The translations under genes were made by a program, and so were the position numbers. The notes beneath the pieces are model-generated. The model ran no database searches, was not told where the DNA came from, and worked only from the letters and a program-made list of their open reading frames with translations. A stretch of DNA of 64,000 nucleotides from Selenomonadales bacterium 4137-cl (GTDB taxonomy: Bacteria > Bacillota > Negativicutes > Sporomusales > UBA7701): NCBI GenBank assembly GCA_032334055.1, contig JAUOZS010000001.1:842501-906500 (forward strand), in the 5' to 3' direction. This document shows, one piece after another, positions 1 through 64,000 of this stretch; positions within the stretch are counted from its first letter, which is position 1; every line of letters starts with the position of its first letter.

Positions 1-2717
<2,717 letters not shown>

Positions 2718-2869
2718 ATGGCCAGACACACAGCGCTTCAGCGCTGATGTGGTCGGCAAGTTCTGAGCGTAGCGAAGAACATCCTATGTCTAATCCAAGC
2801 AAATGTGCATACACTTTCTTCTGTGATGTTTTGAGGGAGCGTACTTTTAAGAGATGCTTACCTCTACAA

Positions 2870-2986
<117 letters not shown>

Positions 2987-3026
2987 AGACAGAGTACCGC
3001 TAAGGTACTCTGTCTGTCTCTCACAT

Positions 3027-3103
<77 letters not shown>

Positions 3104-3116
3104 ATTATCAATAACA

Positions 3117-3233
<117 letters not shown>

Positions 3234-3238
3234 AGACA

Positions 3239-3268
3239 AACCCCGTTCGTATTCACGAACGGGGTTTT
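3239..3268 (+). terminator. rRNA operon terminator
   Basis: Perfect 12-bp hairpin (AACCCCGTTCGT, loop ATTC, ACGAACGGGGTT) followed by TTTTGC, directly after the second 5S gene. It is the likely Rho-independent end of the rRNA operon. Confidence 0.9.
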
Positions 3269-3345
3269 GCCTGTTTGTAGGAAAGTTTGAGGACCGACGT
3301 CAAACAGAAGGAGAAGTATTATCAGAAGATTGACTTTAATTAGTA

Positions 3346-3406
3346 TTGACTACTGAAAATGTATGGTGGTAAAATAAAACTGTACTCATATAGTATAGTA
3401 TACAGT
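3346..3406 (+). promoter_or_regulatory. Promoter and possible Rrf2 operator
   Basis: TTGACT (3346-3351) and TAAAAT (3370-3375) are separated by 18 bp, a good sigma-A-type promoter for the following regulator and cyd genes. Just downstream, ACTGTA (3379-3384) and TACAGT (3401-3406) form an inverted repeat flanking an alternating TATAG tract near the expected start site. An operator for the adjacent Rrf2 protein is a reasonable inference from position. Confidence 0.65.
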
Positions 3407-3417
3407 GGAGGCATCAC

Positions 3418-3840
3418 GTGCAGTTTAACCAAGCAACCGATTACGCATTCCGGGCGATGCTCCATTTGGCGGCACGGCCTCCCGGATCTATAGTCAGTAT
3501 CCAGCAATTGGCGGCGAGCGAGGCAATTCCACCCCGTTTTCTCCAGAAGATAACGCGTCCGCTCGGCAAGGCCGGTCTGATACGTTCTCATCGGGGGGTT
3601 GAAGGCGGGTTTGCGCTTGCCCGTCCGGCCGAAGAAATCAGTTTGCTGGACATTATCACGGCTGTGGAAGGAAAGTTGGTCGTCCACCGTTGCCTAGCGG
3701 AAAGGGAGGCCTGCAATAAGCACTGCACGGAAGAATGCCCCGTGCACGCAACTTTGGCAAGGTTGCAGGCGCAGTTGGTCGCCGGACTCAGGCAAGCGAA
3801 CCTAGCGGCGTTGGTGGCTGAGCAGCGGGGCCGAAAATGA
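3418..3840 (+). CDS. Rrf2 family transcriptional regulator
   Basis: A 140-residue protein with the N-terminal winged helix of the Rrf2 family (NQATDYAFRAMLHLA at the start, GVEGGFALARPAEEISLLDII around residues 60-80). It has a cysteine cluster at C92, C99, C103 and C107. Rrf2 proteins of this type (IscR, NsrR, RsrR) often bind an Fe-S cluster through cysteines here and respond to redox state, NO or cluster supply. The GTG start follows a GGAGG site and lies 43 bp after the promoter -10. cydA begins 47 bp downstream with no terminator between, so this protein probably autoregulates and controls the cytochrome bd genes. The actual signal is not evident from sequence. Confidence 0.9.
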   Translation: MQFNQATDYAFRAMLHLAARPPGSIVSIQQLAASEAIPPRFLQKITRPLGKAGLIRSHRGVEGGFALARPAEEISLLDIITAVEGKLVVHRCLAEREACNKHCTEECPVHATLARLQAQLVAGLRQANLAALVAEQRGRK

Positions 3841-3887
3841 GTAATCGCCGGTTTTGGCGGAAGTCTTTTAACGAGGAGTGGGGATAA

Positions 3888-5270
3888 GTGGATGAACTTT
3901 TGCTAGCCCGGTGGCAGTTCGGGATTACCTCAACCTATCATTTCTTATTTGTGCCGCTTACTTTAGGGCTGTCGCTGCTGGTGGCGGCGATGGAAACGGT
4001 TTACGTTCGTACTGGTAACGAGCTTTATAAGAAAATGGCCCAGTTCTGGGGCAAATTGTTTCTTATCAATTTTGCCCTCGGAGTGGTAACCGGATTGGTG
4101 CAGGAATTTGAGTTCGGCATGAACTGGTCGGAGTACTCGCGCTTTATGGGCGATATCTTCGGAGCGCCGTTGGCGCTGGAGGCTCTTACCGCTTTCTACC
4201 TTGAATCCACCTTCATCGGGATATGGATATTCGGTTGGAAACGTTTATCGAAGGGCATGCACGCCGCCGCCATCTGGATTGTAGCCTTGTCCAGCAATCT
4301 TTCGGCCTTCTGGATTTTGGCGGCGAATTCTTTCATGCAGGCGCCCGTCGGTTATGTGCTGCGCAACGGCCGGGCCGAAATGAACGATTTTTCCGCCTTG
4401 TTGGCCAATCCGTACTTATGGAATCAATTCCCCCATACAGTTCTGGGGGGCCTGGTGACCGGTGGCGTTTTCGTCATGGCCATAAGCGCCTACCATCTGC
4501 TGCGGCGGAGCCAGGTGGAGTTTTTCCGGCCGTCTTTGAAAATCGGGCTTATCTGCGCCTTAACCGCCAGTCTGTTGGTGGTCGTTACCGGTCACCGGCA
4601 GGCCCAGTATCTTGCCGAGGCCCAGCCGATGAAGCTGGCGGCCATTGAGGCCTTGTGGGAGACGGCCGATCCGGCGCCGTTCACCTTTTTCACCGCTATC
4701 GACAGCGGGAAGCAAGAGAACCGCGGGGGTGTTAGTTTGCCCGGCGGCCTGTCGCTGCTAGTGCACAGTTCGCCGACTGGCGAGGTGAAGGGCATAAAAG
4801 ACCTCCAGCAAGAGAGCGAAAAGCGTTTCGGTCCCGGTTCCTATGCTCCCGATATCCCGTCGGTGTTCTGGAGTTTCCGGATTATGGTGGCGGCCGGCTG
4901 CTGGCTGTTGGCGGTCGCGGGCTTGTGCGCCTATTATTTGCGGCGCGGTACGCTGGAGGATAAGCCGCTTGCGTTGAAAGCGGTGGTGGTTACCCTCGCT
5001 GTGCCGTATATCGCCAATTCAACCGGCTGGTACGTGGCGGAGGCCGGGCGGCAGCCGTGGATCGTGGTCGGCCTGCAGCGGGTTGAGCAAGCTGTGTCGC
5101 CAACAGTATCGGCAGCCAGTATTGGGATTACGCTTGTCGGTTTCACGCTTGTGTATGGGGTTTTGGCGGTAGTTGGCATTTATCTACTGGGTAAGTTCGC
5201 CAAGCAGGGACCGGTGGCGCCGTTCGCGGCGAAGCCGGCCGAAGGCAAGGGGGTGGCGCTGTGGAACTGA
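3888..5270 (+). CDS. cydA: Cytochrome bd ubiquinol oxidase subunit I
   Basis: A 460-residue polytopic membrane protein carrying the quinol-oxidation site and the haem ligands of the bd oxidase. Visible residues: H18 (haem b595 ligand), E98 and E106 (E. coli E99 and E107), H183 in NQFPHTVLGG and M333 in FWSFRIMV (haem b558 ligands), and the GHRQAQYLAEAQPMK quinol loop with K249 and E254. The loop lacks the long C-terminal insert of E. coli CydA, so this is the short Q-loop form common in Firmicutes. The GTG start follows GAGGAGTGGGG. It overlaps cydB by 10 bp. In a strict anaerobe its likely role is oxygen removal rather than growth by aerobic respiration. Confidence 0.97.
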   Translation: MDELLLARWQFGITSTYHFLFVPLTLGLSLLVAAMETVYVRTGNELYKKMAQFWGKLFLINFALGVVTGLVQEFEFGMNWSEYSRFMGDIFGAPLALEALTAFYLESTFIGIWIFGWKRLSKGMHAAAIWIVALSSNLSAFWILAANSFMQAPVGYVLRNGRAEMNDFSALLANPYLWNQFPHTVLGGLVTGGVFVMAISAYHLLRRSQVEFFRPSLKIGLICALTASLLVVVTGHRQAQYLAEAQPMKLAAIEALWETADPAPFTFFTAIDSGKQENRGGVSLPGGLSLLVHSSPTGEVKGIKDLQQESEKRFGPGSYAPDIPSVFWSFRIMVAAGCWLLAVAGLCAYYLRRGTLEDKPLALKAVVVTLAVPYIANSTGWYVAEAGRQPWIVVGLQRVEQAVSPTVSAASIGITLVGFTLVYGVLAVVGIYLLGKFAKQGPVAPFAAKPAEGKGVALWN

Positions 5271-6265
5271 GTGTTGTCTGGTTTGTGCTTGTCGCTGTTT
5301 TGTTCACAGGTTTCTTTTTCCTTGAGGGGTTCGACTATGGAGTAGGAGTGCTGTTGCCCTTGCTGGGGCGCACGGATGATGAACGACGGCTGATCATCGG
5401 TTCGATCGGCCCGGTTTGGGACGGTAACGAGGTCTGGATGATAACGGCCGGGGGCGCGATGTTTGCCGCATTTCCCCATGTTTACGCCACTCTGTTCAGC
5501 GGTTTTTACCTGGCTCTTTTCCTAATGCTCGTCGCGCTAATCGTTCGCGGCGTGGGCCTGGATTTTCGCAGCAAGCAGTCAGGGCCTGCCTGGCGTAGCA
5601 CTTGGGACTGGCTGATCTTCGCCGGTAGCCTGGTGCCCGCGCTGCTGTGGGGCGTGGCGGTGACCAATCTTTTAAAAGGAGTGCCTATCGATGCCAAGAT
5701 GAATTATGTCGGCACTTTTTTCGATCTTTTAAGTCCGTACACCTTGATAGGCGGCGTCGCCTTCCTGCTGGTGTTCATTTATCACGGGGCGGCCTATCTT
5801 GTTCTCAAGCTGGAGGATCCTTTGGCCGGGCGGGCCCGCCGGACGGCTCTAACGGTCGGTGTTTTTGCGGCGATCGCTTTCCTGGCGCTGGTTGGAATGA
5901 CCTACATATATACCGATCTTTTCGCCAGCGTCGGCGCGGGCGTCAGTCTGTGGGCGGCCGTAGGAGCATTTGTCGTCAGTTATCTGGCCATGAGGGCCCA
6001 CCGCACCGGATGGGCGTTTGTCGGCAGCGGCCTGGCGATTGTGTTTACGACGGCGGCGTTTTTCTGGGGGCTTTTTCCCCGCCTGATGGTTTCCAGCCTC
6101 AATTCCGCCTGGAGTCTCACGGTGACCAACGCTTCCTCCAGCCCGCTCACGCTGAAGCTGATGACCGTTGCCGCCGGACTGCTGGTGCCGGTCGTGCTGG
6201 CCTATCAGGCCTGGAGCTACTGGATTTTCCGCAAAAGGGTAACGCTGCGCGATCTCGAATATTAA
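5261..6265 (+). CDS. cydB: Cytochrome bd ubiquinol oxidase subunit II
   Basis: A 334-residue membrane protein, the structural partner of CydA. The N-terminus has the CydB signature FFFLEGFDYGVGVLLP, followed by PVWDGNEVWMITAGGAMFAAFP around residues 50-71, then further hydrophobic segments. The length is typical of the family. The GTG start lies inside the last codons of cydA, so the two are translationally coupled. A hairpin immediately after the stop may lower expression of the downstream cydDC genes relative to cydAB. Confidence 0.97.
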   Translation: MELSVVWFVLVAVLFTGFFFLEGFDYGVGVLLPLLGRTDDERRLIIGSIGPVWDGNEVWMITAGGAMFAAFPHVYATLFSGFYLALFLMLVALIVRGVGLDFRSKQSGPAWRSTWDWLIFAGSLVPALLWGVAVTNLLKGVPIDAKMNYVGTFFDLLSPYTLIGGVAFLLVFIYHGAAYLVLKLEDPLAGRARRTALTVGVFAAIAFLALVGMTYIYTDLFASVGAGVSLWAAVGAFVVSYLAMRAHRTGWAFVGSGLAIVFTTAAFFWGLFPRLMVSSLNSAWSLTVTNASSSPLTLKLMTVAAGLLVPVVLAYQAWSYWIFRKRVTLRDLEY

Positions 6266-6273
6266 CTAAAGGC

Positions 6274-6314
6274 GACCGTGACCATCCTAACGGTAGGTCA
6301 CGGTCTTTCTATTT
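6274..6314 (+). terminator. Hairpin between cydB and cydD
   Basis: GACCGTGACC (6274-6283) pairs perfectly with GGTCACGGTC (6296-6305) and is followed by TTTCTATTTT. It sits 9 bp after the cydB stop and ends 14 bp before the cydD start. Because cydDC continues in the same direction, it is probably a leaky terminator or mRNA-stabilising hairpin. Confidence 0.75.
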
Positions 6315-6327
6315 TAGGGGGGCGGCG

Positions 6328-8052
6328 ATGTTTCACCGCGGTTTGTGGAATGAGGGTAAAAAACAGAGCCGTCAACTGGCGCTCCTGGCAGGCGCGGGCG
6401 TGGCCGCAGGCGGCGCGGCCGTGGCTCAGGCCTATGTGTTCGCGCGCCTTGTGGACGGCGTGTTTTTGAAAAGCCTGGGCGTCGGCCAATTAAGGCATTG
6501 GATATACGGTCTGATAGCGATAATGGTTGCGAGGGCGGCTATTACCTGGATTATCGAGACGGTCGGCAGCCGCCTGGCGCTGGCGGTGAAAACCGATCTC
6601 AGGCGACGCCTGTTGACCCATTTGGCTGCCCTGGGGCCAGTGCACGGCGGGGCGGAGAGGACGGGAGAACTGGCCAATTTGCTGGGTGAAGGCATGGAAA
6701 GCCTCGATGCCTTTTTCGCCCGCTATCTGCCGCAGTTGGCGGTGACCGTCGCCGTGCCGCTGCTTGTGCTCGCGGTTGTGGCTCCCATCGATGGCGTAGC
6801 CGCCATCATCATGCTGGCGACGGCGCCGCTCATACCGATAATGATGGCGTTGATCGGCCGCTGGGCGGGCGAATTGCATCAGAAGCGCTGGCAAGTACTC
6901 AGCAGCCTCAGCGGCCATTTTCTCGACGTGCTGAAAGGGCTCACGACGTTGAAGCTTTTCGGACGCAGCCGCGAGCAGGCGGATATAATATTTGCTTACA
7001 GTGAAGAGTTCCGGCGGACGACGATGGGGGTGCTGCGGATCGCTTTTCTGTCGTCTCTTACCCTTGAGCTTTTGTCGACAATCAGCATCGCGCTGGTGGC
7101 GGTGACAGTCGGCCTCAAGCTACTGTATGCCGGCATCGGTTTTGGGGAGGCTTTTTTCATCTTGCTGCTGGCGCCGGAGTTTTATCTGCCTTTTCGTCTG
7201 CTGGGCGGCCATTTCCACGCCGGAGCGGCGGCCGTCGCCGCCGCCGGGCGCATTTTCGACCTTCTGGCGCAACCGGTGCCGGAAGGGGCTTACGGCACGC
7301 TTCCCTTGGCTGCGGGCAAGGGGATAACGGTGGAACTGTCGGCCGTTTCTTTCTGCTACCCCGGACGCGACCGTCAGGCGCTGATGGACGTCTCCTTCAC
7401 TATTCCGGCCGGCAAGCGGGTGGCGTTGGTAGGGCCGAGTGGTGCCGGTAAGACTACGGTGGTTAATCTGCTGCTGGGGTTTGCGGCGCCCGCGCGGGGG
7501 GCTGTCAGAGTGAACGGGCAGGATATAAAAAGCGTATGCCGGGAGGACTGGTTGCGCAATGTCTCTTATATCCCCCAGTTTCCGCATATTTTCGCCGGCA
7601 CGGTCGCCGACAATATCCGCCAGGGCGGTCGCGGCTCTCAGGCGAAGGTGGTGGCGGCGGCCGAGGCGGCCGAGGCGCATGCATTCATCAGCCGCCTGCC
7701 CCGGGGATATGACACGCTCATCGGCGAGGGAGGCCTGGCCCTGAGCGGCGGCGAGGCGCAGCGTATCGCCATCGCCCGCGCATTTTATCGTCAGGCGGCA
7801 TTTATTATCCTTGACGAGGCGACGAGCGGGCTGGATCCTCGGACGGAAAAAGCGGTGCGGACAGGATTGGACAGGCTGCTGGCCGGCCGCACCGCTCTGA
7901 TAATCGCCCATCGCCTGACAACCGTGTATTCCGCCGACTTGATCGTCGTACTTACGGAAGGCATGGTCGCCGAGCAGGGCCGTCATGAGGAACTAGTGGT
8001 CAAGGAAGGGGTGTATTCCCGGTTGGTGGGCGCCTACCGGGGAACGGCATGA
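6328..8052 (+). CDS. cydD: Thiol reductant ABC exporter subunit CydD
   Basis: A 574-residue fused ABC exporter half: about six N-terminal membrane helices, then a nucleotide-binding domain with Walker A GPSGAGKT near residue 369, signature LSGGEAQRIAIARAF near 471 and Walker B IILDEATSGLD near 492. CydDC exports cysteine and glutathione to the periplasm and is needed to assemble cytochrome bd. The open frame extends upstream, but the ATG at 6328 gives the normal family N-terminus and leaves the cydB hairpin outside the gene. Its stop overlaps the cydC start by 4 bp (ATGA). Confidence 0.95.
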   Translation: MFHRGLWNEGKKQSRQLALLAGAGVAAGGAAVAQAYVFARLVDGVFLKSLGVGQLRHWIYGLIAIMVARAAITWIIETVGSRLALAVKTDLRRRLLTHLAALGPVHGGAERTGELANLLGEGMESLDAFFARYLPQLAVTVAVPLLVLAVVAPIDGVAAIIMLATAPLIPIMMALIGRWAGELHQKRWQVLSSLSGHFLDVLKGLTTLKLFGRSREQADIIFAYSEEFRRTTMGVLRIAFLSSLTLELLSTISIALVAVTVGLKLLYAGIGFGEAFFILLLAPEFYLPFRLLGGHFHAGAAAVAAAGRIFDLLAQPVPEGAYGTLPLAAGKGITVELSAVSFCYPGRDRQALMDVSFTIPAGKRVALVGPSGAGKTTVVNLLLGFAAPARGAVRVNGQDIKSVCREDWLRNVSYIPQFPHIFAGTVADNIRQGGRGSQAKVVAAAEAAEAHAFISRLPRGYDTLIGEGGLALSGGEAQRIAIARAFYRQAAFIILDEATSGLDPRTEKAVRTGLDRLLAGRTALIIAHRLTTVYSADLIVVLTEGMVAEQGRHEELVVKEGVYSRLVGAYRGTA

Positions 8053-9773
8053 GGTGCTTTTGCCGTCTTCTGGGGCTGGCCGGACCGGTTTGGCTGCTGC
8101 TGGCCGCCGCGGCGGGGGCTGGTTTCCTGGCGGTGGCGGCCGGGGCGGGCATGCTGGCGACCGCTGCCTATCTCATCGCCATGGCGGCTTTGTCGCCGCC
8201 GCTCGCCGCCCTGTCGGTCTCAATCGCGGGGGTGCGTTTCTTTACGCTGCTGCGGGCCGGAACCCGATATTTAGAGCGCTACCTGGCGCACGACGCAATC
8301 CTGCGGCTTTTGAGCGACCTGCGGGTACGGCTGTATAGGGCTCTCGAAAGGTTGGCTACCGCCCGCTTTGACGCTATCGGCGACGCCGATTTGTTCGCCC
8401 GCCTTGTCGCCGATATCGACAGGCTTCAGTTTTTTTACCTGCGGGTGGTGCTGCCGCTTCTTGTGGCCGTAATGGCAACAGTCGGGCTGGGGTGTTTTCT
8501 CGGCGTGTTCGCCTGGCACTTGATCTACCCCGCAGTCGCCGGGTTTCTGGTGGCCGGGGGTGTGCTGCCGCTGGTGTTTTATCGCGTGGGAGCCGGACTG
8601 GGCAGGGTGCTGGCGACCGCCGGGGCCGAGCATAGCACGGCGGTCATTGATTGCCTGCGCGGCTGGCGGGAACTGGCGGCCGCCGGCAAGCTCAGCCAGC
8701 AGGCCGAACGGGTGGTGCAGGCTGACCATCGCCTGGCGCAGGCCCAGAAGGGAGCGGCCGGCCTGACCGGATTGGCCGACGCGGCCAGTGGCCTGGTAGT
8801 AAATCTCACGGTGTTGGCCGTCTTTTTGGCGGCGGCGGAAATGGTGCGGAGCGATCAGCTTCCTGGCGTTTATCTGGGGGCGCTGACCCTGGCTGTTCAA
8901 GGGGCGGCCGAGGCGATGCTGCCGCTGACCGCGATTTTCCGGCACTGGGGCGAGAGCATGTCGTCCGCCGAGCGCGTCTTTTCCCTGCTTATATATGGGC
9001 CGGTTTTGGAGAAGGCAAACCGTGAAGAGGTACCGGTGGCGTATGATATCGAACTACGTGATGTCCGGTTCCGGTATCAGCCTGAAGGCCCGTGGGTGCT
9101 CGACGGATTGTCGCTTTCGCTGGCGGCGGGAAGCCGTGTGGGGGTGGTGGGCGCCAGCGGAGCGGGCAAAAGCACACTGGCCAAACTGCTGCTGCGGCTT
9201 TACGACCCTGAGGATGGCTGTGTTTTGTTGGGAGGACGGGATATACGCGAATACCGGTCAGAAGCCGTGTGGGCGTCGATGGGAGTGGTTGAGCAGCACA
9301 ATCATCTTTTTAACGCCAGCGTCGCCGACAATATTCGCCTTGCCAAACCGTCAGCCGGCGAAAACGAGGTTGTCGCCGCCGCCAGGGCGGCCGGCCTGGG
9401 AAAGATCATCGACGAATGGCCGCAGGGGCTGGCATCATCCGTAGGGGAGAACGGTCACTGTTTATCGGGCGGCGAGCGTCAGCGGGTGGCGATGGCCCGC
9501 GTGCTGCTGAAAAAGCCGCAGGTATTCATCCTTGACGAACCGACCGCCGGGCTTGACCCGGTAAGCGCACAAACGCTGCTGGACTCGCTGCTGGCTGGCG
9601 CGGACGGCCGAACGACCCTGTCGATAACCCACCGCTTGGCAGGCCTGGCGGTCATGGACGATATTATCGTCCTCGATCAGGGCCGGGTGGCCGAACGGGG
9701 GAGTTTCGACGAACTACTGGCCAGACAGGGGATTTTTTATGAAATGTGGCGATTGGAGCAAGACTTGTTCTAA
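8049..9773 (+). CDS. cydC: Thiol reductant ABC exporter subunit CydC
   Basis: A 574-residue partner of CydD with the same layout: transmembrane domain over residues 1-310, Walker A GASGAGKST near 367, signature LSGGERQRVAMARVLL near 472, Walker B VFILDEPTAGLDP near 492, and H-loop THRL. It starts within the cydD stop codon, so synthesis is coupled. Order and orientation (regulator, cydABDC) match the usual Firmicute bd-oxidase operon. Confidence 0.95.
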   Translation: MRCFCRLLGLAGPVWLLLAAAAGAGFLAVAAGAGMLATAAYLIAMAALSPPLAALSVSIAGVRFFTLLRAGTRYLERYLAHDAILRLLSDLRVRLYRALERLATARFDAIGDADLFARLVADIDRLQFFYLRVVLPLLVAVMATVGLGCFLGVFAWHLIYPAVAGFLVAGGVLPLVFYRVGAGLGRVLATAGAEHSTAVIDCLRGWRELAAAGKLSQQAERVVQADHRLAQAQKGAAGLTGLADAASGLVVNLTVLAVFLAAAEMVRSDQLPGVYLGALTLAVQGAAEAMLPLTAIFRHWGESMSSAERVFSLLIYGPVLEKANREEVPVAYDIELRDVRFRYQPEGPWVLDGLSLSLAAGSRVGVVGASGAGKSTLAKLLLRLYDPEDGCVLLGGRDIREYRSEAVWASMGVVEQHNHLFNASVADNIRLAKPSAGENEVVAAARAAGLGKIIDEWPQGLASSVGENGHCLSGGERQRVAMARVLLKKPQVFILDEPTAGLDPVSAQTLLDSLLAGADGRTTLSITHRLAGLAVMDDIIVLDQGRVAERGSFDELLARQGIFYEMWRLEQDLF

Positions 9774-9779
9774 GTAGGC

Positions 9780-9814
9780 AAAGAGGGCGAAGACGCGGTG
9801 TCTTCGCCCTCTTT
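9780..9814. terminator. Bidirectional terminator after cydC
   Basis: AAAGAGGGCGAAGAC pairs perfectly with GTCTTCGCCCTCTTT around loop GCGGT. The A-tract on one side and T-tract on the other let it end both the cyd operon (plus strand) and the convergent 40-residue gene (minus strand). Confidence 0.85.
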
Positions 9815-9820
9815 GGGGAT

Positions 9821-9943
9821 TCACTTGTCGAAGGCCAGCAGGATGACCGGATTGCCATATTTTTTGGCCAACTCGCCTTCGTAGTCCTTGATGGCGGCGA
9901 TCTGATCCGGCGACAGTTTGGCCAGCGGCGCTTTGAGATCCAT
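9821..9943 (-). CDS. Small conserved-looking protein, 40 residues
   Basis: A 40-residue protein beginning MDLKAPLAKLSPDQIAAI and ending ILLAFDK. The ATG follows an excellent AGGAAAGGAGC site at 8 bp. An in-frame upstream ATG at 9979, also preceded by GGGAG, would add 12 residues; the downstream start has the better site. It is mostly helical and charged, with no membrane segment. I do not recognise the family. A strong ribosome site, its own terminator and sensible composition argue that it is expressed. Confidence 0.7.
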   Translation of the reverse strand: MDLKAPLAKLSPDQIAAIKDYEGELAKKYGNPVILLAFDK

Positions 9944-10049
9944 TGCGGAAGCTCCTTTCCTAAAGGCAATTTTGTTCATAACATCTCCCAACCAGGATAG
10001 TCTATACGCGGATTTTTTAGCGGCGTTCCGCTGTTAGAGGCCAAGCCGA

Positions 10050-10087
10050 AAAACAAAGGCCGGAACCGATCGGTTCCGGTCTTTGTT
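10050..10087 (-). terminator. Terminator of fructose-bisphosphate aldolase gene
   Basis: Hairpin ACAAAGACCGGAACC / GGTTCCGGCCTTTGT (read on the minus strand, one G-T pair) followed by TTTTT, starting right at the stop codon of the aldolase gene. Confidence 0.88.
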
Positions 10088-11014
10088 TTACAGCCTGTTG
10101 CTCGCTCCCAGGACATTTTTGATTTTGTGTTTGACCATATTTTTGATCGCTTCGCGGGCGGGGCGCAGGTAGTCGCGGGGGTCGAATTTGTCGGGATTTT
10201 GGGCGAGGGATTCGCGGATGCTGGCGGTCATGGCCAGGCGGAGATCAGTGTCGATGTTGATTTTGCATACTCCCATGGTGCCGGCTTTTTTGAGCATTTC
10301 CTCGGGAACGCCTTGCGCGTCCTTGATCTGGCCGCCGTAAGCGTTGCATTTGGCGACAAACTCGGGCAGGACGGTAGAGGCACCGTGGAGAACGATGGGG
10401 AAGCCGGGAATGAGGGCGGCTATCTTGGCGAGGCGATCGAAATCAAGTTGCGGCTCGCCCTTGAATTTATAGGCGCCGTGGCTGGTGCCGATGGCGATCG
10501 CCAGTGAGTCGACGCCGGTGCGGCGCACGAACTCGGCGGCCTGGTCGGGGTCGGTGTAGGTGGCGTCTTTGGCACTGACGTTGACGGCATCCTCCACACC
10601 GGCGAGGCGGCCCAGTTCGCCTTCGACCACTACGCCGCGGGCGTGGGCGTATTCGACCACCCGCTTGGTCAGCGCGATGTTCTCCTCAAAAGGATACTTG
10701 GAGCCATCGATCATAACGGAAGTGAATCCGCCGTCAACACAGGCTTTGCAGATTTCGAAGTCTTCGCCGTGGTCGAGATGCAGGCAGATCGGCAGGCCGG
10801 TATCTTCGACAGCCGCCTCGACGAGTTTCATGAGGTATATATGTTTGGCGTATTTGCGGGCGCCAGCCGATACCTGCAGGATTAGCGGGGCCTGTTCCTC
10901 CTTAGCGGCGTCTACGATGCCCTGAATGATTTCCATGTTGTTGACGTTAAACGCGCCCACAGCGTAATTGCCATAGGCTTTTTTGAACATTTCCGCTGAC
11001 GATACCAACGGCAT
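10088..11014 (-). CDS. fba: Class II fructose-1,6-bisphosphate aldolase
   Basis: A 308-residue cytosolic glycolytic and gluconeogenic enzyme that reversibly splits fructose-1,6-bisphosphate to dihydroxyacetone phosphate and glyceraldehyde-3-phosphate. Family marks: N-terminal AFNVNNMEIIQGIVDAA, LHLDHGEDFE with catalytic D81 and zinc ligand H82, VEGELGRLAG, the GTSHGAYKFK histidine near 179, and VLHGAS. The length matches the bacterial class II group that includes GatY and KbaY, so tagatose-bisphosphate aldolase is a weaker alternative. The ATG is preceded by AAGGAGGGA. It is monocistronic, with its own promoter and terminator. Confidence 0.95.
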   Translation of the reverse strand: MPLVSSAEMFKKAYGNYAVGAFNVNNMEIIQGIVDAAKEEQAPLILQVSAGARKYAKHIYLMKLVEAAVEDTGLPICLHLDHGEDFEICKACVDGGFTSVMIDGSKYPFEENIALTKRVVEYAHARGVVVEGELGRLAGVEDAVNVSAKDATYTDPDQAAEFVRRTGVDSLAIAIGTSHGAYKFKGEPQLDFDRLAKIAALIPGFPIVLHGASTVLPEFVAKCNAYGGQIKDAQGVPEEMLKKAGTMGVCKINIDTDLRLAMTASIRESLAQNPDKFDPRDYLRPAREAIKNMVKHKIKNVLGASNRL

Positions 11015-11046
11015 AGAGATTCCCTCCTTGCTTTTTGTCCGCGTTA

Positions 11047-11055
11047 ATTATATCA
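11047..11055 (-). promoter_or_regulatory. fba: Extended -10 promoter of fba
   Basis: On the minus strand TGATATAAT forms an extended -10 (TGN-TATAAT) about 35 bp upstream of the fba start. No good -35 box is visible at 17 bp, which fits an extended -10 promoter. Confidence 0.55.
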
Positions 11056-11107
11056 CATTTTCCCAATTAGCGGAAAACGGTGTAGCGGCATTTCGGCCAG
11101 GGTTGCG

Positions 11108-12001
11108 CTAATCGCCGCCAGTCGGCGGAGAGTGCAGCTTGTCCAGCAGTTGGGCCATATCGGGGGGCAACGCGCTTGACAGCGATATCCGCTCGCCGCC
11201 GATCGGGTGGGAGAAGGCCAGAGCCGCTGCATGGAGAGCCGGCCTGGCGATGAGGGCGGTGGAGCCTCCGTACAGGTCGTCGCCGAGGATGGGATGCCCG
11301 AGGTGGGCGAGATGGACGCGAATCTGGTGTGTTCGGCCGGTAAGCAGGCGAAGGCGGACAACGCTGTGCGGGCCGGCTGTGGTGACTGTTTCGTAAATGG
11401 TGGCGGCGGTCTTGCCATCCGGGCAAACAGTGCGCTCGATGATGCTGCCTGGCAGACGCCCCACTGGCGCGTCGATCACGCCGGCCGGGGGGAGGGGATG
11501 TCCGGTGACGAGGGCGAGGTAAGAGCGCTCGATGGGCTTGGCGTTTTCCGAAGACAGGAGGTGCTGAACATAAGGGTTCTTGGCGATCAGAATCAGACCC
11601 GACGTATTGCGGTCCAGACGATGCACCGGGTGAAAGGCGCCAGGTTCACCCAGCGTGCGCAAGTGATGGACGATCGCATTGGCCAGCGTGGGTTCCGGTG
11701 TACCGCTCGCCGGATGGACGAGCAGGCCGGCGGGCTTATCCACCACCAGCAGGTGCTCGTCTTCGTAACTGATGGCGAGGGGCAGGGAAAGGGGAGCTAT
11801 AGTGCTCTCGTCAGGCCAGGAGATGGTGATGACATCGCCCGGCGTTACGGCTGTCTGCCAGGGAACGGGCCGCCCGTTAACGCGGATGGCATCCGGGGTG
11901 CGCTTCAGTTTGCGGCGGAGGGTAAGGGAGAAATTGAGACGGCGGAGGAGCTTGCTCAGTTGCGCGGGTTGTTCGCCGCCGGGGAGGGTAAAAGTGAACA
12001 T
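11108..12001 (-). CDS. RluA family RNA pseudouridine synthase
   Basis: A 297-residue enzyme that isomerises uridine to pseudouridine in rRNA or tRNA. An N-terminal S4-like region (residues about 10-60, ending VNGRPVPWQTAVTPGDVI) precedes the catalytic domain with HRLDRNTSG, where D130 is the expected nucleophile, then GRTHQIRVHLAHLGHPILGD. I chose the ATG at 12001, preceded by AAAGGACTGACATC, over a longer in-frame start that adds an unrelated Arg-rich tail. The RluA group contains several RNA specificities (RluA, RluC, RluD) and sequence alone does not decide the target. Confidence 0.92.
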   Translation of the reverse strand: MFTFTLPGGEQPAQLSKLLRRLNFSLTLRRKLKRTPDAIRVNGRPVPWQTAVTPGDVITISWPDESTIAPLSLPLAISYEDEHLLVVDKPAGLLVHPASGTPEPTLANAIVHHLRTLGEPGAFHPVHRLDRNTSGLILIAKNPYVQHLLSSENAKPIERSYLALVTGHPLPPAGVIDAPVGRLPGSIIERTVCPDGKTAATIYETVTTAGPHSVVRLRLLTGRTHQIRVHLAHLGHPILGDDLYGGSTALIARPALHAAALAFSHPIGGERISLSSALPPDMAQLLDKLHSPPTGGD

Positions 12002-12098
12002 GATGTCAGTCCTTTGCGGATGCTTATATTTAGTATTTCGTTTTCCGGCGGCCCGATTCCTGGGTGACGCTGTCAGGAAAGGCCGATCTGAGACGGAC

Positions 12099-12124
12099 AA
12101 AAAAAACCTGCCCTCGCAGGCAGT
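12099..12124 (-). terminator. Terminator after the 155-residue gene
   Basis: On the minus strand CCTGC-GAGG-GCAGG forms a short GC hairpin followed by eight T residues, 5 bp beyond the stop codon at 12129. Confidence 0.8.
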
Positions 12125-12128
12125 GTTT

Positions 12129-12596
12129 TCACAGTATATCCTGGATCAGCGCGATTAGCTCGGCCATATGTTCTCGTTCGGCGGTCATGGATTCTCTGAG
12201 GTAATCGCCCATCGGATGCCCCCGCCATCCATAGACATCGGCAAAGCGGCGGTGCCGGCGGTTCAAAGCTGACAGAATAGGCAGAAGAGGCAGGCGGCTT
12301 CCGTAGTTTTCGGGGCCGGTCTCGGTGCTGTCGCTGTCACGCAGGCTCATGCCGTGCTTGCTCAGGACGGCCGCCATTTGATCGTCATGGAGGGTGATCA
12401 TGTGGAGGACGTCCAGGTAACCGTTCCAGTGGTCAACGGCCATGTCGTCCAGGGTGTCCCGGGCGGTGCCGCTGGCTTGGCCGGCGGCTTCCAGGGCGGT
12501 GCGCAGGAGATCAAGCTGTTCCGAGGCTTCGAGATGCAGGCGCCGAAGATGATCCGCGTCAACCGTCATCGGCCTGCGGTCGCGGTTCTTTTTCAC
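12129..12596 (-). CDS. Hypothetical helical protein
   Basis: A 155-residue soluble protein, rich in charged residues and His, predicted mostly helical from composition (SEQLDLLRTALEAAGQ, DYLRESMTAEREHMAELIALIQ). The GTG start has a very strong GAGGAGGG site 6 bp upstream, and its own terminator follows. I do not recognise the family. The repeated His, Asp and Glu residues in helices (YLDVLHMITLHDDQ, AEREHMAEL) resemble a four-helix bundle of DinB or ferritin-like type, but that is a weak impression only. Confidence 0.75.
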   Translation of the reverse strand: MKKNRDRRPMTVDADHLRRLHLEASEQLDLLRTALEAAGQASGTARDTLDDMAVDHWNGYLDVLHMITLHDDQMAAVLSKHGMSLRDSDSTETGPENYGSRLPLLPILSALNRRHRRFADVYGWRGHPMGDYLRESMTAEREHMAELIALIQDIL

Positions 12597-12675
12597 GGCA
12601 AACCCTCCTCATAAGGGTGGATGGTATATCTTATGCCGCCGCGAAATGGATGTGAAGACAGCGCCCGGGCCGCCT

Positions 12676-13008
12676 TTATTTATATGGGGCGATGAAGCGG
12701 ATCATTTTGATCGGGATATGCATGGACAGGCAGCGATGACGGACATTTACGTTGACGATGACGAAGTCACAGCCTACGTAGCACAGGGTGCCGCAGAAAG
12801 ATTCCCTGCCGCAGAAGCGGGCATCCACCGAAAAGAGCACTTCGTCGCCAAGCAGGCATAGGATGCGGTCTTTGAGGCTCTCGCGATGGAAGTCGTACAT
12901 CTTGTACGCCATGGGCTCGTCGCAGCAGACGTCTTTCATCATGTAGTCGTCGCAGACGGGCTCCATGTTGTCATCGCATTGATACCAGTGCGGATATTTG
13001 CAGTCCAT
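12676..13008 (-). CDS. Cysteine-rich hypothetical protein
   Basis: A 110-residue protein with 11 cysteines. The first 35 residues are rich in C, D, Y and M (MDCKYPHWYQCDDNMEPVCD); the second half alternates Cys with beta-prone stretches (RFCGRESFCGTLCYVGCD, then FVIVNVNVRHRC). There is no signal peptide or membrane segment. AAAGGAGGATAC precedes the ATG. Cysteine-rich proteins of this size are common in spore coats, and this genome sporulates, but I see no motif that proves a coat role. The neighbouring genes give no functional clue. Confidence 0.72.
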   Translation of the reverse strand: MDCKYPHWYQCDDNMEPVCDDYMMKDVCCDEPMAYKMYDFHRESLKDRILCLLGDEVLFSVDARFCGRESFCGTLCYVGCDFVIVNVNVRHRCLSMHIPIKMIRFIAPYK

Positions 13009-13133
13009 AGGCCTTAGTATCCTCCTTTATTTTTTTATGGAGAAATGGTATAATTTTTTTGCTGTCTACCTGCTACATCATATGAGAAGCTGAAACATAA
13101 TGTTACTTTTGTCAACACCCAGGAGGTGGGGGA

Positions 13134-14030
13134 TTGCTGCGTTTTTTACTACATACCGAGAGAGGCGTTCTCATATTACTGACTTTGACTGCCGTAATGT
13201 GGGGTGGTAACGCGGTGACCGCCAAGTACGTCGTGGGCGAACTGCCGCCGGTTACCACCGCTTTTTTTCGTTTTGCCTGGGTAAGCGCCATTTTGCTGAC
13301 ACTTGCCTGGCGTGTCGAAGGGGCCAAGTGTTTGCCTGAACGGCGGCAGTTGCCGGGGATCCTGGCTATGGCCGCCACCGGCATTTTTGGGCATAATTTC
13401 CTCGTTTATAGCGGAGTCAAGCTGTCGACCGCCACCAACATGAGCCTGTTTGCCGCCGTCAATCCGGTCATCACCGCCTGCCTGGCCGCCGTATTTTTGC
13501 ACGAGCGGCTCACGGGACGGCAGATGCTGGGAGTGGCGCTATCCCTGATGGGGGTGGTGACGGTAATCACCAGAGGCGATGCAAGCGTGCTTACGGGGCT
13601 GAGTTTCAACTTCGGCGACATTCTCCTGGCTGCCGCTCCGGTCGCGTGGGCGGTGTATTCAGTTGTCGGCCGGCGCGTTATGAGGGGGATGTCGGCGCTG
13701 GCGGCGACAGCGTGGGCAAGCCTGGCAGGGACGGCATTGCTGCTAGCGGCCGCCCTGTGGGAGGGATTCGACGGCGCGATCGCCCTGAGCACTGTGGGCT
13801 GGGCCGGTATGACGTATATGATCATCGGCAGCGGCGTTATCGCCTTCTATTGGTGGAACCAGGGAGTAACGGTCGTCGGGCCTAGCCGGGCGGCAATCTT
13901 CATGAACTTAATACCCTTGTCCGGCATGTTCTTAGCGGCCGTGCTGCTGCACGAATCAATCTCCGCCGAGCAGGCGGCAGGGGCGGCGATGATAATAGGC
14001 GGCGTCTGGCTGACAACGCAAAGACCTTAG
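13134..14030 (+). CDS. EamA/DMT family transporter
   Basis: A 298-residue membrane protein with about ten hydrophobic segments arranged as two EamA repeats of five helices. Family features include TAVMWGGNAVTAKYVVGELPP near the N-terminus, FFRFAWVSAILL, and the second-repeat start SFNFGDILLAAAPVAWAVYSVVG cut here by a charged loop. Members export metabolites such as amino acids or nucleosides; the substrate cannot be read from sequence. The TTG start is set by CCAGGAGGTGGGGGA immediately upstream. It appears to be a single-gene unit. Confidence 0.9.
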   Translation: MLRFLLHTERGVLILLTLTAVMWGGNAVTAKYVVGELPPVTTAFFRFAWVSAILLTLAWRVEGAKCLPERRQLPGILAMAATGIFGHNFLVYSGVKLSTATNMSLFAAVNPVITACLAAVFLHERLTGRQMLGVALSLMGVVTVITRGDASVLTGLSFNFGDILLAAAPVAWAVYSVVGRRVMRGMSALAATAWASLAGTALLLAAALWEGFDGAIALSTVGWAGMTYMIIGSGVIAFYWWNQGVTVVGPSRAAIFMNLIPLSGMFLAAVLLHESISAEQAAGAAMIIGGVWLTTQRP

Positions 14031-14111
14031 CGCATCTACATTTAAGGCTGCGAGCAGGATATTGCGCATTTAGTCCCGAAATATTAATCACACGCCATTA
14101 GGGAGGATGCC

Positions 14112-14375
14112 ATGTCTCCTTCGATTGTGACTTTCTGGGGCGCGTTGCTTGGCTGGTTCCTCATGCCGCGAATCAGAAAAAAAAACCGGAGCATTCGCGC
14201 GTTTAGGCCTATCTGGGCATATGCCTGCGCGATAATAATCGCGTTAGCGGTGATGTATTTGTTCGAATACCACCGCAAAGCATGGCTGTTTGTTTTTGGA
14301 ATGGCCGTTCAGCTCATGGTGTTTGCTTCCGTGGCCTGGTTACGCCGGCCGGCGGCCAAAGACGGCCGTAAATAG
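14112..14375 (+). CDS. Small membrane protein, 87 residues
   Basis: Two or three hydrophobic helices: residues about 3-19, 33-52 and 57-76, separated by a basic loop (PRIRKKNRSIRAFRP) and ending in a basic tail. The ATG is preceded by AGGGAGGATGCC. It lies 21 bp before a second small membrane gene of similar design and is probably cotranscribed with it. Function unknown. Confidence 0.75.
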   Translation: MSPSIVTFWGALLGWFLMPRIRKKNRSIRAFRPIWAYACAIIIALAVMYLFEYHRKAWLFVFGMAVQLMVFASVAWLRRPAAKDGRK

Positions 14376-14396
14376 TAGGCCTGTCGGGAGGATAGT

Positions 14397-14648
14397 ATGG
14401 AAATCGGTCAAAACGTATATATTGTGTTGTGTGGCTTTCTGGTATGGCTGATAATCGCCCCACGCCTTAGTGCGGAACGATACGGTGATTGGTTCCTCGC
14501 CTATATGGCCGCCTTATTGCTCAGTCTGATAGCCAGTGCCGAAATAATGATGGTAAAGCCGGTAGCTTTCTTTTTTACCGTGGGCGGCGTTTTTGCCTTT
14601 TGCTATGTACTGGCCCGTTCGCTAGTGATGGTCAGAATCAGAAAATGA
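14397..14648 (+). CDS. Small membrane protein, 83 residues
   Basis: Three hydrophobic helices (about residues 6-22, 31-50 and 54-75) with short polar ends and a basic C-terminus MVRIRK. GGGAGGATAGT precedes the ATG. Together with the gene just upstream it forms a two-gene unit of small integral membrane proteins. I do not recognise either; the shared size suggests an ancient duplication or a pair working together, but visible identity is low. Confidence 0.75.
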   Translation: MEIGQNVYIVLCGFLVWLIIAPRLSAERYGDWFLAYMAALLLSLIASAEIMMVKPVAFFFTVGGVFAFCYVLARSLVMVRIRK

Positions 14649-14681
14649 AACCGGCGGGCGTAATGCACAGCCGGTTTCATT
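14644..14681 (+). terminator. Probable terminator of small membrane gene pair
   Basis: AATGAAACCGGC pairs perfectly with GCCGGTTTCATT across a 14-nt loop, overlapping the stop of the upstream gene. No clean T-tract follows, so termination strength is uncertain. Confidence 0.55.
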
Positions 14682-14780
14682 ATGAATAGAAAAATAATTA
14701 AAAAATAATAATTATCAAGAAGGAATTTTTGAGTTGAATGAGTAATACTATTAATAACACAAAAATAAGGAGGGTCTTAA

Positions 14781-15173
14781 ATGAAAATTGCCGATGTCGT
14801 TCAAAGCGCCGACTGGAAAACCGAGAAGCACGTTCCGGTAATCGAGGCTCCGGACAGTGCGAAAGCAGGGGAGAAACTGGCTATCCAGGTATCGGTGGGC
14901 AAAGAGATAGCCCATCCCAACACGACCGAGCACCATATTCGCTGGATCAAGCTCTATTTCAAGCCCGAGGGCGGCAAATTCGCGTATGACCTTGGCGGCT
15001 ACGACTTCTCCGCCCACGGGGAGTCGGTGGAGGGAGCCAACAAAGGACCAGCCTACAGTGAACCCCAGGCAACCGTGGCTGTAAAGCTGAACGTATCCGG
15101 GACTCTTATCGCCGAGGCTTACTGCAATATCCACGGATTATGGGAAAGCTCCAAAGAAATAAAGATCGTGTGA
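14781..15173 (+). CDS. Superoxide reductase (neelaredoxin type)
   Basis: A 130-residue non-haem iron enzyme that reduces superoxide to hydrogen peroxide without making oxygen, typical of anaerobes. Seen: E15-K16-H17 in EKHVPVIE, H45 in HPNTTEHHIRWI with H51, and C115 with H118 in YCNIHGLW; together these are the expected four His and one Cys ligands of the catalytic iron plus the substrate-guiding Lys. The N-terminal desulforedoxin domain with its second iron is absent, so this is a one-iron enzyme. A strong AGGAGGG site precedes the ATG. It complements the cytochrome bd genes nearby in oxygen defence. Confidence 0.95.
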   Translation: MKIADVVQSADWKTEKHVPVIEAPDSAKAGEKLAIQVSVGKEIAHPNTTEHHIRWIKLYFKPEGGKFAYDLGGYDFSAHGESVEGANKGPAYSEPQATVAVKLNVSGTLIAEAYCNIHGLWESSKEIKIV

Positions 15174-15178
15174 TGTGC

Positions 15179-15207
15179 AACCCGGCCGAGGCCGGGTTTG
15201 CCTTTTT
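15179..15207 (+). terminator. Terminator of superoxide reductase gene
   Basis: AACCCGGCC-GA-GGCCGGGTT hairpin followed by TGCCTTTTTG, five bases after the stop codon. Confidence 0.88.
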
Positions 15208-15316
15208 GTAAGCCGTATCTATAGCCGCAATATTCTGAATGTGCATTACCAGGAGGAAATTGTACGTGCTTGAAGAATAATAACTCCTATTGTGCAGCAG
15301 AAGGAAGGTAATGGAT

Positions 15317-16552
15317 ATGGCGCTAATCGTTAAAAAATTCGGCGGTAGTTCGGTAGCGACGACAGAGAAGATAATGGCTGTGGCTCGGCGCGTCCTGGCC
15401 GATAAAAAACCTGAAGACAAAGTGGTCGTTGTAGTTTCGGCTATGGGCGACACTACCGACGACCTGATTCAGCTGGCTAAAGGGGTGACAGATAAGCCCT
15501 ATGGCCGGGAAATGGACATGCTGCTGGCGACGGGAGAGCAGGTATCCATCGCCATCCTGGCAATGGCTTTCGCATCCCTGGGCCAGCCGTCAGTTTCGCT
15601 TACCGGCTGCCAGGCCGGCATTGACACGAACAACGCCTTTAACAAAGGGAAAATCAAGGCGGTTAAACCGGACCGGGTATTGGCGGAACTGGCGGCGGGC
15701 AAAATTGTCGTAGTTGCAGGTTTCCAGGGAGTGACAGCCGACGGCGACATCACGACCCTGGGGCGGGGAGGCTCGGATACCACCGCCGTGGCTCTGGCCG
15801 GCGCCATGCAGGCTGACGTCTGCGAGATTTTCACCGATGTCGACGGCGTCTACTCCGCCGACCCCAGGGTAGTAAAAACCGCCCGGCGGATGAAAGAAAT
15901 CACCTACAACGAAATGCTGGAAATGGCCAGGCTGGGAGCGGTGGTCATGCAGCCGCGCTCGGTCGAGATGGGCAAGCACTACGGGGTGCCGATTCATGTC
16001 CGTTCGACCTTCAGTCGCGAGCCGGGTACTATAATCAGGGAGGTATACACAGTGGAAGAAAAAGAGTTCATCATCAGGGGAGTAACTCACGACTCCAATG
16101 TCGCCAAGGTGGCCATCCTGGGAGTGCCGGACCGTCCGGGTATCGCCTATAAGGTTTTCTCCGCCCTGGCTCAGGCCAATATCGACGTTGACATGATCGT
16201 CCAGAGTATCCGTAACGCCGACAAAAATATCAACGACATCGTTTTCACCATTGCCCAGCCGGACCTGCCGATGGCCAGGCAAATAATCGAGGAGGTGGGG
16301 AAAACGATCGGCGTTCTTGGCGTGGTTGTTGACGAGAATGTCGCCAAGGTATCGGTGGTGGGAGCCGGCATGTACGGCAGCCCCGGCATCGCCGCGGCAA
16401 TGTTTGGCGCATTGTCCGACGCCGGCGTTAACATCGAAGTCATCAGCACATCGGAAATCAGCATTTCCTGCCTGATTCAGGCCGACAAGGTCAAAGAAGC
16501 GGTTGGCGCCATCCACGCCCGTTTTTTTAAGGACGAGAACAACGCCAAATAA
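15317..16552 (+). CDS. lysC: Aspartate kinase
   Basis: A 411-residue enzyme phosphorylating aspartate, the first step to lysine, threonine, methionine and diaminopimelate (also dipicolinate for spores). The kinase domain starts VKKFGGSSVA and has TLGRGGSDTTAVALA near residue 150 and FTDVDGVYSADPR near 180; two C-terminal ACT domains (around 265-340 and 345-405) provide allosteric feedback. I placed the start at 15317, 8 bp after AGGAAGG; ATG at 15311 is too close to that site and the TTG at 15290 lacks one. No lysine riboswitch fits in the short leader. A terminator follows, so the gene appears monocistronic. Confidence 0.95.
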   Translation: MALIVKKFGGSSVATTEKIMAVARRVLADKKPEDKVVVVVSAMGDTTDDLIQLAKGVTDKPYGREMDMLLATGEQVSIAILAMAFASLGQPSVSLTGCQAGIDTNNAFNKGKIKAVKPDRVLAELAAGKIVVVAGFQGVTADGDITTLGRGGSDTTAVALAGAMQADVCEIFTDVDGVYSADPRVVKTARRMKEITYNEMLEMARLGAVVMQPRSVEMGKHYGVPIHVRSTFSREPGTIIREVYTVEEKEFIIRGVTHDSNVAKVAILGVPDRPGIAYKVFSALAQANIDVDMIVQSIRNADKNINDIVFTIAQPDLPMARQIIEEVGKTIGVLGVVVDENVAKVSVVGAGMYGSPGIAAAMFGALSDAGVNIEVISTSEISISCLIQADKVKEAVGAIHARFFKDENNAK

Positions 16553-16568
16553 TTCGCCTGGTATAGCA

Positions 16569-16596
16569 AGAGCGCCGCAAGGCGCTCTCTTTTTGC
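16569..16596 (+). terminator. lysC: Terminator of aspartate kinase gene
   Basis: GAGCGCC-GCAA-GGCGCTC hairpin followed by TCTTTTTG, about 17 bp after the stop codon. Confidence 0.9.
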
Positions 16597-16738
16597 CCGA
16601 ATATTTATGTTATGTAAAATATAATGATGATGCTATCACTTGTTATTGCGTTATATGGCAGTAATTACATAATAGATATAGTTCTATCTGTGAAGGAATT
16701 ATGTAAACGACATAGAATTATGCTAAATATAAAAGGCT

Positions 16739-16944
16739 TATAATCGCCACCGACGCGAGAAAGAGACAGCAGGGTGACTGCTCAGTCTGCGGAGGATAGG
16801 CGTTATAGGATAACCGGCTCACTCGGGGAGTCTGACAGTGAGGAAACGTGGATACTCACTCTGGGCTCTTCAGGGAAGCAGCGGGTTATGTAGATGGTAA
16901 CACGGACAAATCACCCGCAAAAAAAACTGAGGAGGCACAAAAAC
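16739..16944 (+). promoter_or_regulatory. Promoter and long structured leader of porin gene
   Basis: The 350-bp gap before the porin gene is AT-rich to about 16740, then changes abruptly to a GC-balanced stretch of about 200 nt. TATAAT at 16739-16744 is a perfect -10, although its -35 is weak; a second candidate upstream is TTGCGT-N16-CATAAT. The leader carries several stems: AGCAG/CTGCT (16768-16782), GTGAG/CTCAC (16838-16859), GCGGGT/ACCCGC (16881-16918), and possibly CGCC/GGCG closing 16745-16802. The last stem ends just before the A-rich stretch with the Shine-Dalgarno site. I do not match it to a known riboswitch class. A stabilising or regulated 5' UTR is likely. Confidence 0.6.
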
Positions 16945-17841
16945 GTGAAAAAGAGACTGCTTTCGGCTGCTATCATGGCTGCACTCACTATTTCGACCGC
17001 TACCGCTTTTGCCGCTCCCGTGATCACCGGCGACGCTCAGACCATGATTCAGTCCACCAAAGAACGCGGTGACTACTCTGACGCCCGTATCCGTCTGAAC
17101 TTCGACTTCGACATGGGTGAAGGCATGTACGCCCACGCCCGCCTTATGGGTATCGACCAGCAAATGCAAGGCACCGGCCTGAACTATGCCGAAGCCGGCA
17201 CCGGCTCAAAAGGTTCGGAAGTCAATATGGAGCAGATGTATATCGGCTCAAAGATCGGCCAAGTTGACGCAAAAATCGGTCGTCAGCCGGTTGCCGTTGG
17301 CCAGGGCATGCTCGCCGACGTCAATGGCATCCAGGGTATCTCGGTGAGCGGCAAAGCGGGCGACTTCAACCTCTACGGCTTCGGTGGCCGCTCCGTGAAA
17401 GACGATGTTCTCGCCGCCAGCATCGACACCAAGGTGCAAGCAGTCGACATGGGCGCCGGCTACCTGAAACGCGAAGACAACAAGTACTGGTCCGTTAACG
17501 CCGGCGGCAAGATCGCCGAAAACGTGGGTCTGACCGGCGTCTATATGAAGAACAACACCGCCAAGGCTGACGGCTACATGATTAAAGCCACCGTCGGCGA
17601 AGCGGCCAACAAAGGCGACTTCAGCTACGCGGTATCCTTCCGCGATATCGAGAACAACGCGGTTGACGCCGACTGGGTTACCAACGGTGCATTCGCCGAT
17701 TCCAAGGGCGTTCGTCTCGAAGCCAAGTACAAGCCGACCAACAACGCTACTCTGTGGGTATACCAGGACATCACCAAGCAATCCAGCAACCCGTCCTACA
17801 AACCGAACCAGTTCCGCGCCGAACTCGACTTCAACTTCTAG
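16945..17841 (+). CDS. Putative outer-membrane porin
   Basis: A 298-residue secreted protein. Residues 1-23 form a clear signal peptide (KKR, then an Ala-rich core, cleavage likely after TAFA). The mature part is Gly, Asp and Asn rich with repeated alternating strands (ARIRLNFDFDMGEGMYAHAR, DAKIGRQPVAVGQGMLADV) and ends in FRAELDFNF; a terminal aromatic residue is the beta-barrel insertion signal. This architecture matches the putative porins of diderm Firmicutes (Negativicutes). The GTG start follows CTGAGGAGGCAC. Regular codon use and a long leader suggest high expression. Pore specificity is unknown. Confidence 0.85.
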   Translation: MKKRLLSAAIMAALTISTATAFAAPVITGDAQTMIQSTKERGDYSDARIRLNFDFDMGEGMYAHARLMGIDQQMQGTGLNYAEAGTGSKGSEVNMEQMYIGSKIGQVDAKIGRQPVAVGQGMLADVNGIQGISVSGKAGDFNLYGFGGRSVKDDVLAASIDTKVQAVDMGAGYLKREDNKYWSVNAGGKIAENVGLTGVYMKNNTAKADGYMIKATVGEAANKGDFSYAVSFRDIENNAVDADWVTNGAFADSKGVRLEAKYKPTNNATLWVYQDITKQSSNPSYKPNQFRAELDFNF

Positions 17842-17851
17842 AACAATTGCC

Positions 17852-17880
17852 AAAGCGGCCCTTAACGGGCCGCTTTTTCC
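17852..17880 (+). terminator. Terminator of porin gene
   Basis: AAAGCGGCCC-TTAAC-GGGCCGCTTT perfect hairpin followed by TTCC, 10 bp after the stop codon. Confidence 0.88.
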
Positions 17881-17897
17881 TGCCCATTTTTTTCAAT

Positions 17898-17926
17898 GTA
17901 TGCGGCGGCTCTTTTCAGCCATTCTA
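17898..17926 (+). promoter_or_regulatory. Sigma-G-type promoter of spore protein gene
   Basis: GTATG (17898-17902) matches the sigma-G -35 consensus (GNATR) and CATTCTA (17920-17926) matches the -10 consensus (CATNNTA), with 17 bp between. It lies 40 bp before an alpha/beta-type spore protein gene, the classic forespore sigma-G target. Confidence 0.75.
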
Positions 17927-17966
17927 TAAATGGGTACCCAAAATACGCAAAGGGAGGTTTTGCTTA

Positions 17967-18245
17967 ATGTCGAGGAGTCGGAAACCCGTAAATCCCCAGG
18001 CGCAGAAAGCTCTCGACCAGCTGAAGGTGGAAACCGCTGCCGAACTCGGCTTGCAGAATTACCAGAACACCTACAAGGGTGCCCTTACTTCGGCGGATAA
18101 CGGCCGCGTCGGCGGCCACATGGTCCGCAAGATGATCGAGTCTCAGGAGAACAAATTGGGCGGCAGTGCGGGCAGCTTCGGACAAAGCGGCCAGCAGGGC
18201 AAGACCACGCAGACGCTGACCAGCAAGAACAACATTGGCAGCTGA
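17967..18245 (+). CDS. Small acid-soluble spore protein, alpha/beta type
   Basis: A 92-residue DNA-binding protein that coats and protects the spore chromosome. The family core is plain: ETAAELGL (the GPR protease cleavage region), then NGRVGGHMVRKMIESQE matching the conserved second helix. N- and C-terminal tails are rich in Gln, Ser, Gly and Asn. AAAGGGAGG precedes the ATG; the open frame continues upstream but lacks a start signal there. The sigma-G promoter just upstream places expression in the forespore. This gene is direct evidence that the organism forms endospores. Confidence 0.95.
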   Translation: MSRSRKPVNPQAQKALDQLKVETAAELGLQNYQNTYKGALTSADNGRVGGHMVRKMIESQENKLGGSAGSFGQSGQQGKTTQTLTSKNNIGS

Positions 18246-18256
18246 CGAGGATTGAA

Positions 18257-18284
18257 GGGCAGGCCGCAAGGCCTGCTTTCCATT
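18257..18284 (+). terminator. Terminator of spore protein gene
   Basis: GCAGGCC-GCA-AGGCCTGC hairpin followed by TTTCCATTTT, 14 bp after the stop codon. Confidence 0.8.
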
Positions 18285-18384
18285 TTGAAAGGGCATCACT
18301 TTTCGCGGATGTTTGCGCCGGGAGACAGGAAAATAGCGCCAGATAAAGAAATGAAACAGTATGCACATCTGTAGGAGGGATAAG

Positions 18385-18858
18385 ATGCCAAAAAAATGGC
18401 TAACCGAAAGCGAGGCGTTCGGCTATCTCGCGGCGAGGACGGAAGGAAGGCTGGCTACGTGCGACGCCGATGGACAGCCTTACATAACGCCCCTCAACTA
18501 TGTTTTCCATCGTGGCAATATCTATTTTCACTGCGCTCCTCAGGGGCATAAGCTTGACAACATTGCCGCCAATAACCGCGTCTGCTTTGAAGTGAGCCAG
18601 TCCGACAAGCTGGTGTTTAACGAGAAGGCCTGCGGTTGTTCGACCCGCTACACCTCGGTGGTCGTTTTCGGGAAAGCCCGTATCGTCAACGATACCGCGG
18701 AAAAGATTGACGCGCTCAACACGTTGACCGCGCGTTTCGCCGCCGGACGCCCGTTCGCGGCTGTGGACGCCGCGATGGTCAACGGCTGTGTCGTAGTTGC
18801 CGTAAGCGTGGAGAAGATCAGCGGCAAGAAAAACGTCGATCCGGATGCGGCGCCTTAA
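18385..18858 (+). CDS. Pyridoxamine 5'-phosphate oxidase-like flavoprotein
   Basis: A 157-residue protein of the FMN-binding split-barrel fold. The N-terminal pattern GRLATCDADGQPYITPLNYVF, the strand IYFHCAPQGHKLDNI and VCFEVS are typical of the NimA-like subgroup (nitroimidazole-resistance and related reductases). FMN or another flavin is the expected cofactor; the physiological substrate is unknown. TAGGAGGG precedes the ATG at 18385; an upstream in-frame ATG at 18361 has no such site. It is unlikely to be true PdxH, which is longer and carries different catalytic residues. Confidence 0.88.
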   Translation: MPKKWLTESEAFGYLAARTEGRLATCDADGQPYITPLNYVFHRGNIYFHCAPQGHKLDNIAANNRVCFEVSQSDKLVFNEKACGCSTRYTSVVVFGKARIVNDTAEKIDALNTLTARFAAGRPFAAVDAAMVNGCVVVAVSVEKISGKKNVDPDAAP

Positions 18859-18927
18859 GAAGGCGGTAATAGGAAATTTCTTCATGGTTACACTAACTAA
18901 GAATCAGGCAAAAAGGGGTGGCGCCGA

Positions 18928-20220
18928 TTGGCAACGGCACTTATAAAACATCTTGGCCGCCATGTGGGCGAAACGGTGACAGTCCAGGGGTGGCTTTATA
19001 ATTTCCGGTCTTCGGGAAAAATCTCGTTTCTGATTGTCCGCGACGGTACCGGTCTTGTGCAAGGGGTAATGGTGAAGAAAGAGGTCGGGGACGACCTATT
19101 TGCTCTTGCCGCCACTCTGACCCAGGAGAGCTCGCTGAAAGTAACCGGCGTCGTACGGGAGGAGCCGCGGGCGGTGGGCGGTTACGAGCTTACCCTGACC
19201 GGTCTTGATATTGTCAGCATTGCCGAGGAATACCCGATAAGCCATAAGGAGCACGGGGTAGAATTTCTCGCCGAAAGGCGCCATTTGTGGCTCAGAACCC
19301 CTAAACAGGCGGCCGTTATGCGCATTCGCTCCGAAATCGAGCAAGCATTCCGCGACTTCTTCTACCAGCGCGACTTCGTGCTGGCCGATGCGCCCGTGAT
19401 CACGCCGGCCGCGTGCGAGGGCACCACGACGCTGTTCGAGATCGATTATCACGGCGATAAAGCGTTCTTATCCCAGAGCGGCCAGCTTTACAACGAGGCG
19501 ACCGCCGCCGCCCTCGGGCGCGTTTACTGCTTCGGGCCGACTTTCCGGGCCGAAAAGTCGAAGACGCGCCGTCACCTGATGGAGTTCTGGATGATCGAAG
19601 CGGAAATGGCCTACTTCGATATCGACGACAATATGAAACTCCAGGAGGAAATGGTATATTACGTAATCCAGAGGGTATTGGAACGTTGCCGCCAGGAACT
19701 CAAGGCTCTGGAGAGGGACGTAACCAAGCTAGAGTCCGTCAAGCTGCCTTTCCCGCGCATAAGCTATACCGAGGCGGTCGAGCTGCTTAAGAAAGCGGGC
19801 GAGGAATTCACCTGGGGCGACGATTTCGGGGCGCCGCACGAGACGATCATCGGCAGCAATTTCGAATCGCCTGTCTTTGTCCATCGCTATCCCACCGCGA
19901 TCAAGGCGTTCTATATGAAACCCGACCCCAACGACCCCAAAGTGGTTCTAGGCGCTGACCTGATCGCCCCGGAAGGATACGGCGAAATGATCGGCGGCGG
20001 GCAGAGGATCGACGACCTGGGCCTTCTTGAACAGCGGCTGGACGAACACAAGCTGCCGCGGGAGGCGTTCGAATGGTACCTCGATCTTCGCCGCTACGGC
20101 GCTGTTCCCCATTCCGGCTTCGGGCTGGGAATCGAACGGACGGTTGCGTGGATATGCGGTCTTGATCATATCAGGGAGACGATACCCTTCCCGCGGATGC
20201 TGCATAAGATGTACCCCTGA
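18928..20220 (+). CDS. asnS: Asparaginyl-tRNA synthetase
   Basis: A 430-residue class IIb synthetase. The N-terminal OB-fold (residues about 15-105, [23 protein letters not shown]) binds the anticodon. The catalytic core shows motif 2 [21 protein letters not shown] and motif 3 [15 protein letters not shown]. The [11 protein letters not shown] pattern and absence of the GAD insertion fit AsnRS or archaeal-type AspRS; the [11 protein letters not shown] sequence favours AsnRS. The TTG start follows AAAAGGGGTGG, a less certain choice but it gives the expected N-terminus. It probably charges tRNA-Asn directly. Confidence 0.93.
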
Positions 20221-20328
20221 TGTATACTGGATTTTTCCTGCATACGGCAGGAAAAAGGGAGAACGCGCCAAACGTTAAGATAATATTGGTTATAAAATGG
20301 CTATAAACTGATTGAGGAGGAAACTGAT

Positions 20329-21570
20329 ATGCCTTATGGTATCGCAGCATCCCACATGGCCGGGAAGTCGGCCACCGACAAAATTTTCGGCGCCGCGGCT
20401 GCAGCTAACGCCGCGAAAGCCAAGATCGGCAAAGAGAACGTCGTTGACGCCACCATCGGCGTTTTGCTGGACAACAGCGAAAAACTTGTCATCCTGCCCA
20501 CGGTGGAGAAAGTCTACAAGAGCCTGCCGATGGCGGAAATAGTTCCTTACGCCGGTATCGCCGGTATGCCTGATTTTCTCGAAATGGTTCAGGTCGCCGC
20601 CTTCGCCGACAACAAGCCGGAGGCTTACACCAAGGCCGTATCGACTTCGGGCGGCTCGGGCGCCATTCATCACACCATTTGGAACTACTCCGAGGTCGGC
20701 GACACCATTCTGACCCACGACTGGTACTGGGACCCCTACAGCGTTCTGTCCGACGCGCTGATGCGCAAACTCGACACCTTCTCCCTGTTCGACGAAGCCA
20801 ACAAGTTCAACATCAAGTCCTTCGAGAGCAAAGTCAACGAGCTGCTCGCCAAACAGACCAATCTCGTCGTTATCCTGAATACCCCGGCGCACAACCCGGT
20901 CGGCTACAGCCTGAGCGACACCGAATGGGATCAGGTGCTCGCGGTTCTCAAAAAGGCCAAGCCCGAAAAGAAGATTACCCTTTTCGTCGATGTCGCCTAC
21001 TTGGATTACGCCGGCGAAAAGAACGAGAGCCGGGCGTTCATGAAGAAATTCGGCGGCCTGCCGGAGAATATCCTCGTCATCATCGGTTACAGCATGTCCA
21101 AAGGCTATACCGTATACGGCATGCGGACAGGGGCGATGATCGGCATTTCCTCCAGCCAGGACGTTATAACCGAATTCGCCAACGTCAACCAGTACCTTAG
21201 CCGGGCCACCTGGTCGAACATCAATCGCGGCGCTCAGCACCTGCTGTCCGCCATCTACAAGGACGCCGCCACCCAGGCTGAACTGGAAAAAGAGCGGGCC
21301 TCCTTCTATAAGATGATCGCCGAACGGGCCAGCCTTTTCACCGCCGAGGCCAAAGAGGCCAAGCTCAACATGCTGCCGTACATCGCCGGCTTCTTCCTGT
21401 CCATCCCGGCCCGGAACCCTGATGCTGTCTGCACCAGGCTTCACGCCGACAACATCTTCGCCGTGCCGCTCGCCAAAGGGGTCAGGGTCGCCGTCTGCGC
21501 CCTGCCGGCCGGTAAAATTAAGGGCGTGCCGACTAAAATTGCGCAGGCCATGGCCGAAGCGGACAAATAA
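20329..21570 (+). CDS. Aromatic amino acid / aspartate-type aminotransferase
   Basis: A 413-residue PLP enzyme of fold type I, class I/II. Marks: STSGGSGAIHHTIWNYS around residue 105-120 (phosphate-binding), NTPAHNPVGYSLS with the PLP-contacting Asn, FVDVAYLDYAG with the Asp and Tyr that hold the pyridine ring, GYSMSKGYTVYGMRTG with the Schiff-base Lys, and a late Arg region for the substrate carboxylate. It resembles the aspartate/aromatic group, but substrate choice cannot be settled. GATTGAGGAGGAAACTGAT precedes the ATG. An IS element has split this gene's terminator, so its transcripts may now run into the IS. Confidence 0.9.
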   Translation: MPYGIAASHMAGKSATDKIFGAAAAANAAKAKIGKENVVDATIGVLLDNSEKLVILPTVEKVYKSLPMAEIVPYAGIAGMPDFLEMVQVAAFADNKPEAYTKAVSTSGGSGAIHHTIWNYSEVGDTILTHDWYWDPYSVLSDALMRKLDTFSLFDEANKFNIKSFESKVNELLAKQTNLVVILNTPAHNPVGYSLSDTEWDQVLAVLKKAKPEKKITLFVDVAYLDYAGEKNESRAFMKKFGGLPENILVIIGYSMSKGYTVYGMRTGAMIGISSSQDVITEFANVNQYLSRATWSNINRGAQHLLSAIYKDAATQAELEKERASFYKMIAERASLFTAEAKEAKLNMLPYIAGFFLSIPARNPDAVCTRLHADNIFAVPLAKGVRVAVCALPAGKIKGVPTKIAQAMAEADK

Positions 21571-21664
21571 AAAGCCCCCGAAACCGGACTGAACTGAACC
21601 CGAAAAAACGGACATTGAGCAAAAAAGCCTCCTGTTGTAGGATAACTACGATAGGAGGTTTTGT

Positions 21665-21961
21665 ATGTCACGGAAATGGACAGATATGCAATCGGCTGAG
21701 CGGATTATCCTGCAAATGCGACAAGATGGAAGAACCAGGCGGGAGATAGCAGATGCCTTGGGTCTTGAAAAAGTACAAATCAAGAACTGGATTAACCGGT
21801 ACAATCGGAGACAGACCACCCTTCCGGCATCCCCCAAGAAGAAAGGCCGCCCCAGAAAAAGCCCGATAACTGCACACCACGCGATGGAGCTGCGGATACG
21901 GGAACTTGAAAGAGAAGTGGAACTATACCGGTCTTTTCTTCACGCTGCTGGAAGGATGTGA
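21665..21961 (+). CDS. IS3-family transposase OrfA
   Basis: A 98-residue protein with a helix-turn-helix (AERIILQMRQDGRTRREIADALGL, shown here in two parts by residue 15-38) that recognises the IS ends, then a basic stretch (KKKGRPRKS) and a C-terminal coiled-coil (IRELEREVELYRSFL). The ATG follows AGGAGG, but that site lies in a hairpin with the upstream CCTCCT. It overlaps OrfB by 4 bp (GTGA); OrfB is in the -1 frame. I see no convincing slippery heptamer, so OrfB may be made by reinitiation rather than by frameshift fusion. Confidence 0.9.
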   Translation: MSRKWTDMQSAERIILQMRQDGRTRREIADALGLEKVQIKNWINRYNRRQTTLPASPKKKGRPRKSPITAHHAMELRIRELEREVELYRSFLHAAGRM

Positions 21962-22812
21962 GAGCACAGGTTAAGTACATAGCCATAGCGCAAAATGCCG
22001 GCAAGCATCCGGTTGCGGTCATGTGTAATTTCTTTGAGGTATCAAGAAGCGGCTACTACGCGTATCTCAAACGGAAAGACCGGTCATCCGCCGAGGAGAA
22101 GTTGGCCGCCTTGATTCAAAAATGCCAGCGGCAGACTAATGGAACTTACGGTTATAGGCGTGTGGGGATATGGCTTGAGAGGCGAGGCATTAAGAAAAAC
22201 CATAAGGCGGTGCTGCGCATCATGAACAAGTACGGGTTGCTGGCGCAAATCCGGCGCAGAAAAAAGTACCGGCAGATGAGCGGTCAACTGCACCGGTATC
22301 CGAATATCCTCGGCCGCGATTTCACAGCTATCAAACCTAATCAGAAATGGGTAACGGATGTTTCCTATATCCAGACGCCGCAGGGAACCTTGTATCTATC
22401 CATGATTCGCGACCTGTTTGACAACAGTATTGTCGCCTACCAGACTGGAACCGAGCAGTCGGTCAACCTGGTTCTGCGAACCGTTCGGCAAGCCAAGGCA
22501 AAAGAAGCGGTCACTGCAGAGTTGCACCTCCACAGTGACCAGGGGTTTCAATACACTTCCCAGGCATATTTCACCCTAACTCAAAATTACGGCATTACTC
22601 CGTCCATGTCAAGGCGGGGAAACTGCTATGACAACGCGCCGGCAGAAAACTTCTTCAGCATCCTTAAGACCGAGTGTATCCGGCGGCATAAGCCAAAGAC
22701 GGTCGATCAGGCGCGTCAGCTTATTGATAACTACATTTTTTTCTACAACCACGAGCGTATTCAACTCAAAACAAAACTGACGCCGCTCGAAAAACGACGC
22801 CAGTTTGCGTAA
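21958..22812 (+). CDS. IS3-family transposase OrfB (DDE)
   Basis: A 284-residue integrase-core transposase. The catalytic triad is visible as D in WVTDVSYI, D in HSDQGFQYTS and E in APAENFFS; exactly 35 residues separate the second Asp and the Glu, the IS3-family DD35E spacing. The N-terminal part has YGYRRVGIWLERRG, typical of HTH_21 OrfB proteins, and the C-terminus ends with YNHERIQLKTKLTPLEKR. The GTG start overlaps the OrfA stop. No premature stop or missing catalytic residue is seen. Confidence 0.94.
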   Translation: MRAQVKYIAIAQNAGKHPVAVMCNFFEVSRSGYYAYLKRKDRSSAEEKLAALIQKCQRQTNGTYGYRRVGIWLERRGIKKNHKAVLRIMNKYGLLAQIRRRKKYRQMSGQLHRYPNILGRDFTAIKPNQKWVTDVSYIQTPQGTLYLSMIRDLFDNSIVAYQTGTEQSVNLVLRTVRQAKAKEAVTAELHLHSDQGFQYTSQAYFTLTQNYGITPSMSRRGNCYDNAPAENFFSILKTECIRRHKPKTVDQARQLIDNYIFFYNHERIQLKTKLTPLEKRRQFA

Positions 22813-22956
22813 TCTCATCTAATCCTACGATAGGGCTTTTTATCTGTGTCCATTGGCCGGGGTTCAGTGCAGACGGACAGTCCGGTTTCCTTTTTTTCCC
22901 GCTTGAGAGAAAAGGCCGCTTTGGCAATACTATCGCCAAAGGAGGCTGATGAATCC

Positions 22957-23139
22957 GTGGGGCAATATCATGAAAATTGGATCGACGACACTGCTCTTGA
23001 ATTTCCGCGGACCGGTTTCTGGCTCGTCCATCTTCTCGGTACGGTAATGATTTTCATTCTCGGCATGCGTTTCGCCGTTCACCGCGCGCCGCTGTCGATA
23101 ATGGCCTACCGCTTTATGCGCCTGCTCCGGAAGCGGTGA
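22957..23139 (+). CDS. Small single-pass membrane protein, 60 residues
   Basis: A 60-residue protein with a polar N-terminus (MGQYHENWIDDTALEFPRTG), one hydrophobic helix (WLVHLLGTVMIFILGMRFAV) and a basic tail (FMRLLRKR), giving an N-out or peripheral-anchor topology. AAAGGAGG lies 11 bp before the GTG. It is immediately downstream of the IS and followed by a strong terminator, so it is a separate unit from the aminotransferase. Function unknown. Confidence 0.65.
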   Translation: MGQYHENWIDDTALEFPRTGFWLVHLLGTVMIFILGMRFAVHRAPLSIMAYRFMRLLRKR

Positions 23140-23146
23140 ATCCGGG

Positions 23147-23178
23147 AGGAGGAGTGAACGAAAGTTCACTCCTCCTGT
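23147..23178 (+). terminator. Terminator after small membrane gene
   Basis: AGGAGGAGTGAAC-GAAA-GTTCACTCCTCCT, a perfect 13-bp hairpin with a GNRA-type loop, 7 bp after the stop codon, then GTTGTTG. Confidence 0.75.
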
Positions 23179-23179
23179 T

Positions 23180-23451
23180 GTTGAATCCCCCGGCCCGGCG
23201 GGACAGACAGTGCCTTCCCCGGTAAGCGCTGCTGGACATATTACCGCCGTTGCCTGGCGTTTTAGGCATAAATCCTATATACTATTTTCGGGGAAAGTAT
23301 TTGCGGTACCGGTTGGATACGGCCAGGGTTACCGGCGAATAATTAGCGACGTGATGTATAGAATGGGTAATAGGTTGTTGTTGCGGAAATACGGGCGGGC
23401 AACGAGTGCGCGGATAAGTACGCGGCCCAGCCTTATCTGGAGGGGGATTCA
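23180..23451 (+). other. Intergenic region before nucleoside kinase-like gene
   Basis: About 270 bp without a credible gene. TATACT at 23278-23283 could be a -10 box but lacks a well-placed -35. An open frame starting at 23210 runs out of frame into the next gene and has no ribosome site, so I reject it. The last 20 bp hold the AGGGGG site for the following TTG start. Confidence 0.5.
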
Positions 23452-25104
23452 TTGGTTACAGTCCAAATCAACGATACCAGCCGCGAGTACGACGCAGGCG
23501 CGACCCTGCTGGACGTCAGCCGGGATATGGCCTGCCTTTACCCCTCGCCGATCGTCGCGGCGACAGTCGACAACGATGTCAAGGATTTGAAGACCGCTAT
23601 TCGGGACGGCGACAGGATAACCTTCCTTGACCTCACCAGCGAAGAGGGGATGAGGGTATATCGCCGCAGCCTCTCCTTCATCCTTGTCGTCGCTGCTCGC
23701 GACCTTTTCCCCGCCGCGGAAGTGACTGTCGAACATTCGCTCGGCAAAGGGGTCTACTGTGAGCTTCATCTCGACCGTGAATTAACCGCGGAGGATGTTG
23801 ATCGCCTCCAGGAGCGCATGCGGCGGCTTGTCGCCGAAGATAGGCCGTTCGTCCGTCAGAGCATGCTGCGGGCTGACGCTATCGCCCTATTCAAGGCTTC
23901 GGGCCAAATCGGCAAGGTTAAACTGCTCAGTCAGCTGCAGCGCGAGCTTGTAAGTGTTTACTACTGCGGCGACGAGTATGACTATTTTTATGGGACAATG
24001 GTGCCGAGCACCGGTTATCTCAAGGTGTTCGAGCTCAAATACCACTCGCCGGGCTTTATTCTCCGTTATCCGGAAAAGGATGCCCCTGAAGTCTTGCCCC
24101 CTTACGTACAGCAGCCCAAGCTGTTCAAGGTGTTCCAGGAGGCCGAGCAATGGGGGAAAATCCTTCGCTGTCCGTACGTGGCCAATCTCAACGAATACGT
24201 GGAACAGGGCCAGGCGGCCGAAATCATCCGCATAGCCGAGGCCCTTCACGAAAAAAAGATGGCCCAGATTGCCGACTATATCAGTGAACACACCAGCGAG
24301 GTGCGGGTTATTCTCGTTGCCGGGCCGTCCTCATCGGGAAAAACCACCTTCGCCCAGCGACTCAACGTGCAGCTCAGGGTCAACGGCGTAAGGCCAGTTC
24401 CCATCTCCCTTGACGATTATTTCGTCGATCGCGACCATACGCCCCGGGACGAGAAAGGCGACTACGACTTCGAGGCCATCGAGGCCATCGACCTGGAGCT
24501 TTTCAACGAGCATCTGGTAAGGCTTTTGCGGGGCGAACTCGTTAAACTGCCCACCTACAACTTCATGTCCGGCCAGCGGGAGTACCGCGGCCGCCGCATC
24601 CAGATCGAGCCCGACCAGCCCCTAATTATCGAGGGCATCCACGGCCTCAACGAGCGGCTGACCCGCGCGGTGCCGCGGGAAAACAAGATAAAAATATATA
24701 TAAGCGCCCTCACGCAACTCTCGATCGACAACCACAACCGCATCCCCACGACCGACACAAGGTTAATCCGCCGGATTGTGCGCGACAGCCAGTTCAGAGC
24801 CCACGACGCGCTCAAGACGCTCGAAGTATGGCCTTCGGTGCGACGGGGGGAGGAACGCAACATTTTCCCCTTCCAGGAAGAAGCCGACATTATGTTCAAC
24901 TCGGCCCTCATCTATGAACTGGGGGTTTTGCGCAACTGCGCCGAGGGGCTGCTGCAGCAGGTCGGTCCCGAAAGCCCGATGTATTCTGAGGCCAAGCGGC
25001 TTTTGAACTTCCTGCGGTACTTCACCCATTTGCCTGATGACGATATCCCGGCGAACTCCATTCTTAGGGAATTCGTCGGCAAAAGTTGTTTCTACAGCCC
25101 ATAA
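23452..25104 (+). CDS. TGS-domain fused uridine kinase-like protein
   Basis: A 550-residue fusion. Residues about 1-65 form a TGS domain and about 65-240 resemble the second additional domain of threonyl/alanyl-tRNA synthetases (including HSLGKGVYCEL). The C-terminal half is a P-loop kinase of the uridine kinase/phosphoribulokinase family: Walker A GPSSSGKT at 291-298, ISLDDYF near 318, and LIIEGIHGLN near 390. Homologues annotated as nucleoside kinase are known in Firmicutes and Thermotogae; the natural substrate and reason for the tRNA-synthetase-like part are unclear. The TTG start is set by GGAGGGGGA. Monocistronic, with a terminator right after the stop. Confidence 0.88.
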   Translation: MVTVQINDTSREYDAGATLLDVSRDMACLYPSPIVAATVDNDVKDLKTAIRDGDRITFLDLTSEEGMRVYRRSLSFILVVAARDLFPAAEVTVEHSLGKGVYCELHLDRELTAEDVDRLQERMRRLVAEDRPFVRQSMLRADAIALFKASGQIGKVKLLSQLQRELVSVYYCGDEYDYFYGTMVPSTGYLKVFELKYHSPGFILRYPEKDAPEVLPPYVQQPKLFKVFQEAEQWGKILRCPYVANLNEYVEQGQAAEIIRIAEALHEKKMAQIADYISEHTSEVRVILVAGPSSSGKTTFAQRLNVQLRVNGVRPVPISLDDYFVDRDHTPRDEKGDYDFEAIEAIDLELFNEHLVRLLRGELVKLPTYNFMSGQREYRGRRIQIEPDQPLIIEGIHGLNERLTRAVPRENKIKIYISALTQLSIDNHNRIPTTDTRLIRRIVRDSQFRAHDALKTLEVWPSVRRGEERNIFPFQEEADIMFNSALIYELGVLRNCAEGLLQQVGPESPMYSEAKRLLNFLRYFTHLPDDDIPANSILREFVGKSCFYSP

Positions 25105-25134
25105 AAAACCCCCTGGCGTCAGCCAGGGGGTTTC
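25105..25134. terminator. Shared bidirectional terminator
   Basis: AAACCCCCTGGC-GTCA-GCCAGGGGGTTT between two convergent genes, with A-rich flank on the left and T-rich on the right. It can serve the kinase-like gene on the plus strand and the carboxyltransferase gene on the minus strand. Confidence 0.9.
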
Positions 25135-25136
25135 CG

Positions 25137-26489
25137 TTACTTCCTGTTCGTTTCGAAGAATTTCAAGGCCACTTCGGGGAAGACGGCGTACGACAGGACA
25201 TCCTCCATCGAAGCGTTGGGGTAGCCCTTCTCGGCAAGAGCCTGCTTGAGGCCTTCGAGCTGGGGCGGGATGTCGTCGGCCGGGCGGTGGGTGATGATCT
25301 CCTCACCCTTGAGGATGAGGTCAGCCACCTCCTTGGAGATTGGCGCCGGGGTGCGGCCGTACTTGCCGCGGGCCAGGTCCTTGACCTCGCGGGGCACGTT
25401 CTTGTACCTGCCCATGATGACGTTGAAAGCCGCCATCGAGCCGACAATTTGGCTTGTAGGGGTGACAAGGGGCGGGTAGCCGAGATCAGCACGCACTTTG
25501 GGCATCTCCTCGATCAGCGCGGGATACTTGTCGGCCATGCCCATCTCCTTGAGCTGATTGAGCAGGTTCGACATCATGCCTCCCGGGATCTGGAAGGACA
25601 GTACCTTGGTGTCGATGTCGATGGCGGTGTTGAGCTTGAAGGTCTCGGCAAGCTGCTTCTTGACGCCGCGGAAATGATCGGCGATAGGGTACATGTCTTC
25701 CTTTTTGAGGCCGGTGTCGCGTTCGTGGCCTTCGAAAGCCGCTACGATCGCCTCGGTGGCCGGCTGGGCTGTGCCGAGGGCGAAGGGGGACAGCGAGCAG
25801 TCAACGATATCTACGCCGGCTTCAGCGGCCTTGAGATAGGACATCGAAGCCATGCCGCTGGTGTAGTGACTATGCAGGTGTATGGGGATGCTGATCTGGC
25901 CTTTGAGGGTTTTTACCAGTTCATAGGTAGTGTAAGGCGCCAGCAGGCCGGCCATATCCTTGATGCATATCGAATCGGCGCCGAGGTCTACCAGATCTTT
26001 GGCCACTTTAACGAAACTGTTCACATCATGGAAGGGGCTGATAGTGTATACGAAGGCTCCCTGCACGTGGGCGCCGGACTGCTTTGCGGCCCGCATGGCC
26101 GCTTCCAGGTTGCGGACATCGTTAAGCGCGTCGAAAATGCGCATCACGCCCACGCCGTTGTCGACGGCGCGTTTGACGAACTCCGTCACCACATCGTCGG
26201 CGTAGTGGTTGTAGCCAAGGACGTTCTGGCCTCTCAGCAGCATTTGCAGCGGCGTTTTTTTCAGGTATTTCTTAATGGTGCGCAACCGCTCCCAGGGGTC
26301 TTCGTTGAGGAAGCGCAGACAACTGTCGAACGTGGCCCCGCCCCAGGCCTCCAACGAGAAATAGCCAATCTCGTCGAGCTGCTCCAGCGCCGGGATCATA
26401 TCAGAGGTGCGCATGCGGGTGGCGGCCAGTGATTGATGACCGTCGCGCAAAACTGTTTCGCAGATCTTTAAAGGATTCTTGTTAGCCAA
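25137..26489 (-). CDS. Oxaloacetate decarboxylase alpha / pyruvate carboxylase B-type subunit
   Basis: A 450-residue biotin-dependent carboxyltransferase domain protein. It has the HMGL-like TIM barrel: ETVLRDGHQSLAATRMRT at the start (metal-binding Asp, catalytic region), LEAWGGATFD, the carboxylated-lysine region DSICIKDMAG near residue 175, and the metal ligands in IHLHSHYTSGM. The conserved carboxylase domain follows. There is no C-terminal biotinyl domain, so a separate biotin carrier is needed; none lies in this window. It could belong to a sodium-pumping decarboxylase, a transcarboxylase or a split pyruvate carboxylase. I use the TTG at 26489, 7 bp after GGGAGG, not the upstream ATG. 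Confidence 0.88.
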   Translation of the reverse strand: MANKNPLKICETVLRDGHQSLAATRMRTSDMIPALEQLDEIGYFSLEAWGGATFDSCLRFLNEDPWERLRTIKKYLKKTPLQMLLRGQNVLGYNHYADDVVTEFVKRAVDNGVGVMRIFDALNDVRNLEAAMRAAKQSGAHVQGAFVYTISPFHDVNSFVKVAKDLVDLGADSICIKDMAGLLAPYTTYELVKTLKGQISIPIHLHSHYTSGMASMSYLKAAEAGVDIVDCSLSPFALGTAQPATEAIVAAFEGHERDTGLKKEDMYPIADHFRGVKKQLAETFKLNTAIDIDTKVLSFQIPGGMMSNLLNQLKEMGMADKYPALIEEMPKVRADLGYPPLVTPTSQIVGSMAAFNVIMGRYKNVPREVKDLARGKYGRTPAPISKEVADLILKGEEIITHRPADDIPPQLEGLKQALAEKGYPNASMEDVLSYAVFPEVALKFFETNRK

Positions 26490-26527
26490 AATACAGCCTC
26501 CCTTGTAAAAAAATCGCAATTAAATCT

Positions 26528-26556
26528 ATTCTACCCTATCTATTTTCAGCGCGCAA
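26528..26556 (-). promoter_or_regulatory. Promoter of carboxyltransferase gene
   Basis: On the minus strand TTGCGC (26551-26556) and TAGAAT (26528-26533) are spaced by 17 bp, 39 bp upstream of the TTG start. It lies in the gap after the hydrogenase-like gene, so the two genes are probably separate units. Confidence 0.65.
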
Positions 26557-26572
26557 CGATCCGGCATATATA

Positions 26573-27958
26573 TTAGCTTGGATCCAGTTTACGCGCCAGC
26601 AGGGTCGCAATGGGACCCTCCCCGGTAAGCGCCGGCGTGTCGGTTTCGTGGCTTAGCCGGGCGAGGATGGAGTAAACCTGGGGATTTTCCGGCGGGATAT
26701 GGCTGGCGGAGGTCTCTGAGTAGGCGTTGACATGGCGGGTGCCATCCTCCGGCGGCAGAATGCGCCCCGGGCCGCCGACGCAGCCCCCCTTGCAGGCCAT
26801 ACCTTCGACAAAGTTAGCCCCAAAGTCGCCGCCCTTCAGTTCCGCGAGCATTTTTTGGCAGTCGGGAATGCCGTCGACCTGGCGGGCTATAAACTTTTCC
26901 GCCCGCCGCGGGATAAGCTTGGCAAGGGTTGCGGCCACGGCGGCGCTTACGCCGCCGGTGCGTCCGTAAACCCGGCCGCTCCACGACGCCTGGGCATTTT
27001 CCTCATCCGGCTGGTCGGCGGGGTCGACCCCGGTAGCCTCGAAGATGGCGGCAAGCTCCTGGAAAGTGAGGACAAAATCCACGGCGCCGCTGAGACCGGG
27101 GAGAACGGCCTCCGATTTTTTGGCCACGCAGGGGCCGATAAAGACAACCTTGGCATCGGGCTCAAACGCCTTGATTACCCGCGCGGAAGCGACCATGGGA
27201 GAGACGGAGGGAGAAATGTGGGCCAGCAGTTCGGGGAATCTGTTCTCGATAAGTTTTATCCACACCGGACAGCAACAGCTGGTGATGAGAAAGTCCTTTT
27301 CGGTCTGGACATGTTCGTCATACTCGAAGCATTCCTTCATCGTGATGAGGTCGGCGTAAAGGGCGGTTTCCACCATGTCGGCGAATCCGAGCTTCAGCAG
27401 GGCCGTTCGTAGCTTTCCAGGGGTGACGTCCGGGCCGAACTGGCCGGCGAATGCGGGGGCGATCGAAGCGTATACCGGCCGCTCGTTTTGGCGGAGCAAC
27501 CCAATTAGAGGGACGAAATTGGACTTCTCGGCCAGCGCCCCGAAGGAACACGCTTCCACGCAGTGACCCTCGCCTAGGCACCGTTCGCCGTCAATGCGCA
27601 CCCGGTCGAATTCGTCGCGGCTGATGGCCCCCACCGGGCAAGCCCGTTGACAGTTACGATCATCGGGGGCGCAACTGTTGCACGCGTCGGGATTTGCTAC
27701 GACGAACGGCTCGCTGGCCATGCCCATAAGGGCCTCGGCGTCGTGTTCGCCGATGACGGTATCGCTGTCGTGGGGGTCGAGGCCCATGGCGATACGGATC
27801 TGGTTGGCGACTTGGCGGCGGGTGAACCTATCGGCAAATTCGTCGTGAACCATGCGGCAGATATCCTCGCGCCGCTCGAACAGTTTGCCTTCCCAGGCGG
27901 CCTTGGCGACCTGGTAGAGGATACGGGGCCTGATACTGAGGGCGGACTGTGTAGGCAA
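26573..27958 (-). CDS. [FeFe]-hydrogenase-like Fe-S protein
   Basis: A 461-residue protein. After a helical N-terminus (about 1-85) comes a ferredoxin region, then the H-cluster domain. Cluster 1 ligands are C93, C96, C103 and C107 with a long middle spacing. The second set has C127, C133 and C137, with Glu130 where a fourth Cys would be. H-cluster motifs are present but unusual: TSCCCPVW near 227 (one Cys more than TSCCPxW), IGPCVAKKSE near 274, and EGMACKGGCVGGPG. The GPC and GGP forms are like those in clades proposed to be sensory rather than classical catalytic hydrogenases; that is inference. I prefer the TTG at 27958, 8 bp after GAGG of a perfect GAGGTGAT site, over the GTG at 27967. 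Confidence 0.82.
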   Translation of the reverse strand: MPTQSALSIRPRILYQVAKAAWEGKLFERREDICRMVHDEFADRFTRRQVANQIRIAMGLDPHDSDTVIGEHDAEALMGMASEPFVVANPDACNSCAPDDRNCQRACPVGAISRDEFDRVRIDGERCLGEGHCVEACSFGALAEKSNFVPLIGLLRQNERPVYASIAPAFAGQFGPDVTPGKLRTALLKLGFADMVETALYADLITMKECFEYDEHVQTEKDFLITSCCCPVWIKLIENRFPELLAHISPSVSPMVASARVIKAFEPDAKVVFIGPCVAKKSEAVLPGLSGAVDFVLTFQELAAIFEATGVDPADQPDEENAQASWSGRVYGRTGGVSAAVAATLAKLIPRRAEKFIARQVDGIPDCQKMLAELKGGDFGANFVEGMACKGGCVGGPGRILPPEDGTRHVNAYSETSASHIPPENPQVYSILARLSHETDTPALTGEGPIATLLARKLDPS

Positions 27959-28196
27959 GTCAATCACCTCGGCATAAACATTTTTTAAGTATTATTAGTT
28001 TATTTATGCCAAGTCTAGTCGTTTTCCTGTTTTTTTCCCTAACCGTCAAGCCGGCGTCGCCGCCGGAGGAAAAAGCGTAACGGTGCCGTGGCATGGGTTT
28101 TCGCTATCGGGGCCGTCTTTTGCTCCTCAAATTGGGGACAAAGGCTGAAGTTGCTGGCGGGAGCTAGACGGGGGCGGGGCCAGGTGGGTTGAATAA

Positions 28197-28212
28197 TGTA
28201 TACGTGTATACA
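28197..28212. promoter_or_regulatory. Palindromic operator
   Basis: TGTATACGTGTATACA has 7-bp perfect inverted arms around a 2-bp centre. It begins 4 bp downstream of the -10 box of the leftward promoter, so it covers the transcription start: a typical repressor site. The TGTATACA half is reminiscent of GntR-family operators. No cognate regulator gene is adjacent. Confidence 0.65.
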
Positions 28213-28215
28213 AAA

Positions 28216-28245
28216 ATTATGCCACAGGCCAAAAAGAAAAGTCAA
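28216..28245 (-). promoter_or_regulatory. Promoter of hydrogenase-like gene
   Basis: On the minus strand TTGACT (28240-28245) and CATAAT (28216-28221) are separated by 18 bp. It points toward the hydrogenase-like gene and is followed at once by the palindromic operator. Confidence 0.7.
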
Positions 28246-28293
28246 TAAAAATATTCCAAAATTCAGAATATGACACAAAACATCATCCCGCGG

Positions 28294-28337
28294 ACCGATA
28301 AAAAACCGCTCTCTTTATAGGAGCGGTTTTATCGGTA
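28294..28337. terminator. Terminator of opp operon
   Basis: ACCGATAAAA...CCGCTC and GAGCGG...TTTTATCGGT pair over a long stem with A- and T-tracts on either side, a few bases past the oppF stop. It ends the minus-strand operon and may also work in the other direction. Confidence 0.85.
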
Positions 28338-28342
28338 GATTC

Positions 28343-29320
28343 CTAGCCGTTGACGAGATGGCAGGCAACGAAACGGTCTCCGTGGCCCATTAGGGGCGGG
28401 ACCTCGCACCGGCAGCGCTCGAAAGCCCGGGGGCAGCGGGTGTGGAATTTGCAACCGGGCGGCGGATTTATAGGGCTGGGGACTTCGCCGCCGAGGACGA
28501 CGCGGCGGCGGTTTTTCTGAACCAGCGGATCGGGAATGGGAATTGCGGAAAGAAGCGCCTGAGTGTAAGGGTGCAGAGGGTTTGCATACAGTTCGTCGAC
28601 GGGGGCTGTTTCGACCAGCGTGCCGAGATACATGACGGCGACGCGCTGGCAAATATGGCGGATCATCGAAAGATCGTGGGCGACGAAAAGGTAGGTGAGG
28701 CCGTACTCAGCCTGCAGATCCTGCAGCAGGTTGACCACCTGGGCCTGGATTGACACGTCAAGGGCGGAGATGGGCTCGTCGCAGACAAGGAATTCCGGCC
28801 CGGCGGCAAGAGCCCGGGCGATTCCGACCCGCTGGCGCTGACCGCCGCTGAACTCGTGCGGGAAGCGACTGGCGTGCTCGGGACTGAGACCGACCTGCCC
28901 GAGCAGGTGCATGATGCGCTCCCGGCGTTCGTTGCCGGTGGCAAGGCCATGGATATCGAGAGGCTCGCCGACGATGTCGCCCACCGTCATGCGTGGGTTA
29001 AGCGAAGCGTAGGGGTCCTGGAAGATCATTTGAACGCGGCGGCGGAAGAGGTTGCCGTCCGGGCCGGCGAGGGCGGCGTGAATATTTTCGCCGCGGAAGA
29101 GAACCTCCCCGGCGGTGGGCGTATAGAGGCCCACCAGGGTGCGGGCGACCGTCGATTTTCCGCAGCCGGTCTCGCCTACGAGGCCGAGCGTTTCCCCGGC
29201 GGCGACGGCGAAACTGACGCCTTCCACCGCTTTTAGCACGGCGCGGGGCGCACCCAGCAGGGTGCGGGCGGTTACGAAAAATTTGCTGAGGCTCTTGACC
29301 TCGATCAGGGGCGCGCTCAT
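28343..29320 (-). CDS. oppF: Oligopeptide ABC transporter ATP-binding protein OppF
   Basis: A 325-residue ATPase of the peptide/nickel transporter family. Walker [10 protein letters not shown] near residue 50, signature [16 protein letters not shown] near 155, Walker [13 protein letters not shown] near 178, and the C-terminal oligopeptide-transporter extension with Cys residues in [16 protein letters not shown] that in relatives binds an Fe-S cluster. The open frame extends upstream, but the ATG at 29320 has AAAGGAGGTTC and overlaps oppD by 4 bp. With OppD it powers the OppBC permease. Confidence 0.93.
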
Positions 29321-30333
29321 GCCGGTAGAACCTCCTTTGCCGCCCGGATTGGCAGGGTACGGGGGCAGTCGGGGTGAGCCAGCCAGCAGCGACTGAAGTG
29401 ATCTTGACCAACCGGGAAAAGGGACGGCGCCTCCTCGCAGACCTTCATGGCGAAGCGGCAGCGGGGCGCGAAGGCGCAACCGTCCGGCGGCGCCAGCAGG
29501 TCGGGGGGGTGGCCGTCGATCGACGTGAGGCGCGACCGGACGGCGTCGAGCCGCGGCACCGAGTCGAGGAGCCCCAGCGTATAAGGGTGGCGGGGCCGGG
29601 CGAAAAGGGCGGCCACCGGGGCGGCCTCGACAATTTGGCCGGCATACATGACGAGAACCCGCTCGCACAAGCCGGCGACCACGCCAAGGTCGTGAGATAT
29701 GAGGATGATCGCCGTGCCCAGTTCCCCGTTGAGCTTTTTCATCAGGTCGATTATCTGCGCCTGAATGGTGACGTCAAGGGCGGTGGTGGGTTCGTCGGCG
29801 ATCAGGATGCGCGGGTTCATAGCCAGCGCCATTGCGATCATAACCCGCTGGCGCATGCCGCCGCTAAGCTGGTGGGGATACTGTCCCAGCCGCACCTCGG
29901 GGGCGGGAATACCCACAAGCCGGAGCATGTCCGCTGACCGGCCGGCTGCTTCCTCCCCGCTAAGTTTTTGATGGGTCGTGAAGCACTCTTTAAGCTGGTT
30001 GCCGATGGTCAGCACCGGGTTGAGCGATGTCATCGGATCCTGGAAGATCATGCTGACGGCATTGCCTCTTAGCTTGCAGAGCGCTTTTTCGTCCATCCCG
30101 GCGATATCTTCACCGGCGAACAGGATGCGGCCGGCGGCTATTTCCCCCGGCGGCGCGGGGATGAGCCCCAAGAGTGCGCTGGCGGTCACGCTTTTGCCGC
30201 AGCCCGATTCGCCCACAATGCCGAGGATCTCCCCTTTGGCCAGGGTGAAGCTAACATCGCGGACGGCCTGGACGATGCCGGCGTAAGTATGGAAGTTGAC
30301 GGTAAGGTTTTCGACGCTGAGGAGCGGCTGCAT
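29317..30333 (-). CDS. oppD: Oligopeptide ABC transporter ATP-binding protein OppD
   Basis: A 338-residue ATPase. Walker A GESGCGKS near residue 40, Q-loop [13 protein letters not shown], signature [16 protein letters not shown] near 157, Walker [13 protein letters not shown], and a C-terminal extension with Cys residues ([18 protein letters not shown]) like its partner. AGGAGGTGTAAG precedes the ATG. The stop overlaps oppF by 4 bp. Peptides and nickel are both possible substrates for this family. Confidence 0.94.
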
Positions 30334-30348
30334 CTTACACCTCCTGTC

Positions 30349-31257
30349 CTATTTGCGCATCCGCGGGTCGAGGGCGTCGCGAAGGCCGTCGCCGAGGAAG
30401 TTGAAGGCCAGCATCGTAACGCTGATGGCGAGGGCGGGGTAGAGGAGCTGGAAAGGGTAGGAACGGAGACCGGCGAGGCTTTCCGACGCCAGCACGCCCC
30501 AGCTGGCCATAGGCGCGGAAACGCCAAGGCCGATGAAGCTGAGGAAGGCTTCGGTGAAAATTGCCTCCGGGATTGAGAGAGTGAGGGTAACGATGATCGG
30601 CCCCATGCTGTTGGGGACAAGGTGGCGGAGGATTATGCGCCGGGAGCCGGCCCCTATCAGGCGGGCGGCCAATACATATTCCTGTTCTTTGATCGCCAGC
30701 ACCTGGCCGCGGACGATGCGGGCCATGCGCAGCCAGTAGACCAGCCCCAGGGCGATGAATATATTGGTAAGCCCGGGTTTGAGGACGACCATCAGCAAGA
30801 TTACGTAAAGAAGCAGCGGGATGCCGTACAGGATATCGACGAGGCGCATCATCACGCTGTCCACCCGGCCGCCGAAGTAACCGGATATACCGCCGTAGAC
30901 TACGCCGATCGTCAGGTTGATGAGGCTGGCGACCACGCCGATCGACAGCGAGATGCGGGCACCGTAAAGCACGCGGGTGAAAAGGTCGCGGCCGAGGTTG
31001 TCGGTGCCGAACCAGTGCGTCGCGGAAGGCGGTTGGTTGGCGTCGGCCAGTACCTGGTCGGAATAGGAGTAGGGCGAGAAGAGCGGGCCGATGACCGCCA
31101 TCAGGGCGATGAGAACGATAACGGCGAGACCGGCCATGGCCAGCTTGTTCTCCTGAAGGCGGCGCCAGGCGTCCTGCCAGTAGGTGGTGGCCGGGCGGAC
31201 GGGGCCGGCTGCCTTGGCGGCGATGTTCAGCGGGGTGAAGTCGGGTGCTGCGGGCAC
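30349..31257 (-). CDS. oppC: Oligopeptide ABC transporter permease OppC
   Basis: A 302-residue inner-membrane permease with about six helices. It has the N-terminal OppC segment (WRRLQENKLAMAGLAVIVLI), HWFGTDNLGRDLFTRVLYGAR, and the EAA coupling loop EYVLAARLIGAGSRRIILRHL that contacts the ATPase. The GTG at 31257 is 2 bp after the oppB stop and follows a GGGGGG-rich site. The longer open frame upstream of this point lies over oppB and is not used. Confidence 0.93.
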   Translation of the reverse strand: MPAAPDFTPLNIAAKAAGPVRPATTYWQDAWRRLQENKLAMAGLAVIVLIALMAVIGPLFSPYSYSDQVLADANQPPSATHWFGTDNLGRDLFTRVLYGARISLSIGVVASLINLTIGVVYGGISGYFGGRVDSVMMRLVDILYGIPLLLYVILLMVVLKPGLTNIFIALGLVYWLRMARIVRGQVLAIKEQEYVLAARLIGAGSRRIILRHLVPNSMGPIIVTLTLSIPEAIFTEAFLSFIGLGVSAPMASWGVLASESLAGLRSYPFQLLYPALAISVTMLAFNFLGDGLRDALDPRMRK

Positions 31258-31259
31258 TG

Positions 31260-32192
31260 TTAATCCCCCCTTCCGCCGTCGAGCTTGATGCGGGGATCGA
31301 GCCAGGCGTAGGCGATATCGACAAGGAAGTTGAGAAAAACCAAAAAAGTGCTGTAAAAGATAGTTATGCCGAGAATCACGGTGTAATCGCGGTTGTAGAT
31401 GCTGGTCACGAAGTGGCGGCCGAGACCGGGGATGGCGAAAATCGACTCGATGACGAAGCTGCCGGTCAAAACGGCGGCTATCAGCGGGCCGAGATAGGTC
31501 ACGACCGGGATGAGCGCGTTTTTCAAAGCATGGCGCCAGACTACGGCGAACGGAGACAGGCCTTTGGCGCGGGCGGTGCGGATGAAGTCGAGGCCCAGTA
31601 CCTCCAGCATGCTCGACCGGGTGAGACGGGCTATGAACGCCATCGGGAAGGCGGCCAGGGCCAGCGCCGGCAGGACTACGTATTCCGGGCCGCCCCACAT
31701 GGCGGCGGGAAATAGTTCGAGCTTCAGGGCGAAGACGTAGATAAAAAGCGTGGCAAGAATGAAGCCGGGGACGGAGATGCCGATGGTGGCCGCGAACATG
31801 CACAGGTAATCCGGCCAGCGGTTCTGGCGTAAAGCGGCGATAATTCCCATCGGCAGGCCGCCGGCGACGGCGATGAACACGGCGGCCAGGCCGAGTTCGG
31901 CCGACACCGGGAAACTTTCGGCGATGATATCGTTGACGGTGCGCGCTTCATATTTGAAGGAGGGGCCCAGGTCACCGCGCGCGACATTGGCGAGGTAATC
32001 GGTGTACTGCTTGAAGAGGGGATCGTTAAGGTGATAGCGTTCGTTGAGATTCTTGAGCACCGCTTCCGGCAGGTTCTTCTCGGCGGTGAAGGGGCCGCCG
32101 GGGATGGCGTGCATCAGCACGAAGGTGGCGGTGGTGATGATGAACAGCACGAGCAACATCGAGAGGAAACGGCTGACGGTGTACTTCAGCAA
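31260..32192 (-). CDS. oppB: Oligopeptide ABC transporter permease OppB
   Basis: A 310-residue permease with about six helices: N-terminal YTVSRFLSMLLVLFIITTATFVLMHAIPG (split here at residue 20), a periplasmic domain including LNERYHLNDPLFKQY, and the coupling loop LDFIRTARAKGLSPFAVVWRHAL. The TTG start follows GAGGAGG at 8 bp. A terminator-like hairpin upstream separates it from oppA. Confidence 0.93.
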   Translation of the reverse strand: MLKYTVSRFLSMLLVLFIITTATFVLMHAIPGGPFTAEKNLPEAVLKNLNERYHLNDPLFKQYTDYLANVARGDLGPSFKYEARTVNDIIAESFPVSAELGLAAVFIAVAGGLPMGIIAALRQNRWPDYLCMFAATIGISVPGFILATLFIYVFALKLELFPAAMWGGPEYVVLPALALAAFPMAFIARLTRSSMLEVLGLDFIRTARAKGLSPFAVVWRHALKNALIPVVTYLGPLIAAVLTGSFVIESIFAIPGLGRHFVTSIYNRDYTVILGITIFYSTFLVFLNFLVDIAYAWLDPRIKLDGGRGD

Positions 32193-32299
32193 AGCGGCTG
32201 GCCTCCTCTTGCGGATATCTATTACCTTTTGTTCTCTGTCAGCGCCGATTATCCTCGTGGCCCGGCGACATGTATTTTATGACAGAGGCGTCCGCCGGC

Positions 32300-32340
32300 A
32301 CAAAAAGGGGCGCCACGCTTTGAGCGCGTGGCGCCGGCGG
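32300..32340 (-). terminator. Intercistronic hairpin between oppA and oppB
   Basis: On the minus strand GGCGCCACGC-GCTCAAA-GCGTGGCGCC is followed by CCTTTTTGTG. It lies 9 bp after the oppA stop and about 105 bp before the oppB start. Since oppBCDF continues in the same direction, it is likely a partial terminator that keeps the binding protein in excess over the membrane parts. Confidence 0.8.
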
Positions 32341-32348
32341 AGCACCGG

Positions 32349-33944
32349 CTATTCCATATAGGCTTCCTTGAAGTAAAATACGCCGGTGATCGAGCGCACA
32401 TAGCCTTTGACGTTAGGTTTGACGAGCACGGCGTTGGTGTAATAGTAAATCGGCGCCAGGACGGCGTCGTCCATAAGGAGTTTTTCCGCCTGGTGCATCA
32501 GCTTTATCCGCGCGGTCTGGTCATTAGACTCCTTGGCCCGCCTGACAAGATTCTCGTAAACGGGATTTTTGTACTGGGCATCGTTGTTGCCGCTTTCGGG
32601 CACGAACATATCGATAAAGGTCATGGGGTCTAGATAGTCGCCGGTCCATCCGTGGCGGGCTACCTGGAAGTCTCCTTTGGTGCGGGAATTGATGAACACC
32701 TTCCACTCCTGGTTGGCAAGGGAGACGTTTACGCCGAGATTCTTGCGCCACATTTCCTGGACCGCTTCGGCAATCGCCTTGTGCCCCTCGCTGGTATTGT
32801 AGATGAGTGTTACCGGCGGCAGACCCTTGCCGCCGGGGAAGCCGGCCTCGGCCAGCAGCCTCTGGGCAGTCGCCACATCGTTGTCGGCGAAGAAATCGCC
32901 GCCCACCCGGCGGAAATCGCTGCCCCGCGCCTCATCGGCCAGGCCGGGCGGGACCCAGGCCAGGGCAGGCTGCTGACCGGCCCTGGTCACGTTTTTAACG
33001 ATGGCGGCGCGGTCGATGGCGAGGGTGAACGCTTTGCGCACCTTTACATTGTCGAAGGGCGGCTTAGTTACGTTAAAGCAGTAGAAATAGGTGGCGAGAA
33101 GAGGGGCGATCTTGAGCTTGCCTTCCTTGAGGAGGCGGGGAATCTCGCTCGGGGGGACATTGCCGCCGAGATCGAGCTGGTTGTTCTCGAACATCGCCAG
33201 TTCGGTGGTGGCGCTATCGGTGAGGATGAATTCCATCTTCGGCATCCTGACCTTGGCCGCGTCCCAGTAGTGCTCGTTCTTGGCGAACTCCAGCCTGCTG
33301 TTGTGGATCCAGGCGGTCACCTTAAAGGGGCCGTTGCCGATCAGCGTCTTGGGGTCGGCGGCCCATTTTTCGTTGGCGGCGGCTGTTTGCCGGTGCACCG
33401 GGTAATAGGTATGAAAGGCGGTGAGGGTGAGGAAGTAAGGGGTAGGCTTTTCCAGCGTCACCTTCAGGGTGCGGTCGTCGACAGCTTTAACGCCTACGGC
33501 ATCGGCGACTATGAGACCCTTGTTATATTTCTCGCCGTTCTTTAGATAAAAGAGTTGGTAGGCGTATTTGGCGCCGAAGGCGGGGCTGAGCGTCGACTTC
33601 CAGGCGTACTCAAAATCGTGGGCGGTCACCGGGTCGCCGTTCGACCATTTGGCGTTGGCGCGCAGGCTGAAGGTGTAAGTAAGACCGTCGGGCGAGACCT
33701 CCCACTTTTCGGCGACGCCGGCAACGGGAGCGTCCTTATCGTTCAGCACGGTGAGGCCCTCGAAAATCTGCGCCTCGGCGATCGCCTCGGGCGAGCCTGT
33801 TGACCTCCGGGGATCGAGGGTTTCCGGCTCGGTGCCCGCCGAGTAACGGAGATACTTACCGGCCGGCTTGGTGGCCGTGGAGCAGCCGGCTGTCGCCGCC
33901 GCTGCCAGTATGAGGACCAGTATAAGGCTGATCAGTTTCCGCAA
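32349..33944 (-). CDS. oppA: Peptide ABC transporter substrate-binding lipoprotein
   Basis: A 531-residue extracytoplasmic solute-binding protein of family 5. The N-terminus is a lipoprotein signal with lipobox TAGC, so C21 would be lipidated. Family marks: YLRYSAGTEPETLDPRRS, GLTYTFSLRANAKWSNGDPV, YNTSEGHKAIAEAVQEMWRK and the trio near the end (ARHGWTGDYLDPMTFID). It resembles OppA of E. coli in length and order. The TTG start follows GCAGGGGGAATAAAG. It delivers oligopeptides to OppBCDF encoded just downstream. Confidence 0.93.
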   Translation of the reverse strand: MRKLISLILVLILAAAATAGCSTATKPAGKYLRYSAGTEPETLDPRRSTGSPEAIAEAQIFEGLTVLNDKDAPVAGVAEKWEVSPDGLTYTFSLRANAKWSNGDPVTAHDFEYAWKSTLSPAFGAKYAYQLFYLKNGEKYNKGLIVADAVGVKAVDDRTLKVTLEKPTPYFLTLTAFHTYYPVHRQTAAANEKWAADPKTLIGNGPFKVTAWIHNSRLEFAKNEHYWDAAKVRMPKMEFILTDSATTELAMFENNQLDLGGNVPPSEIPRLLKEGKLKIAPLLATYFYCFNVTKPPFDNVKVRKAFTLAIDRAAIVKNVTRAGQQPALAWVPPGLADEARGSDFRRVGGDFFADNDVATAQRLLAEAGFPGGKGLPPVTLIYNTSEGHKAIAEAVQEMWRKNLGVNVSLANQEWKVFINSRTKGDFQVARHGWTGDYLDPMTFIDMFVPESGNNDAQYKNPVYENLVRRAKESNDQTARIKLMHQAEKLLMDDAVLAPIYYYTNAVLVKPNVKGYVRSITGVFYFKEAYME

Positions 33945-33973
33945 CTTTATTCCCCCTGCCCGACTATACCCTT

Positions 33974-33996
33974 TTATTCTCTGGTATTATTCTCTG
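33974..33996. repeat. 13-bp-period direct repeat upstream of oppA
   Basis: TTATTCTCTG occurs at 33974-33983 and again at 33987-33996. It lies 30-52 bp upstream of the oppA start, in the promoter region; on the minus strand a weak -10 TATAGT follows. Possibly a regulator-binding site. Confidence 0.5.
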
Positions 33997-34041
33997 CCGC
34001 CGGTTTTTTACCCTCCTTGGCAGAATCATCCGTTTATGCGG

Positions 34042-34078
34042 AAAAGACGCGGGACACCAAATCCCGCGTCTTTTCCTA
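34042..34078 (-). terminator. Terminator of diguanylate cyclase gene
   Basis: On the minus strand AAAAGACGCGGGAT / TCCCGCGTCTTTT forms a strong stem, 18 bp past the stop, ending in TTTTCC. Confidence 0.87.
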
Positions 34079-34095
34079 GCTAATGGTTGCGGCGT

Positions 34096-36471
34096 TTACA
34101 CCAATGGCGTGCTAACCACCCTGTTTCTGCCGCCCTGCTTCGCCTGATAAAGAGCGCTGTCGGCGACGGCAATGAAGCTGGCGGGGTCGGGCGGCGCGGC
34201 GTTAACGGATGGATCGTAGGTCGCCACCCCCATGCTGGCGGTTATGCGGGCGGTGAAAGTGCCGGCGTTGTCGGGGAATTCGCCAGCCTCCACCGTCCGC
34301 CTGATCTTTTCGGCGAGCGAGGTAGCTTCGGTGGCGCCGCATTCGGGCAGGATGACGGAAAACTCCTCGCCGCCGTAACGCGCGGGGAAATCGATCGTCC
34401 GGGTATTCTGCCGGAGGATATCCCCAAGTTGGGCGAGCAGCTTGTCGCCGGTAGGGTGTCCGTAAGTGTCGTTGTACTTCTTGAAATTATCAAGGTCAAG
34501 CATAATGAGGCTCAGGGGGCGCCTGAGGGTGAAGGCCCGCCGCAGTTCGGCATCGAGGAACAGGTCGAAGTTGCGGCGGTTGGCAAGGCCGGTTAGCCCG
34601 TCGGAAAGGGCCATGGCCTTAACCTGGTTATAAAGGCTGGCCTTTTCGAGAGCGAGGGCAATTTGCTGCGCCATAAGGGTGGCGAACGGAGTGCACTCGA
34701 TATTTTCCGGGCTGACGCGTCGCCGCCAGCCGAGCAGCATGAGGCCGAGCAGGCGGCTATTTACCGGCAGGGGCATCACCATTACCGGCCCCGTAGCCCC
34801 GTCGCCGCACAACCCCTTCAGCGGCGGCGCATCTCCCGAAGGCAGCATCGACGGTATCATGGTGGCGACAAGTGTCCTCAGTTCGGGATAAAAGCCAAGA
34901 TCGATGTCGGCCGGCCGGAAACTTAGCCCGACGGCTGCCTTGAAGATCAGGGGTTCATCGGCCTGGCCGCCGGCGAAAAAGGCGAGCGCGAACTCGGCCC
35001 CGAGAGCCTGGGCCGCGCAGGGCAGGCATTGCTCAAGAATGGTGTCCGGGTCGACGGTGGTGGCCGAGGCCTGGGCAATCCTGTACAGGTATTGCTCCTC
35101 GTCGAGACGGGCTTTTGTTTGCTCGTGCAGGGTGGCGCCGGCCACAGCCGCGCCGGCGTGATAACCCAGCGCCTTGAGGAGAAGCACGTCGCGCTGGGAG
35201 AAGGCGCCTTTTTCGCTGGAATAAGCTTCCACGACGCCGATGATCTCACGATCGTTTACGAGCGGGGCGGCGATAACGGACCGGATGCTGGTGAAAACGA
35301 GCTGCGGACGGAACAGCTCGGGCTGGATCAAAAGGTCATCGACTGTAAGCGCTGTCTGGGTTTCGCAAACCTGTGCGGCGACGCTGTCCTTGAGAGGCAG
35401 TAAATCAGGTGGCGTGTTCATGCCGTAAGTTGCCGCCACCTTGAGGACGGAGCGGTCCTCGTTGAAGAGGGCGATAACGCACTGCCGGGCCCTCATCATG
35501 TCCGCCACCATGTCAGCGATGGCGTCCAGGGTTTCGCGGAGGTTGAGCTGGGAGGATATTATCATCCCCACGTTGGCGAGGATATCTTCGAACAGATTGC
35601 GTTGCTCCTCGGATTCGCGGAACAAGCGGGCGTTGTTTTCCGCCAACTTTTCCATGTCCTCCTTCATTGCCATGGCGTCGGCGAACGGCTGGCGAATAAG
35701 GATAACGTATAGGGTCCGCAGGACATACAGGTTGGCGAGAGCCGCGAACAGATGGGCGGCGATGTTGAGGTTTTCCGGCGAGTGCCCGGCGAACGCAAAA
35801 CTCAGGTCGGCCAACGCGCCGAGCAGCACCGCGGTGTGCGGCAGAATGCCCACATGATTAATCCGTCTGCCGAGAAGAATAATGAATGTCGCGACATTAG
35901 CCGCGCACGAAACATATAAACCGTAAATGGCTAACGGATGGGCCGGGCTGTCGATGCTATAAAGGTAAGGCCAGGAGTCGGGGGCGATGAAAATGTCGGC
36001 AACTAGGCCGCCAACGGCCACCATAGCGCCGAAAAGGAGAGAGCTTCTGGATGATAGCTGGCACGATGGCCCGTTACGGTCTAGCAAGGTTACCGCGGCC
36101 AGTAGGCCGAACGACCACACGAAGCGCGAAAACAGCCACGCTGTTATCCAGATGTGTTTTACATCCATGACGGCGTGCATTTCCGGGAATGCGATCAGGT
36201 GTACGAGAGTAAGGATGCCCGAGCCGAGGACGACAAGACTTACGACAGCGACACTTATGCGGACCGGGCCGGTACTGTACCAGGCGATGAAAAAAACGAC
36301 ACAGCCGAAGGCGATGCTGCTTACCTCCAAAACGGTGTGCAGGCCGGCCGCCCGCGGCGCTTCCAAGGTGAGCGAAGTCAGTCCCCCGAAGATGAGAAAA
36401 CCCAGCAATCCTGCGACGATAAACAAGATGGCCCGTCTGGCGCCGACGGGGCTGGCGGTTTGCATAGCCAA
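34096..36471 (-). CDS. Membrane diguanylate cyclase with two GAF domains
   Basis: A 791-residue c-di-GMP synthase. Residues about 10-260 contain seven or eight hydrophobic helices (MASE3-like sensor). A short coiled coil follows (MEKLAENNARLFRESEEQR), then two GAF domains (about 290-440 and 455-620), then a GGDEF domain. The active site reads RYGGEEF near residue 700, a functional GG(D/E)EF variant, and RTID five residues earlier matches the product-inhibition I-site. DGLTGLANRRNFD marks the domain start. The TTG start has AAGGGGAGGG 8 bp upstream. It is a single-gene unit. The signal sensed is unknown. Confidence 0.92.
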   Translation of the reverse strand: MAMQTASPVGARRAILFIVAGLLGFLIFGGLTSLTLEAPRAAGLHTVLEVSSIAFGCVVFFIAWYSTGPVRISVAVVSLVVLGSGILTLVHLIAFPEMHAVMDVKHIWITAWLFSRFVWSFGLLAAVTLLDRNGPSCQLSSRSSLLFGAMVAVGGLVADIFIAPDSWPYLYSIDSPAHPLAIYGLYVSCAANVATFIILLGRRINHVGILPHTAVLLGALADLSFAFAGHSPENLNIAAHLFAALANLYVLRTLYVILIRQPFADAMAMKEDMEKLAENNARLFRESEEQRNLFEDILANVGMIISSQLNLRETLDAIADMVADMMRARQCVIALFNEDRSVLKVAATYGMNTPPDLLPLKDSVAAQVCETQTALTVDDLLIQPELFRPQLVFTSIRSVIAAPLVNDREIIGVVEAYSSEKGAFSQRDVLLLKALGYHAGAAVAGATLHEQTKARLDEEQYLYRIAQASATTVDPDTILEQCLPCAAQALGAEFALAFFAGGQADEPLIFKAAVGLSFRPADIDLGFYPELRTLVATMIPSMLPSGDAPPLKGLCGDGATGPVMVMPLPVNSRLLGLMLLGWRRRVSPENIECTPFATLMAQQIALALEKASLYNQVKAMALSDGLTGLANRRNFDLFLDAELRRAFTLRRPLSLIMLDLDNFKKYNDTYGHPTGDKLLAQLGDILRQNTRTIDFPARYGGEEFSVILPECGATEATSLAEKIRRTVEAGEFPDNAGTFTARITASMGVATYDPSVNAAPPDPASFIAVADSALYQAKQGGRNRVVSTPLV

Positions 36472-36564
36472 GACGAAACCCTCCCCTTGAAAAGTTGACG
36501 ATAATCGCTTCTGTTATATGATATGCGGCCGATGTTCCGGGGGTTTGGCGAAGGAGGCTACGGA

Positions 36565-36801
36565 GTGGAGAAAGTTTGCCCGGTTTGCAACGGCCTCGTG
36601 GCGGTCGCGGAGAACTGTCCGCGCTGCGGCCGGCGGCTAGTTGACGGCGGAGCGCTGGAGAATTATTTCGGGCCGTACAGTCCTTACATGGATGTGGCTT
36701 CTTTCCAACAGGGCGCCCCGGATGTTCACTGCGTCCACCTGCTTTACTGCCCGGCGTGCGGGTACGACGTCCGGGCGGCCTGGGACCTGGTAGCAATATA
36801 G
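36565..36801 (+). CDS. Double zinc-ribbon protein, 78 residues
   Basis: A 78-residue protein with two CxxC pairs near the N-terminus (CPVCNG and CPRCGRR) and one near the C-terminus (CPACGYDVR), a zinc-ribbon arrangement. The middle is Tyr, Phe and Pro rich (YFGPYSPYMDVASFQQG). AAGGAGGCTACGGA precedes the GTG at 36565. It lies just upstream of another small Cys-rich gene, and both may be on one transcript. Function unknown; it may bind nucleic acid or act as a metal-binding adaptor. Confidence 0.75.
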   Translation: MEKVCPVCNGLVAVAENCPRCGRRLVDGGALENYFGPYSPYMDVASFQQGAPDVHCVHLLYCPACGYDVRAAWDLVAI

Positions 36802-36880
36802 CTGCCGGCTGCTTTGTACAGTCCATGGATAAAGAATTTGCCGGCGTCGAAAACTATCAAAAAAAGAAAGAGGTGGTTTT

Positions 36881-37270
36881 GTGTCAACAGTTAACCCTCT
36901 CGTCAAGTGCAGCGTCGACCAGTGTACGCACTGGATGCCGGGGAATCAGTGCATGGCGGCGAAAATCGCCATATACAACGACGAACACGGCGGAGCTTCA
37001 CGCTCGTCGGCCGAAACCCAGTGTAAATCCTTCCATGCCGGCAAGGGGGTCGGTGACTACGTGGGAGCGTTGCACAACGCCAATGTGGGCGGGACGGTAA
37101 AGGCGGCCTTCGTCGAAGGCACCCAGATCACACCGTCGGTGGAATGTTATGTGGACAATTGCCAATACTGGGAAAAAGGCAACTACTGCCACGCGTCCGC
37201 CATTGAGGTCAAAGGACCTTATGCGGCCAAGACGGTAGACACCGATTGCGAGACCTTCAAACCGCGGTAG
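36881..37270 (+). CDS. Tandem DUF1540 protein
   Basis: A 129-residue protein made of two copies of the short Cys motif of DUF1540: CSVDQCTHWMPGNQC (residues 10-24) with a later Cys, and CYVDNCQYWEKGNYC (89-103) with C123. A linker of about 50 residues joins them. DUF1540 proteins are found in spore-forming Firmicutes and are presumed metal-binding; no activity is established. The GTG start has GAGGTGG upstream. The two halves clearly share an origin. Confidence 0.85.
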   Translation: MSTVNPLVKCSVDQCTHWMPGNQCMAAKIAIYNDEHGGASRSSAETQCKSFHAGKGVGDYVGALHNANVGGTVKAAFVEGTQITPSVECYVDNCQYWEKGNYCHASAIEVKGPYAAKTVDTDCETFKPR

Positions 37271-37272
37271 AA

Positions 37273-37306
37273 AAAAAGAGCCGGGACTTATGTGTCCCGG
37301 CTCTTT
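37273..37306 (+). terminator. Terminator after DUF1540 gene
   Basis: AAGAGCCGGGAC-TTATGT-GTCCCGGCTCTT hairpin followed by TCCC, preceded by an A-tract; 6 bp after the stop codon. Confidence 0.85.
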
Positions 37307-37429
37307 CCCGGCCAAATGGTGAGACCAGGAGTGTCTTTTTCGCGTTTTCGCCCTTTGGGGCATATGATGGAATAGGTCGACCGAGGGTAGCCGCGCGGGA
37401 CGGCAGGAAGGCGGGGTTGACCGGCCTTT

Positions 37430-37639
37430 TCAATGCTTATGGTTACATCCGCAGCCGCAGTCGTCGGAGTGGGGTTGCCTGACAGCATCATCCAGCGCGG
37501 CCTTGATCTGGTTTTTGATATTGTCGATATAAAGACGGCGGAGCTTAGCCTGCTCGGCTCTTTCTTCCTCGGTTAGAATCGCCTCGCGCTGTTTTTTGGC
37601 CAGCTCGTTGATGCGGGCGATGACTTCAGGAGTAATCAC
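37430..37639 (-). CDS. DUF896 (UPF0291) family protein
   Basis: A 69-residue helical protein. The core ITPEVIARINELAKKQRE, LTEEERAEQAKLRRLYI and DNIKNQIKAAL matches the small DUF896 family of Firmicutes (YnzC-like), a two-helix hairpin. The C-terminus adds a His/Cys tail (DDCGCGCNHKH) that could bind metal and is not part of the basic family core. GAGGTGAAACC precedes the GTG at 37639; an upstream ATG at 37660 lacks a site. Function not established. Confidence 0.82.
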   Translation of the reverse strand: MITPEVIARINELAKKQREAILTEEERAEQAKLRRLYIDNIKNQIKAALDDAVRQPHSDDCGCGCNHKH

Positions 37640-37731
37640 GGTTTCACCTCGGCCTTTCAAAAATCATGTCTTATACTAACAAATTCCCGGCCGGCGCGCA
37701 AGTCGGCGGTGCTGGCGGGAGGATACGGGCG

Positions 37732-38646
37732 GTGAAGGATATGCACGATATCATAATAATCGGCGGCGGGCCGGCCGGAATGACGGCCGCGGTTTACGCC
37801 GCCCGCAAGATGCTGGACACCCTGCTCCTTACAAAGGATCTCGGCGGCCAAATGATGTGGACGAGGGACATAGAAAACTATTTGGGTTTCCAGTACATTA
37901 GCGGGCCGGAGTTGATCGGCAAATTTGAAGAACACGTCAGGCACTATCCGACCAATATAGTTTACGAAGAAGTCACCGAGCTTGAGCGGTCAGCCGACGG
38001 CATTTTTATCGTCCACTGCGGAGATAAGGAATATCGGGCCAAGACGGTGGTGATCGCCTCCGGTAAACGCCCCAGGCGACTTGGTATTCCGGGTGAAACA
38101 GAATATACCGGGCGCGGGGTAGGCTACTGCGCCACCTGTGACGGACCGCTTTACGCCGGCAAGGCGGTGGCGGTGGTGGGAGGCGGCAACTCCGCCCTGC
38201 AGGCGGCCATCGAGCTTGCCGCCATCGCCAGCCAAGTCTATCTGGTGGTGCGCGGCGGAATCAAGGCCGATCCGGTCGTTGTCGAGAAGCTGCAGACGAC
38301 CAGAAAAATCGAAGTCTTGCGGGGATATGTCGCCCGCGGCATCTACGGCGGGGAAACGGTGGAGAAATTCGTAGTGGCAGCCGGAGAAGGGAAGGAACGG
38401 AATTTGGCGGTCCAAGGGGTGTTCGTTGAAATAGGTCTCGACCCCAACACCGAGTTTGTCGCCGGCTTGACCGACTTGAACGAATACAAGGAAATAGAGG
38501 TGGATTGCCGCACGGCGACCGGTGTGCCCGGCCTGTTCGCCGCCGGCGATGTGGCCAGCGGGCCGGACAAACAGATAATCATCGCGGCCGGCGACGGCGC
38601 CAAGGCGGCGCTGGTGGCTTACGAATACCTGCTTCACAATTTTTGA
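37732..38646 (+). CDS. Thioredoxin reductase-like flavoprotein
   Basis: A 304-residue FAD/NAD(P)H-dependent disulfide oxidoreductase. FAD-binding GGGPAGMTAAVYAARK at residues 11-26, the redox pair C133-ATC-C136 in GYCATCDGPLY, the pyridine-nucleotide motif VVGGGNSALQAAIEL near 152, and the C-terminal FAD motif LFAAGDVASG. It fits TrxB or the AhpF-type core; no thioredoxin or peroxiredoxin gene is adjacent, so the partner is unknown. The GTG at 37732 follows GGGAGGATAC; an ATG three codons later is also possible. Confidence 0.9.
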   Translation: MKDMHDIIIIGGGPAGMTAAVYAARKMLDTLLLTKDLGGQMMWTRDIENYLGFQYISGPELIGKFEEHVRHYPTNIVYEEVTELERSADGIFIVHCGDKEYRAKTVVIASGKRPRRLGIPGETEYTGRGVGYCATCDGPLYAGKAVAVVGGGNSALQAAIELAAIASQVYLVVRGGIKADPVVVEKLQTTRKIEVLRGYVARGIYGGETVEKFVVAAGEGKERNLAVQGVFVEIGLDPNTEFVAGLTDLNEYKEIEVDCRTATGVPGLFAAGDVASGPDKQIIIAAGDGAKAALVAYEYLLHNF

Positions 38647-38651
38647 ACAGG

Positions 38652-38677
38652 ACGCGTCCATCGGACGCGTTTTTTTC
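38652..38677 (+). terminator. Terminator of thioredoxin reductase-like gene
   Basis: GGACGCGTCC-ATC-GGACGCGT forms a hairpin (ACGCGTCC/GGACGCGT) followed by TTTTTTTCC, a few bases after the stop codon. Confidence 0.87.
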
Positions 38678-38708
38678 CTTTAAACCGCCGGCGAGCCGGC
38701 AGGATTTT

Positions 38709-38825
38709 TTGCCCCGTTTCCGAATACCAATATATTGTACGGACTAACTGAATAAAGAGCGTCAATGTTGACATATGGGGTATATTCAGTACAAATCGCA
38801 GCCTTGTTCCGAGGCTGCTTTTTAT
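38709..38825 (+). ncRNA. Candidate short structured transcript or attenuator
   Basis: TTGCCC (38709-38714) and TATATT (38731-38736), 16 bp apart, can start a transcript near 38743. Within about 80 nt it would form ACTGAATA (38747-38754) with TATTCAGT (38783-38790), an inner GTCAA-TG-TTGAC hairpin (38761-38772), and then terminator GCAGCCT/AGGCTGC (38798-38818) followed by TTTTT. So a promoter, a nested stem and a terminator lie in a gap just upstream of a separate promoter for the Mo-hydroxylase operon. It could be a small RNA or a regulatory leader whose readthrough feeds the operon. No known class recognised. Confidence 0.5.
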
Positions 38826-38833
38826 GAAAGGTT

Positions 38834-38862
38834 TTGCATAAATATAATTTTTAATGTATATT
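38834..38862 (+). promoter_or_regulatory. Promoter of Mo-hydroxylase gene cluster
   Basis: TTGCAT (38834-38839) and TATATT (38857-38862) are separated by 17 bp, 21 bp before the first start codon. It lies just after the small terminator, giving the operon an independent promoter. Confidence 0.65.
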
Positions 38863-38882
38863 TATTCTGGGAGGGTGATGGC

Positions 38883-39725
38883 ATGTTCGAATACCATGAG
38901 CCGCAATCGTTGGCCGAGGTCACTTCGTTCCTCGCCGCTCACGGGGAGGCGGCCCGGGTGCTGGCCGGCGGGACCGATCTTCTGGTGCAGATGCGCAAGG
39001 GTCGCCATCAGCCGCGCCACCTGCTGAATATCAAGACCGTGCCCGGGCTCGATCAGATTGTCGTCACCGAACACTGTGTGGAAATCGGCGCGGCCGTGAC
39101 GCTGCACGACGGGGAAAAGTTTCTATCCTCTCACCCTGAATACGGGGTGCTTTGCCAGGCGATGCACAGCGTGGCCTCCTGCCAGATTCGCAACCGGGCT
39201 ACCCTGGCCGGCAACGTCTGCAACGCCTCGCCTGCGGCCGATACTGTGCCTGCGCTGGCCGTGCTCGGCGCCAGTGTGAAAGTCCACGGCAGCCGCGGCG
39301 ACCGCCTCGTGCCGGTGGAACGTTTCTTCACCGGCCCCGGACGCACCGTCCTGCTCACCGGCGAGGTGGTAAGCGCAATCGTGTTGCCGCGAATTAACGG
39401 CGGGGGAAGGGGCGTTTTCCTCCGCAAGGCCCGCCGCCCGTCGCTCGATCTGGCAACCGCCAACGTCGCCGTACACGGCGCGGGGGCCAACTACCGCATC
39501 GCCCTCGGTGCGGTGGGGCCGACCGTTATCCGCGTGCGCGAGGCCGAGCGTCTGCTTGCCCGCCAGGGCCTAACGGCGCCTTCGGCGGCCGAGGCGGCCC
39601 GCATCGCCAGGCAGGCGGCCCGGCCGATAACCGATGTGCGCGGTTCGGAAGAATACCGCCTCGAGCTCGTGGCCGCCCTGACCGAACGGGCGCTGCTGAC
39701 CCTGGCCGGGGAGGTGAGGGCATGA
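38883..39725 (+). CDS. Molybdenum hydroxylase FAD-binding subunit
   Basis: A 280-residue medium subunit of a xanthine dehydrogenase-family enzyme. It binds FAD through LAGGTDLLVQMR (residues about 30-41) and TLAGNVCNASPAADT (about 110-124), and passes electrons from the Fe-S subunit to an acceptor. The C-terminal CO-dehydrogenase flavoprotein domain follows. GGGAGGGTGATGGC precedes the ATG; the longer open frame upstream covers the promoter. It overlaps the next gene by 4 bp. Whether the substrate is xanthine is not settled by this subunit. Confidence 0.92.
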   Translation: MFEYHEPQSLAEVTSFLAAHGEAARVLAGGTDLLVQMRKGRHQPRHLLNIKTVPGLDQIVVTEHCVEIGAAVTLHDGEKFLSSHPEYGVLCQAMHSVASCQIRNRATLAGNVCNASPAADTVPALAVLGASVKVHGSRGDRLVPVERFFTGPGRTVLLTGEVVSAIVLPRINGGGRGVFLRKARRPSLDLATANVAVHGAGANYRIALGAVGPTVIRVREAERLLARQGLTAPSAAEAARIARQAARPITDVRGSEEYRLELVAALTERALLTLAGEVRA

Positions 39726-40195
39726 AGACGATAACTTTAAAAGTCAACGGCCGGGAGGAAAAATTGACCCTGGCTCCCCACCGGACACTGCTCGACGTAT
39801 TGCGCGAGGACCTTGGCCTTACGGGCGCTAAGCGCGGCTGCGAAGCCGGGGAATGCGGCGCCTGCACCGTAATCTTGAACGGCAAGCCGGTCAACTCCTG
39901 TCTTGTGCTGGCCGTGGAACTCAATGGCGCCGAAGTGCTCACGGTTGAAGGCCTCGGCGGCCCCGGGGCGCTTGACCCGCTGCAACAGGCCTTTATCGAC
40001 CATTTCGCCCTGCAGTGCGGTTACTGCACCCCGGGCATGCTTCTCATGGGCAAGGCGCTGCTGGCCCAAAATCCCCGCCCCAGCGAGGACGAGGTCAAGG
40101 AATACATAAGCGGCAACCTCTGTCGCTGCACGGGCTACGAGAATATCGTAAAAGCGATTATGGCCGTTGCCGCGGGAGGTGAGCAGGATGGCTGA
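39722..40195 (+). CDS. Molybdenum hydroxylase 2Fe-2S subunit
   Basis: A 157-residue small subunit with two [2Fe-2S] clusters. Plant-type ferredoxin ligands: C40, C45, C48 and C60 (RGCEAGECGACTV). Second cluster: C99 and C102 in QCGYCTPGM, C134 and C136 in GNLCRCTGY. It carries electrons from the molybdenum centre to FAD. Start and stop overlap both neighbours (4 bp and 8 bp), so the three subunits are translated together. Confidence 0.95.
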   Translation: MKTITLKVNGREEKLTLAPHRTLLDVLREDLGLTGAKRGCEAGECGACTVILNGKPVNSCLVLAVELNGAEVLTVEGLGGPGALDPLQQAFIDHFALQCGYCTPGMLLMGKALLAQNPRPSEDEVKEYISGNLCRCTGYENIVKAIMAVAAGGEQDG

Positions 40196-42599
40196 GCACC
40201 GGGTGCTGGGGAAAAGCGTGCTGCGCCAGGACGCGGTCGATAAGGTCACCGGGGCGGCCCAATTTGTCGACGATATCCAGTTCGGGCCCACCCTGCTCCA
40301 TGTCAAAATTCTCCGCAGTCCCCACCCGCATGCGCGGGTAGTCTCCGTCGATACCGCCGAAGCCGAGAAGGTGCCGGGGGTGAAGGCCATCGTCACCGGC
40401 CGGGACTGCCGGAGTTACATCGGACTCTATCTGGCCGACCGCACGGTCTACGCCACCGATAAAGTCCGCTTTGTCGGCGAGCCGGTCGCGGGCGTCGCCG
40501 CCGACAGCGTCGAAGCCGCCAGCAAAGCGGTCAACCTCATCAAGGTCGAGTACCAGCCGTTGCCGGGCGTGTTCGACCCGGTGTCGGGCGCTCTCGGCCG
40601 CGAAGGCCTGCTGCACGAGAACCCGTCGGCGAGCGACCTGTGGTGGCAGGGCCTGCCCTGTATCGTCACCAAGTCGCCCGGGGCGCTGCTCCACGAGCAC
40701 CTCGGCGAATACCAATGCGCTCCCTTTATCCACCCCGTGCCCGGCACAAACATCTCCAACCACTTCAAGCTGCGCAAGGGGGATGTGGACCGTGGCTTCG
40801 CCGCGGCCGACGTCATTACGGAAAACGTCTACACCCTGCCCCATATCCAGCATTCCCAGATCGAGCCCCACTCGGCGGTCGCCCACTTCGACCGGGCCGG
40901 AAAACTGACGCTGTGGGCCTCCAGCCAGTCTCCCAACGCTGTCCGCAAGCTCATCGCCACCGCCTTCGAACTGCCGATGAGCAAGATCCGCGTCATCACT
41001 CCCTACGTGGGGGGCGGCTTCGGCGGCAAGGCCGGGGTGACCTGCGAGGCGCTCGTCGTGCCCCTTGCCAAGCGGCTGCCCGGGTATCACTTAAAACTGA
41101 CGCTGACCCGCGAGGAGGTCTTCCAGGCCACCTTCGTCCGCCAGGCGCTGGTGGCCAGGCTGAAAACGGGGGCGGACAGAACCGGCCGCCTCGTCGCCAT
41201 GGAGGCCGAACTTTTCTGGGACGGCGGCGCGTACACCGAATACGGCGTCAACATCACCCGCAGCGGCGGCTACTGTTCGTCCGGACCCTACGAGATACCC
41301 AACATCAAAACCGACTCCTACTGCGTATACACCAACCATCCGGTAGGCGGGCCGATGCGCGGCTTTGGCATGCCCGAGATCCACTGGGGCATCGAGCAGC
41401 AGATGGATATCCTCGCCGCCAAGCTGGGGATGGACCCGCTGGCCTTCCGGCGCATGAACGCCTTACGGGAAGGACGGCCAGGCGCGTTCGGCGGGGCGAT
41501 GGAAGGGGCGACGCTTGTCGACACCATCGACGCCGTGGCCGCGAAATGCGGCTGGGGAACCCCGCTGCCGCCGGCGTCGGCGCCCCATAAGGCCCGGGGC
41601 CGGGGAATTGCCTGCATGTACAAGGCCCCCTCCATGCCGCCCAACGCCCAGTCGTCGGCGATTCTCAAGCTAAACGAAGACGGCTCCGTCCACGTTCTGA
41701 CGACTGCCATGGAAATCGGCCAGGGTTCGCTTACCGCGCTGGCCCAGATCGCCGCCGAGGAACTCGGGGTCGCGGCCGACAAAGTCGTCGTAACCCTTCC
41801 TGATACCGACTACACGCCCTACGAGTGGCAGACGGTCGCCAGCCGCATCAGCTACTCCGCCGGCAACGCCGTTCTCGCGGCGGCCAGGGACGCCAAAACG
41901 CAGTTGCTCGCCGTGGCCGCGCAGGTGCTGGAAATTCCGGCCGCCGAACTCGTCATCGAAGACGGGCAGATATTCCCGCCGGCCAAGCCGACCCGCAAGC
42001 TCGCGATCAGCGATATCGCCATGGGCTACCTGCTGCCCGAGGGGGCTATCGGCGGCCCGGTCATCGGCCGTGGGTCGTTCATCCCCGCCGGCATCACCGG
42101 CCTGGATAAAGACACCGGCCAGGGTGACAAGCCGGCCGCTTTCTGGACCTACGGCACCCAGGTAGCCGACGTCGAGGTGGACACCAAAACGGGGGAAATA
42201 ACCGTTCTTAAGGTTACAGCCGCTTATGAAGTTGGCAAGGTGATCAATCCCGCCATGGCCAAGGGGCAGGTGCAGGGCGGCATCGTGCAGGGACTGGGGT
42301 CGGCGCTGTACGAGCACCTCGTGTTGTCCGAGGGCAAGTATCTTAACGGCGACTTCGTCGATTACAAGATCCCGACAGCCACCGACACCCCGGAAATGGA
42401 CGTCATTCTCCTGGAGACATCGCCCCAGGCTGACGGACCCTTCGGTATAAAAGGCATCGCCGAGCCCACCATGGTGCCGACCGCCCCCGCTATCGCCAAC
42501 GCCGTTTACAACGCCACGGGCGTGCGCATCAACGATCTGCCGCTGGCGGCGGAAAAAGTGCTCGCGGCGCTGATGAAGCAGCAGACACGCGGAAAATGA
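40188..42599 (+). CDS. Molybdenum hydroxylase catalytic subunit
   Basis: An 803-residue large subunit holding the molybdopterin cofactor. Features: the N-terminal LGKSVLRQDAVDKVTGAAQF domain, the Mo-binding region with TPYVGGGFGGKAG near residue 275, PMRGFGMPEIHWGIEQ near 390, AMEIGQGSLTALAQIAAEEL near 510, and KGIAEPTMVPTAPAIANA near 755 whose Glu matches the catalytic base of the family. No Cys replaces the active-site region, so it is not an aerobic CO dehydrogenase. The ATG at 40188 follows GGGAGGTGAGCAGG. Xanthine or hypoxanthine is the default substrate, but the downstream uracil-type permease makes a pyrimidine plausible. Confidence 0.93.
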   Translation: MAEHRVLGKSVLRQDAVDKVTGAAQFVDDIQFGPTLLHVKILRSPHPHARVVSVDTAEAEKVPGVKAIVTGRDCRSYIGLYLADRTVYATDKVRFVGEPVAGVAADSVEAASKAVNLIKVEYQPLPGVFDPVSGALGREGLLHENPSASDLWWQGLPCIVTKSPGALLHEHLGEYQCAPFIHPVPGTNISNHFKLRKGDVDRGFAAADVITENVYTLPHIQHSQIEPHSAVAHFDRAGKLTLWASSQSPNAVRKLIATAFELPMSKIRVITPYVGGGFGGKAGVTCEALVVPLAKRLPGYHLKLTLTREEVFQATFVRQALVARLKTGADRTGRLVAMEAELFWDGGAYTEYGVNITRSGGYCSSGPYEIPNIKTDSYCVYTNHPVGGPMRGFGMPEIHWGIEQQMDILAAKLGMDPLAFRRMNALREGRPGAFGGAMEGATLVDTIDAVAAKCGWGTPLPPASAPHKARGRGIACMYKAPSMPPNAQSSAILKLNEDGSVHVLTTAMEIGQGSLTALAQIAAEELGVAADKVVVTLPDTDYTPYEWQTVASRISYSAGNAVLAAARDAKTQLLAVAAQVLEIPAAELVIEDGQIFPPAKPTRKLAISDIAMGYLLPEGAIGGPVIGRGSFIPAGITGLDKDTGQGDKPAAFWTYGTQVADVEVDTKTGEITVLKVTAAYEVGKVINPAMAKGQVQGGIVQGLGSALYEHLVLSEGKYLNGDFVDYKIPTATDTPEMDVILLETSPQADGPFGIKGIAEPTMVPTAPAIANAVYNATGVRINDLPLAAEKVLAALMKQQTRGK

Positions 42600-42668
42600 T
42601 TTGCGCGTGTTCGCCATGGCCGTCGCCAGGCGGCCAAAAATACATAATAGGAAGGTGCGACTCAAGGT

Positions 42669-43988
42669 ATGGAAAGACGGATCATTCAAGTTGATGAACG
42701 ATTGCCCCTCACTCAGACTATCCCGCTCAGTCTCCAGCACTTATTTGCCATGTTCGGCGCCACCGTTCTCGTCCCGTTCCTGTTCAAGGTCGACCCGGCA
42801 ACCTCCCTGCTGATGAACGGCGTCGGCACCCTCGTCTATCTTTTCTTCTCCAACTGGCGCATCCCGGCCTACCTCGGCTCGAGCTTCGCTTTCATCGCCC
42901 CCGTATTCGCCGTCATGGCTGTGCCCAGCCTGGGCGGTTACGCAGCCGCGCAGGGCGGATTCATCATGTTCGGTATTTTCTTCGTCGTCGTTTCGTTTAT
43001 AATCAGAGTCGCCGGCGTCCGCTGGCTGGATGTCGTCTTCCCGCCGGCCGCCATGGGCGCCATCGTAGCCATCATCGGCCTTGAGCTTGCGCCGGTGGCC
43101 ACCGAAATGGCCGGCCTTACCGGCAAACTGATCGAGCAGCTCAAGATCCCCTATGCCACGGCCGTCACCGTTTCGATGTTCACCCTCGGCGTCACCATCC
43201 TCGGCTCGGTGCTCTTCCGCGGTTTCCTGTCCGTCATCCCCGTCCTTATCGGCGTTATCGCCGGCTACTGCCTGTCGCTGGCAATGGGCATCGTCGACCT
43301 GGGCGCGGTCGCCAAGGCCCCCTGGTTCGGCATCCCGACCTTCTACGCCCCGGTTTTCAATATCTCCGCTATCCTGATGATTATGCCTGCCTTCCTGGTC
43401 GTGCTTGCCGAGCACATCGGCCACCTTGTCGTCACCGGCAACATTGTTGAGCGCGATCTGGTCAAAGACCCCGGTCTCCACAAATCCCTCCTTGGCGACG
43501 GCATCTCCAACATTCTGTCCGGCTTCGCAGGCGCCACCCCCAACACCACCTACGGCGAGAACATCGGCGTCATGGCGATCACCAAGGTATTCAGCACCTA
43601 CGTCATCGCCGGCGCGGCCATCATCGCCATCGCCGTATCCTTTATCGGCAAATTCTCGGCTCTCATCCGCAGCATCCCCGTGCCGGTCATGGGCGGCGTC
43701 TGCATCCTGCTGTTCGGCGTCATCGCCGCCGCCGGTATCCGCATGCTCATCGAACGGAAAGTCGACTACACCAAATCCAAAAACCTCATCCTCACCTCGG
43801 TCGTCCTCATCAGCGGTATCAGCGGCGCGGCCGTCAAAATAGGCACCGTCGAGCTCAAGGGCATGGCTCTCGGCACAATCGTCGCCATCGTCATCAGCCT
43901 GGTGTTTGAACTCTTCGACCAGTTGGGGTGGACCAACGACGGCGAACCCAGCGCTCCCACCATTCACGTAGTGGACGAACAGAAATAG
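42669..43988 (+). CDS. uraA: NCS2 nucleobase permease, uracil (UraA) type
   Basis: A 439-residue transporter with about 12-14 helices. IPLSLQHLFAMFGATVLVPF is the family N-terminus. Two motifs decide the subgroup: FLVVLAEHIGHLVVTG, with the Glu equal to E241 of E. coli UraA, and TTYGENIGVMAITKV, with the Glu equal to E290. Xanthine permeases of the XanQ/PbuX type have Gln/Asn at the second place. I therefore favour uracil or a related pyrimidine over xanthine. It sits between the Mo-hydroxylase and the FdrA-type genes. A small hairpin lies upstream (42617-42637). Confidence 0.88.
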   Translation: MERRIIQVDERLPLTQTIPLSLQHLFAMFGATVLVPFLFKVDPATSLLMNGVGTLVYLFFSNWRIPAYLGSSFAFIAPVFAVMAVPSLGGYAAAQGGFIMFGIFFVVVSFIIRVAGVRWLDVVFPPAAMGAIVAIIGLELAPVATEMAGLTGKLIEQLKIPYATAVTVSMFTLGVTILGSVLFRGFLSVIPVLIGVIAGYCLSLAMGIVDLGAVAKAPWFGIPTFYAPVFNISAILMIMPAFLVVLAEHIGHLVVTGNIVERDLVKDPGLHKSLLGDGISNILSGFAGATPNTTYGENIGVMAITKVFSTYVIAGAAIIAIAVSFIGKFSALIRSIPVPVMGGVCILLFGVIAAAGIRMLIERKVDYTKSKNLILTSVVLISGISGAAVKIGTVELKGMALGTIVAIVISLVFELFDQLGWTNDGEPSAPTIHVVDEQK

Positions 43989-43990
43989 GG

Positions 43991-44016
43991 AGGAGCCCGC
44001 TAAAGCGGGCTTTCTC
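43991..44016 (+). terminator. Hairpin after permease gene
   Basis: AGCCCGC-TAAA-GCGGGCT followed by TTCTCC, 5 bp after the permease stop and 15 bp before the next start. It is probably a leaky terminator or processing site inside the cluster. Confidence 0.65.
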
Positions 44017-44031
44017 CACTCTTAGGGACTG

Positions 44032-44931
44032 ATGTCATTGCTGGAGGCTCTCTCGGTCGACGCCGCGGCTAGCGACGCCCTGTTCGGGCGGCCTTTCCGC
44101 GGTCGCGTACATAGCGTATTCGCCAAAACGGTCAATTTCACCGGCCCGCGTGGGCAGCTTCATTGCCTGGCGGCCGAGGAACTCGACGATGCGCCGGGAA
44201 CAATAAGGGTCCGGCATTCTGAGGGCCTGAGGCTCGACAGCCTCGGTATAAAGCCGGGCGACGAGGTCGCGACCTTCGGCGGCGGCCTGGCTTTTGGCGC
44301 GGTGCCGCTGGTTGCCCGTGAGGTGAGGCCATGGTCGGCGTCCCTGCCGGCGTTTCCGTCTGTACCGGCCGGGCGGAACCTCCTGGCGGCGCGCCTTGTC
44401 GTACTGAAGAACGAAATTGTCGCCGCTGGATATGACGGCGGTCTGAAGGCTTTTATCGGGGGGACGGTCGGCACCGTTATGGAAAACCGGCTGGCGGAGC
44501 GGGCGGCGGCGCTGATCAGCACTCTTGTTGACGGAGACCTTTCCGACGCCCTGGCTGCCGGAAGGAGGCTGATCGGCCTGGGAACCGGCCTGACGCCTTC
44601 CGGCGACGATTTCCTTGCCGGTCTGATGATTACTTTCAATATGCCGGCCGGTCCCTTCGGGCGACGTTACCGCGAGGTCGCGAAAAAACTTGCCGCCGGC
44701 GCGGAGACGGGAACGGTGAGCCGAGCCATGCTGCAATACGCCGCCCGCGGCCGCACCAGGGACGGAGTCGTGGCGCTCCTGGCAGCGATGACAGATCCGG
44801 CAGCCCGCGACATCGTAGCCGCCGTGCGGCGGGTGCTGGCCTGCGGGGCCACCTCCGGCACCGACCTTGCGGCAGGTATCGCCGCCGGCCTGTCTACGGG
44901 GCTGGAACTAGCCGGCGAAAGGGAGGAATGA
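44032..44931 (+). CDS. DUF2877 protein (AllH/YlbF-like)
   Basis: A 299-residue protein whose signature GLGTGLTPSGDDFLAG (residues 182-197) defines DUF2877. In E. coli the DUF2877 protein YlbF, with FdrA and the DUF1116 protein YlbE, forms oxamate carbamoyltransferase, which phosphorolyses oxalurate to oxamate and carbamoyl phosphate in anaerobic allantoin degradation. All three homologues are consecutive here, so the same type of chemistry is expected. The Shine-Dalgarno site (AGGGACTG) is weak and the ATG lies after the permease hairpin, so expression may be lower than upstream genes. The real substrate is inferred, not shown. Confidence 0.88.
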   Translation: MSLLEALSVDAAASDALFGRPFRGRVHSVFAKTVNFTGPRGQLHCLAAEELDDAPGTIRVRHSEGLRLDSLGIKPGDEVATFGGGLAFGAVPLVAREVRPWSASLPAFPSVPAGRNLLAARLVVLKNEIVAAGYDGGLKAFIGGTVGTVMENRLAERAAALISTLVDGDLSDALAAGRRLIGLGTGLTPSGDDFLAGLMITFNMPAGPFGRRYREVAKKLAAGAETGTVSRAMLQYAARGRTRDGVVALLAAMTDPAARDIVAAVRRVLACGATSGTDLAAGIAAGLSTGLELAGEREE

Positions 44932-44932
44932 C

Positions 44933-46408
44933 ATGACTGTACACGTCGAGGTAAGAAAGAACACCTATTACGACTCGGTCACGCTGATGGCGCTGACCCA
45001 GAAGATGGCCGCCCTGCCCGGCGTCGCCGAAGCGGTGGCCGTGATGGCCACCCCGATGAACAAAGATCTGTTGGCCGGGGTCGGTCTGCTGACGGCAGAG
45101 GCGGACGCTTGCGGTGCCGACGATCTGGTTGTCGCTATCAGGGCCGACAGCGATGCGGCCTGTGAAGCGGCCGTGGCACTCTTTGCCGGGGCTGCGGCCA
45201 GACAGTCCGGGGACAAAAAAACGGCCGCCGGCTTCGTTTCCCTGAACACCGCGGTGCGTCATCTGCCAGACGCCAACCTCGCAATTATCTCCGTGCCGGG
45301 CGAGTACGCGGCCCGTGAAGCCAGAGACGCCCTCCGCCACGGCCTCAACGTCATGCTGTTCAGCGACAACGTCTCACTGGCCGACGAGATCGAATTGAAA
45401 ACAACGGCCCACGAAAAGGGCCTGCTGGTGATGGGACCGGATTGCGGCACCGCCATCGTGAACGGCGTCGCTCTCTGTTTCGCCAACGCCGTGCGGCGGG
45501 GCAACATCGGCATTGTCGGCGCATCGGGGACGGGTACCCAGGAAGTGACCGTACACATCGACCGCCTGGGGGGCGGCATATCGCAGGTGCTCGGCACCGG
45601 CGGGCGCGATCTCGGCGAAGCGGTGGGCGGAGTTATGATGCTCGATTGTCTGGAGGCACTAAGCAAAGACGCAGATACCGCCGTTATTGTGCTCATCTCC
45701 AAGCCGCCGGCGACGGCGGTGGCCGACAAGATCGTTGCGGCCGTAAAAACCTGTCCCAAGCCCGTGGTCGTCTGCTTTCTCGGTGGCGCGAGCGCGGTCA
45801 GGGCAGAAAAGGCATACTTCGCCGCCACCCTGGAGGAAGCGGCTGGGGCGGCGGTGGCGCTGGCTAAAGGGGAACAGCCCGCATCTCCGGCCTGCCGGCA
45901 CGAAAAACTGGCGACGATGGCAGCGGTGGCGCGGGCCAAACTGGCTCCCGGACAAAAAACCGTACGCGGTCTTTTTTGCGGCGGCACTCTCTGCCAGGAA
46001 GCGGCCAGGACGGCGCCGGGCGAAGGGAATATCTTCATCGACCTTGGGGACGACGCCTACACCAGAGGTAAGCCTCACCCGATGCTTGAGCCGTCGCTGC
46101 GGCTGCCCCACCTCCTCGATGCCGCCCGTGACCCGGCCGTGGCCGTCATCCTCCTCGACATCGTCCTGGGCTATGGGGCTCATCCCGATCCCGCGGGCGT
46201 AACCGCCCCGGCCATCGCCGAGGCCCGCGAAATCGCCCGCGCCGCCGGACGCCACATCGAAATCATCGCCTATGTCTGCGGGACGGATGCCGACCCCCAG
46301 GGTAAGGCCGGCCAGGAGGGCAAACTGGCCGCGGCCGGGGCGACACTGGCGAAAAGCAACGTGCGCGCCGCTTGGCTGGCGGCCGCCGTCGTGACCAGGG
46401 AGGTGTGA
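44933..46408 (+). CDS. fdrA: FdrA-like protein (carbamoyltransferase subunit)
   Basis: A 491-residue protein related to succinyl-CoA synthetase alpha subunits. It has a CoA-ligase-like fold with VMGPDCGTAIVNG near residue 165, NIGIVGASGTGTQEVTVHID near 190, and a second domain with GLFCGGTLCQEAA near 345. An N-terminal ACT-like segment (VEVRKNTYYDSVTLMALTQK) precedes these. FdrA works with DUF1116 and DUF2877 proteins as an oxamate carbamoyltransferase in E. coli. GGGAGGAATGAC precedes the ATG, 1 bp after the previous stop. It is named for a suppressor phenotype and is not an FtsH regulator by evidence here. Confidence 0.9.
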   Translation: MTVHVEVRKNTYYDSVTLMALTQKMAALPGVAEAVAVMATPMNKDLLAGVGLLTAEADACGADDLVVAIRADSDAACEAAVALFAGAAARQSGDKKTAAGFVSLNTAVRHLPDANLAIISVPGEYAAREARDALRHGLNVMLFSDNVSLADEIELKTTAHEKGLLVMGPDCGTAIVNGVALCFANAVRRGNIGIVGASGTGTQEVTVHIDRLGGGISQVLGTGGRDLGEAVGGVMMLDCLEALSKDADTAVIVLISKPPATAVADKIVAAVKTCPKPVVVCFLGGASAVRAEKAYFAATLEEAAGAAVALAKGEQPASPACRHEKLATMAAVARAKLAPGQKTVRGLFCGGTLCQEAARTAPGEGNIFIDLGDDAYTRGKPHPMLEPSLRLPHLLDAARDPAVAVILLDIVLGYGAHPDPAGVTAPAIAEAREIARAAGRHIEIIAYVCGTDADPQGKAGQEGKLAAAGATLAKSNVRAAWLAAAVVTREV

Positions 46409-46410
46409 CA

Positions 46411-47832
46411 ATGGCACCGATAAACGATTTATTCGGTAAGAAACTTTCCGTCATAAACATCGGGGCGCCGGTATTTAAAGACGACCTCGCCGCCCAGAAC
46501 GTTTCGGTCGTCCAACTCGACTGGCGGCCGCCGGCCGGCGGTCGCCCGGAACTCATCGCCGCCCTTGACGTCCTGCGGGACCGCGCGGCGACCGACGAGG
46601 CCAATGCCGTTGCAGTGGCCGCCATTTTGGACGCGCGGCCGGTGCTGACTGACGTAGCCCTCACCGCCTTGGAAGCCATTCCCGGCATGACGCCCACCAC
46701 CATTCTCCACGCCGGCCCGCCGGTGGCCTGGGAGGCGATGGCTGGGCCGATGCGCGGCGCGGTCATCGGCGCCCTCATCTACGAAGGGCTGGCTGCCGAC
46801 GAACAAGAGGCAGGGCGCCTGGCCGCCTCAGGCAGGATAACCTTCGCCCCCTGTCACGAGTACGGCGCAGTCGGGCCGATGGCGGGCATAGTCTCCGCCT
46901 CGATGCCGGTGTGGGTGGTGGAGAACAAAACCGCTGGCAATCGCTCCTTCTGCACCCTCAACGAAGGCCTTGGCAAGGTGTTGCGCTACGGCGCCTTCAG
47001 CGCCGAAGTTATCGACCGGCTGCGCTGGATGCGCGATGAGCTCGCCCCCGCCCTCAAAGCAGCCCTTGCCCGTACCGGCGGCATCGACCTGAGGACGATG
47101 ATCGCCCAGGCGCTCCACATGGGCGACGAATGCCACAACCGCAACAAAGCTGGCACCAGCCTCTTCATCCGCGCCATCGCTCCCGCCCTCGCCCAAACCG
47201 GCGCGGCGCCGGAAGTCATGGCCAGAGTGCTGGCGTTCATGCACTCCAACGACCATTTCTTCCTCAACCTTTCCATGCCGGCGGCCAAGGCGGCCCTGGA
47301 CGCCGCCCACGGCATCGAAGGCGCCAGCGTCGTCACCACCATGTGCCGCAACGGCGTGGAGTTTGGCATAAGAGTGAGCGGCTGCCCCGGCAACGCCTGG
47401 TTCACCGGCCCCGCCCAGCAAGTGCAGGGGCTGCTCTTCCCCGGCTTCACCGCGGCCGACGCCAACCCCGATATCGGCGACAGCGCCATAACAGAGACCT
47501 ACGGCATCGGCGGCTTCGCCATGGGCGGGGCGCCGGCCATCGTCCAGTTCGTGGGCGGCACCGTCGGCGACGCGCTTGAATACACGACTAAAATGTACGA
47601 AATAACCCTGGCCGAAAACCCCAGCTACACCATCCCCAACCTCAACTTCCGCGGCACGCCCACCGCCATCGACCTGCGACGGGTGGCCGCCACCGGGCTG
47701 CTGCCGGTCATCAACACCGGCATGGCCCACCGCGAGCCGGGCATCGGCCAGGTGGGGGCAGGAATCGTCCGGCCGCCGCGCGAATGCTTCGATAAGGCGC
47801 TGCTGGCGCTTGCCAAACGGGTCGATATGTAA
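46411..47832 (+). CDS. DUF1116 protein (AllG/YlbE-like)
   Basis: A 473-residue protein of DUF1116, third member of the trio. Typical stretches include VVQLDWRPPAGG near the N-terminus, GPMRGAVIGALIYEGLA, GDECHNRNKAGTSLFIRAIAP in the middle, MCRNGVEFGIRVSG and ETYGIGGFAMGGAPAIVQFVGG. The conserved His, Asp and Asn around GDECHNRNKAG are candidates for a catalytic or ligand-binding role. The ATG at 46411 follows GGGAGGTGTGAC, just after fdrA. Tight spacing supports one complex made from genes 44032-47832. Confidence 0.9.
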   Translation: MAPINDLFGKKLSVINIGAPVFKDDLAAQNVSVVQLDWRPPAGGRPELIAALDVLRDRAATDEANAVAVAAILDARPVLTDVALTALEAIPGMTPTTILHAGPPVAWEAMAGPMRGAVIGALIYEGLAADEQEAGRLAASGRITFAPCHEYGAVGPMAGIVSASMPVWVVENKTAGNRSFCTLNEGLGKVLRYGAFSAEVIDRLRWMRDELAPALKAALARTGGIDLRTMIAQALHMGDECHNRNKAGTSLFIRAIAPALAQTGAAPEVMARVLAFMHSNDHFFLNLSMPAAKAALDAAHGIEGASVVTTMCRNGVEFGIRVSGCPGNAWFTGPAQQVQGLLFPGFTAADANPDIGDSAITETYGIGGFAMGGAPAIVQFVGGTVGDALEYTTKMYEITLAENPSYTIPNLNFRGTPTAIDLRRVAATGLLPVINTGMAHREPGIGQVGAGIVRPPRECFDKALLALAKRVDM

Positions 47833-47869
47833 TCCCCAGGATAAATCACGGAAAAGAGAGGGAAGCTTT

Positions 47870-48655
47870 ATGGTCAAAAACTGGGACAAAGTGAAAATGT
47901 ACGATCTTACGCAGAAACTGAGCCATCTGACGCCGCCGTGGCCGACCTACGAGCCGCTGCAGATCAAATTCTTCAAGCGCCTCACCTCCAACGGCGCCAA
48001 CGGTCAGGTCATAACCACCTCCAACCATGTCGGCACCCACCTGGACGGCTCGCTCCACTTCTGCACCCACGGTCGCGACATCGCCGCCATCCCCCTGACC
48101 GACCTTATCGGTCCCGGCGTCGTCGTCGATGTGAGCGACATCGCCGAGGACTACGGCATCTACACCTCCAAGGACATCATGGAGCGGGCCGACGTGCGCG
48201 AAGGCGACATCCTCCTCATCTACACCGGCTATCACAAATATTCCTGGGATCAGCCGGCCGCCGACGAGGTCCGCTACATGGTCAAGCACCCCGGCCCGAC
48301 CCGTGAGTTCGCGGAGTGGTGCCTAAAAATGAAATTCAAATGGCTGGGAGTAGACGCCGGCTCGGCCGACCATCCCATTAACACCAAAATCCGCGAATGG
48401 TGCCCGCGGCAGGCGGCCGAGTGCGAACAGTATTTCCGGGCGAAGTACGGCAAGGGCATCGACGACATCTTTCCCCCCGACCACTACCAGCTCATGCATA
48501 TCGACCTCTTCCCCCACGACATCATCCATGTCGAGAATGTCGGCGGCGAAATCGAGAAGGTGCTTGGCAAGCGCCTGATAATCGGCTGTTACCCCTGGCG
48601 GTTCGAAGGCGGCGAATCGTCGATCTGCCGCATCGTCGCCTATGACGAAGAATAA
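47870..48655 (+). CDS. Cyclase-family metal-dependent amidohydrolase
   Basis: A 261-residue protein of the cyclase family (PF04199), which includes kynurenine formamidase and isatin hydrolase. The metal-binding motif reads SNHVGTHLDGSLHF near residue 45; KNWDKVKMYDLTQKLSHLTPPWPT forms the expected start, and GVDAGSADHPINTKIREW and HIDLFPHDIIHVENVGGE hold further conserved residues. These enzymes hydrolyse amide bonds, often in rings. Placed after an oxidising hydroxylase and before nothing else catabolic, it is a good candidate for ring opening of the oxidised base. AGAGAGGGAAGC precedes the ATG. It overlaps yqeC by 14 bp. Confidence 0.87.
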   Translation: MVKNWDKVKMYDLTQKLSHLTPPWPTYEPLQIKFFKRLTSNGANGQVITTSNHVGTHLDGSLHFCTHGRDIAAIPLTDLIGPGVVVDVSDIAEDYGIYTSKDIMERADVREGDILLIYTGYHKYSWDQPAADEVRYMVKHPGPTREFAEWCLKMKFKWLGVDAGSADHPINTKIREWCPRQAAECEQYFRAKYGKGIDDIFPPDHYQLMHIDLFPHDIIHVENVGGEIEKVLGKRLIIGCYPWRFEGGESSICRIVAYDEE

Positions 48656-49436
48656 CGAGGTGCTGCACCCGGTCTGGCGCGAACTTCTCGCCGGGCTGCC
48701 GGCTTCCGGACTGGTGACCCTCATCGGCGGCGGCGGCAAGACCAGCCTCATGTATTACCTGGTGGCCGGACTCAAGGCCGCCGGAACCGTTGCCTTCGCC
48801 GCCACCACCGCCAAACTGTTCATGCAGGAGGGAGCGGGCCACCGGACGGTACTGGTAGGCAGCCTGGCCGAATTCCGCCGGGCGGTCGGGGAATTGCGCT
48901 CCTGCCCCGCAATGGTGACCGTGGCCCGCGGGCTGGTGGACGGTGCGCAGCGCAAACTGGCCGGCCTCGCGCCGGAATGGCTCGATACGCTGGCCGGGGA
49001 ATGCCCCGCCATACGTTTTATAGTCGAAGGGGACGGCTCAGCCGGTCTGCCGCTTAAAGGCCATCTTCCTCACGACCCTGTGGTGCCGGCGGCCACCCGT
49101 CTCCTCATTCCGGTCATCGGCGCCGAGGCGGTCGGCCAACCGCTTGCCGCCTGCTGCGTCCATCGGCCGGCACGGGCAGCAGAGCTCACCGGCGCGGCCG
49201 AGGGGGAAATCATAACGGCGGACACGGTCGCTAAACTCCTCCTTCACCCCAAAGGCTATCTTCACAACTGTCCGCCTGAAGCGCGCGTCGTCCCCCTCAT
49301 AAACAAAGCCGAGGGAGCGGCGATGCGTACCGCGGAAGATTTGGCGGCCACCGTACTCGCGGCCCGCCATCCCGCCGTCGGAGGCGTCGTCGTCGGCAGC
49401 ATCAGGAGGCAGGAATTTTCCTTTATCAGAAAATAG
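48642..49436 (+). CDS. yqeC: Selenium-dependent hydroxylase accessory protein YqeC-like
   Basis: A 264-residue P-loop protein: LVTLIGGGGKTSLMYYLVAG (residues 24-43) and FIVEGDGSAGLPLKGH near 130. YqeC is a marker protein of the set found with selenium-dependent molybdenum hydroxylases, together with YqeB and a MocA-like protein. YqeB and selD are not in the window. The gene overlaps the cyclase gene, so it belongs to the same unit and probably serves the Mo-hydroxylase encoded upstream. The exact reaction is unknown. Confidence 0.85.
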   Translation: MTKNNEVLHPVWRELLAGLPASGLVTLIGGGGKTSLMYYLVAGLKAAGTVAFAATTAKLFMQEGAGHRTVLVGSLAEFRRAVGELRSCPAMVTVARGLVDGAQRKLAGLAPEWLDTLAGECPAIRFIVEGDGSAGLPLKGHLPHDPVVPAATRLLIPVIGAEAVGQPLAACCVHRPARAAELTGAAEGEIITADTVAKLLLHPKGYLHNCPPEARVVPLINKAEGAAMRTAEDLAATVLAARHPAVGGVVVGSIRRQEFSFIRK

Positions 49437-49453
49437 AAATATCGGCCAAGCTC

Positions 49454-49528
49454 TTTGGTTTTTGACTGAAAAAAGGTATAATATTAGTCAATACCATAAC
49501 CGCCAGACAAAAGTTTTTGCCTGGCGGA
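49454..49528 (+). promoter_or_regulatory. Promoter and leader hairpin before ACT gene
   Basis: TTTGGT (49454-49459) and TATAAT (49477-49482), 17 bp apart, form a likely internal promoter. Just after the expected start lies a long inverted repeat, CCGCCAG-A-CAAAA-GT-TTTTG-C-CTGGCGG (49500-49528), with a single mismatch. No clear T-tract follows, so it may stabilise the mRNA or bind a regulator. Confidence 0.55.
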
Positions 49529-49558
49529 CTATTATTTGAACGGGTGGAGCGTGGTTTT

Positions 49559-49828
49559 ATGAAAGTCGTCATCACCATCATCGGCCAGGACAGGGTCGGC
49601 ATCGTCGCCATGGCCAGCACGACGCTGGCGGCCAACAGCGTAAACATCCTCGACATCAACCAGAATATCGTCAACGGCTTTTTCAACATGGTCATGATCG
49701 CCGACATGAGCGGGGCGACGATAAGCCTCAAAGACCTGCAGCAGCTTTTCAAGGACAAAGGACAAGCCATGGGCCTCGAGATCAAGGTGCAGCACGAGGA
49801 TATCTTCAAAGCGATGCACCGCATATAA
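49559..49828 (+). CDS. ACT domain protein (UPF0237)
   Basis: An 89-residue single ACT domain: VVITIIGQDRVGIVAMASTT, then NILDINQNIVNGFFNMVMIAD. It matches the UPF0237 family, usually found directly before a UPF0210 gene, as here. ACT domains bind small ligands such as amino acids. The ATG at 49559 lies after GGGTGGAGCG. It probably forms a unit with the following gene. Ligand unknown. Confidence 0.9.
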   Translation: MKVVITIIGQDRVGIVAMASTTLAANSVNILDINQNIVNGFFNMVMIADMSGATISLKDLQQLFKDKGQAMGLEIKVQHEDIFKAMHRI

Positions 49829-49899
49829 AGCCGGCTGCTCGTTTGTGAACAGCCTCAAGTCTGTGGTAATATTTCTGCTCATGTTGAAGGAGGCGGGCT

Positions 49900-51258
49900 A
49901 TGCTATCGGTCCAGGATATCCTCGAAACCAACCGGATGATCGAGGAAAATAAGCTCGACGTGCGCACGATCACCCTCGGGATCAGCCTGCGCGGCTGCAG
50001 CCATCCCGACATCAAGGTTTTCTGCGCCAATATTTACGACAAAATCACCAAGACTGCCGAGCGGCTGGTGCAGACCGGCGAAGACATCGAAGCCGAGTAC
50101 GGCATCCCCATCATCAACAAACGCATCTCGGTCACACCGATCGCCATCGCCGCCGAGAGCTGCCGCACCGACAGCTATCTGCCGGTGGCTGAGGCCATGG
50201 ATGCCGCCGCCAAGGCGGTCGGCGTCAACTTCATCGGCGGCTTTTCGGCTCTCGTGGAGAAAGGCTACACCGAGGGAGACCGCATCCTCATCCGCTCCAT
50301 CCCCGCCGCGCTGGCCACTACCGAGCGGGTATGCTCCTCGGTCAATCTCGCGTCCACCAAAGCCGGCATCAACATGGACTGTGTGCGGGAAATGGGCCAG
50401 ATCATCAAACAGACGGCCGAACTGACCCGCGATCGCGACGCGCTCGGTTGCGCCAAACTCGTGGTATTCGCCAATGTCCCGGAGGACAACCCCTTCATGG
50501 CCGGCGCCTTCCATGGCGTGGGCGAGGCTGAGACGGCCGTAAACGTCGGGGTAAGCGGTCCCGGCGTCGTCAAACGGGCGTTGGAAGAAGCGCGTGGCAA
50601 GGACTTCGGCGCGGTCGCCGAGACGATCAAGCGCACCGCGTTCAAAATCACCCGTGTCGGCCAGCTTGTGGCCCAGGAGGCATCGCGCCGCCTCGGCGTG
50701 CCCTTCGGCATTATCGATCTGTCGCTAGCGCCCACGCCGGCGGTCGGCGACAGCGTAGCCCACATCCTTGAAGAAATGGGCCTGGAGAGCTGCGGCGCAC
50801 CCGGCACCACCGCGGCCTTGGCGCTTCTCAACGATGCCGTCAAGAAAGGCGGCATCATGGCCTCCTCCTACGTGGGCGGCCTGAGCGGCGCCTTCATCCC
50901 CGTCAGCGAGGACGCCGGCATGATCGCCGCCGTCGAGCGCGGCAGCCTATCCCTGGAAAAGCTCGAGGCAATGACCTGTGTCTGCTCGGTCGGCCTGGAT
51001 ATGATCGCCGTGCCGGGGGATACCTCGGCGGCCACGATCGCCGCCGTCATCGCCGACGAGGCGGCCATCGGCATGATCAACAACAAAACCACGGCGGTGC
51101 GCATCATCCCCGTGCCGGGCAAGAAGGTCGGCGACCGGGTCGAATTCGGCGGTCTCCTCGGCCATAGCCCGATAATCCCTGTCAACCGCTTCAAAGCCGA
51201 CGCTTTCATCGCCCGCGGCGGCCGCATTCCCGCGCCCGTGCGCAGCATGACCAATTAG
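49900..51258 (+). CDS. UPF0210 (DUF711, PFL family) protein
   Basis: A 452-residue protein of DUF711. Features include [14 protein letters not shown] near the N-terminus, [56 protein letters not shown], and [16 protein letters not shown]. The fold is reported as related to glycyl-radical enzyme barrels, but members lack the activity evidence to name a reaction. The pairing with the ACT-domain gene is conserved in many bacteria. GAAGGAGGCGGGCT precedes the ATG. Role in this cluster is unknown and it may simply be a neighbour. Confidence 0.9.
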
Positions 51259-51263
51259 CCGCC

Positions 51264-51339
51264 TTTACTTTCCCCGGGCGGTAGCCTATAATTTAATCAT
51301 GGGACAAGCTAAGGCCGTTTTCTTTTGAAAATGGCCTTT
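51264..51339 (+). promoter_or_regulatory. Promoter and attenuator-like hairpin before MoeA-like gene
   Basis: TTTACT (51264-51269) and TATAAT (51287-51292), 17 bp apart, form a likely promoter. Downstream, AAGGCCGTTTTC (51311-51322) pairs with GAAAATGGCCTT (51327-51338), followed by TCTTACT. The hairpin lies between promoter and start codon, so premature termination could regulate the molybdenum-related genes downstream. Confidence 0.55.
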
Positions 51340-51367
51340 CTTACTACGTTCGCAGGGAGTGGAGACT

Positions 51368-52393
51368 ATGGCGATAAAAAAAGTACGGGTTGAAGAAGCG
51401 GTCGGAATGGTCTTGGGCCATGACATCACCAAAATCGTGCCTGGCGAATACAAAGGCCCGGCCTTCAAGAAAGGCCACATCATCCGGGACGAGGACATTC
51501 CCCATCTGAAAAATATCGGCAAAGAGCATATCTACTTAATTGAACTTACCGCCGGGCAGGTGCACGAAAACGAGGCCGTCACCCGCATCGCCCGGGCGGT
51601 GGCTGGCCCCGGGATTACCCTTGCCGAGCCGTCCGAAGGCAAGGTCAACCTCAAAGCGGCCGCTGATGGGCTCCTGAAGGTCGACCGCGAGTTGGTGACA
51701 GCCATAAACGGCGTAGAACACGCCGTGCTTTCCACCCTCCAGGGCAACCTCCCCGTGAAAGCCGGCGCCCTGCTGGCCTCGGTCAAGGTCGTGCCGCTGG
51801 TAGTGGAGATGGCCACCGTGGAGGCGGTGGAGAAACTTGCCGTGTCGAAAAGCGTAATCTCCGTGATGCCGATGCGCAACCTAAAGGTAGCGGCCGTCAT
51901 CACCGGCAACGAGGTCTTCCACGGCCGCATCGAAGACCGTTTCGGCCCGGTTTTCGCAGCCAAGGCGGCTCAGTACGGCGCCACCCTGATCGGTACCACC
52001 TTCCGGCCGGATGACCCTGAACTCATCAAAGAAGCGATCCTTGCCTATAAAGACCAGGGGGCTGACGTAATCGTCGCTTCCGGCGGCATGTCGGTCGATC
52101 CCGACGACGTAACCCCTGACGCCATCCGCGCCACCGGGGCCGAAGTGGTCAGCTACGGCAGCCCGGTCCTCCCCGGCGCGATGTTTATGCTCGCCTACCT
52201 GGGCGATGTCGCCGTAATGGGTATGCCGGCCTGCGGCATGTACTCCAAAACCACCGCGTTTGACATGATATTACCGCGCGTGCTGGCTGGCGAGCGGCTG
52301 CGGAAAGGCGACATCGCCGCCCTCGGGTACGGCGGCTTATGCCTGTCTTGCCCTCAGTGCACCTATCCCCACTGCCACTTCGGCAAAGCATGA
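51368..52393 (+). CDS. MoeA-like molybdopterin-binding protein
   Basis: A 341-residue protein. The C-terminal half is a MoCF-type molybdopterin-binding domain: VITGNEVFHGRIEDRFGP near residue 178, VIVASGGMSVDPDDVTPDAI near 235 and MGMPACGMYSKTTAFD near 285. The N-terminal half lacks the standard MoeA domains I and II, and the C-terminus ends in a Cys/His cluster (CLSCPQCTYPHCHF). Such short MoeA-like proteins are found next to xanthine dehydrogenase-type genes. The ATG at 51368 is 8 bp after GGGAG. It overlaps mocA by 4 bp. Confidence 0.85.
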   Translation: MAIKKVRVEEAVGMVLGHDITKIVPGEYKGPAFKKGHIIRDEDIPHLKNIGKEHIYLIELTAGQVHENEAVTRIARAVAGPGITLAEPSEGKVNLKAAADGLLKVDRELVTAINGVEHAVLSTLQGNLPVKAGALLASVKVVPLVVEMATVEAVEKLAVSKSVISVMPMRNLKVAAVITGNEVFHGRIEDRFGPVFAAKAAQYGATLIGTTFRPDDPELIKEAILAYKDQGADVIVASGGMSVDPDDVTPDAIRATGAEVVSYGSPVLPGAMFMLAYLGDVAVMGMPACGMYSKTTAFDMILPRVLAGERLRKGDIAALGYGGLCLSCPQCTYPHCHFGKA

Positions 52394-53001
52394 TTGCCGC
52401 GGTAGTCCTTGCCGCCGGCGGTTCCCGGCGGATGGGCCGCCCCAAGCAACTTCTGCCGCTCGCCGGCCGGCCGTTGGTTTGGCATGTCGCCGCTGCCGCC
52501 TGCCGGTCGGTCGCCGGCGAAGTGCTCGTTGTCACCGGAGCGGAGCAGACCGCCGTTAAGGCCGCCGTCGCCTGTCTGCCTGCCAAAGTGATTCCCAACC
52601 AATCCTGGCGCGAAGGTCAGGCGAGTTCGCTTAAGGCAGGACTGAACGCCGTGAGCCCAAGTGCGCGGGCGGTTATCTTCCTGCTCGCCGACCAGCCGCT
52701 CGTCACCCCGGAATTGATCGATTCGCTGGCGGCGGCCTGGCGTGCCGGCGGCGGATCCATCGTCGCTCCGGTCGCCGGCGGTAGACGCGGCAACCCGGTG
52801 CTATTCGACCTGGGCCGCTGGCTGCAGCCGTTAACGGCCCTTGCTGGCGACGCTGGCGCCAGGACGGTCATCGCCGCCAACCCGGATCAGCTAACCGCCG
52901 TGCCGGTCGTCGATGAGGCGATGTTCTTCGATGTCGACACCCCCGACCAGTACGAAGAAATAAAACGCCTTTATAAAGCAATACACCCTGGAGGCCACTG
53001 A
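52390..53001 (+). CDS. MocA-like molybdenum cofactor nucleotidyltransferase
   Basis: A 203-residue NTP transferase. The N-terminal LAAGGSRRMGRPKQLLPL (residues 7-24) is the nucleotide-binding signature of the MobA/MocA group, followed by LLADQPLVTPELID near residue 100 and AMFFDVDTPDQYEEI. MocA attaches CMP to molybdopterin to make the dinucleotide cofactor used by xanthine dehydrogenase-family enzymes; YgfJ-like relatives serve selenium-dependent hydroxylases. Translational coupling to the MoeA-like gene supports a role in maturing the hydroxylase. Confidence 0.88.
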   Translation: MIAAVVLAAGGSRRMGRPKQLLPLAGRPLVWHVAAAACRSVAGEVLVVTGAEQTAVKAAVACLPAKVIPNQSWREGQASSLKAGLNAVSPSARAVIFLLADQPLVTPELIDSLAAAWRAGGGSIVAPVAGGRRGNPVLFDLGRWLQPLTALAGDAGARTVIAANPDQLTAVPVVDEAMFFDVDTPDQYEEIKRLYKAIHPGGH

Positions 53002-53003
53002 AC

Positions 53004-53636
53004 TTGCGCATCAATAAAGCGACCCGCGATAACATCCTCGCCGCCCTCGCGGCAACATACGGCGGCGCCACAACCGCCCTCGAATACGGCTCGCCCTTCG
53101 AACTGCTCGTCGCCGTCGTCCTCTCCGCCCAATGCACCGACACGCGGGTCAACATCATCACCAGCCGCCTGTTCCCGGCCTACGACACACCGGCAAAAAT
53201 GCTTGGCCTCGGTGAGGAAGGCCTGGCGGAGCTCATCCGCGACTGCGGCCTCTACCGCGCCAAGGCCCGCAACCTGATCGCCGCCTGCGCCATGCTGCTC
53301 GAAGACTACGGGGGCGAAGTGCCGGGAAACTTCGATGATCTGACGCGACTTCCCGGGGTGGGACGCAAGACCGCCAACGTCCTCCTCAGCCAACTGTTCG
53401 CCGTGCCCGCCATCGCCGTCGATACCCACGTCTTCCGGGTCGCAAGGCGGCTCGGCCTGGCAACAGGCAAGACGCCCGAGCAGGTCGAAGAGGGGCTGAT
53501 GAAAGTTGTGCCGCGCCACGACTGGAGCGACGCCCATCACTGGCTCATCTGGCACGGGCGCAAAATCTGCAAGGCCCGGCGTCCCGATTGTGAGGGATGC
53601 CCGCTGAAAGAGCTTTGTCCCAGTGCCTTCAAATAA
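53004..53636 (+). CDS. nth: Endonuclease III
   Basis: A 210-residue base-excision DNA glycosylase and AP lyase for oxidised pyrimidines. The helix-hairpin-helix LPGVGRKTANV carries catalytic K122; D140 lies in VDTHVFRV; a [4Fe-4S] cluster is bound by C189, C196, C199 and C205 (C-x6-C-x2-C-x5-C). The TTG start is 9 bp after GGAGG and 2 bp after the mocA stop, so it is cotranscribed with molybdenum genes although its function is unrelated. A strong terminator ends the long plus-strand run. Confidence 0.95.
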   Translation: MRINKATRDNILAALAATYGGATTALEYGSPFELLVAVVLSAQCTDTRVNIITSRLFPAYDTPAKMLGLGEEGLAELIRDCGLYRAKARNLIAACAMLLEDYGGEVPGNFDDLTRLPGVGRKTANVLLSQLFAVPAIAVDTHVFRVARRLGLATGKTPEQVEEGLMKVVPRHDWSDAHHWLIWHGRKICKARRPDCEGCPLKELCPSAFK

Positions 53637-53643
53637 GACGGCA

Positions 53644-53675
53644 ACAAGCCACCGCCTGGTTGGCGGTGGCTTGCG
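53644..53675. terminator. Terminator after nth
   Basis: CAAGCCACCGCC-TGGTT-GGCGGTGGCTTG, a perfect 12-bp stem between convergent genes. It ends the plus-strand cluster and may also serve the chemoreceptor-like gene on the minus strand. Confidence 0.85.
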
Positions 53676-53687
53676 TATTCCCGGACA

Positions 53688-54872
53688 TTAGCTTTCCGTC
53701 AGCTTCAGTACCGTTGACTGCAGTTTATCGCTGATCTCGCGGATGCCCGACAGCGCCTGTACAATGTCGGCGACCGACCGGCTTTCCGTGGCGGCGGCTT
53801 CGGCGATCTTGGCTATCTGCCGCTGATTGGCGCTCATCTCCGAGGACAGTGAGCCAAGTGCGGGCGTAATTTGGCCGACCATCGTCTGCACCTCGTTTAC
53901 CGACTTGCGGATGGTGTCCGTCGAGCCGCGTGTTTCCTCGGCCAGCTTGCGCACCTCCTGGGCGACGACCGCGAAGCCGCGGCCGTGCTCGCCGACCCTC
54001 GCCGCCTCGATAGCGGCGTTGAGCGCCAGCAGGTTGGTCTGGTCGGCGACATTCTTGATTGTCTCCGCGATCCCGCCGATATTGCGGGTGGCTGTCACCA
54101 GCGTCTCTGACTGGCGGCTAGTCTCGTCGACTTTGGCCAGTTCAAGGTTCATTCGCGCGTCCACATCGTTGATCGTGGCCGAATTAGCGGTAATCGAGCG
54201 CGACACCTCGGTCGAAGCGGCTGCGAGTTCCTGCAGTTTGCCGTTGAGATGGCCGGTCAGGGAGGCGACCTCGTTCGCCACGCGTTTGTGATTGAAAAGG
54301 GTTATCCAGCGCATCAGCGTGCAAACTGAATCGGTAGTGGCGATGCGGGTGGCGCCGATCACGATCGCGTCGGGCCTTAGATAAGCGCCGTATTTCGTCG
54401 GCAGAACGCCGCCGGCGCCGACGATACGCTCCGCGCCGATGATATAACGCGCCGTTCCCAGTTTGGCACAGATCTCCTCATGGGAAAGCTCGCTGTATTG
54501 GATGTAATAGTACTCGACATGAGTAATGCCGTGCTCCTGGCAATACCTGGCGATCATCTCGGCCTGGGCAGTGTTGTTGTTGAAGACGGCAACCCGGCTT
54601 CCGGGGGGCAGCATCGCCACCTTGACATAAAAAAAAGCATTGGGGATAAGCTCAAGGGCAACCAGCTTGTCGCGGGGGATTTTTTTGGCCGCTTCCTCCA
54701 CCCGGGTGGGCAGGCAGATAAAAAGGTCAGCGACAGAGTGGTCGCCAACGTCACCGATTGCGTAGGATCGGCCGCCGACCTCTTTCCCAAGCAGGTGGCG
54801 GGCGGCGTCGAGCAGTTCATCGGCGACAACCTGCGAGCTACCAACAGTAGCCAGGCGAATTTGCGCATCCAA
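53688..54872 (-). CDS. Soluble methyl-accepting chemotaxis-type protein
   Basis: A 394-residue protein with a C-terminal signalling domain of chemoreceptors: the hairpin tip region has [20 protein letters not shown] and [18 protein letters not shown] (about residues 280-315). The N-terminal 200 residues have no membrane helix and look like an alpha/beta sensor domain with [19 protein letters not shown], then [19 protein letters not shown]; it slightly recalls PrpR_N-type ligand domains, a weak resemblance. It would be a cytoplasmic sensor. The TTG at 54872 follows AGAAGGTGTCG; the frame extends upstream over a promoter region and is not used there. Confidence 0.85.
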
Positions 54873-55020
54873 AAAACGACACCTTCTTTCAAAATGACAT
54901 AATATTAAAACACTTTGTCTAAATTGTAACATAATACCGGTACGCAGAATATTAAATTCCGCACCATGGCCCACAAGAATAAATTATAACGCCATAATCT
55001 ATATTTATAACAAAAAAGTG

Positions 55021-55049
55021 TTGAATATTTATAAGTAAATTGGTATGAT
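55021..55049 (+). promoter_or_regulatory. Promoter of acetyltransferase gene
   Basis: TTGAAT (55021-55026) and TATGAT (55044-55049), spaced by 17 bp, in an AT-rich gap between divergent genes. The predicted start near 55056 helps decide the translation start of the next gene. Confidence 0.7.
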
Positions 55050-55078
55050 TATACGAAAGAGAGGGGATGTTCACAAAG

Positions 55079-55531
55079 ATGCTTTATCGTAAGCCAACCT
55101 TTAAAGATGTCGAGGCTATACATAAACTGGTCAACGATTACGCGGAGAAGGGCCTGATGCTCGCCCGGTCGCGCAACGTGCTCTACGAGACACTGCGGGA
55201 CATGATTGTCGCCGAGGAGGACGGCCGGATTCTCGGCGTCGGCGCGCTCCATCTTGTCTGGGACGAACTCGCCGAAATCAGGGCCCTGGCGGTTGCTCCG
55301 GAAACGGTCCGGAAAGGCGTCGGCCGCGTTCTGGTCGCCAAGCTGACGGAAGAAGCCGTCGAACTGGGCGTCAAAACGCTGTTCGCACTGACTTATCAGC
55401 CGGAATTCTTTGCCAAGCAGGGCTTTAACGAGGCCAACAAGGACAAACTCCCCCACAAAGTATGGAAAGAGTGCATAAACTGCCCCAAATTCCCCAACTG
55501 CGACGAAATCGCCATGATGAAGGAAATCTGA
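55079..55531 (+). CDS. GNAT acetyltransferase, ArgA-like
   Basis: A 150-residue acetyl-CoA-dependent acetyltransferase. FKDVEAIHKLVNDYAEKGLML at the N-terminus, EIRALAVAPETVRKGVGRVLV as the acetyl-CoA-binding motif A near residue 73, and FALTYQPEFFAKQGF near 115 match the short N-acetylglutamate synthase-like group. The tail has a Cys motif (CINCPKFPNC). It may start arginine synthesis, but other acetyl acceptors are possible. ATG 55067 touches the GAGGGG site with no spacing; ATG 55079 has 12 bp and fits the family N-terminus, so I chose it. Confidence 0.82.
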   Translation: MLYRKPTFKDVEAIHKLVNDYAEKGLMLARSRNVLYETLRDMIVAEEDGRILGVGALHLVWDELAEIRALAVAPETVRKGVGRVLVAKLTEEAVELGVKTLFALTYQPEFFAKQGFNEANKDKLPHKVWKECINCPKFPNCDEIAMMKEI

Positions 55532-55545
55532 GGTGGCGACAACAA

Positions 55546-55576
55546 TCCCGCGTCTTCGGGCGCGGGGTTTTCTTTT
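55546..55576 (+). terminator. Terminator of acetyltransferase gene
   Basis: CCCGCG (55547-55552) pairs with CGCGGG (55561-55566) around a UUCG-containing loop, followed by GTTTTCTTTTG, 15 bp after the stop codon. Confidence 0.8.
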
Positions 55577-55634
55577 GCAGGACTATGGCGGCGCCTGCGC
55601 CAATATATATGACAACTACTTCGGGAGGGCCGTC

Positions 55635-58600
55635 ATGCACACACTCTACTGCACCCCGCTGGGCGAAACGATGCGGGACGAGTTCGTCGCCGAACTGGCC
55701 GGGGCCGTTGAACAGGGGCGCGGCCATGAGCATGCTTTTCTCCTGCCCAGCGCTCACCTGCTCGGCGCCGTCCGCCGCGAACTGCGGGTCCGCGGCCCGG
55801 TCAGCTATGAGCAGCCCGGCCTGCTGGCCTTCGACGATCTTGTCGGCGAAATCGCCGCCCTTGCCGGGTACCCTCACCGCCTGATGGACAGGATGACCCA
55901 GGAAATCGTTGTGGCCGATATCCTCGACAGCCTGAACAAAAGGCAGGCGCTGCCCTATTTCAGCGCCATTTCCACCTTCCCCGGCTATATCAGCACGGTC
56001 ACCAGCCTCCTGGCCGAGATCAAGCGCACGGCCGCCCCGCCCGAAGAATTCCCCGTGGGCGCCAGCGGCAGCCAGGCCAAGGACGCCGAGGTCCACGCCA
56101 TCTATGCGGCGTACCAGGGCGTGCTGGCGACGCGTAAACTGGCCGACCTCGAAGAAATGTACTTCCTGGCGATACAGGCCCTGGCAGAAGGGGTGACTCT
56201 ACCGTACCGGAAGGTATTTATAAGCGAATTCTATATCCTAACTCCGCTGCAGCTCGCTCTGGTCAAAGAGCTTAAGCGGGTGGCGGCGGTAGACATCGGC
56301 ATCGTTTACGAGCCTAACCGGCCGGAAGTGTTCGCCGCCGTCGAACAGACCTACACCGACCTCGTCGGGATGGGGTTCGCGCCCGTCCACGTCGCTGCCA
56401 GGCGGCGGACGGCTGTCGAACACGCCCACATCCGCCGCAACCTGTTCGCGGCCAAACCGGCGACAATCGATGCGGCTCCCGGCCTCGCCGTCGTCAGCAG
56501 CCCTACCCGGACGAAGGAGATGGCGGTGACCGCCGCCCGTATCAAAAAACTGCTGCTGTCCGGCGATTGCCGTCCGGCGGAGATCGCCGTCGTCGTCCGC
56601 GACACCTCCGCGTGGGCCGATTTTCAAGACATATGCGGCGATTTCGGCCTGCCGGTCAGCCTGGCCCGCGAGGAACGGTTGGTCGACCAGCCGCCGGCCC
56701 GCCTGCTGGTGAACGCCCTAACCGCCAAAACCGACGGTGGCGCCCGCGCCACCGTCCTCAACCTGATCAAGTCGCCGCTGGTCGCCGACGCTCTCGGCAT
56801 CGACGCCGACGCCGTCGAGCAGGCCGCGCTGAGCAAGGTCATCCGTTCCTGGCGGGACTGGTTCGGCGTCTTCAAAGGCGAAAACTCACCTGAAAACCTA
56901 AATGAATCACGTAAGAGCTTCGACACTCTCGGCCGCCTGGTAACGAGCCTGCCCCGGCAGGGGACGTGCGCGGCGTTCGCGGCCGCGCTGAAAACCGTCC
57001 TCGACACCCTCCGCATCCCGACGACTCTGGGGGAAGCCTACAAGACCGGCCGTCTGCCCCTGCCCGTGCTTCAGGCCGGTCTGCTGGCATGGCAAAAATG
57101 CGGCGAAACCCTTGACGCCGTAACGGAAGGCTTCGCATTCGCCGGACAGGCCGACAAACTGCTTCCGGCCGCCGAATTTCTGCGGTTCTTCCGTCAGGCG
57201 CTCGCGGGACAGTCGATCAGGCTTGAGGGCCACAACGACCAGGCGGTGCAGGTGGTAAGCCCGGCCGGAGTGCGGGGCGTCACTTTCCGGGCCGTATTCA
57301 TCCTCGGCCTGACCGACGGCGAATTCCCCTTGCGGGAACGCGAAAACTGGCTGTACGACGACCGCGAACGGGCCGAAATGGCCGCCCTCGGGCTGACCCT
57401 GACCACCGCGTCGTTCCGGCGGGCGGAGGAGGATTTCTATTTCGCCATCGCCGTCGCTCTCGCCGGTGAAACGCTAACCCTCAGCGGCCGCGAGGACGCC
57501 GAGACGCTGCTCTCCCCTTATGTGGCCGAGGTTGTGCGCCTGTTCGCGCCGGCAACGGTCATCGCCGAAAAGTACAGTGCCGTCGAGTTCTTTCCCGCCG
57601 CTTATGACGGGGTTTTCTCGGCCCGCGAACTGGCCGGCAAGGCCCTCCTCGACACCGGAGACTACGCCGGGCCCGAAGCGTGCGCCGCCGCCGCTTACGT
57701 TCTCGCCACCCTCACCGACGACGACTTCGTCCGGCGGGTGGCGGTCGAGAAGGACCGCGGCCGCGGCTGTGATCCTTACGGCGGCTTTGTCGGCAATGAT
57801 GGCGGGGGACACGGGCCGTCCGTGTTCAGCATCACCGCCCTCGAGGAATACGCCCAGTGCCCGTTCCGCTACTTCGCCACCCGCAGCCTGAAGCTCAGGG
57901 AGTGGGAGGAAAAGGAGGAGGAGGCCGGCTACGACGTTATCGGCAACATCTATCACGAAGTGCTGGCGGCCTTCCTCCGCGCCCATCGCGGCGAAACCCT
58001 CGACGCCGCCAAAAGCGAAGATTACCGCGAAGAACTGGCCGTCGCCCTGGATGACGTCTGCCGCCGTCTCGCGGAGGGCGACAAATCCTTTAACACCAAG
58101 GCCTGGGATTACCGGCGACGCCGTCTCGAAGCGACGCTCCGCCGCTGGCTGGACTTTGAAATCGCCGAGCAGAACGGCGACGGCCTCGCTTTTACCCCCG
58201 CCTTCCTCGAATGGGGTTTTGGCCTGCCGTTGGCGGAAGGGATGGACGCTGCCTCGGTGTCCGAGCCGCTGGAGATTGTCGTCGGCGACCGGCAATTGAG
58301 GATCGTCGGCAAAATCGACCGTATCGACGCGGCTGGCGACAAACTGGCGGTCACGGACTATAAACGCAAATCCACACCCCGCTTCCGCGACCTGGCGGCC
58401 GGCACCGACCTGCAGGCCGCCCTCTACATCATGGCGGCCGAGCGGTTCCTGTGCCCGGCCGGCGGCGAAGTGGCCGGCGGGGGTTACTACTCGGTGGAGA
58501 ATGCCAGGAAGGAAGGCGGCATGTGGCGGGCCGAACTCGCGGGCGATATCGGTCACCGCGCCGCCAAAGACGCCGGCAACCTCGCTGCCGCCGACTGGGA

Positions 58601-58772
58601 TGCCCTGCAGGCGGAATTGCGGCGTCTGGCCGGGGAATACTGCGCCGGCATCCGCAGAGGGGAATTCCCGGTGCGGCCGGCGTTGGATTGCCCGCCCTAT
58701 TGCGTCGCCCGCTCCATGTGCCGTTACCGGCCTGAAGACGGACGTCCGGCGGGAGGTGAGACCAATGGCTGA
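55635..58772 (+). CDS. addB: Recombination nuclease subunit AddB-like
   Basis: A 1045-residue subunit of the AddAB helicase-nuclease that resects double-strand breaks. The C-terminal PD-(D/E)XK nuclease shows GKIDRIDAAGDKLAVTDYKR near residue 891. Four cysteines for an [4Fe-4S] cluster are placed as in AddB: one in YAQCPFRYF near 740 and three in CPPYCVARSMC near 1020. RGVTFRAVFILGLTDGEFPL resembles a helicase motif. The N-terminus has no GxxGxGKT Walker A where many AddB proteins keep one. The ATG at 55635 follows GGGAGGGCCGTC. It overlaps addA by 8 bp. Confidence 0.9.
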   Translation: MHTLYCTPLGETMRDEFVAELAGAVEQGRGHEHAFLLPSAHLLGAVRRELRVRGPVSYEQPGLLAFDDLVGEIAALAGYPHRLMDRMTQEIVVADILDSLNKRQALPYFSAISTFPGYISTVTSLLAEIKRTAAPPEEFPVGASGSQAKDAEVHAIYAAYQGVLATRKLADLEEMYFLAIQALAEGVTLPYRKVFISEFYILTPLQLALVKELKRVAAVDIGIVYEPNRPEVFAAVEQTYTDLVGMGFAPVHVAARRRTAVEHAHIRRNLFAAKPATIDAAPGLAVVSSPTRTKEMAVTAARIKKLLLSGDCRPAEIAVVVRDTSAWADFQDICGDFGLPVSLAREERLVDQPPARLLVNALTAKTDGGARATVLNLIKSPLVADALGIDADAVEQAALSKVIRSWRDWFGVFKGENSPENLNESRKSFDTLGRLVTSLPRQGTCAAFAAALKTVLDTLRIPTTLGEAYKTGRLPLPVLQAGLLAWQKCGETLDAVTEGFAFAGQADKLLPAAEFLRFFRQALAGQSIRLEGHNDQAVQVVSPAGVRGVTFRAVFILGLTDGEFPLRERENWLYDDRERAEMAALGLTLTTASFRRAEEDFYFAIAVALAGETLTLSGREDAETLLSPYVAEVVRLFAPATVIAEKYSAVEFFPAAYDGVFSARELAGKALLDTGDYAGPEACAAAAYVLATLTDDDFVRRVAVEKDRGRGCDPYGGFVGNDGGGHGPSVFSITALEEYAQCPFRYFATRSLKLREWEEKEEEAGYDVIGNIYHEVLAAFLRAHRGETLDAAKSEDYREELAVALDDVCRRLAEGDKSFNTKAWDYRRRRLEATLRRWLDFEIAEQNGDGLAFTPAFLEWGFGLPLAEGMDAASVSEPLEIVVGDRQLRIVGKIDRIDAAGDKLAVTDYKRKSTPRFRDLAAGTDLQAALYIMAAERFLCPAGGEVAGGGYYSVENARKEGGMWRAELAGDIGHRAAKDAGNLAAADWDALQAELRRLAGEYCAGIRRGEFPVRPALDCPPYCVARSMCRYRPEDGRPAGGETNG

Positions 58773-61700
58773 ATTCACCTCCGCCCAGCAAGCCGCCATC
58801 CAGGCCTTGGATGCCAACGTAGCCGTTTCGGCGGGCGCCGGGGCCGGCAAGACCCGCGTTCTTGTCGAACGCTACCTCAACATCCTCGCCCGCGACCAGG
58901 CCGCATGCGACGGAATCCTGGCCATCACCTTTACCAACAAGGCGGCCAAGGAAATGAAGGAACGGATTCGCAAACGGGCGTCGGAGCTGGCTGCGGCCGC
59001 CGACGGCGAGGAAGGCCGCCGGTGGCGCGCGGTGCTCGGCGAACTGGAGTATGCCCCCATCGGTACCTTTCACAGCTTCTGCGCCCGCGTGCTGCGCGAA
59101 AACCCCGTCGAAGCGGCGCTCGACCCCAACTTTGCAGTGCTTGACGAAGCGGAAACAGCCCTCCTGACCGAAAAGGCGCTGGCCGAAGTATTCACCGCCG
59201 CGCTGGCCGAGGGCGCTCCCTGGCTCGACAACCTCCTCCTCACCTACGACAAGGCGCTCCTGACCGCCGTCGTGCCCGACCTCTATGATAAAATTGCCGC
59301 CGCCGGCCTGCTCGGCGACGAACTATCCGAACGGCTGGCCGCTCCCTATCGACAGGCGGTCGACGCCGCCGCCGCTCTCAAAGAAGACCTTGCGGGGCTG
59401 TGCGGCGAGCTCATCGCCTATAAAGACAACCTCAAGAAGACAGGCGCCCAATTCGCCCGCGTCGACAGGCTCGCCCGCGACTGGCAAAAGGTTGCGGCCG
59501 CCATCGCCGCCGCCGACGGGAGCGCCGACGCCGCTACCGTGCTGCGCGATTACCTCGATTGTCTCGACCGCCGCTCCGGCGACCGGGACATCGTCGCCGC
59601 CATCAGGGAGACGCTCGGGCGTCTCCGTCAGGTCCCCTGCGACCGGGCCGCCCTCAGCCTCATCCCCGATCTCTGCCGCCTGCTCACCGAGCTTGACGCA
59701 GTCCTGGCCGCGCACAAGCGAGAGCAGCGGGTACTCACCTTCACCGACCTGGAAACCCGCACCGCCGACCTCCTTAAGGGATGTCCCGGAGTCAGACAGA
59801 GGTACCTAAGCCGCATCCGCTACATCATGGTGGACGAATTCCAGGACACCAACGACCTGCAGCGCCAGATCGTCTACCTCGTGGCCGGCGGCGATGCCGA
59901 AAAACTGCAGGGCCGCAAACTGTTCGTCGTCGGCGACCCCAAGCAGTCCATTTACCGTTTCCGCGGCGCCGACGTGGCCGTCTTCGCCCGTGTTCGCGAC
60001 GACATTGCGGCCCGCGGCGGCGAAATCCTCGACCTCGACGTCAACTTCCGCTCCATGGACAGCCTGCTGACCCTCTTCAACGAGTGCTTTGCCGCCGTCA
60101 TGGGTACGGCCGAGGATGCCGTCCCCTTCCAGCCGCTGGGGGCGTTTCGCAGCGAATGCCGGTCGGTGGGAGGCGCGGCCGAGTTTATTGTCGTCGCCGC
60201 TGACGGCGAAACCGGGGACCCGCGGAAAGAAGAGGCTGCAGCCGTGGCGCGGCGGATCGGCGCGATGGTGGCCGGCTGCGAGCCGCTCGTCGACAGGGAC
60301 GCCGTACCGCGGCCGGTGAGCTACGGCGATATTGCCGTCCTCTTCCGCACCGTCACCGATCTTGACACCTACGCCGCCGCGCTGCAGACCGCCGGCATCC
60401 CGTATTACGTCGTCGGCGGCCGGGGCTTCTATCACCGTCAGGAAATCATCGACATCCTCAACCTCCTGCAGGTGATCGACAACCGCGGCAACGAAACGGC
60501 GCTCGCCGGGGTGCTGAGATCACCCCTCTTCCTGCTCTCAGACGACGCCCTGCTGGCGCTGAAGAAGGGTGGCGGGAGCTTATGGCAGGGGCTTGAGCGC
60601 CACGCCGACATTGCCGGGTTGCCGGAAGAGCAGCGCCAGGCCGCCGCGCGCGCCTGGCGGGTTATCGCCGGTCTCCGCGACCTGCGAGGGGCGGTGGGGG
60701 TTTCCCGGCTCATCCGCCTCGCGTTGGATCAGACCGGCTACCTGAATTTCGTGCTAACCCAATTCATGGGCCAGCAGAAATACGCCAACCTTCTCAAGCT
60801 CGCGGCGGTGGCCGACGCCTTCGAGAGCAAAGGGGCCGCCACGCTCGGCGAATTCCTGCGCTACGTCGCCAAGCTGGTCGCCGGCGAGGTCCACGAAAGC
60901 GAAGCCCAGGTCGAGAGCGAAGGCGGCGATACCGTTAAACTGATGACCATTCACAAGGCCAAAGGATTAGAGTACCCCGTCGTCTTCATCCCCGATCTCC
61001 AGCGCCGTTTCCGCGACGAGACCGGCCCCCTCATTTTCAGCGCGGAGAAGGGACTGGGCCTGAAGGTCCCGGGCGACGGCGGCGAACTCGTCGCCGCCTC
61101 CGTTTATGCTGAGGTCGCCTCTTGCGAGAAGAAACTATCCCTGCTTGAGCTCAAACGGGTGCTTTACGTGGCTTTCACCCGCGCCAAGGATTACCTTGTC
61201 CTGTCGGCCGCCGGCGGCAAGGTGACCGTCGGCAAGGACTTCACCGCGCTCGGCACGTGGCTGGGATGGCTCGGCAAGGTCTATAGCTTCGACAATCTGG
61301 CTGCCCTCCCCGGGCGACTGGCGGTCGACAAGGCCCCCATCCTCGTCAGCGTTGGCCAAACGCTGTCGCCGCCGCTCTGCCCCGTCACAGGCGGAGACAC
61401 AGAAGCAAGCGTAGCCGCAGGCTGGATCGAGGAGCTTGCCGGGCGCATCGCCGCCCTGCCGCCCGTCCGTCCCGAACCCGTTTTCACCGTCAGCGCCATC
61501 GGCAAATTCCGGCAATGCCCCCGCTCCTTCTTTTACGGCTTCATCGCCGCCCTGCCGGAACCGGCGGTCGAAGCGCCGTTCAGAGCCGATCCCGCCAGGC
61601 CGCCGGGGCGCATCATCGGCGATGTCCTTCACCGCTCCCTGGAGCTGGCTGATCCGCGCCTGCCGGCCGACGAATGGCTGGCCAGAGCGGCGGCGGAAAA

Positions 61701-62241
61701 GGCGCCAATCCGTTGGCGCCAGGCGGCGATGGCCGAAGTTCGGCCGTTGCTGGCTCGCTACACCGCCAGCGACCTTTTCCGGGAAATAGCCGCATGCTCC
61801 GTGCGGCGGGAGTGGCAGTTCGCCTTTCGGCTCCCCGACCACGACGGGCGCGAATCCTACCCCTTCACGGGCCGCGTCGACTGCTTGCTCGATTACCGGG
61901 ACGGCAGTTTCGGCATCGTCGATTACAAAACCGACAGAGTCACCGCCCGTGAGGCGCACGATAAAGCCGAAGAATACGCCCCCCAGCTCGCGCTCTACGC
62001 CATGGCGGCCGAAGCCGCCGGGCAGGGGACCGTGCGAAACGCCAGGCTCCATTTCCTGCGGCCCGGCGTAACCGTGGCGGTGCCGGTGGACGAGGCGTCG
62101 CGGGCAGCGGCTGCTGCCGCACTGGCGGTGGCGTGCCGCCACATCAGCGGCGGCGAACGTGAGGAAGACTACCCTGCCGACACCTCCTGGTGTCTCCGCT
62201 GCGGCTATCGTGTACTGTGCAGCGCCTGCCTCCCGGAGTAG
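58765..62241 (+). CDS. addA: Helicase-nuclease subunit AddA
   Basis: A 1158-residue UvrD-like helicase with a C-terminal nuclease. Walker A SAGAGAGKT at residues 22-30, ITFTNKAAKEMKER near 55, the DEXX box VDEFQDTN near 355, QSIYRFRGADV, LMTIHKAKGLEYPVVFI near 730, and LYVAFTRAKDYL near 795. The nuclease domain has GRVDCLLDYRDGSFGIVDYK near 1040-1053. Together with AddB it processes DNA ends up to Chi-like sites. The ATG at 58765 follows GGGAGGTGAGACC. Confidence 0.95.
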   Translation: MAEFTSAQQAAIQALDANVAVSAGAGAGKTRVLVERYLNILARDQAACDGILAITFTNKAAKEMKERIRKRASELAAAADGEEGRRWRAVLGELEYAPIGTFHSFCARVLRENPVEAALDPNFAVLDEAETALLTEKALAEVFTAALAEGAPWLDNLLLTYDKALLTAVVPDLYDKIAAAGLLGDELSERLAAPYRQAVDAAAALKEDLAGLCGELIAYKDNLKKTGAQFARVDRLARDWQKVAAAIAAADGSADAATVLRDYLDCLDRRSGDRDIVAAIRETLGRLRQVPCDRAALSLIPDLCRLLTELDAVLAAHKREQRVLTFTDLETRTADLLKGCPGVRQRYLSRIRYIMVDEFQDTNDLQRQIVYLVAGGDAEKLQGRKLFVVGDPKQSIYRFRGADVAVFARVRDDIAARGGEILDLDVNFRSMDSLLTLFNECFAAVMGTAEDAVPFQPLGAFRSECRSVGGAAEFIVVAADGETGDPRKEEAAAVARRIGAMVAGCEPLVDRDAVPRPVSYGDIAVLFRTVTDLDTYAAALQTAGIPYYVVGGRGFYHRQEIIDILNLLQVIDNRGNETALAGVLRSPLFLLSDDALLALKKGGGSLWQGLERHADIAGLPEEQRQAAARAWRVIAGLRDLRGAVGVSRLIRLALDQTGYLNFVLTQFMGQQKYANLLKLAAVADAFESKGAATLGEFLRYVAKLVAGEVHESEAQVESEGGDTVKLMTIHKAKGLEYPVVFIPDLQRRFRDETGPLIFSAEKGLGLKVPGDGGELVAASVYAEVASCEKKLSLLELKRVLYVAFTRAKDYLVLSAAGGKVTVGKDFTALGTWLGWLGKVYSFDNLAALPGRLAVDKAPILVSVGQTLSPPLCPVTGGDTEASVAAGWIEELAGRIAALPPVRPEPVFTVSAIGKFRQCPRSFFYGFIAALPEPAVEAPFRADPARPPGRIIGDVLHRSLELADPRLPADEWLARAAAEKAPIRWRQAAMAEVRPLLARYTASDLFREIAACSVRREWQFAFRLPDHDGRESYPFTGRVDCLLDYRDGSFGIVDYKTDRVTAREAHDKAEEYAPQLALYAMAAEAAGQGTVRNARLHFLRPGVTVAVPVDEASRAAAAAALAVACRHISGGEREEDYPADTSWCLRCGYRVLCSACLPE

Positions 62242-62254
62242 GGAGGGAAAAGAT

Positions 62255-62284
62255 AAACCCCGCCGTTAGCACGGCGGGGTTTAT
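62255..62284. terminator. Terminator after addA
   Basis: AAACCCCGCCG-TTAGCA-CGGCGGGGTTT with A-tract before and TTTATG after; between addA and the convergent 36-residue gene, so it may serve both. Confidence 0.82.
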
Positions 62285-62302
62285 GATGCTATTTCAAAGA
62301 GT

Positions 62303-62413
62303 TCAATTCTCCTGCGGCGATTGCGCTGAAGCGGTGTTTTCTTCATGCCACTTCTCACAGGCGGTCCAATTTTCGCAGCCGGGTCCGAGGCAGAAGGCGT
62401 TGCAGTCGTACAT
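62303..62413 (-). CDS. Cysteine-containing microprotein, 36 residues
   Basis: A 36-residue protein beginning MYDCNAFCLGPGCENWTACE and ending SPQEN. Four cysteines (C4, C8, C13, C19) with a nearby His suggest a compact metal site or disulfide-stabilised fold. The ATG is preceded by AAAGGAGGG at 8 bp, and a good promoter lies upstream on the same strand, so expression is likely despite the small size. I do not recognise a family. Spore-associated and metal-handling roles are both possible. Confidence 0.7.
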   Translation of the reverse strand: MYDCNAFCLGPGCENWTACEKWHEENTASAQSPQEN

Positions 62414-62444
62414 CAAAAACACCCTCCTTTCACTTCTTGCTTAA

Positions 62445-62473
62445 ATTATAACAGCGCTTCTTAATAAAATCAA
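62445..62473 (-). promoter_or_regulatory. Promoter of 36-residue gene
   Basis: On the minus strand TTGATT (62468-62473) and TATAAT (62445-62450) are separated by 17 bp, about 32 bp upstream of the start codon. Confidence 0.7.
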
Positions 62474-62492
62474 TAAAAAACATAAAGTTAAA

Positions 62493-62559
62493 TTAATAAC
62501 TTAGTAATTGTTACGTTAATAACTTACTAATAGTTCAATTGTTACGTTATTAACTTACT
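62493..62559. repeat. AT-rich operator-like repeats
   Basis: Two 22-bp direct repeats differing at one base (62507-62528 and 62538-62559, starting ATTGTTACGTTA) are offset by 31 bp, about three DNA turns. A partial third copy, TTAATAACTTAGT, lies at 62493-62505. The core GTTAWTAAC is palindromic. They sit between divergent promoters for the microprotein and the sigma-54 activator and may bind a regulator controlling either. Confidence 0.6.
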
Positions 62560-62626
62560 TTGATGCAAGACAATGATAAATTTGTAACATTCTGTGATTG
62601 CGGCGGAAAGCGTTAACGGCTTGACG

Positions 62627-62655
62627 TTGAAGAAAATCTCCTGCTAAAGTATAAT
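62627..62655 (+). promoter_or_regulatory. Promoter of sigma-54 activator gene
   Basis: TTGAAG (62627-62632) and a perfect TATAAT (62650-62655), spaced by 17 bp, 39 bp upstream of the start codon. It is a sigma-A-type promoter; no -24/-12 element is seen. Confidence 0.7.
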
Positions 62656-62694
62656 TTTTACAGGTGACTGACGCCACTGGCAGGGGGTGCTTAG

Positions 62695-64000
62695 ATGAGT
62701 GAAAAAAGCGATATAATAGCCAGCATTATCGACGCGCTGACGGACCCGGTTCTATTTGTGAACACCCGGAGAGATATTTCCTTCGCCAATACAGCCGCCT
62801 ATAAGCTTTTCAACGGTTATCCGCCGGCCGCGGCCACCCCTGAAATGAGAAAACTGTTGTCTGGCGGGCTGGAAAGTGGCCTGCGTAATACCGCTGTCAT
62901 TATGGGAAAAGAATATACAGTAACCGTTGCAGCCCTTGAAACAGCCGGGGAATCACTTGGAGCTATTGTGGTGCTGCGGGAAATGACCGACATCCGGTCA
63001 CTGGAAGCTGAGTTGAAAGAGGCGCGCAATTCATGCCGCGAACTGGATATGATTATCAAATCCAGTTATGACGGTATATTTGTCATTGACGGAAGCGGCA
63101 TCGCTATAAAATACAACGAATCGTATTGTCGGATCACGGGCCTGGATGCGGCTGAAATGATGGGCCTGCATATGAGAGAGATTGTAAAAAGAAAATATTT
63201 TTCGGAAACGGTCGGACTGAAAGTTTTGGAGACTCGCTCCGTCGCGACCACTATGCCGACGCTGTCAAGCGGGAAGAAAGTGCTTATCACCGGGTCGCCG
63301 GTGTTTGACGAAAACGGCGAATTAATCAGGATCGTTGCCAACGTTCGCGATATTACCGAACTAATCAGCCTGAAATCGCAGATGGAGGAAGCCAAAGAGC
63401 TGGCGGAAAGATACTATTCGGAAATACTGCATCTGCGCGGGCAGCAATCTGAAGTGGACGGGTTTATTTTCGAAAGTCCCAAAATGAAGTCTATTTTATC
63501 TACAGCCGTAAAAGTGGCTCATACCAATGCCACCGTTTTGATCACGGGCGATTCCGGGGTCGGCAAGGAAGTGCTGGCCCGCATTATTCATAATAACAGC
63601 GAGTATAAAGACGGTCCGTTTGTAAAGATTAACTGCGGCGCAATACCGGAAACCTTGTTGGAAAGCGAACTCTTCGGTTATGAAAAGGGCGCTTTTACCA
63701 GCGCGGCCAGTACCGGAAAACCGGGGCTTTTTGAGGTTGCGACCCAGGGGACGGTTTTTCTGGATGAAATCGGCGAGATACCCTTGGCGTTGCAGGCTAA
63801 ATTACTTGGAGTATTGCAGGATATGAAGTTCACCAAAGTCGGCGGAGTTAAGCCGATCGAAATGAAGTCCAGAGTAATTACTGCGACCAACCGGGACCTG
63901 GCGGACATGATCGGTAAGGGACAGTTTCGCAAGGACTTGTTTTACAGGTTAAATGTTGTGCCGCTGCCGGTACCGCCTCTCTCCGACAGACGCAGTGATA
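62695..64000 (+). CDS. PAS-containing sigma-54 activator (3' end outside window)
   Basis: A partial protein of at least 435 residues, open to the window edge. Two PAS domains (about residues 8-100 and 120-235) are followed by a short coiled coil and an AAA+ domain: Walker A GDSGVGKE near 284, then ELFGYEKGAFTSA near 327-336 and Walker B TVFLDEIGEIPLALQAKL. The loop that contacts sigma-54 is GAFTSA rather than the usual GAFTGA. CAGGGGGTGCTTAG precedes the ATG. It probably senses a small ligand through PAS and activates a sigma-54 promoter of genes beyond the window; no target is visible here. Confidence 0.9.
   Translation, partial: MSEKSDIIASIIDALTDPVLFVNTRRDISFANTAAYKLFNGYPPAAATPEMRKLLSGGLESGLRNTAVIMGKEYTVTVAALETAGESLGAIVVLREMTDIRSLEAELKEARNSCRELDMIIKSSYDGIFVIDGSGIAIKYNESYCRITGLDAAEMMGLHMREIVKRKYFSETVGLKVLETRSVATTMPTLSSGKKVLITGSPVFDENGELIRIVANVRDITELISLKSQMEEAKELAERYYSEILHLRGQQSEVDGFIFESPKMKSILSTAVKVAHTNATVLITGDSGVGKEVLARIIHNNSEYKDGPFVKINCGAIPETLLESELFGYEKGAFTSAASTGKPGLFEVATQGTVFLDEIGEIPLALQAKLLGVLQDMKFTKVGGVKPIEMKSRVITATNRDLADMIGKGQFRKDLFYRLNVVPLPVPPLSDRRSD

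Follow-up and report, generated by a model that had tools for sequence, protein, structure and literature searches.

An operon of Selenomonadales bacterium 4137-cl that probably encodes an oxidative and phosphorolytic route of pyrimidine degradation

In the genome of Selenomonadales bacterium 4137-cl, a molybdenum (Mo) hydroxylase and a UraA-type permease are encoded together with the three subunits of an AllFGH-type transcarbamylase and a hydrolase of family PF04199 (Cyc), which raises the question of what compound such a set of genes might degrade. Degradation of pyrimidines has been described through reductive (Pyd), oxidative, Rut and URC routes (PMC12507026). Here, we analyzed a window of 64,000 nucleotides (the whole stretch of DNA under study; contig JAUOZS010000001.1, positions 842,501 to 906,500) by comparing its open reading frames with protein profiles, and extended the analysis to related genomes. 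On the basis of sequence comparison, the operon probably serves an oxidative, phosphorolytic degradation of pyrimidines, with barbiturate and ureidomalonate as the inferred intermediates. The relevant genes are as follows (window coordinates):

38883..39725, +, Mo-hydroxylase FAD subunit (XdhB-like); PF00941, PF03450; best NCBIfam match XdhB, below cut-off
39722..40195, +, Mo-hydroxylase 2Fe-2S subunit (XdhC-like); PF01799, PF00111
40188..42599, +, Mo-hydroxylase catalytic (Mo) subunit, proposed uracil (thymine) hydroxylase forming barbiturate; PF01315, PF02738, PF20256
42669..43988, +, UraA-type uracil permease (NCS2); NF007995, 659.9 bits, cut-off 477
44032..44931, +, AllH/DUF2877, transcarbamylase subunit; PF11392, 91 bits, cut-off 25
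44933..46408, +, AllF/FdrA, transcarbamylase subunit; NF004760 (FdrA), 494 bits, cut-off 433
46411..47832, +, AllG/DUF1116, transcarbamylase subunit of a non-allantoin clade; PF06545, 341 bits, cut-off 27, and tree
47870..48655, +, Cyc, PF04199 hydrolase, proposed barbiturase (barbiturate to ureidomalonate); 123.7 bits, cut-off 23.1
48642..49436, +, YqeC, accessory protein associated with Se-dependent Mo-hydroxylases; TIGR03172, 135.8 bits, cut-off 73
51368..52393, +, molybdopterin-binding (MoeA/MoaB-domain) protein; TIGR00177, 61 bits, below the cut-off of 85
52339..53001, +, MobA-like NTP transferase, possibly a MocA-type Mo-cofactor cytidylyltransferase; PF12804

Coordinates and Pfam/NCBIfam profiles agreed with the initial annotation in placing eight genes in one direction between 38883 and 48655. 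Their consecutive spacings are -4, -8, 69, 43, 1, 2 and 37 nt (negative values are overlaps), the last being counted with the start of Cyc moved to the ATG at 47870. The gene run extends past Cyc through YqeC (14-nt overlap with the end of Cyc), an ACT gene, a gene that we take to be DUF711, and the molybdopterin-binding and MobA-like genes. A possible upstream RNA element was discarded, as no Rfam match reached the gathering threshold in the operon and the weak matches lay far below theirs.

Occurrence of the same arrangement in other genomes suggested that it is more than chance. Orthologues of Cyc were identified in 37 further genomes from several phyla, giving 38 Cyc-positive genomes in all, and in 34 loci (several phyla according to record titles) the identity was 64-98%. 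The 40 Cyc loci correspond to 38 genomes because L041, L042 and L082 belong to one genome; two duplicates, L036 and L053, had been removed. It should be noted that several of these loci end at contig borders and that gene calls in the relatives were mechanical, with antisense frames displacing real genes in G+C-rich loci, so that all neighbour counts given here are lower bounds. For example, AllG of L051, L052 and L054 was masked by antisense frames and recovered by tblastn, and AllH of L061 was likewise displaced. Permease, trio, Cyc and hydroxylase also occur together in the isolate Anaerospora hongkongensis DSM 15969 (L053), where carbamate kinase is encoded at another place in the genome (G111).

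The HxGTHxDxxxH block of Cyc (H52, G54, T55, H56, D58 and H62), presumably metal-binding, was invariant among 21 aligned orthologues. A structure model of low confidence (pLDDT 64.3) matched the folds of isatin hydrolase and kynurenine formamidase; because the model is poor, the isatin hydrolase matches were used for the fold only. Cyc has its fold family and motif block in common with two PF04199 enzymes, isatin hydrolase and the kynurenine formamidase of bacteria, whereas the substrates differ and sequence similarity is remote (E about 1e-5 to 1e-8). No AtzD-type barbiturase is present in the eight-gene span, all eight genes belonging to other Pfam families. Separately, a conserved neighbour (c10) had a predicted GNAT fold (best of five models pLDDT 75.9, others 45-52); the fold pointed to no specific function, and malonyl-CoA decarboxylase is a mere guess for this protein.

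A pyrimidine substrate, as initially annotated, was favored by several neighbours. The permease of the window exceeded the cut-off of the NCBIfam uracil permease family and failed those of RutG and of xanthine permease (TIGR03173, 203 bits, cut-off 414). NCS2 permeases were found in the Cyc loci of 12 of the 38 genomes, and three of four tested were of the uracil type; the permease of L054 scored below the uracil-permease cut-off (255.7 vs 477). Uridine phosphorylase directly follows Cyc in five genomes from few lineages and exceeded the TIGR01718 cut-off in both cases tested (L067 and L061). Cytosine-deaminase-like genes, also in the Cyc loci of five genomes, scored 432, 276 and 263, below the family cut-off of 438.

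Such genes define the class of substrate and not the exact base. The operon could therefore make carbamoyl phosphate from a pyrimidine through other intermediates: the main substrate might be thymine or 5-methylcytosine (via 5-methylbarbiturate and ureido-methylmalonate), Cyc might open another oxidised pyrimidine, or a compound of the reductive route might be used. In one genome (G307), aldehyde:ferredoxin oxidoreductase (AOR), AllF and AllG have MeaB and the C-terminal domain of a methylmalonyl-CoA mutase as neighbours, as expected for thymine. On another contig of this genome (L061), dihydropyrimidine dehydrogenase and dihydropyrimidinase, both over cut-off, form part of a reductive pyrimidine operon that is divergent from the adjoining AllH, Cyc and uridine phosphorylase. 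The dihydropyrimidinase-like and YgfK-like matches of L061 were traced to this operon, to which its CN_hydrolase and pyrimidine context may also belong. However, uridine phosphorylase and the uracil-type permease point to uracil first, and genes similar to E. coli HyuA (dihydropyrimidinase-type) were present in just 1 of 40 Cyc loci, which makes these other intermediates rather unlikely.

All three AllFGH subunits are present in the window (PF11392, NF004760 FdrA and PF06545; 3dmy is a relative of AllF/FdrA with a solved structure). AllG was encoded by 37 of the 38 Cyc-positive genomes, even where unlinked, the exception being a 0.6-Mb MAG (G303). Among 300 genomes of the class, 21 had AllG and nine of these were the Cyc-positive ones (Fisher value 6e-12, which ignores relatedness, five of the nine being from one genus). 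In the AllG tree, a branch with support 100/98 separated 35 rows from Cyc-positive genomes plus L142 from 14 rows that included the allantoin-linked ones. Three of the 38 genomes are not in the tree: G303 (no AllG), G314 (gene split between two frames) and G319 (a fragment at a contig end). PDB 3clq fell on the Cyc side, and G012 has an AllG of this side in the absence of a Cyc orthologue.

The presence of allantoin genes elsewhere, which the initial annotation had raised against its own reading, received a partial answer: AllC, AllD and AllE were found in none of the 40 Cyc loci, window included, and the best D-hydantoinase-like matches of the own genome (286 and 217 bits) were below that family's cut-off. 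Both AllD and AllE were found in L143, L145, L146, L147 and E. coli. These data and the separate AllG clade support a trio distinct from the allantoin type. At AllG positions 243 and 282, the 35 rows of the Cyc-positive genomes all carried Asn and His; in all 13 allantoin-side rows, both residues were Gln (L142, Asn/His, and L144, Gln/Gln, were set aside). With one methylene less than Gln, Asn243 would suit a longer substrate. The idea was rejected, as the first position is Asn in PDB 3clq too (the second being Tyr) and the site is not known to bind substrate.

AllFGH of E. coli is an oxamate carbamoyltransferase, which converts oxalurate and phosphate to oxamate and carbamoyl phosphate and also runs in reverse (PMC11326118). 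The trio studied here could likewise act on oxalurate, made by the hydroxylase and Cyc from a ring such as hydantoin or parabanate. CoA-transferase III genes in five loci, two of which were tested and scored best to CoA:oxalate CoA-transferase (below cut-off), could fit an oxalate-type product. On the other hand, the lack of AllC, AllD and AllE in the Cyc loci, the distance from allantoin-linked AllG and the pyrimidine genes within the clusters render an oxalurate route very unlikely.

Regarding the oxidation step, the catalytic Mo subunit reached the cut-off of none of the listed NCBIfam families. In a tree (without L040, which is split over two frames), it grouped with the Mo subunits linked to Cyc in other genomes, and E. 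coli XdhA and XdhD lay elsewhere. A Mo-hydroxylase was found in 33 of the 38 Cyc-positive genomes. The five genomes in which none was detected all have AOR, four of them in the Cyc locus, which suggests that the oxidation step may be exchangeable between the two enzymes; linkage of AOR to Cyc was confined to few lineages. With YqeC (over cut-off) and the MobA-like gene, possibly of the MocA type, in the window, its hydroxylase is perhaps selenium-dependent; frames that we take to be YqeB-like were found only in the relatives L038, L058 and L083. A purine (xanthine or hypoxanthine) hydroxylase operon with a trio acting on an unrelated substrate is highly improbable. Purine loci are known to combine a Mo-hydroxylase with accessory genes of the YqeC type (PMC2276186), and PucR-type regulators occur in four Cyc loci (one tested). 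However, the permease is uracil-type and the relatives have pyrimidine genes; moreover, strain 4137-cl encodes a separate Mo-hydroxylase, adjacent to a xanthine permease (539.8 bits, cut-off 414), that groups with E. coli XdhD and not with the Cyc-linked enzymes.

The expected formation of carbamoyl phosphate was supported by the genome search for carbamate kinase that had been recommended initially. This gene was present in 33 of the 38 Cyc-positive genomes (30 over cut-off) and directly followed Cyc in six, all over the curated cut-off. Ornithine carbamoyltransferase directly follows Cyc in four genomes (one tested, over cut-off). A search of the complete three-contig genome of strain 4137-cl gave no carbamate kinase, so that generation of ATP from carbamoyl phosphate lacks support in this strain; the gene was not detected in the congener G087 either. 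With regard to an amidase step, CN_hydrolase directly follows Cyc in five genomes and an amidase in one, and amidase or nitrilase-family genes were present in the Cyc loci of 10 genomes, one of them probably part of the adjacent reductive pyrimidine operon. An amidase is linked to Cyc in two relatives, and the own genome encodes an unlinked amidase that shares 59.5% identity with the Cyc-linked amidase of a relative. Thus, pyrimidine genes, trio, carbamoyl phosphate and amidase largely support the pyrimidine reading, whereas its ATP route is not supported in strain 4137-cl.

Gene content, conservation, co-occurrence and clade separation are observed; the reactions and substrates that we infer would be as follows. 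Uracil would be imported by the UraA-type permease and converted to barbiturate by the Mo-hydroxylase, perhaps selenium-dependent. Cyc would open the barbiturate ring to give ureidomalonate, which AllFGH would cleave with phosphate to malonamate and carbamoyl phosphate, and the amidase would release malonate. In most relatives, carbamate kinase would convert carbamoyl phosphate to ATP, and in strain 4137-cl carbamoyl phosphate would feed a carbamoyltransferase or another outlet.

The classical oxidative pathway consists of uracil dehydrogenase, barbiturase and ureidomalonase, and hydrolyses ureidomalonate to urea and malonate. The proposed route has the same intermediates, barbiturate and ureidomalonate, but its ring opener belongs to PF04199 and not to the AtzD/barbiturase family, and ureidomalonate would be phosphorolysed to carbamoyl phosphate. 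With the allantoin end-pathway of E. coli (AllFGHK, oxamate carbamoyltransferase plus carbamate kinase; PMC11326118), it shares the three subunits, acyl-urea phosphorolysis and, in most Cyc-positive relatives, carbamate kinase, whereas its AllG lies across the tree branch, and Cyc and pyrimidine genes take the place of AllC, AllD and AllE. The anaerobic urate cluster of E. coli (XdhD, HyuA, YgeW and YqeA) follows a similar logic of Mo-hydroxylase, ring opener, carbamoyltransferase and carbamate kinase, but with another ring opener, an unrelated carbamoyltransferase (YgeW) and a purine substrate (PMC12507026). The reductive, Rut and URC routes also degrade uracil, and a reductive operon adjoins Cyc in L061; here, in contrast, oxidation and not reduction would precede ring opening, and HyuA-like genes are rare in Cyc loci. 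No link of FdrA/AllFGH or a PF04199 cyclase to uracil or barbiturate breakdown was recognised among the matches listed from the open-licence PubMed Central literature.

Bacteria that are only distantly related share this combination of key genes, and the host of this operon is an anaerobic bacterium. There is an about even chance that mostly uncultured bacteria of several phyla use such a pathway, by which uracil (perhaps thymine) would be oxidised by a Mo-hydroxylase or an AOR-family (tungsten) enzyme, PF04199 would provide a new barbiturase family and a dedicated AllFGH clade would act as malonuric transcarbamylase, cleavage of RNA bases thereby leading to ATP. If true, a function would be assigned to two uncharacterised groups, the Cyc clade of PF04199 and the non-allantoin AllFGH clade, Mo and AOR-family enzymes would appear interchangeable in one step, and fermenting bacteria could gain ATP from RNA bases.

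In the source genome (4.50 Mb in three contigs; the window is bases 842501-906500 of contig 1), nine overlapping or closely spaced genes run in the same direction. They and their surroundings are listed here by window position.

38883-49436: operon; in order, three Mo-hydroxylase subunits, an NCS2 permease, AllH (DUF2877), AllF (FdrA), AllG (DUF1116), Cyc (PF04199 hydrolase) and YqeC
38838-38865: 9-bp inverted repeat upstream of the first operon gene (ATAAATATA, 10 nt, TATATTTAT), overlapping a promoter-like site
38798-38818: terminator-like stem immediately before the repeat
49559-51258: ACT-domain gene, then a DUF711-like gene, downstream of the operon
1-3233: start inside a 23S rRNA gene, then two 5S rRNA genes (equal scores) with a tRNA between them

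When compared by eye, the repeat and stem were largely kept in three congeners but not in locus L038; promoter-like and terminator-like counts of the region were close to the shuffled mean. The DUF711-like gene was unusually conserved (94-98% in four congeners and 89% in G064). The permease, initially annotated as UraA-type, could be assigned more sharply: its score of 659.9 bits exceeds the uracil-permease cut-off of NCBIfam (477), and it fails that for xanthine permease. The Mo subunit fell below the cut-off of all 13 NCBIfam families among the matches listed. YqeC scored 135.8 against a cut-off of 73 and appears to link the hydroxylase to the selenium-dependent group, since YqeC has been associated with selenium-dependent Mo-hydroxylases (Haft and Self, PMC2276186).

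Cyc, the proposed ring-opening enzyme, is strongly conserved. Its closest relatives with named records were from Selenomonadales MAGs (98-92% identity), and a scan of genome contigs revealed 34 loci (64-98% identity) whose record titles included Selenomonadales, other Bacillota, Atribacterota, Thermotogae, Elusimicrobia, Eisenbacteria and others. Among 300 genomes of the same class, 13 had matches, nine of them orthologue-like (85-100% identity) and four only remote (about 30-34%). Both searches together, with the window counted, gave 40 loci in 38 genomes. AllG was found in 37 of these 38 genomes, the sole exception being a 0.6-Mb MAG, and in 21 of the 300 class genomes, namely all nine that carry a Cyc orthologue plus 12 more (Fisher p 6e-12, computed ignoring relatedness). 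Such co-occurrence goes beyond linkage, because in the fetched AllG stretches of four Elusimicrobia and two Thermotogae genomes the AllFGH trio had no Cyc beside it.

A branch with 100/98 support divided the AllG tree (50 rows). On one side lay the copy in locus L142 and all 35 rows that came from Cyc-positive genomes, 26 of them linked and 9 unlinked; the other side held 14 rows: five allantoin-linked, eight others and the copy in locus L144. In a quick tree rebuilt with PDB 3clq, these 14 still grouped together (98), and 3clq lay among the rest on a long branch. Using E. coli queries in tblastn, AllC, AllD and AllE were found in none of the 40 Cyc loci; in four Cyc-free trio loci (L143, L145, L146 and L147) and E. 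coli, AllD and AllE were present in 5/5 and AllC in 4/5, the L143 stretch beginning inside its allantoin operon. The Cyc-free neighbourhoods covered 4 of the 12 AllG-positive class genomes lacking a Cyc orthologue, and a second copy in G064. AllC, AllD and AllE were likewise not found by tblastn in L142 or L144. In L142 (7823-10441, genome G012, where no Cyc orthologue was found), AllG adjoins an XdhB-like frame and is perhaps a remnant. The second trio-like set of G064 (L144, 6939-13479) combines AllF and AllG with carbamate kinase, a transporter-like frame and an amidohydrolase resembling cytosine deaminase, and may serve a third substrate class. A further protein separates AllF and AllG in L065 (4119-5201), L156 (1589-2671) and L152 (1517-2614); the L156 copy has a weak phosphoribosyltransferase likeness (19.6 bits vs cut-off 27) and the L152 copy had no Pfam match.

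As for the oxidation, PF02738 matches with E up to 1e-20 placed a Mo-hydroxylase in 33 of the 38 Cyc-positive genomes and not in G311, G313, G314, G317 or G328, which had 6, 6, 3, 6 and 5 AOR-family matches, respectively. In the first four of these, AOR lies inside the Cyc locus (L065, L067, L068 and L071; one copy family-tested). Replacement of Mo-hydroxylase by AOR is only suggested by this pattern, because 23 of the 28 Cyc-positive genomes with AOR also have Mo-hydroxylase and the AOR-only MAGs are small. The 19 Cyc-linked Mo subunits in a quickly built tree formed one group, which excluded XdhA and XdhD of E. coli as well as 7 of 8 paralogues of the source genome (nine matches in all); the remaining paralogue, on a long branch, fell inside the group, and another was sister to the group. 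Two separate Mo-hydroxylase loci of this genome lie at contig 1 2806000-2824000 and 2914000-2930000: in one, the hydroxylase adjoins a xanthine permease (539.8 bits), and the other holds two Mo-hydroxylases, ABC-transporter-like genes and a hydantoinase-like gene.

The initial annotation noted that carbamate kinase and a malonamate amidase were missing from the window; in relatives, counterparts of both were linked to Cyc, together with pyrimidine salvage enzymes (see table).

Table. Genes in Cyc loci
Gene; genomes; immediately 3' of Cyc; family tests
Carbamate kinase; 6; 6; 6/6 over cut-off
CN_hydrolase; 8; 5
Amidase-signature protein; 2; 1
Uridine phosphorylase; 5; 5; L067 and L061 copies, 2/2 over cut-off
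Ornithine carbamoyltransferase; 4 (Elusimicrobia or similar: L069, L070, L072, L073); 4; one copy, over TIGR00658 cut-off
NCS2 permease clustering with the window's; 12; four tested: window, L039 and L041 over uracil-permease cut-off, L054 below
Cytosine-deaminase-like protein; 5; three tested, 3/3 below cut-off (best 432 vs 438)
CoA-transferase III; 5; two copies, 0/2 over any curated cut-off (top match, CoA:oxalate CoA-transferase)

The CN_hydrolases and amidase-signature proteins are possible malonamate amidases, and the ornithine carbamoyltransferase could possibly consume carbamoyl phosphate. In G042, a single locus holds the complete set, which reads in order of transcription AllF, AllG, Cyc, carbamate kinase, amidase and then hydroxylase subunits. 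Three further proteins recurred with the cluster in several lineages (for example, L054 11050-13271, L056 11880-14106 and L074 33-2249) and may handle an acyl-CoA product: a GNAT-fold protein, c10, in 8 loci, an SCP2-type thiolase in 5 and a small ChsH2-like zinc-ribbon protein in 3.

One locus of G307, L061, was arranged as follows.

3239-8429, minus strand: PreA subunit of dihydropyrimidine dehydrogenase (546 vs cut-off 335), PreT-like flavoprotein (below cut-offs), dihydropyrimidinase (466 vs cut-off 393) and the CN_hydrolase
9096-11722, plus strand, divergent: AllH, Cyc and uridine phosphorylase

Judged by these matches, the minus-strand genes represent the classical reductive pyrimidine route, and for the CN_hydrolase among them a role as ureidopropionase is likelier than one as malonamate amidase. 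This arrangement strengthens the pyrimidine context of Cyc and shows that a different pyrimidine route can lie next to it; of the 40 Cyc loci, this was the only one with HyuA-like matches (tblastn). Elsewhere in G307 (L154, 348-4576), AOR, AllF and AllG are adjoined by MeaB and the C-terminal domain of a methylmalonyl-CoA mutase (each over its cut-off), which hints at a thymine branch with methylmalonate as its end product.

At the genome level, carbamate kinase was found in 33 of 38 Cyc-positive genomes (30 over cut-off) vs 2 of 14 controls. It was not found in the source genome (completeness 100), G087 (96) and three MAGs of 0.6-1.1 Mb, and was present elsewhere in the genome in 3 of 4 congeners. 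The only source-genome matches in this search were acetylglutamate kinase and glutamate 5-kinase, identified by reading the sequences; thus, the initially proposed ATP formation through carbamate kinase is not established for this strain. Of its two amidase-signature matches, one (L105) shares 59.5% and 56.3% identity with the Cyc-adjacent amidases of G064 and G042, respectively.

The classical oxidative pyrimidine route uses uracil dehydrogenase, barbiturase and ureidomalonase. The PF04199 family includes isatin hydrolase and kynurenine formamidase (named through PDB matches of Cyc), both of which cleave amide bonds, and cleavage of a cyclic imide such as barbiturate by Cyc would fit this chemistry. 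In E. coli, AllFGH reversibly converts oxalurate and phosphate to oxamate and carbamoyl phosphate (PMC11326118). Because ureidomalonate, proposed here, is oxalurate with one more methylene, its phosphorolysis by the trio would be reasonable. The pyrimidine pathways named in a 2025 paper are the reductive, oxidative, Rut and URC ones (PMC12507026), a 2025 nitrifier paper takes allFGHK as oxalurate degradation (PMC12625717), and searches of an open-licence library revealed no description of a phosphorolytic oxidative pyrimidine route. On the basis of gene content and context, the operon is likely to act on a pyrimidine and, with equally high confidence, would yield carbamoyl phosphate; the exact course through barbiturate, ureidomalonate and malonamate is somewhat favoured.
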